Shown here: piece after piece, positions 1-36,981 of the stretch | Position numbering within the stretch: the stretch's first letter is position 1 | How the letters are laid out: each line of letters starts with the position of its first letter | NCBI GenBank assembly: GCA_017512365.1 | Contig: JAFWGQ010000001.1 | Coordinates: 94,863 to 131,843 of the forward strand | Reading direction: 5' to 3' | Length of the DNA stretch: 36,981 nt | Origin: Mogibacterium sp. | Lineage (GTDB): Bacteria > Bacillota > Clostridia > Peptostreptococcales > Anaerovoracaceae | The notes under the pieces: model-generated | Told to the model about the DNA's origin: nothing | The model's input: the letters and a program-made list of their open reading frames with translations, nothing else | Database searches by the model: none | Made by a program: the position numbers and the translations under genes

Positions 1-2
1 AC

Positions 3-2855
3 GGAGCTGCAGCCGGCACACTCACTCTTGATGCGAACGGCAACAGCAATACCATAGACCTGGCTGAAGGGACGTATACAGTCAAAGAATCTGTAGCTCC
101 TCCGGGATATGCTCTGGATGGCAGCACCTATACGGTGAAAGTCGCATCTGATGAGACGACAACGTTCACTGCAAAGGATGAGCCTATTTCCGATCCGATA
201 AACCTGCTGCTCACAAAGAACCCTGCAGGCTATCTGCATGATCACGGCGAAGGAGATGCGTCTCTTGCAGGCGCGGTATATGAATTCAAGTTCTATGCCG
301 GTCAGTACAGCACGGTCGCTCAGGCTGAGGGCTCAAACAAGCTCAAGGCGACGTGGTACCTCGTGACTGATGCCAATGGAAAGATCAGCGGGCAGAAGCC
401 GGTGAAAGCATCCGGGTATACGAGCTCTGCGTTCTACAAGGACAAGGAGGGCAAGATCTGCTATCCTCTCGGGACTTATGTGATCCGTGAGGAGAAGGCC
501 CCTGATGGCTATCTTGTCAACAATGCGAAGCTCATAAACCATGTGACTGAAGACGGCACTGACAAAGTTCAGGTCAGAACCTACAACGAGACTATAAAGG
601 GTGAAGACACTATCGTCCGGGGCGGAGTGAAGATCTCCAAGATAGACAATGACCTCGATGAGGCTTATTCCCAGGGTGACGCTATTCTCCAGGGAGCTGA
701 ATTCACCATCTATAACCAGTCCAAAGAGACTGTGATGGTCGGAGGCAAGGAGATCGCCAAAGGTGAGGCTGCGCTCGTGATCACTACGAACGCTGACGGC
801 ATCGCGTCAACAGCTGCGAGAGCGCTTCCATACGGCTCATATCTCATAAAGGAGACGAAGCCTTCAAAGGGCTATCTCCTGAACAAGGAGTGGTCAAAAA
901 CATTCCAGATCAGGCAGGATGGTATGATCGTCGATCTGACCAAGGACAAGGTAAGAGAGGCGGTAGCCCGAGGCGGAGTGCAGATCATCAAGAGAGACAA
1001 GGAACTTGAAAAGTCCGAGGCTCTTGGCGGGGCACACCTCGATGGTATCGTGATGACGATCAAAAACGTGTCCGGCCATGATGTCGTGGTCAGAAAAGAC
1101 CTGGACAATAAGACCGATAAGGTCGACTGGAAGAAGCTCGGATCCAAGGAGGCACTGCTGAAAGACGGTACAATCAGAAGAGTCCCTACAGGAAAGGATG
1201 TCGGAAAGATCACAGTCCACTGGAACGAAGAGAAGAAGGCATACACTGCCGAGACTCTTGCGGATGATCTGCCATACGGCACATACACAATCCGCGAATC
1301 CAAGACAAATGAGTCCTATCAGAGGACAGACAAGACGGAACACAGATTCACGATCAGAGAGGACGGAGTGATCGTCTCTTATGACGACGACAGCAATGAG
1401 CAGGTTCTGACCTTCGATGATTATGTGTACAGATCAGACGTCCAGGGAACCAAGATCGCTGACTCTACTTCAGAGCGCTTCAGCTATGTCCCGTTCAAGA
1501 TCATCAGCGTGACTAACGGGGAGACCCATGTAGTCGTGACCGACAGCAACGGATTCTTCTCCACAAAGGACAGAAGAGCTGCCGGAGATCTCGATGAGGA
1601 TGAGGACGCGGACACTGCCAGAAAGCAGAACCCGTTCGATGACCTTCTTAAGGCAAAGGACATAAAGACAGCTGATCTGAAAGCCAGAAAGGACGATATC
1701 CTGCACGGCGTATGGTTCGGAACAGGCGAGCATGGGAGCAAGGCTGCAATGAACAGCGACTTCGGAGCCCTGCCTTTCGACTCATATATCCTCGAAGAGA
1801 TGCCGTGCGAGCATAACGAGGGATATACCCTTCAGAGGTTCTACTTCACAGTGGATCAGAAGTCCCAGACAGGCTTCATCGACCTTGAGACGATCACTGA
1901 CGATGTGCCTGAGATCGGAACGACTGCATCTGTAGCCGGCCAGAAGGAGAACGTACTTCCGTCCAAGAAGATAACACTCAATGACAGGATCAGATATAAG
2001 GGCCTGACAAGAGGCGAGAAGTATGTCGCGAAGGGTGTCCTGATGGACAAGGCGACAGGAAAGCCGGTGCTCGATCCGAATGGCAGGGAGATCACAGCTG
2101 AGAAGGAATTCACGGCTTTGCTTGGAACAGGCTGGGTCAATGTGACATTCACATTCGATGCGACCAGCCTCTTTGGCAAGACGACTGTAGTCTTCGAGAA
2201 GGTCTATGACGCAAGAGGCCACATCGCCGCGAAGCATGAAGACATCGATGACGAAGACCAGACAGTCACCTGGAAGAAGCCTTCGATCGGAACGACTCTT
2301 ACGGGAGACAAGGGTGTCAAGACAGTAGCTGCGTCTGAAAAGACGACTCTCACAGACACCATAGCCTACGAGGGCCTAGACCCGACCCAGTGGTATATCT
2401 TTGAAGGTACGCTGATGGTCAAGGACACAGCTGATCCGCTTGTGGAGCATGGCCATGAGGTAACGGTCTACAGTGACCCGTTCCAGCCTAAGGAGGCAAA
2501 GGGCGAAACGAAGGTGACATTCACCATCGATACCACGAACCTCAAGGGCAAGGAGCTCGTAGCGTTCGAGACTGCATACAGACTCGTGGGCTACAAGAAA
2601 GGCGATGATGTAACAAAGACGCCGTTCGAGAAGGTGGCCGAGCACAAGGATCTTAACGATAAAGGTCAGACCGTTAATATCGCTGACGGGAACACGCCGG
2701 TGCTTATCCCTGGTCCGGACACCGGAGACGGCAGCATGCTGAAGTTCTATATGGTCCTGCTCGGAGGAGCAGTCTCTGTGCTTACAGCCTATGTCGTGAG
2801 AGAAGGGATCAGGTCCCTCAAGAGGAGAAAAGAAGAAATGTCGATACTCGTCTGA
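3..2855 (+). CDS. SpaA/VaFE repeat surface-anchored protein, 5' partial
   Basis: The reading frame is open from the window edge, so the N-terminus is missing; the GTG at 135 is internal, since in-frame sequence before it (LTLDANGN, YTVKESVAPPGYAL) is already domain-like. Repeated SpaA/Cna-B-type beta domains follow, each ending in a motif such as YVIREEKAPDGYL, YLIKETKPSKGYL or YTIRESK. Two VaFE-type repeats come next (about 1910-2260 and 2280-2660), each starting PEIGTT or PSIGTT and ending near EDIDDEDQTV or KDLNDKGQTV. The C-terminus has a sorting-signal layout: PGPDTGDGS, a hydrophobic span (FYMVLLGGAVSVLTAYVV), then KRRKEE. I infer a sortase-anchored adhesin or pilus-like protein carried by the ICE, perhaps for contact with partner cells or host. 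The PDTGD motif is not a canonical LPXTG. Family assignment is firm; ligand unknown. Confidence 0.9.
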   Translation, partial: GAAAGTLTLDANGNSNTIDLAEGTYTVKESVAPPGYALDGSTYTVKVASDETTTFTAKDEPISDPINLLLTKNPAGYLHDHGEGDASLAGAVYEFKFYAGQYSTVAQAEGSNKLKATWYLVTDANGKISGQKPVKASGYTSSAFYKDKEGKICYPLGTYVIREEKAPDGYLVNNAKLINHVTEDGTDKVQVRTYNETIKGEDTIVRGGVKISKIDNDLDEAYSQGDAILQGAEFTIYNQSKETVMVGGKEIAKGEAALVITTNADGIASTAARALPYGSYLIKETKPSKGYLLNKEWSKTFQIRQDGMIVDLTKDKVREAVARGGVQIIKRDKELEKSEALGGAHLDGIVMTIKNVSGHDVVVRKDLDNKTDKVDWKKLGSKEALLKDGTIRRVPTGKDVGKITVHWNEEKKAYTAETLADDLPYGTYTIRESKTNESYQRTDKTEHRFTIREDGVIVSYDDDSNEQVLTFDDYVYRSDVQGTKIADSTSERFSYVPFKIISVTNGETHVVVTDSNGFFSTKDRRAAGDLDEDEDADTARKQNPFDDLLKAKDIKTADLKARKDDILHGVWFGTGEHGSKAAMNSDFGALPFDSYILEEMPCEHNEGYTLQRFYFTVDQKSQTGFIDLETITDDVPEIGTTASVAGQKENVLPSKKITLNDRIRYKGLTRGEKYVAKGVLMDKATGKPVLDPNGREITAEKEFTALLGTGWVNVTFTFDATSLFGKTTVVFEKVYDARGHIAAKHEDIDDEDQTVTWKKPSIGTTLTGDKGVKTVAASEKTTLTDTIAYEGLDPTQWYIFEGTLMVKDTADPLVEHGHEVTVYSDPFQPKEAKGETKVTFTIDTTNLKGKELVAFETAYRLVGYKKGDDVTKTPFEKVAEHKDLNDKGQTVNIADGNTPVLIPGPDTGDGSMLKFYMVLLGGAVSVLTAYVVREGIRSLKRRKEEMSILV

Positions 2856-2877
2856 ACACAGCCGGGCAGAAGGTGAC

Positions 2878-2911
2878 GGGGCGGAAAGCTGAATGCTGCC
2901 GCCCCTTTTTT
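2878..2911 (+). terminator. Rho-independent terminator after the surface protein gene
   Basis: GGGGCGG (2878-2884) pairs with CCGCCCC (2899-2905), with an inner AGC/GCT pairing, followed by six T (2906-2911). It lies 23 bases after the stop of the surface protein gene. It also shows that the upstream in-frame start at 2873 of the next ORF is not used. Confidence 0.9.
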
Positions 2912-2929
2912 ATATGGGAGGAAACAGAA

Positions 2930-3265
2930 ATGAACTACAACGAAAGAAAATTCAACATGGATATAGCTTCGGTATGCGGACTCAGAGAAGCGGTCATAGC
3001 AGACTATATCAGGGAGCTTCAGATGATGATGGATGAAACAAAATACAGATACGGATATCTATGGGTCAGATGCACCCAGAAGATGATGACAGTTCATATG
3101 CCATTCCTGACAGAAGACATGGTGCGGCACTCGGTCAGGAAGCTGGTGGAGAAGGGGATCATAAAGGTCGCTACGCTCAGTGAGGATAAGTTCGATCATA
3201 CCTACTGGTACACCTTCACAGCTTACGGTGATGAACTGCTCGATGACAGCAGGTGCATGGGATGA
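2930..3265 (+). CDS. Winged-helix-like small protein
   Basis: 111 residues if started at the ATG at 2930, which has GGGAGG 8 bases upstream; the frame is open earlier, but that region is the terminator hairpin. The sequence looks like a winged helix of the DnaD or replication-initiator N-terminal type: a helical start (MDIASVCGLREAVIADYIRE), a middle with WVRCTQKMM, a recognition-helix-like stretch LTEDMVRHSVRKLVEKGII and a wing with FDHTYWYTFT. Similar small proteins occur in Clostridia ICEs. It overlaps the next start by an ATGA, so translation is probably coupled. DNA binding is inferred from the fold pattern only. Confidence 0.7.
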   Translation: MNYNERKFNMDIASVCGLREAVIADYIRELQMMMDETKYRYGYLWVRCTQKMMTVHMPFLTEDMVRHSVRKLVEKGIIKVATLSEDKFDHTYWYTFTAYGDELLDDSRCMG

Positions 3266-3444
3266 AAAAGTCTCTGCTCCCGCTCCGGGAAAGGTCACTG
3301 TGCCCGGAGAACTGCAGATATCGCAGCAGAAGCGCACCGTTTTGCGGATACTGCATGTTGGAAATACTGAACAGAAAAGAGGAGGCACAGAATGGAGAAC
3401 ACAACAAAGAAACTGATGGAAACGCTTCAGAAGAAGGGCATTGA
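3262..3444 (+). CDS. Small cysteine-rich protein
   Basis: 60 residues. Its ATG overlaps the stop of the winged-helix gene as ATGA (3262-3265). The N-terminal half has two cysteine pairs, CPENC and FCGYC, separated by a basic RYRSRSAP segment, a pattern that looks like a small metal-binding knuckle. The last part overlaps the next gene (start 3392) in another frame and has no domain character, so the functional part may be only the first 40 or so residues. I think it is real because of the coupled start and ordered cysteines, but function is unknown. Confidence 0.5.
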   Translation: MKKSLLPLRERSLCPENCRYRSRSAPFCGYCMLEILNRKEEAQNGEHNKETDGNASEEGH

Positions 3445-3673
3445 TACTGAAAAGAAATTAAATGCCATTGATCTGCAGGCGGCAGTCGACAACGGCTTTA
3501 CTGCCGCAGAAATTGCAGGGATAGTCGCAATGCAGAAAGCGATCAAGACTCATACCTTGTACACATATTTGCAAAACGGCAAAGATCCTGAGCCGTCAAA
3601 GAAGGAGGTAAAAAAGAATGCAGATGATGATAGAGAATCAGGAACAGAAGGCAGCAGCTGGGACAGGGAATGA
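3392..3673 (+). CDS. Hypothetical ICE protein
   Basis: 93 residues with a good ribosome binding site (GAGGAGG, about 6 bases before the ATG). Predominantly helical, with a segment DLQAAVDNGFTAAEIAGIVAMQKAIKT that could be a small helical domain, followed by a charged, probably disordered tail (KKEVKKNADDDRESGTEG). No signal peptide or membrane span. The tail overlaps the next small gene (start 3618). I do not recognise the family. Confidence 0.6.
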   Translation: MENTTKKLMETLQKKGIDTEKKLNAIDLQAAVDNGFTAAEIAGIVAMQKAIKTHTLYTYLQNGKDPEPSKKEVKKNADDDRESGTEGSSWDRE

Positions 3674-3782
3674 TGCGGACTTTGAAACACTGAGATCGTT
3701 AGTGGACGAACTTGAGGATGGCGAGATACTGTCGATCCCGCTGGAAGGGATGGTGATCTCCAATGGGACGAAGACGGAATGA
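3618..3782 (+). CDS. Small acidic hypothetical protein
   Basis: 54 residues. The ATG at 3618 follows a strong GAAGGAGG site (3601-3608). The core FETLRSLVDELEDGEILSIPLEG is an acidic helix followed by a short strand. Its last codons overlap the start of the RadC-type gene at 3763 by 20 bases, suggesting translational coupling. Function unknown; small acidic proteins next to radC are common in Clostridia ICEs. Confidence 0.55.
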   Translation: MQMMIENQEQKAAAGTGNDADFETLRSLVDELEDGEILSIPLEGMVISNGTKTE

Positions 3783-4257
3783 TGAGAAGGTACAGGTGGT
3801 AAACATCCGGATGGTCAGAGAACCATCGCTTTACAGCGCAGAGAGAATACGCTGTCCGGAAGATGCGGTCAGAGTGATCGCAGATGAACTGGCTTCGTAT
3901 GACCGCGAGGTTTTTGCTGTCCTGAATCTTAAGACGAACGGGCAGCCTATCAATCTCAATATCTGCAGCGTGGGTACTCTTGACGCGTCTGTAGTAAGTC
4001 CGCGCGAGATATTTAAGTCCTGTATTCTGAGTAATTCGGCAGCTTTTGTAGCGATCCATAACCATCCGAGCGGAAGTCTCAGCCCGAGTCAGGAGGACAA
4101 GGACGTTACTAAAAGATTGCTGGGCGCATCAGAACTGATCGGGGTAAAGATGCTTGATCACATAATAGTTGCCGGTGAGACCGGAGCTTTGTACAGCTTC
4201 AAAAGTGATGGGCTGCTCGATCAGCTGAAGCCTCCGCGGGCAGCATGGGAGAGATAG
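3763..4257 (+). CDS. radC: RadC-type JAB/JAMM domain protein
   Basis: 164 residues. It carries the JAMM metal site H99-N-H101-P-S-G...D112 (HNHPSGSLSPSQED) in a full JAB domain, and it ends after the conserved DHIIVAGE segment. The N-terminal helix-hairpin-helix region of chromosomal RadC is absent, as is usual for copies on mobile elements. Despite the name, a DNA repair role is not established for the family; ICE copies are thought to be metal-dependent hydrolases with unknown substrate. The start overlaps the small gene before it, and a downstream GTG is a possible alternative. Confidence 0.88.
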   Translation: MGRRRNDEKVQVVNIRMVREPSLYSAERIRCPEDAVRVIADELASYDREVFAVLNLKTNGQPINLNICSVGTLDASVVSPREIFKSCILSNSAAFVAIHNHPSGSLSPSQEDKDVTKRLLGASELIGVKMLDHIIVAGETGALYSFKSDGLLDQLKPPRAAWER

Positions 4258-4272
4258 AAGAAAGGAGAAATT

Positions 4273-4584
4273 ATGCCTGAATTTGAAGGGAGAACATTTT
4301 CAGACGGAGCAGTGGAATACACGATCCACGAACATATCGCTGTACTGGATGACAGAAGAGGATGGGATATGCCATGGAGAAGGGAAGTAAACCTGGTGTC
4401 GTGGAACGGAGGCCCTCCAAAGATAGATATCCGGGAGTGGTCGGAATCACACGACAGAATGACAAGAGGCATCACTCTTACAGACGCAGAGGCCGAACGT
4501 CTGACGAAAGCTTTATATGAAAGATACCGTGAGAAGGGGAACCGGCTGAAGGATTCGTCTTCCAGAGAGGATCATTCCAGGTAG
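4273..4584 (+). CDS. YdbC/PC4-like single-stranded DNA-binding protein
   Basis: 103 residues with a GAAAGGAG site before the ATG. The layout matches the YdbC family, bacterial relatives of the eukaryotic coactivator PC4: strands VEYTIHEHIAVL and REVNLVSWNGGPPKIDIREW, then RMTRGITLTDAEAERLTKAL as the helix. The family binds ssDNA as a dimer. In an ICE it may protect or process transferred single strands. It is the last convincing ICE gene before the metabolic cargo. Family assignment is good; role in transfer is inference. Confidence 0.82.
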   Translation: MPEFEGRTFSDGAVEYTIHEHIAVLDDRRGWDMPWRREVNLVSWNGGPPKIDIREWSESHDRMTRGITLTDAEAERLTKALYERYREKGNRLKDSSSREDHSR

Positions 4585-4612
4585 TTCAGCTGCATTGTCA
4601 AGAATGCAAAGA

Positions 4613-4650
4613 ACCGGTTTGCAGAATTGAGATCGTTACTGCAGACCGGT
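4613..4650. repeat. 12-bp inverted repeat after the ICE segment
   Basis: ACCGGTTTGCAG (4613-4624) and CTGCAGACCGGT (4639-4650) pair over 12 positions with one G-U, loop of 14. No T-run follows, so it is not a standard terminator. It lies 28 bases after the YdbC gene, at the edge between ICE and cargo. Confidence 0.6.
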
Positions 4651-4658
4651 ATACATAA

Positions 4659-4745
4659 TATGATGAAAAACTGGATCGTTATGCCTGCCCGGAGGATGTA
4701 TTAGTGGACGCAAAAAAGAAGGAAGCAGAAAAAAATGACAGGTAA
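4659..4745 (+). pseudogene. Possible coding remnant at the ICE/cargo edge
   Basis: A 28-codon open stretch without a start codon, reading DEKLDRYACPEDVLVDAKKK and a charged end, then a stop at 4743. The composition resembles the C-terminus of a real protein rather than random sequence. It may be the end of an ICE gene cut by the insertion of the cargo. Apart from this and the hairpin, I see nothing else in 4585-4790. Confidence 0.25.
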
Positions 4746-4790
4746 TTCAATCCATTCAGTGCAGCGATCTATGATACTATTTTTTGAAAA

Positions 4791-4832
4791 GTTGTTATAA
4801 CAACATATCTTGAGCCGCATAAATGGTAACTT
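4791..4832 (+). promoter_or_regulatory. Crp/Fnr-type operator and promoter of the DUF438 gene
   Basis: The perfect palindrome GTTGTTATAACAAC (4791-4804) is centred at 4797.5. A -10-like TAACTT starts at 4827, 29.5 bp from the centre, the same spacing as at three other promoters here. There is no TTGACA-like -35, as expected for class II activation by a Crp/Fnr protein. Same half-site (GTTGTT) as upstream of hcp. Confidence 0.75.
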
Positions 4833-4895
4833 ACACTCAACAAGAGAGATGAAAGATTCAAAATGACTATTGTTTTACAAAAGGAGGTCAAATTG

Positions 4896-6452
4896 ATGAG
4901 TAGAGTAATAGACTTAAGAAAAACAATATTTGAACTTGCCGAGGAGCATGCCGATTTTGTTGAGATAATGAAGGAACTCGGATTTTCGGAAATAACTAAG
5001 AGCGCGATGCTCCATTCCGTAGGAAAGATTATGACTCTTCCTCGCGGAGCCAAGATGAAAGACATTCCGAAGGAAAAGATAATCAGTGTTTTCAATGAGA
5101 AGGGATTCGAATTTATCGGCCTTGAAAACGCAGAGGCAGCAGGAGCGTTTGCGGAATCATTTGAGAGAGCCGACGAAGCAACAACTTTAGCTGCAAGAGA
5201 TGCAGCGGCTATAAGTAATGCATCGGGCCGCACCGAACTGATTAAATCCTATCTGAGAAGGCTCGGAGAAGGAGAGACGTTGGAAGCTGTACAGGCAGAT
5301 TTTGTCAGAGAATTCGGGGAGGTAGAAGCATCCGAAATAATGAAGGCAGAGCAGGAACTCATGAAAGAGGGAACTCCACTAGAAGAAGTCCAGAAGCTTT
5401 GCGATGTTCACTCCGCACTGTTTCACGGCTCCACAAGAGAAGAGAAGATTATGAATGCTGAGAAGGCAGTGAATGAGTCTATGGCTAAAAGTGCCAGTGA
5501 CGGTCATGCCGCCATCCACGAGAGCGCAGCTAATAATGTTGAGAATGCTTCAAGACTTGAAAGCGTCACAGGACATCCTCTGTATACATTCACCAAGGAG
5601 AATGAAAAGCTTGCTGATCTCATAAGTGTCATAAGAGCCGCTATCGAGAAAAAGGGCGATGTCGCTGAGCTACTGACAAAGGTTCGCGAAATCTCCATCC
5701 ACTACGCGAAAAAAGGAGATCTTCTGTATCCGCACCTGAGCGTAAAATACGGTGTCACCGGTCCGTCACAGGTCATGTGGACGGTAGATGACGAGATAAG
5801 AGATGAACTTGGAGCACTTGAAAAAGAAAGGGACAGAGGTGACTGGTGGTTCACACGTCTCGGGAATGTGATTACAAGAGCGGAGGAGATGATCTACAAA
5901 GAGCAGAATATACTGTTCCCGATCTGTGCAGCCAGTTTCACAGATGAGGAGTGGGTAGGCATTTATCACGACTCCAAGGATTATGCGGACTGCTTCGGTG
6001 TAAAAAAGGAAATCTGGGACGAGGCTGAGGCTAATCTTCCTAAGCAAACTGTATCCGAAACTTCGGGAGAGATTGTAATGCCGGGTGGACACATGACACT
6101 TGAGCAGCTTACAGCACTTCTTAATACGATTCCACTTGAGATATCTTTCATAGATGCGGATAACATCAACAGATTCTTCAATGAGGGTCCTAAGGTGTTT
6201 AAGCGTCCGGGCATGGCACTTGACAGAGAGGTATTCTCCTGCCATCCGCCTAAGATAGAGCCTATGGTCCGCTCTATCTTAGATGATTTTAGGAATAATC
6301 GCCGTGATTCAGTTCCTGTATGGATGGATAAGAACGGCCGCACTTTCCTGGTGACATATATGGCTGTCAGAGATAATGAAAAGAATTATCTAGGCACTGT
6401 GGAAATAGTGCAGGATATGGAGTTTGCCAAGGAGCACTTCGGAATTGAGTAA
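4896..6452 (+). CDS. DUF1858-DUF438-hemerythrin-PAS sensor-like protein
   Basis: 518 residues from the ATG at 4896, which has AAGGAGG 8 bases upstream; an earlier in-frame ATG at 4863 has no such site. Order: DUF1858 (about 5-65), DUF438 (about 115-185, LIKSYLRRLGEGETLEAV), a hemerythrin-like HHE region (about 220-375, with TGHPLYTF, SIHYAKKGDLLYPH and EEMIYKEQNILFP), and a C-terminal PAS domain (about 400-518, FIDADNINRFF to VEIVQDME). It is cytoplasmic. Such proteins are thought to sense oxygen, NO or redox state through a di-iron site; the reaction is not known. The DUF1858 part lacks the cysteine pair seen in the short DUF1858 protein downstream. The gene meets crp1 stop to stop with no gap and shares its operator type with the hcp operon, so it probably belongs to the same response. 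Confidence 0.85.
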   Translation: MSRVIDLRKTIFELAEEHADFVEIMKELGFSEITKSAMLHSVGKIMTLPRGAKMKDIPKEKIISVFNEKGFEFIGLENAEAAGAFAESFERADEATTLAARDAAAISNASGRTELIKSYLRRLGEGETLEAVQADFVREFGEVEASEIMKAEQELMKEGTPLEEVQKLCDVHSALFHGSTREEKIMNAEKAVNESMAKSASDGHAAIHESAANNVENASRLESVTGHPLYTFTKENEKLADLISVIRAAIEKKGDVAELLTKVREISIHYAKKGDLLYPHLSVKYGVTGPSQVMWTVDDEIRDELGALEKERDRGDWWFTRLGNVITRAEEMIYKEQNILFPICAASFTDEEWVGIYHDSKDYADCFGVKKEIWDEAEANLPKQTVSETSGEIVMPGGHMTLEQLTALLNTIPLEISFIDADNINRFFNEGPKVFKRPGMALDREVFSCHPPKIEPMVRSILDDFRNNRRDSVPVWMDKNGRTFLVTYMAVRDNEKNYLGTVEIVQDMEFAKEHFGIE

Positions 6453-7127
6453 TCACTTATAGAGGTAACTGTCCTCGAGTAGAGTAAAGTCGCTTTTGCG
6501 GAATTCGATGAGTCCGTCCCTTTGCATCTTGCTCAGCTCACCTGAAAGGGCGCTTCTGTCAACGCCCAGATAATCTGCGAGCTCCTGCCTGGAGAACGGG
6601 ATGGAGAACCGCATACTTCCGCTTTTAAGTGCGCATTCAGACAGATAAGATAGAACTCTATCTCTGATCGATTTAGAAGCGGTATGCATCATACGAGATG
6701 ACAGATTGAGATTTTTCATAGCAGATATTCTGACAAGGTTGTGTATCAATCCATTATGGAATGCACAACCTTTTTTGCATGTTGTCAGCAGATTATCCAG
6801 ATTGAGAAAAAGTATTTCTGTCTCTTCCGCGGCTATTACATCGTTGAGAAGACGTCTTCCCGGGATGGCAGCATAGTTTTCAGCAAAAATGTCTCCACTG
6901 CCGACATGACCAAAGATATTGCTACTCCCCCAATAAAATGTAACGACAATATTAACGCTTCCGGATAACACCAGACCTATTTCGGAAATCTGATCACCTG
7001 CATGAAAGATGATGCCTCCTTTTCTGTACTTTTTAACCCTCGCTTTTAAGCAAGGAAGAATGCCTTCAATTTCTTTCTCGTTTAATCCCTTAAATAAGGC
7101 TGTTGTAGTCAGAAACTGATAATCCAT
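6453..7127 (-). CDS. Crp/Fnr family transcriptional regulator (Crp1)
   Basis: 224 residues, starting at the ATG at 7127: the AGGAG at 7137-7141 is 9 bases away from it but directly abuts the alternative ATG at 7136. N-terminal cyclic-nucleotide-binding-type beta barrel (about 10-105, FHAGDQISEIGLVLSGSVNI, GHVGSGDIFAENYA), a C117-x3-C121-x-F-H motif, the dimer helix, then a winged helix with SRQELADYLGVDRSALSGE (179-197). There is no Fnr-type N-terminal cysteine cluster. It is transcribed away from the hcp operon, and the palindrome at 7153-7166 lies between the two starts, so it probably activates hcp and may repress itself. Ligand unknown; relatives respond to anaerobiosis or NO. Confidence 0.9.
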   Translation of the reverse strand: MDYQFLTTTALFKGLNEKEIEGILPCLKARVKKYRKGGIIFHAGDQISEIGLVLSGSVNIVVTFYWGSSNIFGHVGSGDIFAENYAAIPGRRLLNDVIAAEETEILFLNLDNLLTTCKKGCAFHNGLIHNLVRISAMKNLNLSSRMMHTASKSIRDRVLSYLSECALKSGSMRFSIPFSRQELADYLGVDRSALSGELSKMQRDGLIEFRKSDFTLLEDSYLYK

Positions 7128-7152
7128 AATATTCATCTCCTAAATTAAAAAG

Positions 7153-7194
7153 GTTGTTACAACAACATACTTACTGCTTGAAGTCTATTATACT
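7153..7194 (+). promoter_or_regulatory. Crp/Fnr-type operator and promoter of the hcp operon
   Basis: GTTGTT-AC-AACAAC (7153-7166, centre 7159.5) has perfect 6-bp arms. TATACT (7189-7194) begins 29.5 bp from the centre, giving a predicted start near 7201 and an operator at about -41.5. On the other strand the palindrome sits just upstream of the crp1 ribosome binding site, suitable for autorepression. Confidence 0.8.
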
Positions 7195-7256
7195 TCCATC
7201 AAGAAAAGCAACAAAAAGATGCATATAAACTGCTTGATTAACCACAGGAGGAGATC

Positions 7257-7481
7257 ATGGAAACAGCATTAAACACTTATGTAAATAGCAAAACTCTCAT
7301 CGGAGAGGTAGTAAGGGACTATCCGGAATCAATCGATGTTCTAATGGCAGCGGGGATGCACTGCCTCGGATGCGCAGCATCACAGATGGAATCAATCGAG
7401 GATGCGTGTATGGTACACGGAATAGACTCGGAGCTTTTGCTAAACGCTTTGAATCACGTTATCGATATGAAAAAAGCATAG
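7257..7481 (+). CDS. DUF1858 Hcp-associated redox-disulfide protein
   Basis: 74 residues, with AGGAGG just before the ATG. DUF1858 fold with the CLGC pair (C38 and C41, in GMHCLGCAASQMESIEDAC). This matches the hybrid-cluster-protein-associated redox disulfide family, whose genes are typically next to hcp. It may shuttle electrons or protect the cluster, but no reaction is established. First gene of the operon driven from 7189; hcp follows after 34 bases. Confidence 0.88.
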   Translation: METALNTYVNSKTLIGEVVRDYPESIDVLMAAGMHCLGCAASQMESIEDACMVHGIDSELLLNALNHVIDMKKA

Positions 7482-7515
7482 CTAATTACCTATTTAATAA
7501 CAGGAGGGAGAAATC

Positions 7516-9159
7516 ATGGACAATAAAATGTTTTGTTATCAGTGCCAGGAGACGGCGAAAGGCACAGGCTGCACAGTATCAGGTGTATGCGGAAAGAATC
7601 CGGAAGTTGCAGGAATGCAGGATCTGCTCATATATGTTACAAAGGGTCTTGCAGCAGTTGCCACAAAACTAAGAGAAGAAGGAAAGACAGTAGGTAAAGA
7701 GGTCAATCACAGAATCACACTTAATCTCTTTACGACTATCACCAACGCAAACTTTGATAAGGAGAATATCACCGAGTATATCAAGGACACACTTCGCATT
7801 AAGGAAGAGCTGCTTACAAAGGTGGATAATAATGATGGACTTCCCGAGGCTGCTCTTTGGAGTGATGATGAGGCTGAGTTCGGAAACAAGGCTGTTTCAA
7901 ATGCAGTAGGCGTACTTGCTACAGAGAATGAAGATGTACGCAGCCTGAGAGAACTCATCACATACGGACTCAAGGGTCTTGCAGCTTACTCTAAGCACGC
8001 CAACGCACTTATGCAGGATAATGAAGCTATCGATGAATTCATCCAGCTCGCACTGACAAAGATCCAGGATGACAGCCTTTCGGTAGATGATCTTGTAGAA
8101 CTTACAATGGAAACCGGTAAATTCGGAGTGGACGGCATGGCACTTCTGGACGGAGCCAATACCGGCGCATATGGTAATCCTGAGATGACAAAGGTAAATA
8201 TCGGTGTAGGCAGCAATCCGGGTATCCTTATCTCGGGTCACGATCTAAGAGATCTGGAGATGCTTCTCAAGCAGACAGAAGGAACAGGAGTTGATGTATA
8301 TACACATTCCGAAATGCTGCCTGCTCACTACTATCCTGAGCTGAAGAAATACAAACATCTTGTAGGCAACTATGGAAATGCTTGGTGGAAGCAAAAGGAA
8401 GAGTTCGAGAAGTTCAACGGACCTATCCTGATGACAACAAACTGCGTTGTACCGCCTGCAGAGAGCTACAAGGACAGACTCTGGACTACAGGAGCAACCG
8501 CTGTACCCGGCTGTAAGCATATCTCCGGTGCCTATGGTGAAGAGAAGGATTTCTCGGAAATAATCGAGCAGGCTAAGAAGTGTGCTGCACCGGAAGAACT
8601 TGAGACCGGAACAATTGTCGGTGGCTTTGCTCATAACCAGGTGCTTGCACTTGCAGATCAGGTCGTAGATGCGGTTAAATCCGGAGCTATTCGTAAATTC
8701 GTGGTTATGAGCGGCTGCGACGGAAGAATGAAGTCCAGAGACTACTATAAGGAATTTGCCGAAGCACTTCCTAAGGATGTGGTAATACTGACATCCGGAT
8801 GTGCCAAGTATAAATACAATAAGCTGGGCCTCGGAGATATCAACGGGATTCCGAGAGTACTTGATGCAGGTCAGTGCAACGACAGCTATTCATGGGCGCT
8901 GATTGCACTTAAGCTAAAGGAGATCTTCGGTGCTGAGGATATCAACAATCTTCCGATTGAATTCAACATTGCATGGTATGAGCAAAAGGCTGTCATCGTC
9001 TTGCTGGCGCTGCTCTATCTCGGTGTTAATAATATCCATCTCGGACCGACTCTCCCTGCATTCCTGTCACCAAATGTAGCGAATGTACTGGTAGAAAACT
9101 TCGGAATCTCCGGAATCGGAACAGTAGAAGATGATATCAAACTCTTCTTTGGAGAATAA
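7516..9159 (+). CDS. hcp: Hydroxylamine reductase / hybrid cluster protein
   Basis: 547 residues, full length. The N-terminal cubane cluster cysteines are C7, C10, C19 and C25 ([20 protein letters not shown]). The hybrid-cluster ligands follow in order: H264 (THSEM), C310 (TTNCVVPP), C401 (MSGCDGR, the persulfide position), C429 (TSGCAKY), C454 (GQCNDS) and E489 (YEQKAV). Spacing of the last four matches the known D. vulgaris ligands. Cytoplasmic. Hcp reduces hydroxylamine to ammonia in vitro and NO to N2O in vivo, and it can act as a protein S-nitrosylase. An Hcr-type reductase is absent; the ferredoxin two genes downstream is a plausible donor. Confidence 0.98.
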
Positions 9160-9174
9160 AAGGAGACCGGCATT

Positions 9175-9507
9175 ATGAGAGAACCTATGAAGAATATAGC
9201 AAAAGCTGAAGTGCTCGTACTGAAGGATCAAGTGGCTTATCAGGAGGGCCAGGTGGTCAGCAGGACACTGGCTCAGAATGATGCTGTAAGTGTAACGCTA
9301 TTCTCATTTGACAAAGATGAAGAAATCAGCACGCATGAGTCCGGCGGAGATGCCCTTGTTACGTGCCTTGATGGTGTAGGCAAAATCACAATAGATGGAA
9401 CCGCATACCTACTGCACGAGGGCGAGTCTATCGTAATGCCGGCAGGTCATCCTCATGCGGTGTACGGGGAAGAACAGTTTAAAATGTTATTGACAGTAAT
9501 TTTTTAG
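9175..9507 (+). CDS. Small cupin-domain protein
   Basis: 110 residues, single cupin barrel: ISTHESGGDALVTCLDG as motif 1 and GESIVMPAGHPHAV as motif 2, so several of the usual metal-binding histidines and the glutamate are present (H and E in motif 1, two H in motif 2). An AAAGGAG site precedes the ATG at 9175; ATG 9187 is possible. It lies 15 bases after hcp and 11 before the ferredoxin gene, in the same operon. Small cupins often accompany hcp in anaerobes; substrate unknown. Confidence 0.85.
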   Translation: MREPMKNIAKAEVLVLKDQVAYQEGQVVSRTLAQNDAVSVTLFSFDKDEEISTHESGGDALVTCLDGVGKITIDGTAYLLHEGESIVMPAGHPHAVYGEEQFKMLLTVIF

Positions 9508-9518
9508 GAGGTGCTGAG

Positions 9519-9704
9519 ATGAAATACTTTGTAAATGAAAGCTGCATCGGATGCGGATTGTGTGCGTCAACATGCCCGGAGGTATTCTCCATGAACGATG
9601 CAGGCACTGCAGTCGCAATCGAAGGTGATGTCGATGATGCAAGTCTTGAGAGTGCAGCAGAGGCATGCAACGGATGCCCTGTTGCTGCGATAGAGCAAGC
9701 ATAG
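9519..9704 (+). CDS. [4Fe-4S] ferredoxin
   Basis: 61 residues. The cluster motif is CIGCGLCASTCPEVF near the N-terminus with a matching CNGCP near the C-terminus, the pattern of small one-cluster ferredoxins with an additional cysteine pair. TAGGAGG precedes the ATG. As the last gene of the hcp operon it is the likely electron donor to Hcp. Confidence 0.93.
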   Translation: MKYFVNESCIGCGLCASTCPEVFSMNDAGTAVAIEGDVDDASLESAAEACNGCPVAAIEQA

Positions 9705-9720
9705 AAAATGAGAGACTTGT

Positions 9721-9746
9721 AAGTGTGGTCAAAAAGTGTGGTCAAA
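9721..9746 (+). repeat. Two tandem copies of a 13-bp repeat
   Basis: AAGTGTGGTCAAA occurs at 9721-9733 and again directly at 9734-9746. It is 16 bases after the ferredoxin stop and 62 bases before the tRNA fragment. Short direct repeats beside a tRNA-derived att site are typical of recombinase arm sites, but this is only suggestive. Confidence 0.6.
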
Positions 9747-9808
9747 AGTAGAGGTGCAGTCTCAGACCAATTGAAATATTAAGAGTTTCGGGCGTGAAAG
9801 GGTGACAA

Positions 9809-9853
9809 TCTGCAAAACCTTCACCCCCGGTTCAAATCCGGGTGTCGCCTCCA
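9809..9853 (+). pseudogene. 3' part of a tRNA-Cys gene (probable att remnant)
   Basis: From 9809 the sequence matches the anticodon loop of tRNA-Cys (TCTGCAAAACC, anticodon GCA), a full T-arm (CCCGG-TTCAAAT-CCGGG), the 3' acceptor strand TGTCGCC, discriminator T and encoded CCA (9851-9853). Upstream there is no 5' acceptor strand (GGCGACA expected), no D-arm, and the 5' half of the anticodon stem does not pair. It cannot fold as a complete tRNA. Elements integrating into tRNA genes leave this kind of 3' copy at one end, so it may be an attachment site of a past or present island. Confidence 0.8.
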
Positions 9854-9857
9854 ACTG

Positions 9858-9904
9858 AAAACAGTGCACATACCTGAATTACAGGTCTGTATGCTGTTTT
9901 TTTA
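9858..9904 (+). terminator. Rho-independent terminator after the tRNA fragment
   Basis: AAAACAG (9858-9864) pairs with CTGTTTT (9894-9900), with an inner bulged stem (ACATACCTG with CAGG...GTATG), then further T. It may be the original terminator of the tRNA-Cys transcription unit, carried along with the tRNA end; here it can end the hcp operon transcript. Confidence 0.7.
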
Positions 9905-9947
9905 AGCCATAGATCGCTATTGTTTTGATTAATCGGAGATCTATCAC

Positions 9948-10142
9948 ATGAAAGACATTATCAAACAGGTAGCATTAAAGAATGGGGTCTCTGAAGAAGA
10001 GGTCAGAAAAGAGATGCAGAAAACGATACATGAAGCTTATCTGCAGAAATCGCCGACCTTCATCAATATGTTTGGAGACAAAGAACCATCTGTTGAAGAA
10101 TTTCTCGAAATGATCTCAGTGAGCGCCAAAGGAATATCCTGA
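9948..10142 (+). CDS. Small helical protein, Spo0A-C-terminal-like
   Basis: 64 residues: IKQVALKNGVSEEEVRKEMQ, then an aromatic middle (EAYLQKSPTFINMFG) and a C-terminal helix with VEEFLEMI. This resembles a family of small Clostridia proteins annotated as Spo0A C-terminal-like, which I recall from family knowledge and have not searched. In the same frame directly after the stop the sequence continues with coding-like residues (RYLDDEVPTNGDEIVTHAN) without a start, so either a nonsense mutation or a second degraded gene is possible. Weak ribosome binding site. Confidence 0.5.
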   Translation: MKDIIKQVALKNGVSEEEVRKEMQKTIHEAYLQKSPTFINMFGDKEPSVEEFLEMISVSAKGIS

Positions 10143-10221
10143 TATGAAAAAGCATATACAAGATATCTCGATGATGAGGTCCCGACCAATGGTGACGAAA
10201 TAGTAACACACGCGAACTGAC

Positions 10222-10476
10222 ATGAAAGAGAAGAGTCAACAGCTATATGATCTGATGCTTCAAAAAGGCTATCCTGAAGAATTCTCCAGGATAATCTGCC
10301 TCGAAATGAACACAGACTTCACAGCAGAAAGAATGATAAATTATGTAGCCGGTGAGAAGAAGAGACTTGGGGATGTTGCTGATGAGATGGTAGCAATAAA
10401 GGATCTCAGAGAGCGACTGATCAACAAGCATATCTCGGAACATGCAAATAACAGTTTCCTACATGACTCAGAATAG
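10222..10476 (+). CDS. Small hypothetical protein, 3' end altered
   Basis: 84 residues. MKEKSQQLYDLMLQKGYPEEFSRIIC, NTDFTAERMINYV and VADEMVAIKDLRERL match my memory of a common small Clostridia family of unknown function. Family-like sequence ends near EHAN (about 10450); the last residues (NNSFLHDSE) lie in DNA that antisense encodes the Crp2 remnant. So the original C-terminus was probably replaced when this segment joined the crp2 locus. Confidence 0.55.
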   Translation: MKEKSQQLYDLMLQKGYPEEFSRIICLEMNTDFTAERMINYVAGEKKRLGDVADEMVAIKDLRERLINKHISEHANNSFLHDSE

Positions 10477-10684
10477 TCCTGTTTCCCCACATATCATTGC
10501 TTTCAATACGGACACTGCCTTCAAGCACTAATCCCATCGTAGTTGTTGTACTTCCGGCATGCAAAATGACTTCGTCTTTTAAGAATTCCTTCTCAGATGA
10601 CTTAAGTGCAGATAAAGCCGTATCCAGCTCATTATCATTCATACCGCGGAATATAACAGTCTTTTTAAGTAAATCCTTATCCAT
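10421..10684 (-). pseudogene. Truncated Crp/Fnr regulator (Crp2), sensor half only
   Basis: 87 codons from the ATG at 10684. Residues 8-76 match Crp1 in order: VIFRGMNDNELDTALSAL, HAGSTTTTMGLVLEGSVRI and the WGNRTILSHVG stretch, where Crp1 has WGSSNIFGHVG. After G76 (about 10457) similarity stops and a stop follows, so half the beta barrel, the dimer helix and the helix-turn-helix are gone. It cannot bind DNA. The break point coincides with where the plus-strand small ORF loses its family sequence. It is divergent from the Fe-S gene, with the palindrome at 10709-10724 between them, the same arrangement as crp1 and hcp. Confidence 0.85.
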
Positions 10685-10707
10685 AAAAACTCTTGCAATT
10701 TTTCAAA

Positions 10708-10751
10708 ATGTGGTTATAACCACATACTTACAATACAAACTTTACTATACT
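10708..10751 (+). promoter_or_regulatory. Crp/Fnr-type operator and promoter of the Fe-S gene
   Basis: ATGTGGTTATAACCACAT (10708-10725) is a perfect 18-bp palindrome centred at 10716.5. TATACT (10746-10751) begins 29.5 bp from the centre. The bases after the arm, CATACTTAC, are identical to those after the hcp operator. Its presumed own regulator, Crp2, is truncated. Confidence 0.8.
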
Positions 10752-10794
10752 GACATTGGATAAACAAGACATAAGCAATACTGAGGATACCACG

Positions 10795-11427
10795 ATGATC
10801 AGGAAAATAATCCATATAGATGAAGAGAAATGCAACGGCTGTGGACTGTGTGCAGAGGCCTGCCACGAAGGCGCCATTGATATGGTGGACGGAAAGGCAA
10901 AACTGGTAAGAGAGAACTTTTGCGACGGATTTGGTGACTGTCTGCCGAACTGCCCGACAGGAGCGATCACATTCGAGGAAAGAGAAGCACCAGAGTATGA
11001 TGAAGCTGCGGTCAAAGCTGCGCAGGCAAAGAAAGCGGAGGTACCAGAAAACTATAGGAATATATCCAGGCTCGGCCAGTGGCCATGCCAGATCAAGCTC
11101 TTGCCGACAGAGGCACCGTTCTTCGATGGGGCAAAGCTGCTGATAGCTGCCGACTGCACAGCCTATGCTTACGCCAACATGCATGAGGACTTCATGAAGG
11201 GAAAGATTACTGTCATAGGTTGCCCTAAGCTTGATGCTATAGATTACAGCGAGAAGCTTACAGACATTATCAGGAACAACGATATAAAGAGTGTGACTAT
11301 TGTCCGCATGGAGGTTCCTTGCTGTGGAGGGCTACAGAGAGCAGCGGAGAACGCACTCAGAAACAGCGGCAAATTCATACCATGGCAGGTAGTCACTATT
11401 TCAAGAAACGGAAGGATACTGGATTAG
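10795..11427 (+). CDS. Two-cluster ferredoxin with C-terminal Cys-rich domain
   Basis: 210 residues from the ATG at 10795 (GAGGA before it). An upstream in-frame TTG at 10756 falls at the predicted transcript start and is not plausible. Two [4Fe-4S] motifs occupy about 12-60 (CNGCGLCAEACHEGAI and CDGFGDCLPNCPTGAI). The C-terminal domain has PCQIKLLPTEAPFF, AADCTAYAYA, VIGCPKLDA and EVPCCGGL, a pattern found in Fe-S proteins that accompany hcp and sulfite reductase genes in anaerobes. Probably a cytoplasmic electron carrier. Expressed from its own operator-promoter, 192 bases ahead of asrA. Confidence 0.85.
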   Translation: MIRKIIHIDEEKCNGCGLCAEACHEGAIDMVDGKAKLVRENFCDGFGDCLPNCPTGAITFEEREAPEYDEAAVKAAQAKKAEVPENYRNISRLGQWPCQIKLLPTEAPFFDGAKLLIAADCTAYAYANMHEDFMKGKITVIGCPKLDAIDYSEKLTDIIRNNDIKSVTIVRMEVPCCGGLQRAAENALRNSGKFIPWQVVTISRNGRILD

Positions 11428-11479
11428 TTTTCGTCGAAACAGATGCGGTATTATGGTTTTTTTATATACAAACTCAGCG

Positions 11480-11522
11480 CGTAACCATGGTTACGGAAAT
11501 CAAAAAATAATGCATATATAAT
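11480..11522 (+). promoter_or_regulatory. Crp/Fnr-type operator and promoter of the asr operon
   Basis: CGTAACCATGGTTACG (11480-11495) is a perfect 16-bp palindrome centred at 11487.5. A consensus -10, TATAAT (11517-11522), begins exactly 29.5 bp from the centre. Predicted start near 11529, leaving a leader of about 90 bases before asrA. The half-site differs from the other operators, which suggests a different regulator; Crp3, at the end of this operon, is the obvious candidate. Confidence 0.82.
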
Positions 11523-11619
11523 CGAATTGGGTACGGATATTGCTCGTAAAATGACGTGCCCTACTTTTATATATGTGGATGTAATAATGTGTAGATTGCT
11601 GCAGAAACGGAGGGAAACG

Positions 11620-12639
11620 ATGGGTTTTGTTTACAAGACTGAAGAGTTCAACAAAGTCCTCGAAGTTCTTGAAGGTAAGTACAGGATATTCGCGCCGGTG
11701 TTAAAAGTCGGAGAGGGCCGCTTCAGAGACACCGATGTGATCCGCTACGACTACATCAGCTGCATCGAAGATGCCGAGCTGGAGGAACGTTCGGATTTCT
11801 CCTTTAAGGAGATCCTGATACCTCTTTCGGAGACTATGTTCTACTTTACAGAGAACGAGATAAAGGAAGCGGATTATGATGCCCGTCCTGTAATCGTGCT
11901 GATGAGAAGCTGCGATATCCACGCGGTGAAGAGACTCGATCAGATGTATACAGGTAACGGGCCAAACAACGACTGGTTCTATGAGAGGCTCAGAGACAGA
12001 GTGAAATTCGCTCTGATTGGATGCGGAAAGGCGTGTCCGAACAGCTTTTGCGTAGACATGGGAAGCAACAAGACAGATGAGTATGCTTTCTCGATCGATG
12101 TTGTCGATGGCAAAGTGTACTGCGATGTCAAAGATGATGAACTGTTTGCTGCATTCGAAGGCGCAGGCGGTTCAAAAGATAATGTTGAGCCTCGTTTTGT
12201 GACAGAGGCGGAGTTCAAGGTAACAAGGCCGGAGGAAGTACCTATCGAGTTGTTCAAGGATCCGATGTGGGATGAGTACACCAAGCGTTGTGTCAACTGC
12301 GGCCGCTGTAACTTCGTATGCCCGACCTGCACATGCTTTACGATCCAGGACGTTTTCTATACGGATAACGGCAGAGTAGGCGAACGCCGCCGCGTCAACG
12401 CTTCATGCATGGTAGACGGATATACCGATGTAGCAGGCGGTCTGGTAATGAGAAAAACCAACGGCGAGAGAATGAGATTCAAGGTCCTACACAAGGTGTA
12501 TGACTTCAGAAAACGCTTCGGCTACGATATGTGCGTAGGCTGCGGACGCTGCGATACTGTATGCCCTGAGTATATCTCGTTTGCGAACTGTATAAACAAA
12601 CTTAACGCGAGAGTGAAGGAGGTGACAGAGAATGTGTAA
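11620..12639 (+). CDS. asrA: Anaerobic sulfite reductase subunit A
   Basis: 339 residues; the ATG at 11620 has GGAGGG 6 bases upstream, while the longer frame begins at the transcript start. Two C-terminal [4Fe-4S] motifs: C224-C227-C230-C234 (CVNCGRCNFVC) and C305-C308-C311-C315 (CVGCGRCDTVC). AsrA passes electrons to AsrC within the cytoplasmic AsrABC complex, which reduces sulfite to sulfide. First gene of the operon; it overlaps asrB by 8 bases. Confidence 0.96.
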   Translation: MGFVYKTEEFNKVLEVLEGKYRIFAPVLKVGEGRFRDTDVIRYDYISCIEDAELEERSDFSFKEILIPLSETMFYFTENEIKEADYDARPVIVLMRSCDIHAVKRLDQMYTGNGPNNDWFYERLRDRVKFALIGCGKACPNSFCVDMGSNKTDEYAFSIDVVDGKVYCDVKDDELFAAFEGAGGSKDNVEPRFVTEAEFKVTRPEEVPIELFKDPMWDEYTKRCVNCGRCNFVCPTCTCFTIQDVFYTDNGRVGERRRVNASCMVDGYTDVAGGLVMRKTNGERMRFKVLHKVYDFRKRFGYDMCVGCGRCDTVCPEYISFANCINKLNARVKEVTENV

Positions 12640-13435
12640 CTGCGGAAAGAATGAATATACACCTGTTCCTTCAAAGCTTCAGGACATTATAAAACATACG
12701 GCTCAGGAATGGACTTTCAGATTTACTTACGTTGGAGATGTAAAACCGGGACAGTTTTTCCAGATCTCGATCCCTAAGGTCGGAGAATGCCCTATCTCGG
12801 TCAGCGGCATCGGGCCTGATTACGTTGACCTGACCCTGAGAGCCGTAGGAAAAGTTACGGACTATCTATTTGATAACTTCAAGGCAGGCGACAGCCTCTT
12901 CCTCCGCGGACCTTACGGAAATGGCTTTGATGTGCATGAGTTTGAAGGCGGAGAGCTGATCATCGTTGTCGGCGGTACTGCAGTTTCACCTGTCAGAGGT
13001 GTAGTACAGTATCTGTGCGAGACTGAAAGCGCGAAAGACGTGCATATGATCGCCGGATTCAAGGACCCGGGAGAGATCATGTTCAAGGCAGACCTTAAGG
13101 ATTGGGCTGAGAAGATCGACCTGACGCTTACTGTCGACGGCGCGCCTGAAGGATATGAGGGCAAGGTCGGCCTGGTCACCAAATACATTCCGGACATCCC
13201 GATCAGAGATATCAGTAAGTGCAAGGCCATCGTAGTAGGCCCGCCTCCGATGATCAAGTTCTCTATGATCGAACTCGTCAAGAGAGGTCTAAGTGAGGAT
13301 AACGTCTGGATCTCGGATTCGAGAAGGATGAGCTGCGGGATCGGAAAGTGCGGTCACTGCCGCATCAACGACAAGTATGTCTGCATCGATGGTCCTGTAT
13401 TCAAGTTCTCTGAGCACAAGACACTGATCGATTAG
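12632..13435 (+). CDS. asrB: Anaerobic sulfite reductase subunit B
   Basis: 267 residues. FAD/NAD(P)H-binding reductase of the ferredoxin-NADP reductase superfamily: flavin-binding LFLRGPYGNGF, nucleotide-binding IIVVGGTAVSPVRGV and VVGPPPMIKF, then a [2Fe-2S] site C235, C240, C243, C251 (CGIGKCGHC...C). AsrB takes electrons from a pyridine nucleotide and feeds AsrA. The start overlaps asrA by 8 bases (coupled); asrC follows after 14 bases with GCGGGAGGTGG as ribosome binding site. Confidence 0.96.
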   Translation: MCNCGKNEYTPVPSKLQDIIKHTAQEWTFRFTYVGDVKPGQFFQISIPKVGECPISVSGIGPDYVDLTLRAVGKVTDYLFDNFKAGDSLFLRGPYGNGFDVHEFEGGELIIVVGGTAVSPVRGVVQYLCETESAKDVHMIAGFKDPGEIMFKADLKDWAEKIDLTLTVDGAPEGYEGKVGLVTKYIPDIPIRDISKCKAIVVGPPPMIKFSMIELVKRGLSEDNVWISDSRRMSCGIGKCGHCRINDKYVCIDGPVFKFSEHKTLID

Positions 13436-13449
13436 CGGGAGGTGGAACC

Positions 13450-14505
13450 ATGAATAAAACGACTACAGATACTAATTTAAAGAAACTGAAGAAGAACGCC
13501 TACCGTGTATCCAAGGTCAGAGGAGAAACCGCTTCCCGTGTTCGCTGCCCGGGCGGAGAGATCGATGTTGATTCGCTGCAGCGTGTCGTCGATATAGCCA
13601 GAAAATACGGCAAGGGCATGGTAAACATCACGAACCGTCAGGGATTTGAGATCCCGGGGATCGATCTGAAGGATGTTGAAGAAGTCAACAAGGCTCTTCA
13701 GCTGATAATCGAGAACAGAAACATCAATCAGGAAGAGTATAACGGCGGATATCCTGCTTCTGGAACACGTAATGTCGTGGCTTGTCCGGGCAAACAGCTC
13801 TGCCCGTTCGCCAACTATGATACAAAGAAATTCGCGCAGGAGATAGATAAGGCTATATTCCCGAACGATCATCACGTTAAGATCGCCTTCACAGGCTGCT
13901 CGAATGACTGCGCACACACACGTCTTAATGACTTTGGTATCATCGGCATGAGTGAGCCTCAATACAACAAGGATCGCTGCATCAGCTGCGAGCAGTGCGT
14001 CAAGTACTGCAAAAAGCGATCAGTCGGAGCTCTAAAGGTTGTAAATGGCAAAATAGAGCGTGATGTCAACAAATGCGTAGGATGCGCACTCTGTGTCAAT
14101 TACTGCCCAACGAGAGCATGGACAAGAAGCAAAGAAGAGTATTACCGCGTCGTGCTGCTTGGACGTACTGGCAAGAAGAATCCTCGCATGGCAGAAGACT
14201 TCATGAGGTGGGCAGACCATGATACCGTGAAGAAAGTCATCTGTAACGTATATGCATATCTGGATGAATATCTGGACAGAGAGGCAGTTGAGAGCAAGGA
14301 ACATATCGGCTATATCGTTGACCGTACCGGTTTTGAGGAATTCCTGAAATACATCATGAAGGATGTCACTCCGAATCCGAAGTGCGAGATCCAGGGAAGA
14401 ATCTACTGGGGCGGCAAGCGCTACGATCAGAACAACGAGCTTAGAAACTCAATGTGGCGTTTTTCCGAGAGAGAAGATGCGGTAGTTCTGAAGCAAGGAG
14501 AATAA
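13450..14505 (+). CDS. asrC: Anaerobic sulfite reductase subunit C (siroheme subunit)
   Basis: 351 residues. The siroheme/[4Fe-4S] motif is C112-x5-C118 (CPGKQLC) and C150-x3-C154 (GCSNDC), the signature of sulfite and nitrite reductases. An inserted ferredoxin domain carries C177-C180-C183-C187 and C209-C212-C215-C219. It catalyses six-electron reduction of sulfite to sulfide. Length and order fit the Salmonella-type assimilatory/detoxifying AsrC rather than DsrAB. One base separates its stop from the channel gene. Confidence 0.97.
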   Translation: MNKTTTDTNLKKLKKNAYRVSKVRGETASRVRCPGGEIDVDSLQRVVDIARKYGKGMVNITNRQGFEIPGIDLKDVEEVNKALQLIIENRNINQEEYNGGYPASGTRNVVACPGKQLCPFANYDTKKFAQEIDKAIFPNDHHVKIAFTGCSNDCAHTRLNDFGIIGMSEPQYNKDRCISCEQCVKYCKKRSVGALKVVNGKIERDVNKCVGCALCVNYCPTRAWTRSKEEYYRVVLLGRTGKKNPRMAEDFMRWADHDTVKKVICNVYAYLDEYLDREAVESKEHIGYIVDRTGFEEFLKYIMKDVTPNPKCEIQGRIYWGGKRYDQNNELRNSMWRFSEREDAVVLKQGE

Positions 14506-14506
14506 T

Positions 14507-15271
14507 ATGTTCAATGAAGAATTCACAGCTGCTTCCAAAGGAGCAGCCGCAAAATCCGCTCTTCTGAAGAAGAATCCGGGTGGCTACTTTCTGCTGTCCA
14601 TGCTGGCAGGAGCATACATCGGCTTTGGTATCCTTCTGGTATTTACATTAAGCGGAGCACTTGCCGGAGCACCATACACTAAACTTGTGATGGGTTGCTG
14701 CTTCGGCATTGCACTGAGTCTTGTGGTGATAGCTGGCGCGGAATTATTTACCGGTAATAATCTGGTAATGACCGCCGGTCTCCTTCGCAAGACCGTAACA
14801 CTTGGCGACGCACTGAAGCTGTGGGGAGTATGCTGGGTCGGAAATCTCGCAGGCTCGGCGCTGCTGGCATTGGTATTCAGCCTGACGGGACTCTACAGTG
14901 ACGCGACTCTGAGCGCTATGACAGGCGCTGCGGCGGCAAAGATGACGGCAGGCTTCATACCGCTTCTGACAAGAGGCATGCTGTGTAATACACTGGTATG
15001 CCTGGCTGTATGGTGCGGCTTCAGAGCTAAATCGGACGCAGGCAAGCTGCTTATGATCTTCTGGTGTCTGCTGGCATTCTTTGCAACAGGATTTGAGCAT
15101 AGTATCGCCAACATGACATTGCTGACGCTGGCTCTTATCAACAACGGAGGCAACGAGGCAATCAGCATGGGAGGTTACTGGTACAACCTGATTGTAGTAA
15201 CTTTAGGCAACATGATCGGAGCGATACTGTTTGTTGCGCTGCCGTATCATTTCGCATCAAAAGAAAAATAA
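14507..15271 (+). CDS. FNT-family channel, probable hydrosulfide channel
   Basis: 254 residues, six hydrophobic spans with FNT features: AGAYIGFGILLVF, a broken helix after ELFTGNNLVMTAGLL, and the second repeat with GFEHSIANMTLL, where H198 is the conserved pore histidine. FNT proteins pass formate, nitrite or hydrosulfide. A hydrosulfide channel of this family is known beside asrABC in Clostridioides difficile, so export of sulfide made by AsrC is the best reading; sulfite uptake is the alternative. A GGAG site precedes the ATG. Confidence 0.9.
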   Translation: MFNEEFTAASKGAAAKSALLKKNPGGYFLLSMLAGAYIGFGILLVFTLSGALAGAPYTKLVMGCCFGIALSLVVIAGAELFTGNNLVMTAGLLRKTVTLGDALKLWGVCWVGNLAGSALLALVFSLTGLYSDATLSAMTGAAAAKMTAGFIPLLTRGMLCNTLVCLAVWCGFRAKSDAGKLLMIFWCLLAFFATGFEHSIANMTLLTLALINNGGNEAISMGGYWYNLIVVTLGNMIGAILFVALPYHFASKEK

Positions 15272-15289
15272 AAATACAGGAGGACGGAT

Positions 15290-16732
15290 GTGGCATACTT
15301 TCCGTTCATGACAGAAGTCAGTGACAAGGATATTCTGGTCGTTGGCGGCGGCAGGAGCGCATTCCATAAAGTCCGCGCATTTTGCGGATTCGGCGCGCAT
15401 CTTACCGTTATTGCTGAGAACATCTCTCCGGACATCATCAAAGTGTCCGGAGAGTTTGCTATGGTAAGGAAACCATTCGAGATCACCGATCTTGAGGGAA
15501 GGGATATTGTAATAGCCTCGACCGATGACAGGGAACTCAACAGGCACATAGTTGATCTTGCCAGAGAAAGAGGCATTCCGGCAAATGCGGTCGATGACAA
15601 AGAGCACAGCGATTTTATTTTCCCCGCAGTACTGAAGAAAGAGAATTATTCTGTTTCGGTCTGTACCGATGGCAGAAGTCCTTTGCTTGCCGGCAGGATC
15701 CGCAGCAGGATCGCGGAACTGATTCCTGAAGAATTCGACGAGGCGGTCGGTGAGCTTGGCCGGATGAGAGAAGATGTCCTCAAAACGACAGACTCTCAGG
15801 ATGAAAGAGCCAGATTGTTCCGAGAAGAAGCAGATAAACGGATTGGGATAAGAAAGATCCGTATCGGTACAAGAAGCAGTGCTCTTGCGATGGCTCAGAC
15901 GGAGATCGTGATTAAGACACTTAAGGAGCAGGGAATCAACTGTGAGGCAGTGATCATTCGTACTGAAGGGGACAAACAGACAGACAGACCACTATGGGAA
16001 TTTGGCGGCAAAGCAGTCTTCGTTTCTGAATTTGAAGAAGCGATATTGTCAGGACGCATCGATATTGCTATCCATAGCGCAAAAGACATGCCCGGTGAGC
16101 TTCCTCAAGGGATCGATATACTTGCGTGCCTCGAGAGAGAAGAACCGGGTGATGTGATGGTTTCGTTATCAGGGAGAAGGCCTGGAGATATCAGGATAGT
16201 CGGAACCAGCAGCCGCAGAAGGCAGGCTCTTATTGAAGAGCTGTCTTCAAATTATATTACGAGACCGCTAAGGGGGAATGTACCAACGAGGCTGACCAAG
16301 CTGAGACGGGGAGAGTTCGATGCACTGGTGCTTGCGAAAGCAGGCCTTAAGAGGCTTGGACTTGATGATGAACCGGATCTCAGATATGTCGACCTTGATC
16401 CTGAGAGGTTTATTCCTGCAGCAGGTCAGGGGATCATAGCGATAGAAGGACTTGCTGTAAGTGACATCAGTGATGCCGTGCGCAGCCTGGATGACAGAGA
16501 AGCAAGTGCAGCTCTGAGGGCAGAACGGGGCTTTATGAAGGCGATCGGTGCCGATTGTCATGCTTCGGTAGGAGCCTGGGCGACTGTTCAGAAGGACGGA
16601 AGAATGCTTCTGCGGGTCATGAAACATGACGGCGGAAATACTGCGCGTGTATGTGCAGAGGGCAAGGCCGATAATATCGAGAGCATAGTGGCTGAGGCTG
16701 TTTCAAAGATGCCGGAGGTGCCAGGTGAGTAA
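15290..16732 (+). CDS. hemC: SirC (precorrin-2 dehydrogenase)-HemC fusion
   Basis: 480 residues from a GTG at 15290 with AGGAGG 6 bases upstream. Residues 1-185 are a SirC/Met8p-like NAD-binding enzyme: VVGGGRSAFHKV, ASTDDRELN, HSDFIFPAVL and TDGRSPLLAGRIR, plus a helical tail. Residues about 187-480 are porphobilinogen deaminase: IGTRSSALAMAQTE, HSAKDMP with catalytic D266, GTSSRRRQAL, RGNVPTRL and C423 (ADCHASVGA), the dipyrromethane attachment site. One chain therefore makes hydroxymethylbilane and oxidises precorrin-2 to sirohydrochlorin; the SirC part may also insert iron. It overlaps cobA-hemD by 8 bases. Confidence 0.93.
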   Translation: MAYFPFMTEVSDKDILVVGGGRSAFHKVRAFCGFGAHLTVIAENISPDIIKVSGEFAMVRKPFEITDLEGRDIVIASTDDRELNRHIVDLARERGIPANAVDDKEHSDFIFPAVLKKENYSVSVCTDGRSPLLAGRIRSRIAELIPEEFDEAVGELGRMREDVLKTTDSQDERARLFREEADKRIGIRKIRIGTRSSALAMAQTEIVIKTLKEQGINCEAVIIRTEGDKQTDRPLWEFGGKAVFVSEFEEAILSGRIDIAIHSAKDMPGELPQGIDILACLEREEPGDVMVSLSGRRPGDIRIVGTSSRRRQALIEELSSNYITRPLRGNVPTRLTKLRRGEFDALVLAKAGLKRLGLDDEPDLRYVDLDPERFIPAAGQGIIAIEGLAVSDISDAVRSLDDREASAALRAERGFMKAIGADCHASVGAWATVQKDGRMLLRVMKHDGGNTARVCAEGKADNIESIVAEAVSKMPEVPGE

Positions 16733-18200
16733 AGTGTACATCGTCGGAGCAGGCCCCGGACACAAGGATCTGATCACAGTGCGGGGCCGCGAACTCATAG
16801 GAATGGCAGATGCCATCCTTTACGACAGTCTTATTGACAACAGTTTGCTGGATAATGCAAGGGATGATTGCCTGCTGATAAATGTCGGCAAGAGAATGGG
16901 CAGTCACAGCATGAAGCAGGAAGAGATAAATGGGCTTCTGATCAGAACAGCAAAAAGTTACAGGACGGTCGTAAGACTCAAGGGCGGAGATCCTTTTGTC
17001 TTCGGGCGCGGAGGCGAAGAGGCAATGGCTCTGATCGGTGAGGGAATAGATTTTGAGCTGATCCCGGGAGTGTCGTCTGCGATAGCTGTACCTGAACATG
17101 CAGGGATACCGGTCACACACAGAGGCATTGCACGCAGCTTCCATGTAATAACCGGGCAAACCATGGATGATGAAACAGACTTCGGCAGATATGCCGGCCT
17201 TGATGGCACATTGGTGTTTCTGATGGGCCTTTCCAATCTGTACAGGATCACAGCAGATCTCCTTAAGGCAGGGATGGATCCCGAGACTCCGGCTGCAGTT
17301 ATATCCTGCGGATACTCTGAAGATGAATATACAGTACAGGGCACACTTTCGGATATTACAAGAGCTTCTGACATCGCAGAGATAAAAACGCCTTCTGTCA
17401 TAGTAATAGGAGAAACGGCGGGATACAGATTAAAGAGCCAGACGTTTGAATTTTTCAGAAAGCGGAGATTTCTTACAGTTGGAACGGACAGGTTCTATGA
17501 GCATTTCAGTTCGGAAATGGCCAGACTGGGATTACGCACTTCGCACTGGCTGAGAATACAGACCGAGATAATTCCTGAGGGCCGCATAAATCTGGAGCGT
17601 GCGCTGAACAGTATAGAAGAATTCGAGTGGCTGATATTTGCGAGCGGAAATGCTGTCAGATTGTTTTTTGAGATCGCTGACGAGATCAGATTTGACAGAC
17701 GGCGGCTTGGCAGAATAAGGTTTGCGGTCATAGGAGAAGCGACTCAAGCTGCGCTAAACGAATATGGATACTATGCAGACATAGTGCCGGGTGTCTATAC
17801 CGGGAAAGCTCTTGCGGAGAGACTCGTTAAGGAAAAGCAAGCCGGACCTGCGCTGATCATACGCGCAGAATCCGGGAGTGACGAGATGTTCGATGTACTG
17901 GATGGATCGCATTGGGATTACGAGAAGGTGATCCTTTATCGTGCAGTCATAAATAAAGAGAAGATCAGAGAGGCTCCGCGTAGGGATGATCATATAGTTC
18001 TTGCTAGTGCCTCAGGCGTGAGAGCATTTCTTGAAACACGCGATATAGATGAAGATTCAGCTCCTCGCTTTGCCTGTATTGGCAGCAGTACGGCTGAGGA
18101 GTTGAGAAAATACGGTTATGAGGCTGATATCATAGCCGAAACACATACTGCCCGCGGGCTGGCTGAGAAACTTTCGGAAGCAGTCGGCTGTCATCCATAG
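16725..18200 (+). CDS. cobA: Uroporphyrinogen-III methyltransferase / uroporphyrinogen-III synthase fusion
   Basis: 491 residues from a GTG that overlaps the previous gene by 8 bases. Residues 1-230 are CobA/SUMT: VGAGPGHKDLITVRG, RLKGGDPFVFGRGGEE, IPGVSSAIAVP and PVTHRG, which bind SAM and methylate uroporphyrinogen III to precorrin-2. Residues about 245-491 are HemD, weakly conserved as usual, with LIFASGNAVRLFFE, AVIGEATQAALNEYG and ASASGVRAFLE. This CobA-HemD fusion is known in Clostridia. It works between the HemC and SirC steps of the preceding fusion enzyme. Confidence 0.94.
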   Translation: MSKVYIVGAGPGHKDLITVRGRELIGMADAILYDSLIDNSLLDNARDDCLLINVGKRMGSHSMKQEEINGLLIRTAKSYRTVVRLKGGDPFVFGRGGEEAMALIGEGIDFELIPGVSSAIAVPEHAGIPVTHRGIARSFHVITGQTMDDETDFGRYAGLDGTLVFLMGLSNLYRITADLLKAGMDPETPAAVISCGYSEDEYTVQGTLSDITRASDIAEIKTPSVIVIGETAGYRLKSQTFEFFRKRRFLTVGTDRFYEHFSSEMARLGLRTSHWLRIQTEIIPEGRINLERALNSIEEFEWLIFASGNAVRLFFEIADEIRFDRRRLGRIRFAVIGEATQAALNEYGYYADIVPGVYTGKALAERLVKEKQAGPALIIRAESGSDEMFDVLDGSHWDYEKVILYRAVINKEKIREAPRRDDHIVLASASGVRAFLETRDIDEDSAPRFACIGSSTAEELRKYGYEADIIAETHTARGLAEKLSEAVGCHP

Positions 18201-18214
18201 AGAGGAAATAATGA

Positions 18215-19201
18215 ATGATGGAAAGACTAAGAAGATTAAGAAGAAGTGAAGGGATCAGAAATCTGGTACGAGAGACCAGGCTCAGCGTGGATGACTTTAT
18301 CCTGCCGGTTTTCATTACAGAAGGGACAGATATTAAAAACCCTGTGGAATCGATGCCGGGAGTGTATCAATGGTCTATAGACAAGCTCGAAGAATTCCTG
18401 GAGCCTGTTATTAAATATGGAATCCCTGCGGTAATGGTTTTCGGCATCCCGGAGCACAAAGATGAGGTGGGCAGTGAGGCATATAAGTGTGACGGTATAG
18501 CTCAGAGAGCAGTGAAACGCATCAAGGAAGTGGCGCCTGATCTGATAGTGATAGCAGATGTCTGCCTTTGTGAATACACATCTCACGGACATTGCGGACT
18601 GGTACATGAGGGGAAGATACTCAATGACGAAACACTCCCGCTGCTTGCACAGGCAGCGCTCACCCTTGCTGAAGCCGGAGCGGATATGGTTGCTCCCTCA
18701 GATATGATGGACGGCCGTGTAGGCTTTATACGCAGTTACCTAGATGAAAATGGCTACACGGATTTACCACTGATGGCTTACAGCGCCAAATACGCATCGG
18801 CATACTATTCGCCTTTCAGAGATGCTGCTCACTCTGCGCCGGCATTCGGAGACAGAAAGACTTATCAGATGGATCCGGCAAACTGCAGGGAGGCGGTAAG
18901 AGAGTGCCTTGCAGATGCTTCAGAAGGTGCTGACATAATCATTGTAAAACCGGCGCTTGCATACCTGGATGTCGTAAAGGCAGCCGCAGCAGAAGTCAGA
19001 CAGCCTATAGCTGTTTACAATGTCAGCGGAGAATATTCGATGGTCAAAGCTGCTGCAGAAAACGGCTGGATAGACGAGAAGAAAATAGTGATGGAAAATC
19101 TCACCGCTATGAAAAGAGCCGGCGCAAATATGATCATAACTTATCACGCGGTGCAAGCGGCAAAATGGATATATGAAGAGAGGGCTGGGAAATGTCAGTA
19201 A
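18215..19201 (+). CDS. hemB: Delta-aminolevulinate dehydratase (porphobilinogen synthase)
   Basis: 328 residues (ATG 18215; ATG 18218 equally possible). Metal-site cysteines C117, C119 and C127 (VCLCEYTSHGHC) indicate a zinc enzyme. The two active-site lysines are K192 (SAKYAS) and K245 (IIVKPALAY). It condenses two aminolevulinate molecules to porphobilinogen, the substrate of the HemC domain. hemA and hemL are not in this operon. It lies 14 bases after cobA-hemD and overlaps crp3 by 10 bases. Confidence 0.97.
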   Translation: MMERLRRLRRSEGIRNLVRETRLSVDDFILPVFITEGTDIKNPVESMPGVYQWSIDKLEEFLEPVIKYGIPAVMVFGIPEHKDEVGSEAYKCDGIAQRAVKRIKEVAPDLIVIADVCLCEYTSHGHCGLVHEGKILNDETLPLLAQAALTLAEAGADMVAPSDMMDGRVGFIRSYLDENGYTDLPLMAYSAKYASAYYSPFRDAAHSAPAFGDRKTYQMDPANCREAVRECLADASEGADIIIVKPALAYLDVVKAAAAEVRQPIAVYNVSGEYSMVKAAAENGWIDEKKIVMENLTAMKRAGANMIITYHAVQAAKWIYEERAGKCQ

Positions 19202-19905
19202 AGATACTTGCAAAAAATGATGAGAGCCTGAAATCAGTGCTGCATGATACTGCTTTGTTCAAGAATTTGAGCGAGGAAGAAATACAGAGATGTCTCGCGT
19301 GCAGTAAGGCTGAAAGCATCTATTATGAGAAAGGCGAGATGGTGTTCTCAGAAGAAGATCATCCTGCTTGTCTGCCGATGCTTATCAGCGGTTCCGTTAC
19401 CCTTGGAATGGATTATTCCGACGGGAAAAGAAATATCATCGCTATGTTTGAGAACAAGGGTGACATTTTCGGTCAAGAGCTTATCCTAATTGGAGAAAGT
19501 AAATACGGAATGTATGCGCAGGCGCAGACAAAGTCACTTATACTAATGATACCGAAAGATTTCCTTGTAGGGACCTGTGAGCGGAACTGCGGTTTTCATT
19601 CCACCTTGATTTCGAACATGCTGCTGATGATGGCTCAGAAATCACTGATTCTCAACGAGCGGCTTGAGATAATGTCATGCAGTACTCTGAGACAGAAAAT
19701 AGCCAAGATGATATTGTTCAGCATTGGTGACAAATCATCCATGTCAGTTTCCATGAGCAGGCAAGAGACAGCAGATTTTCTCAATGCAGCTAGACCATCT
19801 CTTTCAAGAGAACTTATGAGAATGCAAAATGACGGTTTGATAACGGTTGAAGGCAGAAAAATCACGGTAAAGGATAGGAACGCGCTCGAAGAGATACTTA
19901 ATTGA
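19192..19905 (+). CDS. Crp/Fnr family transcriptional regulator (Crp3)
   Basis: 237 residues, start overlapping hemB by 10 bases, so it is co-expressed with the asr operon. Sensor barrel (about 20-115, LISGSVTLGMDYSDGKRNIIAMF, NKGDIFGQELILI), then C129-x3-C133-G-F-H, dimer helix, and winged helix with SRQETADFLNAARPSLSRE (189-207). Residues next to the recognition arginine differ from Crp1 (AARPSLSR against VDRSALSG), consistent with a different operator. Likely controls the CGTAACCATGGTTACG site before asrA, giving autoregulation. No Fnr-type cluster cysteines; ligand unknown (sulfite, NO or redox are candidates). Confidence 0.9.
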   Translation: MSVKILAKNDESLKSVLHDTALFKNLSEEEIQRCLACSKAESIYYEKGEMVFSEEDHPACLPMLISGSVTLGMDYSDGKRNIIAMFENKGDIFGQELILIGESKYGMYAQAQTKSLILMIPKDFLVGTCERNCGFHSTLISNMLLMMAQKSLILNERLEIMSCSTLRQKIAKMILFSIGDKSSMSVSMSRQETADFLNAARPSLSRELMRMQNDGLITVEGRKITVKDRNALEEILN

Positions 19906-20238
19906 TATTTACTGTAACAGAAGCGGGTGATCCGGAAATCACTTACAAATATGAAAGGAGGTATAGCGACATCATCCAACTTTCTATCCGGTGAACCCTC
20001 TTTTATAATGCCTTTTAACAAATACTCATTTTTCCTCAAGTCAATAATCATCAAAGCATTGAAAATACTGAGGCTGATGCAGAGTGCCCAGGGTCTGACG
20101 CCCTGTACACCAATGCTAATACGGTTAAAGATAAAATGCTGTAAGTAAATGGGCAAAATTACATGCTGAAAAAACGTTGAAATTTCAAAGAAAAGTATCA
20201 TTCAAATATGAAATTTTCCTCAAGTTTCCTCAACGAAA
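19906..20238. other. Non-coding stretch with possible gene remnants
   Basis: No convincing gene. A short plus-strand open stretch after the crp3 stop (GDPEITYKYERRYSDIIQL, stop near 20000) looks coding-like but is only about 26 codons. A longer minus-strand frame over 19635-20201 overlaps crp3 and has no recognisable domain. A 12-bp palindrome TTGAAATTTCAA lies near 20178. This probably marks the end of the asr island and debris from insertions. Confidence 0.4.
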
Positions 20239-20270
20239 AAGCCCTTGAAATCGTCGAATATCAAGGGCTT
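20239..20270. terminator. Hairpin terminator, probably bidirectional
   Basis: AAGCCCTTGA (20239-20248) pairs with TCAAGGGCTT (20261-20270), a 10-bp stem with a 12-base loop. The minus-strand side is followed by five T and the plus-strand side by TTTGTTG. It is the first good end point for the asr operon transcript. Confidence 0.75.
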
Positions 20271-20361
20271 TGTTGACTAATACATATAGTTTCAACAAAA
20301 ACGAAGTAATCGTCAAATTATGCATACTCCGACACCCACGAAAAGGGATATGTAAATGCAG

Positions 20362-20408
20362 TTGCATGTAAAAGTGTTTTTAAGTATGATAAGTTATACA
20401 AATCATAC
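20362..20408 (+). promoter_or_regulatory. Promoter with inverted repeat before the AbrB-like gene
   Basis: TTGCAT (20362-20367), 17-bp spacer, TATGAT (20385-20390). GTATGAT (20384-20390) and ATCATAC (20402-20408) form an inverted repeat over the -10 and start site, a placement suited to repression, perhaps by the AbrB-like product itself. Confidence 0.65.
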
Positions 20409-20422
20409 CAAGGAGGGTGGAC

Positions 20423-20641
20423 ATGGCTACACCAAAAGGGAAATACGCATGGACGGCTACAGTCGGAGAGAAAGGGCAGATCGTGATCCCGAAGCAAGCC
20501 CGCGATATTTTTAATATTAAACCCGGCGACACATTGCTGATTCTGGGCGACGAAGATCGCGGCTTGGCAATTCCGAATAGCGGTGCATTTTCAGAGTTGT
20601 TCAATGCTGCCTTTACAGGAGAGAAGGATGGTGAGAAGTAA
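20423..20641 (+). CDS. AbrB/MazE/SpoVT-family DNA-binding protein
   Basis: 72 residues from the ATG at 20423, which follows AGGAGGG; a GTG at 20417 overlaps that site. The swapped-hairpin fold is clear: ATVGEKGQIVIPKQARDIFNIKPGDTLLILGD. The family binds DNA as a dimer and often autoregulates. Its stop overlaps the next start (TAATG), so it is coupled to the glycosyltransferase gene; this pair is seen together in other Bacillota. No toxin gene follows, so an antitoxin role is unlikely. Confidence 0.9.
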   Translation: MATPKGKYAWTATVGEKGQIVIPKQARDIFNIKPGDTLLILGDEDRGLAIPNSGAFSELFNAAFTGEKDGEK

Positions 20642-21801
20642 TGAGAATTGCCTGGTTTTGTATCCCTGCGCATGGACACACTAATCCGACGCTCGGACTG
20701 GTTAAGAAACTTACTGAAGCCGGACATCAGATCTGGTATTTTTCATTTGAAGAATTCCGAGAAAAGATTGAGAACGCCGGCGCGACATTCGTAAGCTGTG
20801 ACGGATACGATTTTGAAATGGAAGATAAAGATAATGCGGACCGCGTCGGCAAGGACAAGGTCTTTGCGACTGAACTGCTTGTTTCGTCAACACTCGCTCT
20901 TGACGATATGACATCACGCGCCATAGAAGATATCAAACCCGATATTGTCGTTTCCGATTCAGTAGCATTTTGGGGCAAACTTGTAGCCATGAAACATAAC
21001 TTGCCGTATGTCTCGTCGACAACTACTTTCGCTTTCAATCGCTATTCTGCGAAATATATGCAGGAGAGCGTTTGGGATATAGGCAAGATGTTATTTGCCA
21101 TGCCGCGCATCAATAAACAGCTGAAACGTTTGCGAGAAAAGGGGTATCCGGTGAAGAGCCTGCTCGACATCGTGCAGAACGATAACGACACGAATACAAT
21201 CGTTTACACTTCTAAATACTTCCAACCATGCGCTGAGACTTTCTCGGACAGGTACCATTTCATTGGCCCGTCTATGAGGCCGATCACTGAGCCTGTAGAA
21301 AAGACTGCAGACAAGACCATATACATATCGATGGGAACTGTGAATCAAAACAAACAGTTTTATCGTAATTGTATTAACGCGCTTGCGGGGGCAGACTGGC
21401 AGGTGATTATTTCCATGGGAACCAATCATGATCATTTCGATGAAATCCCAAACAATATGCAGGTATACGAGTCAGTGGATCAGATGGCAGTTCTGTCGAT
21501 TGCCGATGCATTTATCACACACTGCGGCATGAACTCGGCTTCCGAGGGCCTGTACTATGGAGTACCGCTTGTGCTTTTCCCTCAGACTCCGGAACAGAAT
21601 GCAGTGGCCACACGAGTCGAAGAACTTGGCGCAGGAGTCAGGCTTCAATCCATCTCGGGGGAAGACATACTCGATGCATTGACAAAAGTTTTAGAAGTAC
21701 CGCATTACAAAGAATGCGCTGGAAGAGTGTCCGAAAGCTTCAAGGCCTGCGGAGGGATTGAAGAAGCAAAGGAATTTCTTGAACAAGTTGCAAGTCGATA
21801 A
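20641..21801 (+). CDS. MGT-family (GT1) glycosyltransferase
   Basis: 386 residues, two Rossmann domains. N-terminal acceptor domain begins MRIAWFCIPAHGHTNPTLGL with the catalytic-type histidine in AHGH. The C-terminal donor domain has YISMGTVN and the nucleotide-sugar motif HCGMNSASEGLYYGVPLVLF followed by PQTPEQNAVA. This is the macrolide/UDP-glucosyl transferase group; acceptors are small molecules or lipids. No resistance or biosynthetic cluster is nearby, so the acceptor is open. Coupled to the AbrB-like gene by a 1-base overlap. Confidence 0.93.
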   Translation: MRIAWFCIPAHGHTNPTLGLVKKLTEAGHQIWYFSFEEFREKIENAGATFVSCDGYDFEMEDKDNADRVGKDKVFATELLVSSTLALDDMTSRAIEDIKPDIVVSDSVAFWGKLVAMKHNLPYVSSTTTFAFNRYSAKYMQESVWDIGKMLFAMPRINKQLKRLREKGYPVKSLLDIVQNDNDTNTIVYTSKYFQPCAETFSDRYHFIGPSMRPITEPVEKTADKTIYISMGTVNQNKQFYRNCINALAGADWQVIISMGTNHDHFDEIPNNMQVYESVDQMAVLSIADAFITHCGMNSASEGLYYGVPLVLFPQTPEQNAVATRVEELGAGVRLQSISGEDILDALTKVLEVPHYKECAGRVSESFKACGGIEEAKEFLEQVASR

Positions 21802-21815
21802 AATAAGCATGAAAA

Positions 21816-21852
21816 AAGGATATGCGAATTTCTGTTGATATTGCATATCCTT
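21816..21852. terminator. Hairpin after the glycosyltransferase gene
   Basis: AAGGATATGC (21816-21825) pairs with GCATATCCTT (21843-21852), 10 bp with a 17-base loop. A run of six A precedes it, so it reads as a terminator with T tail on the minus strand; on the plus strand the T tail is poor. Confidence 0.55.
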
Positions 21853-22156
21853 GCTGGTGGATGATCAGGGGCTCGAATACTGGGGCATCATATCCGTTGA
21901 ACTCATCAAAGGAGAAGTTGATTTCTATCGGATCAGGGAGGCAAAACCCAACCCGAAGGCAAAGCTGAAGAATAAGATGAGCCTGCTATGGAAGTCAGAA
22001 TTTTCTCATATACTTGCTGGGAACAAATTGCCTAAATACGCACAGAAGAGCAAGAAATTCATAACAGAAAAGCTTATGGAAAAAGTGCCGGAGGAGATCC
22101 TTCACGAGCAGATCAGTGAGGAACTCTTCGAAAGAGATTACACGATATATGACTAG
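21851..22156 (+). pseudogene. 5'-truncated protein gene, possibly sce7726-like
   Basis: Up to 101 codons beginning only with TTG/GTG, right on the hairpin, without a ribosome binding site. The sequence enters mid-domain: GLEYWGIISVELIKGEVDFYRI, SLLWKSEFSHIL, YAQKSKKFITEKLMEKVP and ISEELFERDYT. This resembles the C-terminal part of larger sce7726-type proteins, from memory only. The N-terminal part seems to be lost. It overlaps the acylphosphatase start by 8 bases. Confidence 0.45.
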
Positions 22157-22427
22157 CATTATACGTCAGCATATAGTTTTCAATGGCTGGGTGCAGGGCG
22201 TCGGCTTCAGATACAGAGCTAGACATGCTGCAGAAATGTACGGAGTAACAGGCTGGGTCAGGAATGATCCGAGCGGTTCTGTTACTATGGAGGTGCAGGG
22301 AACAGAAGAACAGATCAGTAATGTGATCATAGCGGTCGAGAGAGGCACATATATACGGATAGAGGATATGAAGGTCAAAACGATTCCTGTAAATGAAAAT
22401 GAAAGAGGATTTCATGCGATAGGATAG
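22149..22427 (+). CDS. acyP: Acylphosphatase
   Basis: 92 residues from the ATG at 22149; ATG 22116 would lie inside the preceding frame. Active-site motif NGWVQGVGFRYRARHAAEMYG has the phosphate-binding loop and catalytic arginine, and GWVRNDPSGSVTMEVQG supplies the catalytic asparagine. It hydrolyses acyl phosphates such as carbamoyl or acetyl phosphate. The ribosome binding site is weak and the start overlaps the truncated ORF, so expression may depend on readthrough. It has no obvious link to ICE or sulfur genes. Confidence 0.92.
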   Translation: MTSIIRQHIVFNGWVQGVGFRYRARHAAEMYGVTGWVRNDPSGSVTMEVQGTEEQISNVIIAVERGTYIRIEDMKVKTIPVNENERGFHAIG

Positions 22428-22431
22428 TTCA

Positions 22432-22486
22432 GCATAATAAGCAATTACATGCACTGCAGGCATCACGTCTGCAGTTTTTATTATGC
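22432..22486 (+). terminator. Terminator between acylphosphatase and ICE transfer genes
   Basis: Outer arms GCATAATAA (22432-22440) and TTATTATGC (22478-22486) enclose an inner stem ACTGCAG (22453-22459) with CTGCAGT (22469-22475) and five T (22475-22479). It overlaps the first in-frame ATG of the ArdC-like ORF (22483), which argues for the later start at 22507. Confidence 0.75.
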
Positions 22487-22506
22487 AGAAAAGGATGGTG
22501 AAGCAC

Positions 22507-23421
22507 ATGAGTAAGAAAAGAAACAGAAGTCCGGATACGAAATCCAGGAAGGAAAGGATAGCTGAGATAACAGCGCAGCTTGAGGAGGGAGTCAAGGCGG
22601 TATTCGAAAGCGATGTATACAAAGCATACTTGAAATGCATGAGCAAGTTCCATAACTACAGTCTGAACAACACACTTCTTATTGCACTGCAGTATCCTGA
22701 AGCAAGTCTGTGTGCAGGTTATCAGGCATGGAAGAAGGACCATGGCAGGCAGGTGCGTAAAGGTGAAAAGGGTATAAAGATAATCGCTCCATGTAAGTAT
22801 AAAGTGGAGACAGAAGAGAAGGATGAGAACGGCAAACCGAAAATAGAAGAGAGGGACGGATTCAGAGTCGTAACGACCTTCGATATATCACAGACCGACG
22901 GCCCGGATCTTCCGTCTGTAGGAGTAGACGAGCTCAAAGGCGATGTAAGTGATTACAGAAAACTGTTCAATGCACTGACTGAAATCTGTCCGGTCCCTAT
23001 ATATACAGAAGACATCCAGGGCGGAGCGAAGGGTTATTACAGCGATACCGACAGGAAGATCGTGATCAAATCTGACATGAGCCAGATGCAGACGATCAAG
23101 ACAATGATCCATGAGATGGCACATGAAAAGCTGCATGCAAAAGAGCATCTGGACAAGGAGTATATGGTAGACAGGCGCACCAAAGAGGTCGAGGCCGAGA
23201 GTATTGCCTACACTATATGCCAGCATTATGGCCTGGATTCTTCTGATTATTCTTTCAGCTATGTTGCGGGATGGAGCTCCGGCAAGGATACAAAGGAGCT
23301 TAAGGCGTCACTTGAGAGGATCAGATCTGCTGCTGATGAGATGATCACATCGATCGACAAGTCGCTTGATAAACAGAAGCTGAGGGATCAAAACAGAGCG
23401 GTCCGTGATGAAGCGAGGTGA
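22507..23421 (+). CDS. ArdC-like protein with metallopeptidase motif
   Basis: 304 residues from ATG 22507. The N-terminal ssDNA-binding ArdC domain (about 10-110) has YLKCMSKFHNYSLNNTLLIALQ and WKKDHGRQVRKGEKGIKI. The C-terminal half carries a zinc-peptidase motif HEMAHEKLH with a downstream glutamate-rich helix (TKEVEAESIAYTIC). ArdC proteins protect incoming conjugative DNA against restriction. First gene of the ICE transfer region on this side of the cargo; 5 bases before the Toprim gene. Confidence 0.88.
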   Translation: MSKKRNRSPDTKSRKERIAEITAQLEEGVKAVFESDVYKAYLKCMSKFHNYSLNNTLLIALQYPEASLCAGYQAWKKDHGRQVRKGEKGIKIIAPCKYKVETEEKDENGKPKIEERDGFRVVTTFDISQTDGPDLPSVGVDELKGDVSDYRKLFNALTEICPVPIYTEDIQGGAKGYYSDTDRKIVIKSDMSQMQTIKTMIHEMAHEKLHAKEHLDKEYMVDRRTKEVEAESIAYTICQHYGLDSSDYSFSYVAGWSSGKDTKELKASLERIRSAADEMITSIDKSLDKQKLRDQNRAVRDEAR

Positions 23422-23426
23422 TGCTT

Positions 23427-24404
23427 ATGCCATACTACACCGAGGAGCAGATCAAGCATGCGCGTTCGATAGATCTTCTGACTTATCTGCAGACATATGA
23501 GCCGACAGAGCTTATCCATGTAAGGGGCAACACTTATTGCACCAGAGAACATGACAGTCTGAAGATATCCAACGGGAAATGGATGTGGTGGAGCAGAGGT
23601 TTTGGCGGCAGCTCTGCTCTTGATTATCTGATCAAAGTCAAAGGAATGCAGTTTCTGGATGCGATGAAGATACTGACCGAAGAGGGACATAATCTCCATC
23701 ATTCTGATATTAAAACAATGAGATATCCAGAGAATGAAGGAGAAAGAAAGCTGCTTCTGCCGGAAAAATCCGAAACGAATCTTCAGGTGATACGTTATCT
23801 GGCCAGCCGGGGAATAGACAAGGAAATAATCTGTGAATGCATCGATAAGGGGATACTGTATGAGTCTTTGCCATATCATAACTGCATATTTGTTGGATAT
23901 GATGAGAAGGGAACTGCAGCATATGCATGCTATCGGGCGACGAATGGAGAGCGATTGATGGGAGATGCTGCAGGATCAGACAAAAGATATGCATTCAGGA
24001 TCAATCGTGCCGGCAGCACGATCCATGTGTTTGAGAGTGCCATAGATCTGCTTTCATACGCGACATTGATGAAGATAAAAACAGGTGAATGGAAAGCAGA
24101 GCCTATGGTATCTCTCGGCGGAGTCTATGCGCCTAGTCCCAATAAACCAAATATAAAGATCCCGTCAGCTCTTGATAATGCCCTTCAGAATCACACAGAT
24201 GTGAAGACGATAGCCTTGCATCTTGACAGCGATTTTGCTGGAAAAAGCGCAGCTAGATCCATCACAGACCAGCTGGGAAACAGGTATGTGATACGTGATG
24301 AACCGCCTCCAGTCGGCAAGGACTGCAATGATTACCTGATGCACATTCGGTATCAAAACAGATCAAAGCGCATGGGGTCTCCCAGACACGAGCCTGCCAG
24401 ATGA
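23427..24404 (+). CDS. DUF3991 and Toprim domain protein
   Basis: 325 residues from ATG 23427, at good distance from GAGGTG; ATG 23421 is possible. It starts with a primase-like zinc-free region (ARSIDLLTYLQTYEPTEL, WMWWSRGFGGSSALDYLI), then DUF3991 (VIRYLASRGIDKEII, CIFVGYDEKG) and a Toprim part (HVFESAIDLLSYATLM, ALHLDSDFAGKSAA, with conserved E and D-x-D). Related to primases of mobile elements. Probably acts on single-stranded transfer or replication intermediates in the cytoplasm. Confidence 0.88.
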   Translation: MPYYTEEQIKHARSIDLLTYLQTYEPTELIHVRGNTYCTREHDSLKISNGKWMWWSRGFGGSSALDYLIKVKGMQFLDAMKILTEEGHNLHHSDIKTMRYPENEGERKLLLPEKSETNLQVIRYLASRGIDKEIICECIDKGILYESLPYHNCIFVGYDEKGTAAYACYRATNGERLMGDAAGSDKRYAFRINRAGSTIHVFESAIDLLSYATLMKIKTGEWKAEPMVSLGGVYAPSPNKPNIKIPSALDNALQNHTDVKTIALHLDSDFAGKSAARSITDQLGNRYVIRDEPPPVGKDCNDYLMHIRYQNRSKRMGSPRHEPAR

Positions 24405-24422
24405 AAGAAGAAATATGACAAC

Positions 24423-24450
24423 AGCCCCTCGTGATTGATAACGAGGGGCT
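24423..24450. repeat. Perfect 10-bp hairpin after the Toprim gene
   Basis: AGCCCCTCGT (24423-24432) and ACGAGGGGCT (24441-24450), loop of 8. No T-run on the plus strand. Probably a terminator-like or mRNA-end structure. The rest of the gap to 24633 shows nothing certain. Confidence 0.6.
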
Positions 24451-24633
24451 GAATGTGAAAGGTGTTTAAGAGGTTGTTATGAAGAAGTTATTGTCTCTGT
24501 TGACACCTATATAATGCATCGGGAACCTTAATTGAAACGTAAGGGAAAAAGAAAAATTTGTGAAATGCGTGATATACTGTCAGGAAATGATAGTACGATT
24601 ATATAAACCGGGATTTGTGAGGGTTATCCGATT

Positions 24634-25050
24634 ATGAAAAATAATAAGTGGAAGTGTCCAAAGTGCGGCCGTAGTTTTAGCCGGACAGGCCAGGGGCACT
24701 ATTGTGGAAAAGTCGAAACGATAGATGAGTATATTGATGCGCAAGATGAAAGTGTAAAGCCTTATTTGAATGAAATTCGGCAAATACTTCGCAGTGCTAT
24801 TCCTGAAGCACAGGAAAAGATATCGTGGAGTATGCCAACATACTGGAAGGGCGCGAACATTATACATTTTGCCGCATCAAAAAAACATATCGGACTCTAT
24901 CCCGGCGATGAAGCCCCTGTTGTCTTTGCTGATCAACTTGCAGGGTATGACGTGAGTAAAGGTACTATACGGATTCCGTATATTTCACCTCTTCCTAAAG
25001 ACCTTATTGCCAACATTGCAAGATGGTGCTATGAAGAATACCGCAAATGA
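24634..25050 (+). CDS. DUF1801 protein with N-terminal zinc ribbon
   Basis: 138 residues. CPKCGRSFSRTGQGHYC gives a small zinc site (C-x2-C ... H-x-C). The rest is DUF1801 (YdhG-like): VKPYLNEIRQILRSAIPEAQEKISWSMPTY, FAASKKHIGLYPG, KGTIRIPYISPLPKDLI. Function not established. It sits between ICE genes and has lower GC than they have, so it is probably a later insertion. It overlaps the next small gene as ATGA. Confidence 0.85.
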   Translation: MKNNKWKCPKCGRSFSRTGQGHYCGKVETIDEYIDAQDESVKPYLNEIRQILRSAIPEAQEKISWSMPTYWKGANIIHFAASKKHIGLYPGDEAPVVFADQLAGYDVSKGTIRIPYISPLPKDLIANIARWCYEEYRK

Positions 25051-25244
25051 AAAAGGCTATATTAATTATCACGACTGTTTTTATAATGCTGATCACATCA
25101 AGGTTTGTAATCAGAATTGTTGATGCAACTGTCCAGATCGATAATGATATCGCGCTCCTTATCATTCTGTTAATTGTGCTCAATGTGGTGATCGGGATGC
25201 TGAGTCGTTTCCTGTACAAAAAGATATTCCGAGGGAAGTCTTGA
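25047..25244 (+). CDS. Small two-span membrane protein
   Basis: 65 residues, start overlapping the DUF1801 stop (ATGA). Two hydrophobic stretches, AILIITTVFIMLI near the start and ALLIILLIVLNVVIGML in the middle, then a basic tail KKIFRGKS. No ribosome binding site of its own, so it depends on coupling. Unknown role. Confidence 0.6.
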   Translation: MKKAILIITTVFIMLITSRFVIRIVDATVQIDNDIALLIILLIVLNVVIGMLSRFLYKKIFRGKS

Positions 25245-25354
25245 AAGAATCTGGCAGGCGAATGAACAGGTATATCGTAATTCTGGCAGATACAGCAGAC
25301 TAACAATTCAAGTTTGTAGAGATGATGAATTAAAGGAATACGCGGATTACATGC

Positions 25355-25384
25355 AGACTCAGTCAATAACGGCTGGGTCTTTTT
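25355..25384 (+). terminator. Terminator before the DUF3846 gene
   Basis: AGACTCAG (25355-25362) pairs with CTGGGTCT (25373-25380) with one G-U, followed by TTTT. It separates the inserted gene pair from the ICE mobilisation operon and lies inside the upstream-extended frame of the next gene, supporting the start at 25420. Confidence 0.7.
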
Positions 25385-25419
25385 GTATGATCATGAACCG
25401 GGAAAGGAGAATTACAACC

Positions 25420-25881
25420 ATGACATATGATGAAAATGAGAAGCAGAATTTTATCCGCGTCGTTGTCTGCAGGCCGGGAGAGAGGGCCGAGGCAACATGG
25501 ATAGAGGAAAACCTGAGGTCTATGCAGGCAGCTGTAGGAGGACTGATCCAGGAGTTTAAACCGTTCCACTCAGAGTCTGATCCGAGGTATGACAGCGTGG
25601 CTCTGATCTGCAATGAAGAAGGAAAACTGATGAATCTGGAACCTAGCAGACTTATCAAAGATGAGAATGGATCCGGCAGATATGATGCCATAGCAGGTCC
25701 GTTTTTTATATGCTACGCACCTGTCGAGAGTGAGACTTTCATGTCTCTGCCGGAGGATCTCGAGGAGGAATTCAGGAAGAGATATGAACTCCCTGAGATG
25801 TTTTACAGGACAGGAACGGATCTCATATCAGTCAAGTATGAGCCGGAACCACGCGCAAAAGTAGAGGATGTATGCAGGTAG
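25420..25881 (+). CDS. DUF3846 domain protein
   Basis: 153 residues from the ATG at 25420 with AAAGGAG upstream. Features: FIRVVVCRPGERAEATWIEE, a middle with ALICNEEGKLMNLEPSR and a turn with DAIAGPFFICYA. DUF3846 proteins are common on Clostridia ICEs and phages just ahead of mobilisation genes. No catalytic motif is visible. Role unknown. Confidence 0.8.
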   Translation: MTYDENEKQNFIRVVVCRPGERAEATWIEENLRSMQAAVGGLIQEFKPFHSESDPRYDSVALICNEEGKLMNLEPSRLIKDENGSGRYDAIAGPFFICYAPVESETFMSLPEDLEEEFRKRYELPEMFYRTGTDLISVKYEPEPRAKVEDVCR

Positions 25882-25905
25882 GAGGAGTCTGCCGATTTGA
25901 CAGCA

Positions 25906-25990
25906 AGCACTGCCTTTTGGTGCTCACGACCAACCGGCAACTTAGGGGATGCCCCTAAAACCCCGCGAGCAGACAAGACTTTAATGCACC
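25906..25990 (+). other. Probable origin of transfer (oriT)
   Basis: Two inverted repeats lie just upstream of the MobC-like and relaxase genes: AGCAC (25906-25910) with GTGCT (25920-25924), and TTAGGGG (25942-25948) with CCCCTAA (25952-25958, 3-base loop). They are followed by AACCCCGCGAGCAGAC, a GC-rich stretch of the sort that carries the nick in MobP-type oriTs. No protein-coding pattern in this interval. Position and structure support oriT; the nick site is not determined. Confidence 0.6.
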
Positions 25991-26044
25991 AAAGCAATGA
26001 GCGCTCATGTGAGCACTCATACCATAGAGAGGAGGAGATACCAT

Positions 26045-26371
26045 TTGAGGAAGAGAGAATTCAGAGTGCCGGTCTACCTTACCTTTGATGAGAAAGAAGA
26101 CCTGCACAGAAAAGCACAGGCTGCATGCATGGATCACAATCAGTTCATCCGCATGCTGATCATGGGTTATGCGCCTAGACCCGCACCGGATGACAGATTC
26201 TATCAGGCGATGGATATAGTAAAAGAGATGGGAGACAAGCTTGAACTCATAGAGTCGAGGGCGCGTGACCCTGAGGTGATCACGATGCTGGAGGCTGAGG
26301 CAGAGAAGTGGCATCTGCTGCAGAGTGCCATCGAGAAAAGTTTTCTGACTCCGGAAAGGATGGAACTGTAA
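26045..26371 (+). CDS. MobC-like relaxosome accessory protein
   Basis: 108 residues from a TTG at 26045, 7 bases after GAGGAGGAGA. The longer frame to 25997 runs into the oriT region and lacks a ribosome binding site. N-terminal ribbon-helix-helix-type stretch REFRVPVYLTFDEKEDLHRKA, then CMDHNQFIRMLIMGY, the usual MobC core, and a helical tail. It should bind oriT and assist the relaxase. Stop overlaps the relaxase start by 1 base (TAATG). Confidence 0.82.
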   Translation: MRKREFRVPVYLTFDEKEDLHRKAQAACMDHNQFIRMLIMGYAPRPAPDDRFYQAMDIVKEMGDKLELIESRARDPEVITMLEAEAEKWHLLQSAIEKSFLTPERMEL

Positions 26372-27735
26372 TGGCAGTCACGAAGATATGGCCTATACGA
26401 AAGAGCTTTTCTGCTCCGATCGACTATGTCCAGAACAGTGAGAAGACAGCAAACCCGCAATTAGGGAATGGTACTCCCGATTTGTCTGAAGAAGCAAAGC
26501 AGGCTCTTGAAGACGTGATCGAGTATGCAGCGAGTGAAGACAAGACTGAAATGAAATACTTTGTCAGTACACTCAACTGCAACAAGAGATTTGCAAGAGA
26601 TGAATTCCAGATAGTGAAGGAGCGATTCAACAAGGAAGGCGGGATAGTTGCCTACCACGGATACCAGAGCTTTGCCGAAGGCGAGGTAACTCCGGCTCAG
26701 GCGCACGAGATTGGAGTGCAGCTGGCAAAAGAACTGTGGGGGAAAAGGTTCCAGGTCGTCATAGCGACACATGTGAATACAGCCTGTACTCATAACCATT
26801 TCGTTATCAACAGTATTTCGTTCAGGGACGGCAAACGTTATCACGACTGCAAAGATACCTACAGGCTGATGAGAGAAACATCAGACAGGATCTGCCTGGA
26901 GCATGGCTTGTCAATAGTCGAGCAGCCGAAGGGCAGAGGTGTGCGTCAGTATCTGTACAACCTGGAGAAGGCAGGCATGCCGACAAGATACAACGTTGCG
27001 CGGCAGGCGATAGATGAATCGATAGCGCTCAGCCTCAACATAGAAGAGTTCAAGTCTGAACTGAAGAAGCGCGGCTATATCTACAGGTTCGATCCTGGCC
27101 GCAAGTACTGGACTGTCACACCGCCTGGATGGAAGAAGTCTATCAGGACGCATAATCTCGGGGCTGATTATACCGGCGAGAGCATAGAACGCCGTATCTA
27201 TGAGAACGATCCGTCTGTGAGGACTGCAAGACTGAGGCAACACTACCGGATACCAAATAATTACAGTTTTCGCAGACGCGTCGACCAGATCATGGGCCGC
27301 AGCGGACTTGAGAAGCTGTATCTGAGATATTGCTATGAACTTGGTTATCTTCCAAAGTACCAGCAGAGCCCAACGAAACTTCACATAGTTCTGAAGGAAG
27401 ACCTTCTGAAATGCGAACAGTATTCCGAGCAGGCAAAGCTCATGTCAAAATATCATGTGGATACGGAGGAGGATCTTGATGACCTTGTGGAGGAAATAAA
27501 GGACAGGATGTCTGAACTTGGCAGCAGACGCGACGAACTGAGGCGGATCGCCAAGCGTGTGCTTCCGGATGAAGAGATAGCAAAGGCGAAAGAAGAGACC
27601 AAGGAGCTGACATCTGAGATCAGAAAGCTCAGGCATGAACTGAAAGTATGCGGACAGATAAAAGAGCGCTCGGCTCATATCGAGGAGAATCTGTCGATCG
27701 TTGATGCAGACAGGAGAAAGGACAGAGAAAGATAA
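26371..27735 (+). CDS. MobP-type relaxase / mobilization nuclease
   Basis: 454 residues. Catalytic tyrosine candidate Y19 (IDYVQNSEKT) and the HUH metal site H134...H141-N-H143 (HVNTACTHNHFVIN) with the following FRDGKRYHDCK. A helical C-terminal region (about 370-454) is rich in E, K and R and may form a coiled coil. It nicks oriT and stays attached to the 5' end during transfer. Coupled to the MobC-like gene. Intact by length and motifs. Confidence 0.95.
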   Translation: MAVTKIWPIRKSFSAPIDYVQNSEKTANPQLGNGTPDLSEEAKQALEDVIEYAASEDKTEMKYFVSTLNCNKRFARDEFQIVKERFNKEGGIVAYHGYQSFAEGEVTPAQAHEIGVQLAKELWGKRFQVVIATHVNTACTHNHFVINSISFRDGKRYHDCKDTYRLMRETSDRICLEHGLSIVEQPKGRGVRQYLYNLEKAGMPTRYNVARQAIDESIALSLNIEEFKSELKKRGYIYRFDPGRKYWTVTPPGWKKSIRTHNLGADYTGESIERRIYENDPSVRTARLRQHYRIPNNYSFRRRVDQIMGRSGLEKLYLRYCYELGYLPKYQQSPTKLHIVLKEDLLKCEQYSEQAKLMSKYHVDTEEDLDDLVEEIKDRMSELGSRRDELRRIAKRVLPDEEIAKAKEETKELTSEIRKLRHELKVCGQIKERSAHIEENLSIVDADRRKDRER

Positions 27736-27752
27736 AGGAAGAAGGTGATTGA

Positions 27753-28568
27753 ATGAATAACGGAGGAGATGCAGCTGAACAGGTCGTGAGGCTATCGCTT
27801 GAAGGAGTGGAAGTCGCAGCAAAGATCACAGGCAACGGCGCGAAGAACATCGCGCTTCTTTTATTTGCGACACTGAAACAGGAGCAGAAGACAAAAGGCA
27901 AGGCCAGGCTGACGAGCATGCTGAAGTCCGGTAAGGAACTCAAGGTGTACACGATCACGCAGAAAGACCTTCCTAAGTTTTCACAGGAAGCAAAGCGCTA
28001 CGGTGTTCTGTATTGTGTTCTCAAAGACAGAAGCAATCGTGACCCGAATGCAGCGGTAGATGTCATTGCCAGGGCAGAGGATGCAAGCAAGATACAGAGA
28101 ATAACAGAACGCTTCAGGCTGGCTACAGTTGATCGTGCCAGTGTCTCGCTGGATATCCAGAAGGAAAGGGACAGGATGTTTCCAAAAGAAAAGTCGGTTA
28201 AGGAAGCTCTCGGAGGAGGGCAGCCTGATCCGGAAAGATCGCTGCCGCCGATCGATGATGCTGAACGTAGTGACGGTCGGCGCATCATGGGTGAGCCGAA
28301 GCAGGAGGAACTGCAGGTAAACCCCTCTTTGGCAAAGACAGACCGAGACCATCTGTCCGAGCCAAACTCAATGCAAGCAAACCGGTCAAATGGATTCCCT
28401 GGGAAAACTGAACGACCATCAGTCAGGGAGAAGCTGGAAGCATACAAAGCTGAGATCGTGCTTGAGAAAAGAGAAAAAGCAAAGGATCTGGTCTCAAAAG
28501 GAATTGATGCAGCGCGTGATGCTGCAAGGGCGGTGCCGATCCCAAAGGCGCCGGGAAAGGAAAGGTAA
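27753..28568 (+). CDS. pcfB: PcfB family conjugation protein
   Basis: 271 residues. The conserved N-terminal part (1-140) has VVRLSLEGVEVAAKITGNGAK, LTSMLKSGKELKVYTI and KRYGVLYCVLKDR, matching PcfB/DUF3801. A proline- and charge-rich middle and a helical tail (RPSVREKLEAYKAEI) follow. In pCF10, PcfB works with the relaxase and coupling protein to dock DNA. An AAGGTG site lies before the ATG. Between the relaxase and VirD4 genes, as in many Clostridia ICEs. Confidence 0.88.
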   Translation: MNNGGDAAEQVVRLSLEGVEVAAKITGNGAKNIALLLFATLKQEQKTKGKARLTSMLKSGKELKVYTITQKDLPKFSQEAKRYGVLYCVLKDRSNRDPNAAVDVIARAEDASKIQRITERFRLATVDRASVSLDIQKERDRMFPKEKSVKEALGGGQPDPERSLPPIDDAERSDGRRIMGEPKQEELQVNPSLAKTDRDHLSEPNSMQANRSNGFPGKTERPSVREKLEAYKAEIVLEKREKAKDLVSKGIDAARDAARAVPIPKAPGKER

Positions 28569-28571
28569 GAT

Positions 28572-29420
28572 ATGGCAGACAGAAATGATATGAAAAGAAT
28601 GAGCTCGGAAGAGTATACAGAGCTCAAGAAACAGGAAAAGGCAGAGGTGTTTGAACTCCTGTCTGATGCAACGCAGAAGCTGCTCTCAGGTGACAGACTT
28701 AAGGAATACGCCGACAAGCAGGCGCAGCTCTTCAAGCATTCGGTGTCCAATGTACTTCTTATTATGGAGCAGGCTCCGGAAGCGACATGGGTCAGAAGCT
28801 ATGATGACTGGATGGCTGACGGAGTTACTGTGCTGAAGGGAGAAACAGGAATAAAGACTCTTGGTTCATACAGATTCCAGAAGGAGAACGGGACCTTAGG
28901 CATGGGCTCAAAGGTGGTGAAGATGTTCGATGTAAAGCAGACGGTCATCAAAGATTTCGACATCGTGAGTCTTAACTATAGCAAAGCACCGGATGCAATC
29001 ATGGCAACTTTTCCTGCAGCTGTGGAAGTGCCGGAACTGCCTGATGGTGCATATGCGCTCTATGATCATAACGATAAGCTTATCAGGGTGAAAGAGGGCC
29101 TGGATCCGGCAACGAAACTCTTTGTTGTAGCAAAAGAGCATGCCGTTGAGATCATGACGGGCAACGATTACAACACAAGAGAAGCGGTGATCCGTCAGGC
29201 AGAGATGTCGGCATATATACTGACTAAGCATTATGGCTTCGATGCACCGGAAATAGATTTTGGAAGGATATCTTCTGAGTATCCGGGAAAGGAAGAGAAA
29301 GATGTCAGGGCACAGCTAGGCATTATAAAACATGTAGCAGATTCAATAGATCTGAGAGTTCAGGAAGTTCTTGAGCTCGGTCGCGAAACCAAAAATAGAG
29401 ACGACAGAGAAGAGAGGTGA
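28572..29420 (+). CDS. ArdC-like protein with degenerate peptidase region
   Basis: 282 residues. Residues about 20-130 look like an ArdC ssDNA-binding domain: QAQLFKHSVSNVLLIMEQ, WVRSYDDWMADGVTVLKGETGIKTLG. Where the other ArdC-like protein has HEMAH, this one has AKEHAVEIM, so the HExxH zinc motif is missing. Later SAYILTKHYGFDAPEIDF aligns with the IAYTICQHYGLDSSDYSF region of the first. So it is likely a paralogue kept for DNA binding only. It overlaps the next start. Confidence 0.75.
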   Translation: MADRNDMKRMSSEEYTELKKQEKAEVFELLSDATQKLLSGDRLKEYADKQAQLFKHSVSNVLLIMEQAPEATWVRSYDDWMADGVTVLKGETGIKTLGSYRFQKENGTLGMGSKVVKMFDVKQTVIKDFDIVSLNYSKAPDAIMATFPAAVEVPELPDGAYALYDHNDKLIRVKEGLDPATKLFVVAKEHAVEIMTGNDYNTREAVIRQAEMSAYILTKHYGFDAPEIDFGRISSEYPGKEEKDVRAQLGIIKHVADSIDLRVQEVLELGRETKNRDDREER

Positions 29421-29626
29421 TGCCTGTGCGTAACACAAAAAAAGTTGAATTGGATGAGTATGAGCAGGGAATCATTATCAATGCACTGAATCTCCTGCGT
29501 AATAAGCAGATCAGAGAGAAGAGCCCCACCGACCCAATCGATGATCTCATCATGAAGATCATCGAAAAAGGACCGAAGAATCTGATGGTGGCAGAGAAAG
29601 GGGCTTCCTACGGATACTCAAGGTAG
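29420..29626 (+). CDS. Small DUF5720-like ICE protein
   Basis: 68 residues from the ATG at 29420, whose first base is the last base of the previous stop; GAGAGG precedes it. Sequence VELDEYEQGIIINALNLLRNKQIREKSPTDPIDDLIMKII fits a small helical family (DUF5720, from memory) found between PcfB and VirD4 genes. Unknown function. Confidence 0.7.
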   Translation: MPVRNTKKVELDEYEQGIIINALNLLRNKQIREKSPTDPIDDLIMKIIEKGPKNLMVAEKGASYGYSR

Positions 29627-29663
29627 TCGCAGAGATGACTGGCTGATCGCGGCAGCCGGAACG

Positions 29664-31457
29664 TTGCCGGTCGTGTGGATGGCCTTGAAGATCGCACCAT
29701 ACTGGAAGAACAGCATATTCGATATTGTCTCAAAAATGGAAGTGATCTTTGCTGACCCATGGCATATAGAGTGGACAAACAGCAGCCTGAAGGCTGTTTT
29801 ATTTTGTCTCTTTGCGTATGTCATGGGTATTGGCGTATGGCTGTCCACACGACGCAACTACCGGCGTGGCGAGGAGCACGGCTCGGCAAAGTGGGGCAAT
29901 GCTGTAGCTGTGAACCGCAAGTACAGACAGCGTCCCGACAGTATGAACAAGATACTGACGCAAAATGTGAGGATCGGCTTTAATGCTCACAGACACAGGC
30001 GAAACCTGAACATACTGGTCATCGGGGGAAGCGGTGCAGGAAAGACCAGGTTTTTTGTAAAACCGAATGTGATGCAGGGGAATTGCAGCCTTGTGATTCT
30101 TGATCCAAAAGGAGAGATTCTGCGTGACACCGGCTGGCTGCTACAGAGGAAGGGGTACAAGGTAAGAGTTCTGGACCTGATAGATATGCCGAGGAGCCAC
30201 TGCTACAACCCGTTCGTCTATCTCAGAGATGATAACGATGTACAGAGACTTGTAACGAATCTCTTCAAGTCCACAACACCTAAAGGAGCTCAAAGCCAGG
30301 ATCCCTTCTGGGACACGGCGGCACAGATGCTTTTGATGGCTCTTGTTTTTTATCTGAAATACGAGGCTCCGGAGGATGAGCAGAACTTTGCTATGGTTAT
30401 GGAGATGCTGAGAGCAGGAGATGTGGATGAGGAGGACGGAAGCGTGCCGAGCGCTCTTGACAATCTTTTCTATGATCTCAGGCGGAATGAGCCTGAACAC
30501 ATTGCGCTGAAGTATTACGATGCATACCATTCTGGCTCTGCAAAAACTCTGAAGTCGATACAGATCACACTGGCGGCAAGACTCGAAAAGTTCAATCTGG
30601 AGAGTGTTGCCGGGCTCACCATAACCGATGAGCTGGATCTGTGGGAACTAGGGGAGGAAAAGACGGCGCTGTTTGCCATTATCCCGGATAACGACACGAG
30701 CTTCAATTTCCTTGTCAGCATTCTTTATACGCAGCTATTCCAGCAGCTTTTCGAGGTAGCCGACAAGAAGTATGGCGGAAGCCTGCCTGTGCATGTACAG
30801 TTCCTGATGGATGAGTTTGCGAATGTGTCTCTGCCGGATGACTTTGACAAGATCCTTTCAGTAATGAGATCAAGAGGGGTGTCGGTAAGCATTATCCTGC
30901 AGAACCTGGCACAGCTCAAAGCTCTTTTCGAGAAACAGTGGGAGTCGATAGTCGGCAACTGCGATGAGTTTGTATACCTGGGCGGTAATGAGAAAGAAAC
31001 TCACAAGTACGTCTCGGAGCTACTGGGTAAGGAGACTATAGATACCAATACCTACGGAAAGAGCACGGGAAGGAACGGCAACTACTCTACGAATTATCAG
31101 AATACAGGCAGGGAGCTCATGACACCTGATGAAGTGCGTATGCTGGACAACCGCTACGCACTTCTTTTCATCAGAGGCGAGAGGCCGATCATGGATCTGA
31201 AATATGACATCATGAAGCATCCGGATGTGAGGATGACAGCGGATGGGAAAACTGAAGCATATGTCCACGGAGAGCCGTGGGATGCGGGTCCATCAATAGA
31301 GCTGGTATTCGATCCGGAGCTTATAAAAGAGGCATCTGAGAATGTGCACGCGATAGAGCTTGGCGACTCAGATTATGCGTTGTTGTCAGAGGAAGAAGTA
31401 GCACAGGAGATAGAAGAACAGAATAAGAAAAAGGAGGAAGACAATAATGACGGATAA
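29664..31457 (+). CDS. VirD4/TraG-type coupling protein
   Basis: 597 residues if begun at TTG 29664. Two N-terminal membrane spans (VVWMALKIAPYW and AVLFCLFAYVMGIGVWLS), then STRRNYRRGEEHGSAKWG, Walker A GGSGAGKTR (about 121-129), and Walker B FLMDEFANV (about 380). The C-terminus is acidic and lysine-rich. It is the ATPase that hands relaxase-DNA to the channel. No good start exists: coding-like sequence (RRDDWLIAAGTLPVVW) extends upstream of 29664 to a stop at 29583 without ATG or GTG, so the true start or a frameshift with the preceding gene is unresolved. Confidence 0.93.
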   Translation: MPVVWMALKIAPYWKNSIFDIVSKMEVIFADPWHIEWTNSSLKAVLFCLFAYVMGIGVWLSTRRNYRRGEEHGSAKWGNAVAVNRKYRQRPDSMNKILTQNVRIGFNAHRHRRNLNILVIGGSGAGKTRFFVKPNVMQGNCSLVILDPKGEILRDTGWLLQRKGYKVRVLDLIDMPRSHCYNPFVYLRDDNDVQRLVTNLFKSTTPKGAQSQDPFWDTAAQMLLMALVFYLKYEAPEDEQNFAMVMEMLRAGDVDEEDGSVPSALDNLFYDLRRNEPEHIALKYYDAYHSGSAKTLKSIQITLAARLEKFNLESVAGLTITDELDLWELGEEKTALFAIIPDNDTSFNFLVSILYTQLFQQLFEVADKKYGGSLPVHVQFLMDEFANVSLPDDFDKILSVMRSRGVSVSIILQNLAQLKALFEKQWESIVGNCDEFVYLGGNEKETHKYVSELLGKETIDTNTYGKSTGRNGNYSTNYQNTGRELMTPDEVRMLDNRYALLFIRGERPIMDLKYDIMKHPDVRMTADGKTEAYVHGEPWDAGPSIELVFDPELIKEASENVHAIELGDSDYALLSEEEVAQEIEEQNKKKEEDNNDG

Positions 31458-31785
31458 GAAAGACAAGATGGTTGATCTCAAAGGAGCGAGCAGCACCATG
31501 AAGCTGGGAATGCTTCTATACACAGCTATAGTGGTTGCTCTTATAGTCGGAGCATGCCACGCATATGCAGCAGGAGATCCGATCAGTACGGTAAACAGGC
31601 TGAGTGAGTTCATATTCAGTCTGATCAGGGCGATCGGACTTATATTGCTTGGCCTTGGCATCATGCAGGTCGGACTTTCGCTGAAGTCCCACGACCCGAG
31701 CCAGAGAGCCAATGGATTCCTTACTGTGGCAGGCGGAATCATAATCACATTCACCAAGGAAATACTGACAATGATAACAGGTTAG
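31447..31785 (+). CDS. Maff2/VirB2-like small membrane protein
   Basis: 112 residues, overlapping virD4 by 11 bases, with an AAGGAGG site inside its end. Signal-like first span (LLYTAIVVALIVGACHAYA) then two spans with IRAIGLILLGLGIMQVGLS and a second with FLTVAGGIIITF, connected by a hydrophilic SHDPSQRANG loop. This is the layout of Maff2 family proteins, thought to be the pilin-like VirB2 counterpart of Gram-positive ICEs. Confidence 0.78.
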   Translation: MTDKKDKMVDLKGASSTMKLGMLLYTAIVVALIVGACHAYAAGDPISTVNRLSEFIFSLIRAIGLILLGLGIMQVGLSLKSHDPSQRANGFLTVAGGIIITFTKEILTMITG

Positions 31786-31830
31786 TTTTAAGGTATCACT
31801 CTATTTGATTGGTGCCGGAAAGGAGAAAAA

Positions 31831-32064
31831 ATGAGTACAGATAAATTCCCTGAATACTTTCAGTTCTATGATCTGCATATGAAAAACGGTGAGGTAATGG
31901 TCTACGGAGAGGATTACGATACTCCGCCTGGAAAAGGAATAATCGGAGACTTCAAAAGTGGGAAGAAAAAATACCTGGAGTATGGAAACCTGTTCCACGA
32001 CTATGTTATACCGTTCGATCAGATATCTTTTATCGTTTCTACAAATGTGCAGAAATGCCTCTAA
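31831..32064 (+). CDS. Hypothetical protein
   Basis: 77 residues, AAAGGAG before the ATG. Reads YFQFYDLHMKNGEVMVYGEDYD, then KGIIGDFKSGKKKYLEYGN and IPFDQISFIVST, a beta-rich pattern. No membrane span or motif. I do not recognise it. It begins the roughly 4-kb stretch between the Maff2-like and TrbL-like genes, which are usually adjacent. Confidence 0.55.
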   Translation: MSTDKFPEYFQFYDLHMKNGEVMVYGEDYDTPPGKGIIGDFKSGKKKYLEYGNLFHDYVIPFDQISFIVSTNVQKCL

Positions 32065-32278
32065 AAAGGAAACTGGCAGCAGAAATGCTGCCTTTACATA
32101 CGCTGTATGCAAGGGAGTCGTTTTTTTTGGACTTTCAAAGATGTAGACTGTAGCCAGAAAAGAGGAAAGGACAATCGAATAGGAATGAGTGTACTTAGTG
32201 TAATTTGCTGCTGCAAACTAAAGGACGTCCGTGATGAAACAGAAACGGAACTGATCTGCAGCGAGAAAGAGGTGCCAC

Positions 32279-32722
32279 ATGATTACTTTAATGATACTGA
32301 CCACCATGAGCCTGTGGTGGGAGATGGTGAAGCTCGGAGGTAAGGCAGCCCTCTGGGTACTGAAATGGAGTGTTATCATCTTTGTGTTTATGGGATTGGT
32401 GATCCCTGCGTTCTTCTCCATATACTTTGCGATGTGCCTGATCAGTTTCATTATTTGGACAGCAGATATCATCAGAGCAAATATCATGAAGACAGAGCCA
32501 AGGCTGGACAGACCGCCTTTCGACTTCCGGAAGAACTGGAACAGACTCCTTGGAAGTATCAATAAAAGAGCGGAAAAGCAGGAAAAGAAACAAGCCTCCA
32601 GAAACAACAGCGTTTATGTTGTGAAAGGTAAGGACCTTAAGAAGGCAACTCCGGTAAAGCCGGCCAAACAACCTGTCTCAATGGATGAGATAATCCTGTA
32701 CGATCTGATACTTGATGACTGA
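32279..32722 (+). CDS. Two-span membrane protein, hypothetical
   Basis: 147 residues; GAGGTG precedes the ATG. Hydrophobic region VIIFVFMGLVIPAFFSIYFAMCLISFIIW forms a hairpin of two spans, and the C-terminal 80 residues are basic and hydrophilic (KNWNRLLGSINKRAEKQEKK, PVKPAKQPV). Such proteins occur in ICE transfer operons near the channel genes. Function unknown. The 214 bases before it contain only a doubtful small frame. Confidence 0.65.
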   Translation: MITLMILTTMSLWWEMVKLGGKAALWVLKWSVIIFVFMGLVIPAFFSIYFAMCLISFIIWTADIIRANIMKTEPRLDRPPFDFRKNWNRLLGSINKRAEKQEKKQASRNNSVYVVKGKDLKKATPVKPAKQPVSMDEIILYDLILDD

Positions 32723-32797
32723 TAGCACAGGAGTGATAACTGATGTATACTTTAGCTGTGGGAAAAACGGGACAGTAATGCCGAAAGGATGGAAACC

Positions 32798-33799
32798 ATG
32801 GCTAAGGAACGTAAAGGCGTGAACCAGAAACAGAAAATGCTGTATCTGGTAAAGATCTTCAGTGAAGAGACGGATGACAACCACTATATCACGATGCCGG
32901 AGATCATACAGAAGCTGGCGGCATACGGAGTCAATGCTGACCGCAAGACTCTGTACCAGGATTTTGAAGAGCTCAAGGACTTCGGCCTGGATATCCTGAC
33001 ATCACAGGACGGCCGCAGCTATTATTATTATCTCGGCAGCCGCGACTTCGAGCTTCCTGAGCTCAAGCTGCTCGTCGACTCTGTTCAGTCATCAAAGTTC
33101 ATCAGCGAGCATAAGTCGCGTGATCTGATCAAGAAGATAGAGGCTCTTGCCAGCAAACATGATGCGAACCAGCTCCACAGACAGGTCCTGATCGCAGGGC
33201 GTGTCAAGACGATGAACGAGAGCATCTACTATAACGTCGACAAGATCCATAACGCCATCAACTCGGACAGGCAGATCAGGTTCAGATACTATGACTGGAA
33301 TCTGGAAAAGAAAATGGAGCCCAGATATGACGGCAGATGGTATCAGTTGAGCCCGTGGGTCCTGATGTGGGATGACGAGATGTACTATCTTGTCGTGTAT
33401 GACGCCAAGCATGATATGATAACTCACTACCGCGTCGACAAGATGAAGGAGATCACTATCCTGGATGATCCGAGAGAAGGAAAGGAAGCATTCAAAGAGT
33501 TCAATATCGCCAGCTATACAAGCTCGCTGTTCGGAATGAATGTGGGCGTTGAGACCAAAGTCATGCTTGAGGGCGAGAACAGGATGGTCGGGGTTCTGAT
33601 CGATCGCTTCGGCAAGGACATAATCATAGCCCCGGTGGATGAAGATCACTTCAGAACGACTGTTACAGTGGCTGTCAGCAATCACTTTCTTGGCTGGATC
33701 ATCTCGCTCGGGGGAGGAGTACGGATAGTCGGTCCGGATCCTGTGGTAGAGCAGATGCAGACCCTGCTTAAACAGACATCAGAGCAGTACGGCATATAA
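32798..33799 (+). CDS. WYL-domain transcriptional regulator
   Basis: 333 residues from ATG 32798 (AAAGG 10 bases upstream; ATG 32789 is too close to it). N-terminal winged helix: YITMPEIIQKLAAYGVNADRKTLYQDFEELKDFGLDI. WYL domain about 145-225: IRFRYYDWN, WYQLSPWVLMWDDEMYYLVVYD, and a C-terminal WCX part ending DPVVEQMQTLLKQ. WYL regulators sense ligands such as nucleotides or ssDNA. Followed by a strong terminator, so it is a single unit within the inserted stretch. Confidence 0.92.
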   Translation: MAKERKGVNQKQKMLYLVKIFSEETDDNHYITMPEIIQKLAAYGVNADRKTLYQDFEELKDFGLDILTSQDGRSYYYYLGSRDFELPELKLLVDSVQSSKFISEHKSRDLIKKIEALASKHDANQLHRQVLIAGRVKTMNESIYYNVDKIHNAINSDRQIRFRYYDWNLEKKMEPRYDGRWYQLSPWVLMWDDEMYYLVVYDAKHDMITHYRVDKMKEITILDDPREGKEAFKEFNIASYTSSLFGMNVGVETKVMLEGENRMVGVLIDRFGKDIIIAPVDEDHFRTTVTVAVSNHFLGWIISLGGGVRIVGPDPVVEQMQTLLKQTSEQYGI

Positions 33800-33829
33800 A
33801 AGCTTAAAAAGACGACACTAAGGCACTAT

Positions 33830-33854
33830 GGCACTATGAACTAGTGCCGTTTTT
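33830..33854 (+). terminator. Terminator after the WYL regulator
   Basis: GGCACTA (33830-33836) pairs with TAGTGCC (33842-33848), loop of 5, then G and five T. An extra direct copy of AGGCACTATG precedes the stem. Confidence 0.88.
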
Positions 33855-33877
33855 ATTATGTCTGGATTTTGATGTAC

Positions 33878-33960
33878 GTTTTTTGGGACTTGCGAAGCAA
33901 ATCAGCAAAAACTGCCTGATTGGCAGCCGGAATGGTGGATGCGTGTGAGTTTTTTGGGAC
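33878..33960 (+). repeat. Direct repeat GTTTTTTGGGAC, two copies
   Basis: Identical 12-mers at 33878-33889 and 33949-33960, 71 bp apart start to start, in otherwise non-coding DNA after the WYL terminator. They could bracket a small insertion or be protein-binding sites. Nothing else is evident in 33855-34021. Confidence 0.5.
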
Positions 33961-34021
33961 ACCTGCGTTTTTAGACTTTAGGCATCAGAAGGAACTGTGT
34001 TTATTGAAAGGCGGTACTGAG

Positions 34022-34219
34022 ATGGATAAAGCAAATATCGATTACATTCTGGATATTTTCAAGACACTGTCAACGGATCTTCCGGAACAGATGCTGTACC
34101 GGGAAGACGGAGAAAGCATTGAGCTCAGAACACTTGACAGTATCGGAAGCAGCCTGGCGCAGGAACTGCAGAATAATGGATGGAGCCTGATCGGCAGTGC
34201 GATGACTGAAGCCGCATGA
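34022..34219 (+). CDS. Hypothetical small protein
   Basis: 65 residues from ATG 34022 with AAGGCGG upstream; the frame extends back to 33920 but without a start signal. Helical, acidic: IDYILDIFKTLSTDLPEQML, then SSLAQELQNNGWSLIGSAM. No motif recognised. Confidence 0.55.
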   Translation: MDKANIDYILDIFKTLSTDLPEQMLYREDGESIELRTLDSIGSSLAQELQNNGWSLIGSAMTEAA

Positions 34220-34270
34220 CAATATGCGCGGACATATAAAACACACTTAGCAGAAGAGAGGAGGACCGGG

Positions 34271-34834
34271 ATGAACATGGTGAATATGAAGAGCAGGGTC
34301 GCACACTATCCAGGATGCCACTTTGTAAGCAGGATATCTGAAGTAAACCTTGGCTATTACGAGAATACATACTATACGAAAGAGGACGGATATCGCCTTT
34401 GCAAATGCTGTGATCCGATGGCAAGACGGCTTAATGACCGGGATGAAGAGATGCTGGATTTCTGCAGGGAAAGGGCAATCAGCTATAAAGTTGAAAATGG
34501 AGAGCTGATGATCACTACGCCTTTCAGCGACTGGAAGGCATATCCTGGAGAAGGCAGCAGATACATCCTTTATCACAGGAACACAAGAGGCAACACTAAG
34601 TGCTATCACTTACAGACGGACAGGTATAGTGACGTGATGAAGATGCTTGAATATATAGATGATCACGACCGGTACAGACTTGATAATCCGCTGCCGAAAC
34701 CAAAGAAGGTAAAGGCTGCACCTAAAAATGGGACCAAAAGATACAGAGCTGCTGAGAGAAGAAACAAAGAGAAGAAGAGAAGACAGGAAATCAGAAATGT
34801 TTTGAATCTTATTGATTCACTGGCACTTATATAG
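34271..34834 (+). CDS. Hypothetical protein with cysteine motif and basic tail
   Basis: 187 residues; GAGGAGG 7 bases before the ATG. N-terminal HYPGCHFVSRI and GYRLCKCCDPM suggest a metal-binding site of the type that precedes Ada-like or phage-coded small zinc modules. The middle is mixed (ISYKVENGELMITTPFSDW). The last 50 residues are strongly basic (KKVKAAPKNG, RRNKEKKRRQEIR), so nucleic-acid binding is plausible. Family unknown. Confidence 0.6.
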   Translation: MNMVNMKSRVAHYPGCHFVSRISEVNLGYYENTYYTKEDGYRLCKCCDPMARRLNDRDEEMLDFCRERAISYKVENGELMITTPFSDWKAYPGEGSRYILYHRNTRGNTKCYHLQTDRYSDVMKMLEYIDDHDRYRLDNPLPKPKKVKAAPKNGTKRYRAAERRNKEKKRRQEIRNVLNLIDSLALI

Positions 34835-34925
34835 AGTAGGAACACAGGTTGTATTCTTCCGCAGGGGATACTCTGCAGTTGATAAAACACACTTATATTA
34901 AGGCGCTGAGCCGGGAGGATGAAAG

Positions 34926-35729
34926 ATGAAGACGATGAATCTAAAGAAGCATGCAGCCATAATACTGGCACTATTCGCAGCAATATTCTTAATGGCAAGC
35001 TGTGGTTCTTCGGAACCTGCAGAGAAGGTATATCTAGAGGATTCAGAAATCGATGCTGCATTGAGCGATGGAAATGCATACAAAGGCAAGTACATAAACA
35101 TTGCCGGCAAGGTATTTAATGTCGATCAGGACGGCGACAATATAGCGCTTCAGGCATGGTACGATCCTGAGACGGCAAACCATCAGTTCATGGTGTATGC
35201 CGATAAGGAGATGGCATCAGGTGTAAAGGAAAACGACTACATCAGAGTCGACGGAAAAATCGATGGAACCTTCACAGGTGAAAACATGCTGGGAGGCGAA
35301 GTAACGGCTATTCTTATTAAAGCAGACTCGCTGGAAGTCGGATCTTATGATGAATTGTATGCACCAGCCGAAAGCACAAAGACTGTCGGAGAGACACAGG
35401 ATCAGCATGGAGTTAAATTAACTCTCGACAGGATCGAGTATGCAAAGGGTGAAGCCAGGGTGTATGTCACTGTTAAAAACGAGTCCGGCTATAAAGCATC
35501 GATCTATACATTCGATGCAAAGGCGATACAGGACGGTAAACAGTTCAATCATGAAGACAACTATGAGGCTGGCTATGACGACATGGGCGAGATCCTGGAT
35601 GGAGCATCCAAGGAAGGCATAATCAGGTTCAAAGGACTCGATCCGGAAAAGCCGGTGAAGATCCAGATCGGAGCATACAGCGATAACTTCGATATCCAGA
35701 TGGAAGACTATGTATTTGATGTAGAATAG
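34926..35729 (+). CDS. Lipoprotein with OB-fold-like and DUF4352-like domains
   Basis: 267 residues; GGGAGG before the ATG. Signal peptide with lipobox MASC (C26 or so), so attached to the outer face of the membrane. Residues about 35-135 look like an OB-fold (GKYINIAGKVFNVDQDGD, RVDGKIDGTF), and 150-267 like a DUF4352 immunoglobulin-like domain (VTVKNESGYKASIYTFDAKAI). Often found in Clostridia; ligand unknown. It ends 13 bases before the truncated TrbL-like gene and may have replaced its N-terminal part. Confidence 0.85.
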   Translation: MKTMNLKKHAAIILALFAAIFLMASCGSSEPAEKVYLEDSEIDAALSDGNAYKGKYINIAGKVFNVDQDGDNIALQAWYDPETANHQFMVYADKEMASGVKENDYIRVDGKIDGTFTGENMLGGEVTAILIKADSLEVGSYDELYAPAESTKTVGETQDQHGVKLTLDRIEYAKGEARVYVTVKNESGYKASIYTFDAKAIQDGKQFNHEDNYEAGYDDMGEILDGASKEGIIRFKGLDPEKPVKIQIGAYSDNFDIQMEDYVFDVE

Positions 35730-35742
35730 GCATCCCTTTGAT

Positions 35743-36270
35743 ATGCTGGCACTTTTCGATATCGCACAGGGAGTCATGACAACGATCATGAGATCCTCGG
35801 GCGTTGGCTCAGCGACCAAGACCACTCTGCCGCAGTCTATGGTCACGGCTATAGAGGACTGCGGATTCTTTGAGAGCATCCCGCTCTGGGCGGTGACTCT
35901 CATAGGGAGCCTGTTCATAACAGTCCTGTCTTTCATCATCATACTCACGGTGTATGGAAGATTCTTCAGACTGTATATGTACACAGCAATAGCGCCAATA
36001 CCGCTTTCGACATTTGCAGGACAGCCTACTCAGAGCATCGGAGTCAGCTTCCTGAAGAGTTATGCCGGAGTGTGTCTTGAAGGCGCGATCATAGTTCTTG
36101 CCTGCGTCATATTCAGTAAGTTCGCGACCAGCCCGCCTGTCGTGGATGATGGTGCGGCGGCTGCGACCATGGTCTGGAAGTATGTAGGAGAGCTCGTGTT
36201 CAATATGCTGGTGCTCGTTGGGATGGTAAAGGCAAGCGATCATATAGTGAAGGAGATGCTATCTTTATAA
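35743..36270 (+). CDS. TrbL/VirB6-like channel protein, C-terminal part only
   Basis: 175 residues, at least four hydrophobic spans (WAVTLIGSLFITVLSFIIILTVYG, YTAIAPIPLSTFAG, AGVCLEGAIIVLACVIFSKF, VFNMLVLVGMVKAS). It matches the C-terminal half of ICE TrbL-like proteins, which normally run near 290 residues. The N-terminal spans are missing, there is no ribosome binding site, and the frame is closed by a stop at 35722. I infer a truncation, possibly when the preceding genes were inserted. If so, transfer by this copy may be impaired. Confidence 0.7.
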   Translation: MLALFDIAQGVMTTIMRSSGVGSATKTTLPQSMVTAIEDCGFFESIPLWAVTLIGSLFITVLSFIIILTVYGRFFRLYMYTAIAPIPLSTFAGQPTQSIGVSFLKSYAGVCLEGAIIVLACVIFSKFATSPPVVDDGAAAATMVWKYVGELVFNMLVLVGMVKASDHIVKEMLSL

Positions 36271-36279
36271 TTATAGTGT

Positions 36280-36489
36280 ATGGATGGTAAAGGTTGGTGT
36301 ATCTGTTGGTATTACTGGCCTTTATCAATCTATACATTCATTCTTGAAATGGGGCTATGCTTATCAACTGCTTATATTATCTTTTATTATCTAGAAAATA
36401 AAAAGGTGAGTGAACTTGATGATGCACAACTTGTAAACACTGTTATTCGGAGAATGGCTTGCGAGCTCTTGCTTATGCAGTCCGTTTAA
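36280..36489 (+). CDS. Doubtful small membrane ORF
   Basis: 69 codons in the 310-base gap after the TrbL-like gene. Aromatic, hydrophobic start (WCICWYYWPLSIYTFIL), then KKVSELDDAQLVNTVIRRM. No ribosome binding site and atypical composition. It may be a remnant. The expected PrgI and VirB4 genes are absent here. Nothing else is seen in 36271-36580. Confidence 0.25.
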   Translation: MDGKGWCICWYYWPLSIYTFILEMGLCLSTAYIIFYYLENKKVSELDDAQLVNTVIRRMACELLLMQSV

Positions 36490-36580
36490 TCAATTCGACA
36501 TAACACAAAGCAAGCCTTATAATTAAATGCAGAAAAAAGTTTAGTTATTGCGGCATCAAGATAAAACAGAGGAGCGGATT

Positions 36581-36981
36581 ATGAAACTTGTACTGAAAAA
36601 TGTTTTTGCCTGGGACGGACTGTACTGGATCTATGATGAAGCCGGAGTAGAGAAATATTATGTTGATGCCAGAATCGGTGACGGTGGACGGTACATATAT
36701 GTGTCCGATGCATCAAAGAAGGAAATTGGAGCTATAAGACAAAAGTCTCTGTCTCTGAAGAAAGAGTATGTCATTTCCCGTGGGAATGAGAGGGAAGGAG
36801 ACATCACCAGGAATCCCGTGCTGTATGATTATGAATACCTTGTCAGCTACAAGGACTGGATGGTGAGTGGTGATGTATATGGCTGGAACTTCAGGATCGT
36901 GTATCCGAAAGGAGATATAGCAACTTCAATTTGCGTTGACGGAGGCCTCGGTCTGGAGATCATTGAGGAGAAGTTTGAGAA
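36581..36981 (+). CDS. LURP-one-related (YxjI-like) protein, 3' partial
   Basis: 133 complete codons, open at the window edge. GAGGAG precedes the ATG. WDGLYWIYDEAGVEKYYVDA, KKEIGAIRQKSLSLKKEYVI and WMVSGDVYGWNFRIVY show the Tubby-like beta-barrel pattern of the LOR/DUF567 family. Cytoplasmic; function not established. It suggests that the conjugation operon is interrupted here. Confidence 0.7.
   Translation, partial: MKLVLKNVFAWDGLYWIYDEAGVEKYYVDARIGDGGRYIYVSDASKKEIGAIRQKSLSLKKEYVISRGNEREGDITRNPVLYDYEYLVSYKDWMVSGDVYGWNFRIVYPKGDIATSICVDGGLGLEIIEEKFE

Follow-up and report, generated by a model that had tools for sequence, protein, structure and literature searches.

In the class II promoters of E. 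coli CRP and FNR, the operator lies at -41.5, no consensus -35 element is present, and the -10 element is conserved. What appears to be the same geometry is found at the locus described here, with a different operator sequence and a different regulator and, in contrast to E. coli, with one geometry across at least four operator classes. The closest described systems are the HcpR regulons, for which the accessible part of PMC1274295 reports a Crp/Fnr regulator adjacent to hcp and to a ferredoxin gene (frdX), ferredoxin- and hemerythrin-like genes as frequent members, a recognition helix and operator said to co-evolve with residues 180 and 181 as determinants, and an HcpR2 motif, GTAACnnnnGTTAC, that goes with P181. 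In C. difficile, according to the accessible part of PMC12915319, hcpR adjoins frdX-hcp, controls both positively and has a nitrosative-stress phenotype. In D. desulfuricans there are two paralogs, HcpR1 acting on its own operon and HcpR2 on hcp, the latter gene being induced by NO, and the hemerythrin-PAS protein Ddes_1165 is the proposed YtfE equivalent (PMC5701242, in the part accessible). In parallel, and again from partly accessible sources, Hcp and Asr were found to increase jointly during nitrate reduction in A. acetoxydans (PMC10949509), and P. gingivalis HcpR was found to bind heme through Met68 (PMC12750200), while HcpR is not mentioned in the accessible part of PMC12937710.

The locus lies in a 36,981-nucleotide stretch of a Mogibacterium sp. 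genome (hereafter the window, Table 1), and it resembles these systems in several respects: a Crp/Fnr regulator stands beside hcp, a ferredoxin gene is present, Crp3 with operator 4 equals the published pair of P181 and HcpR2 motif, and the DUF438 protein is similar to the hemerythrin-PAS protein of D. desulfuricans. It differs from C. difficile, which has one regulator and one predicted site, by its three regulator types, and from D. desulfuricans, where repression by HcpR2 is proposed and HcpR1 reads TGTGA. Compared with the regulons in the accessible part of PMC1274295, three regulator types and three operators share one 15-kb stretch with one regulator broken, asr stands under an RPR-type operator, the 29.5-bp spacing is kept, residue 185 is linked to operator position 7, and GTTGTTA, GTGGTTA and GTTTG classes are found, of which the S181 ones may overlap published classes because that source assigns different motifs to the Ser181 members from C. 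difficile and C. thermocellum. HcpR regulons as such, and the joint evolution of helix and operator, were already known; what is added here are further operator classes, the link to residue 185, the constancy of the spacing and a Cys3-His motif. In the literature that we searched, which covers the smaller part of the subscription papers and not the complete study of HcpR1 and HcpR2 in D. desulfuricans, no title or abstract opening dealt with residue 185 or with operators of these classes for HcpR-like proteins.

Genes and regulators of the locus

Table 1. Features of the locus, in positions of the window.
Feature	Position	Strand	Remarks
Operator 1, AGTTGTTATAACAACA	4790..4805	+	centre 4797.5; RSG/RSN type
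-10 hexamer TAACTT, site 1	4827..4832	+	weakest of the four; predicted start ~4839
DUF1858-DUF438-hemerythrin-PAS protein	4896..6452	+	Pfam; domains resemble D. desulfuricans Ddes_1165
Crp1, intact HcpR-like regulator, 227 aa	6453..7136	-	R180 S181 G185; C29, C120xxxC124xxH127
Operator 2, GGTTGTTACAACAACA	7152..7167	+	centre 7159.5; between crp1 and hcp genes
-10 hexamer TATACT, site 2	7189..7194	+	predicted start ~7201
DUF1858 / prismane-associated redox disulfide protein	7257..7481	+	family search
Hcp, hybrid cluster protein	7516..9159	+	NCBIfam NF003658, 853.6 bits
Cupin protein	9175..9507	+	also near crp1 orthologs, 5/6 loci examined
Small 4Fe-4S ferredoxin, 61 aa	9519..9704	+	translation
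crp2 remnant, 87 aa	10421..10684	-	~residues 1-77 recognisable in frame; no DNA-binding domain
Operator 3, TGTGGTTATAACCACA	10709..10724	+	centre 10716.5; RTK type
-10 hexamer TATACT, site 3	10746..10751	+	predicted start ~10758
FrdX-like 4Fe-4S ferredoxin, 210 aa (Fdx210)	10795..11427	+	family search
Operator 4, CGTAACCATGGTTACG	11480..11495	+	centre 11487.5; RPR type; fits published HcpR2 consensus (PMC1274295, accessible part)
-10 hexamer TATAAT, site 4	11517..11522	+	predicted start ~11529
asrA, asrB, asrC, anaerobic sulfite reductase	11620..14505	+	TIGR02910, TIGR02911, TIGR02912 over cut-off
Formate/nitrite transporter family channel (FNT)	14507..15271	+	PF01226
Siroheme-precursor genes	15290..19201	+	translations; order conserved in loci L038, L039
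Crp3, intact HcpR2-like regulator, 237 aa	19192..19905	+	R180 P181 R185; N-terminal Cys + CxxxCxxH

The siroheme-precursor genes are presumably those for precorrin-2 dehydrogenase-HemC, CobA-HemD and HemB. ARAGORN finds no tRNA gene at 9790-9855, where one had been considered. The initial annotation placed three crp genes beside the palindromes: the middle one is reduced to an N-terminal remnant, the other two are intact, and crp3 closes the asr run some 7.7 kb downstream from palindrome 4 instead of standing beside it. Crp1 and Crp3 belong to the Crp/Fnr family, both scoring over the cut-off for PF00027 and PF13545, and the remnant has a partial PF00027 match below the cut-off and no HTH. Crp1 adjoins hcp with operator 2 between them and is in that sense an HcpR (sensu Rodionov 2005), and Crp3, with its RPR helix and operator 4, has the P181 and motif of HcpR2, which Crp1 (S181, GTTGTT) does not have. 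Full-length Crp2 orthologs with R180, T181 and K185 are present in genomes of the same genus, where operator 3 and its TATACT are identical in 12 of the 14 loci having such an ortholog.

An N-terminal Cys and CxxxCxxH co-occur in 163 of the 174 ORFs having either, and the Crp2 orthologs are without this Cys motif of Crp1 and Crp3. PDB sequences matching Crp1 and Crp3 number 21 and 44, respectively; in the four matches that were aligned (7t8o, 4ev0, 1o5l, 3dkw), CxxxCxxH is absent, and the N-terminal Cys is present in 1o5l. We suggest that the Cys3-His motif is a likely sensor site in proteins that have been noted to be without the FNR cysteine motif.

Promoter sites and their spacing

The four palindrome centres, the four hexamers and the 29.5-bp distance from each centre to the first base of the hexamer were all exact on recheck, and a -35 element is indeed absent at all four sites, with best matches of 2, 2, 2 and 3 of 6 at 16-18 bp spacing. 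Palindromes 1, 3 and 4 are perfect, and palindrome 2 has a single mismatched central pair. If transcription is taken to start 12 bp downstream of the hexamer's first base, an assumption underlying all predicted starts given here, the centre falls at -41.5, so that the sites have the layout of class II promoters, and no second -10-like hexamer at 24.5 bp was found in the four promoters of the window.

The initial annotation had called for a search of related genomes for the same palindromes at the same spacing, and this was made in 239 Crp-like ORFs (233 distinct) at 235 loci, the first sets being gathered with Crp1 as query and the operators being picked without using the -10. A GT-type operator was found for 144 of the relatives' ORFs and is absent in 89 of the 233. 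The 29.5-bp spacing is kept: TANNNT stands at that distance in 128/141 operators (75/85, 28/29 and 25/27 by class) and in 28 of 30 held-out operators, such an operator being absent in 24 of the 54 held-out ORFs. A -10 with at least 5/6 matches at 29.5 bp occurs in 113 of the 144 promoters, and the best -35 match is 2/6 in 102/141, with a maximum of 4/6. An extra -10-like hexamer (at least 5/6) was found at 24.5 bp in 67/144 relatives, 54 of them alongside the 29.5-bp one and 13 without it, and also in 12 of the 30 held-out promoters, and in promoters with this second hexamer the true -10 is uncertain. Taken together, the comparative evidence supports the earlier proposal of a class II geometry, -41.5 from the predicted start, at what are probably Crp/Fnr-type operators.

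The genes downstream are also recurrent. A match to Fdx210 is the commonest one behind the relatives' operators (87/144, counting loose ferredoxin matches), and in 111/144 the first gene on the divergent side has a match to Fdx210 or Hcp; in one locus (L081) that gene is a ferredoxin similar to the 61-aa one. A Crp1-type gene, the operator and hcp are also present in Anaerotruncus colihominis DSM 17241 (L106), a culturable relative. Among named loci with readable upstream DNA, 12 of 19 DUF438 orthologs have a GT-type operator upstream, 11 of these 12 with TANNNT, and in other relatives 3/9 have the operator and the spaced -10; in the closest DUF438 ortholog (L123), a GT-type operator was not found upstream. 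In the same genus, operator 4 and TATAAT stand upstream of asrA in 9/9 loci with an asrA match (10 loci given). Outside the genus, the GT palindrome was not found in 12 of 29 asr promoters, and for asr promoters of TGTGA type in other genomes of the order, an E181 regulator is present in 4 of the 10 loci opened.

Operator type and recognition helix

Helix classes were defined by CRP residues 180/181/185 of the regulator next to the operator, and the operator type follows them: half-sites are GTTGT with RSN (111/114; RSN and RSG together 119/122), GTTGC with RSR (54/54), GTGGT with RTK (43/46), GTTTG with RAV (4/4) and GTAAC with RPR. Among the 220 alignment columns, 185 ranks first for operator position 7 and 181 ranks first for position 6; at position 5, columns of the Cys motif outrank both 181 (4th) and 185 (7th), which points to confounding by descent. 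The prediction rule, fixed before the held-out operators were scored, was right for 23 of 30 (RPR 6/9, RSK 0/3). In the first set, 7 of 12 RSK half-sites were GTGGT, and the idea, drawn from that set, that K185 determines G5 by itself was refuted by the held-out RSK operators; only the T181-K185 pair holds. The tree has only 5 to 6 changes per trait, and in independent pairs on supported branches about 3 of 4 agree for K185/G5 and 0.9 of 1 for R185/C7, none being opposed, numbers that are too few for significance.

In related genomes, then, the operator letters usually seem to change along with two or three regulator residues, and the comparison supports the earlier suggestion that the paralogs diverged in DNA specificity while the promoter geometry was kept. 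We tentatively propose, with somewhat less than even confidence, a code for the HcpR-like proteins of anaerobic Firmicutes and neighbours in which residues 181 and 185 would set three operator base pairs on a frozen 29.5-bp geometry: S-N/G/S/H GTTGT, S-R GTTGC, T-K GTGGT, A-V GTTTG, P-R GTAAC and E-R GTGA. Whole stress operons (asr, ferredoxin-hcp) would pass between paralogs by operator letters alone, and many of the regulators would carry a new sensor centre, the N-terminal Cys with CxxxCxxH, the T-K branch being without it. Such a code would be quantitative and testable in a regulator family common in anaerobes, and would make it possible to predict, from three residues, which operators and targets an unstudied HcpR-like protein has.

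In the window, the GTGGTTA operator in front of the ferredoxin gene would belong to Crp2 (R180 T181 K185), which is intact in relatives. It is possible, if rather doubtful, that Crp1 alone serves all three GTKGTT sites, GTGG being a tolerated variant and Crp2 having been lost without effect, given that the GTTGTT and GTGGTT types are one base pair per arm apart, that mixed GTTGTTA/GTGGTTA operators adjoin RSK, RTK and RSH regulators, and that the GTKGTT pattern covers exactly these three sites; however, the association of GTGG with RTK and the retention of GTTGT by RSN/RSG, at the frequencies given above, suggest that discrimination is selected. An assembly error as the cause of the broken crp2, with an intact gene beside operator 3 in the organism, is unlikely. 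The assembly does have a contamination of 6.94%, and an RTK DNA-binding domain stands at a contig edge (G000:C6) with 97.4% identity over 460 bp to the crp2 locus of another genome, but the similarity of the remnant to its orthologs extends, in a ragged way, past two stops as far as residue 94, the ORF at 10222-10476 runs into the remnant, and the contig-edge piece is of the G017/G035 type while the remnant is of the G008 type. With crp2 broken here, as we read it, operator 3 may be left without a regulator, may have passed to Crp1, or may answer to the RTK regulator cut off at that contig end.

Proposed mechanism

The sites, their spacing, their conservation and the statistical agreement between operator type and helix are observed, and from them we infer binding, activation, the assignment of proteins to sites and the inducer as follows. 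The four sites probably serve NO and sulfite defence as class II promoters activated by HcpR-like regulators of the Crp/Fnr family, Crp1 acting on the DUF438 gene and hcp, and Crp3 on asr. A dimer on the palindrome at -41.5, replacing the -35 element, would recruit RNA polymerase to the -10 that starts 29.5 bp downstream. Crp1 (R180 S181 G185) would read GTTGTTA half-sites, with GTTGTTATAACAAC as its predicted target, and activate both the gene of the DUF438-hemerythrin protein and the DUF1858-hcp-cupin-ferredoxin genes, and Crp3 (R180 P181 R185) would read GTAACCA half-sites, with GTAACCATGGTTAC as its predicted target, and activate the asr-FNT-siroheme-crp3 run, being thus self-activating. 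The inducer may be nitrite, NO or sulfite, perhaps sensed via a metal centre that Crp1 and Crp3 would carry on their Cys3-His motif. The initial annotation joined Hcp, an Fe-S carrier and sulfite reduction in one response, and this part is not supported, each operator type going with a regulator of its own (Crp1 for DUF438 and hcp, Crp2 orthologs for the ferredoxin, Crp3 for asr); separate signals are as likely as a single one, because the regulators differ per operator type and the Crp2 orthologs are without the Cys motif.

It is very unlikely that the palindromes are instead repressor sites from which NO or sulfite releases the regulators, as was proposed for HcpR2 of D. desulfuricans, where NO would damage an Fe-S cluster (PMC5701242, in the part accessible), since three operator classes share a -41.5 centre and a conserved -10 and are without a -35, which is an activator architecture, and since, in the accessible parts of the sources, deletion of hcpR in B. 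thetaiotaomicron abolishes hcp transcription (PMC13370916) and the C. difficile hcpR::Tn mutant has reduced hcp and frdX (PMC12915319).

Chance level of the sites

On both strands of the window there are 6 perfect 7+7 GT..AC palindromes (3 sites), 3 of them with TANNNT at 29.5 bp, and 8 (4 sites) when at most one mismatch is allowed, 4 with TANNNT. The means over 300 first-order Markov windows were 0.16 perfect palindromes (0.0 with the spaced -10) and 2.7 with at most one mismatch (0.03 with the -10), and a perfect palindrome with the spaced -10 occurred in none of the 300. In the 2.46-Mb assembly, GTKGTTNNAACMAC occurs in 3 places, all in the window (reversed control 0), and GTAACNNNNGTTAC also in 3, one of them palindrome 4 (control 1). 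A coincidence of four palindromes and a fixed spacing in AT-rich intergenic DNA is practically out of the question, chance palindromes being ruled out by the simulations and the genome-wide pattern counts, with the held-out operators opposing it as well.

Four promoters sharing one operator distance

A palindrome stands upstream of each of four gene groups (those of DUF438, of hcp, of the 10795-11427 ferredoxin, and of asr in the first table), and the distance from its centre to the start of a -10 hexamer is exactly 29.5 bp; none of the four promoters has a -35, just as the initial annotation had it. An operator centred at -41.5 is in the class II position, which is where these palindromes would lie if the first hexamer base is counted, as is usual, as -12.

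Features of the window and of one contig of the same assembly
Feature	Position	Strand	Remarks
SpaA/T-Q ester surface protein	135-2855		Pfam
Presumably integrative conjugative element-like genes	135-4584 and 22483-36270		relaxase, VirD4/TraG-like, ArdC-like, from translations
DUF1858-DUF438-hemerythrin-PAS gene	4896-6452	+	
crp1	6453-7136	-	
DUF1858-hcp-cupin-ferredoxin gene run	7257-9704	+	
tRNA-like stretch	9790-9855		between hcp genes and crp2 remnant; resembles 3' half of a tRNA (T-arm-like GGTTCAAATCC, then CCA)
crp2 remnant	10421-10684		87-aa ORF; aligns with the genus' Crp2 over its first ~77 residues at up to 91% identity, then out of frame
Ferredoxin gene	10795-11427	+	
Stretch nearly identical to L038 and L039 (same genus)	11436-20275		98-99% DNA identity over 8.6-8.8 kb
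asrABC, then FNT channel gene, siroheme-precursor genes, crp3	11620-19905	+	
RTK-type DNA-binding domain of other Crp2 type	G000:C6:44978-45157		very end of contig C6

These four promoters are not a product of chance. By strand count, the window holds three perfect GT..AC 7+7 palindromes with TANNNT at 29.5 bp, and four when one mismatch is allowed, and in 300 first-order Markov simulations no perfect palindrome with a spaced TANNNT appeared in any, the mean with one mismatch being 0.03. In the whole assembly (2,457,865 bases, 92.9% complete), GTKGTTNNAACMAC occurs at three places, all within this 6-kb stretch, and its reversed control pattern at none. The short motif of palindrome 4, the operator before asrA, is less exclusive, given that GTAACNNNNGTTAC is found at three places and its control pattern at one.

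Among 144 promoters of relatives, a hexamer matching TATAAT in at least 5 of 6 positions lies at 29.5 bp in 113, and the next peak is at 24.5 bp from the operator centre (67 promoters, 54 with and 13 without the 29.5-bp hexamer), with 18 promoters having it at neither distance. A looser palindrome search, in which the outer GT was dropped, gave TANNNT at 29.5 bp in 108/182 cases on the divergent side, where lesser peaks lie at 26.5 (82), 24.5 (55), and 21.5 bp (34); the count at 29.5 bp on the crp side was only 7/183. Therefore, 29.5 bp is the commonest position, within a T/A-rich conserved stretch, and about half of the relatives have a second hexamer 5 bp nearer the operator, which could represent another start or simply belong to that stretch; none of the four window promoters has one at 24.5 bp.

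Recognition helix and operator class

For the comparison, 235 loci yielded 239 Crp-like ORFs, 233 of them distinct, and the best upstream palindrome with an outer GT and at least 6/7 pairs, chosen blind to the -10, was taken as the operator of each; a GT-type operator was found for 144 ORFs and not for 89. Across these 144 operators, the half-sites fall into classes according to the amino acids at CRP positions 180, 181, and 185 (second table). With weighted sequences, the top-ranking column among 220 is 185 for operator position 7 and 181 for position 6; position 5 is confounded with descent, because there the columns of the Cys motif come top and outrank both 181 (fourth) and 185 (seventh). 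In a FastTree phylogeny of the N-terminal part, no more than five or six changes of each trait are seen, and independent pairs agreed in about 3/4 and 0.9/1 with 0 opposed, which is too few for a test.

Half-sites by residues 180/181/185, and the outcome in held-out genomes
Helix	Half-sites	Held-out operators
RSN	GTTGT 111/114	5/5 agreed (one in one arm only)
RSS and RSG	GTTGT 18/18	RSS 2/2 agreed
RSH	GTTGT 5/6	1/1 agreed
RSR	GTTGC 54/54	5/5 agreed
RTK	GTGGT 43/46	2/2 agreed, each with single GTGG arm only
RSK	GTGGT 7, GTTGT 3, GTTGC 2	3/3 failed
RSA	mixed: GTTGT 16, GTTGA 8, GTTTG 2, GTTGG 2	1/2 failed
RSV	GTTTG 3, GTTGG 1	
RAV	GTTTG 4/4	1/1 agreed
RPR	GTAAC, single case	3/9 failed (two GTAGCC-like, one GTATC)

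The helix-to-operator rule was fixed beforehand, and its predictions were compared with ORFs taken from further genomes of the class and phylum (55 loci, five of 60 being left out as already seen). No operator was found at 24 of the 54 held-out ORFs; among the 30 operators, the rule held for 23 and failed for 7. The same spacing, sought in related genomes as had been proposed, recurred as TANNNT at 29.5 bp in 28/30, with a hexamer of at least 5/6 matches in 21/30 at 29.5 bp and in 12/30 at 24.5 bp. Thus, the geometry generalises strongly. The code generalises in the S-N/S/H and S-R classes and for the most part in P-R, and G5 is not set by K185 when T181 is absent. These comparative data lend good support to the proposal that DNA specificity diverged on a kept promoter geometry, and the window promoters belong to, and extend, the known kind of HcpR regulons with co-evolving motifs.

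Conservation of the operators and the broken crp2

Operator 3, before the ferredoxin gene, is present with TATACT in 12/14 fetched same-genus loci having a Crp2 ortholog; in one exception (L040) the crp2 and ferredoxin matches abut, leaving no space for it, and the other (L051) begins inside the gene. A variant, GGTGGTAA.TAACCACG, is found at two further same-genus RTK regulators (L043, L044). Operator 4 with TATAAT precedes asrA in 9/9 same-genus loci having an asrA match (10 loci given), with one mismatch in one copy. As far as the contigs reach, the gene order in the genus is crp2, ferredoxin, asrABC, FNT, and then crp3, FNT being absent from L041 and L042 and the siroheme genes standing before crp3 in two cases.

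Of the three crp genes originally placed beside these promoters, the middle one is a broken remnant without a DNA-binding domain, although a tool alignment follows the similarity as far as residue 94, across two stops. Operator 3 may be orphaned, or it may be served by Crp1 or by the other-type RTK gene at the end of contig C6. That contig and the end of G022:C10 (the two loci are L034 and L035), in two different assemblies of the genus, both break off within a crp2-type gene at one shared codon (~residue 162), so that nothing but the RTK DNA-binding domain is left in either.

None of 35 genomes of the genus yielded a Crp1 ortholog with more than 49% identity; the closest relatives of Crp1 are outside the genus, at 88% in another genus of the same family, with further close ones, going by record titles, in Collinsella and a wide range of other Firmicutes. 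In 4/6 such loci (L123, L054, L056, L062) crp1 is flanked by DUF438, DUF1858, hcp, and cupin genes, while in L074 both hcp and DUF1858 are missing and in L106 hcp is the only one of these genes present. DUF438 is present in 22 of 79 named loci, and a GT-type operator lies upstream of it in 12/19 with readable upstream DNA, 11/12 with TANNNT at 29.5 bp; by the same criterion, none precedes DUF438 in L123, the closest ortholog. In a separate set of nine relatives' DUF438 genes, three have operator and -10, two a GTAAC-like palindrome without a spaced hexamer, and four no operator.

Promoters of asr outside the genus

TGTGA-type palindromes are found at 15/29 asr promoters outside the genus, 12 of them with a spaced -10 (L269, L270, L272-L275, L277, L278, L281, L285, L286, L289); one more has a TGTAAT-type palindrome with a spaced -10, one another type, and 12 no palindrome, one of these having short upstream sequence. 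Ten loci were opened wider, one of which (L375) is an hcp locus, and four contain E181 regulators, namely RER just upstream of asrA (L367, L368), RETVSR about 6 kb from it (L366), and RETVSK (L370). All four have a TGTGA-type palindrome before asrA, in L367 without the spaced hexamer. L369 and L371 have the operator and no Crp in the wider locus, L372 has an RSV regulator but no operator to match it, and L373 and L374 have neither operator nor Crp. From these TGTGA-type operators with E181 regulators, asr seems to have been passed between Crp paralogs, its operator being rewritten.

Putative sensor motif, function and possible mobility

CxxxCxxH stands before the dimer helix in 162 ORFs, 160 of them also with a Cys near residue 30; a set of 230 ORFs divides into 163 with both motif parts, 11 with a single one, and 56 with neither. 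C29 is invariant in 41 aligned Crp1-type proteins, which were picked for CxxxCxxH, so that the invariance of C120, C124, and H127 there is uninformative. Crp1 and Crp3 have the Cys motif and Crp2 orthologs do not; likewise, both parts co-occur in the Crp1-type proteins of L054-L259, and RTK regulators lack both. Judged from sequence, the two motif parts look like the ligand set of a putative metal centre. Rodionov et al. (PMC1274295) note the FNR cysteine motif as absent, and the model given for D. desulfuricans HcpR2 in another study includes an Fe-S cluster (PMC5701242).

A role in NO and nitrite stress is suggested by Hcp, FrdX, and the YtfE-like hemerythrin protein, and the FNT gene adjoining asr may encode a channel for hydrosulfide like that of C. 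difficile. The one common response suggested for the window's stress genes is possible. According to PMC10949509, nitrate reduction in Acididesulfobacillus is accompanied by a joint rise of AsrABC and Hcp, and nitrite reduction by Asr is proposed, although Salmonella asr mutants still reduced nitrite.

The asr proteins of L038 and L039 are 98-100% identical to those of the window, and therefore part of the cluster may have moved recently. Just upstream of the nearly identical stretch, DNA identity to both is only 86-90%, a difference that hints at recent transfer or gene conversion. ARAGORN calls no tRNA at the tRNA-like stretch, which is possibly the scar of an integration site, and the stress cluster may be cargo of an integrative conjugative element.
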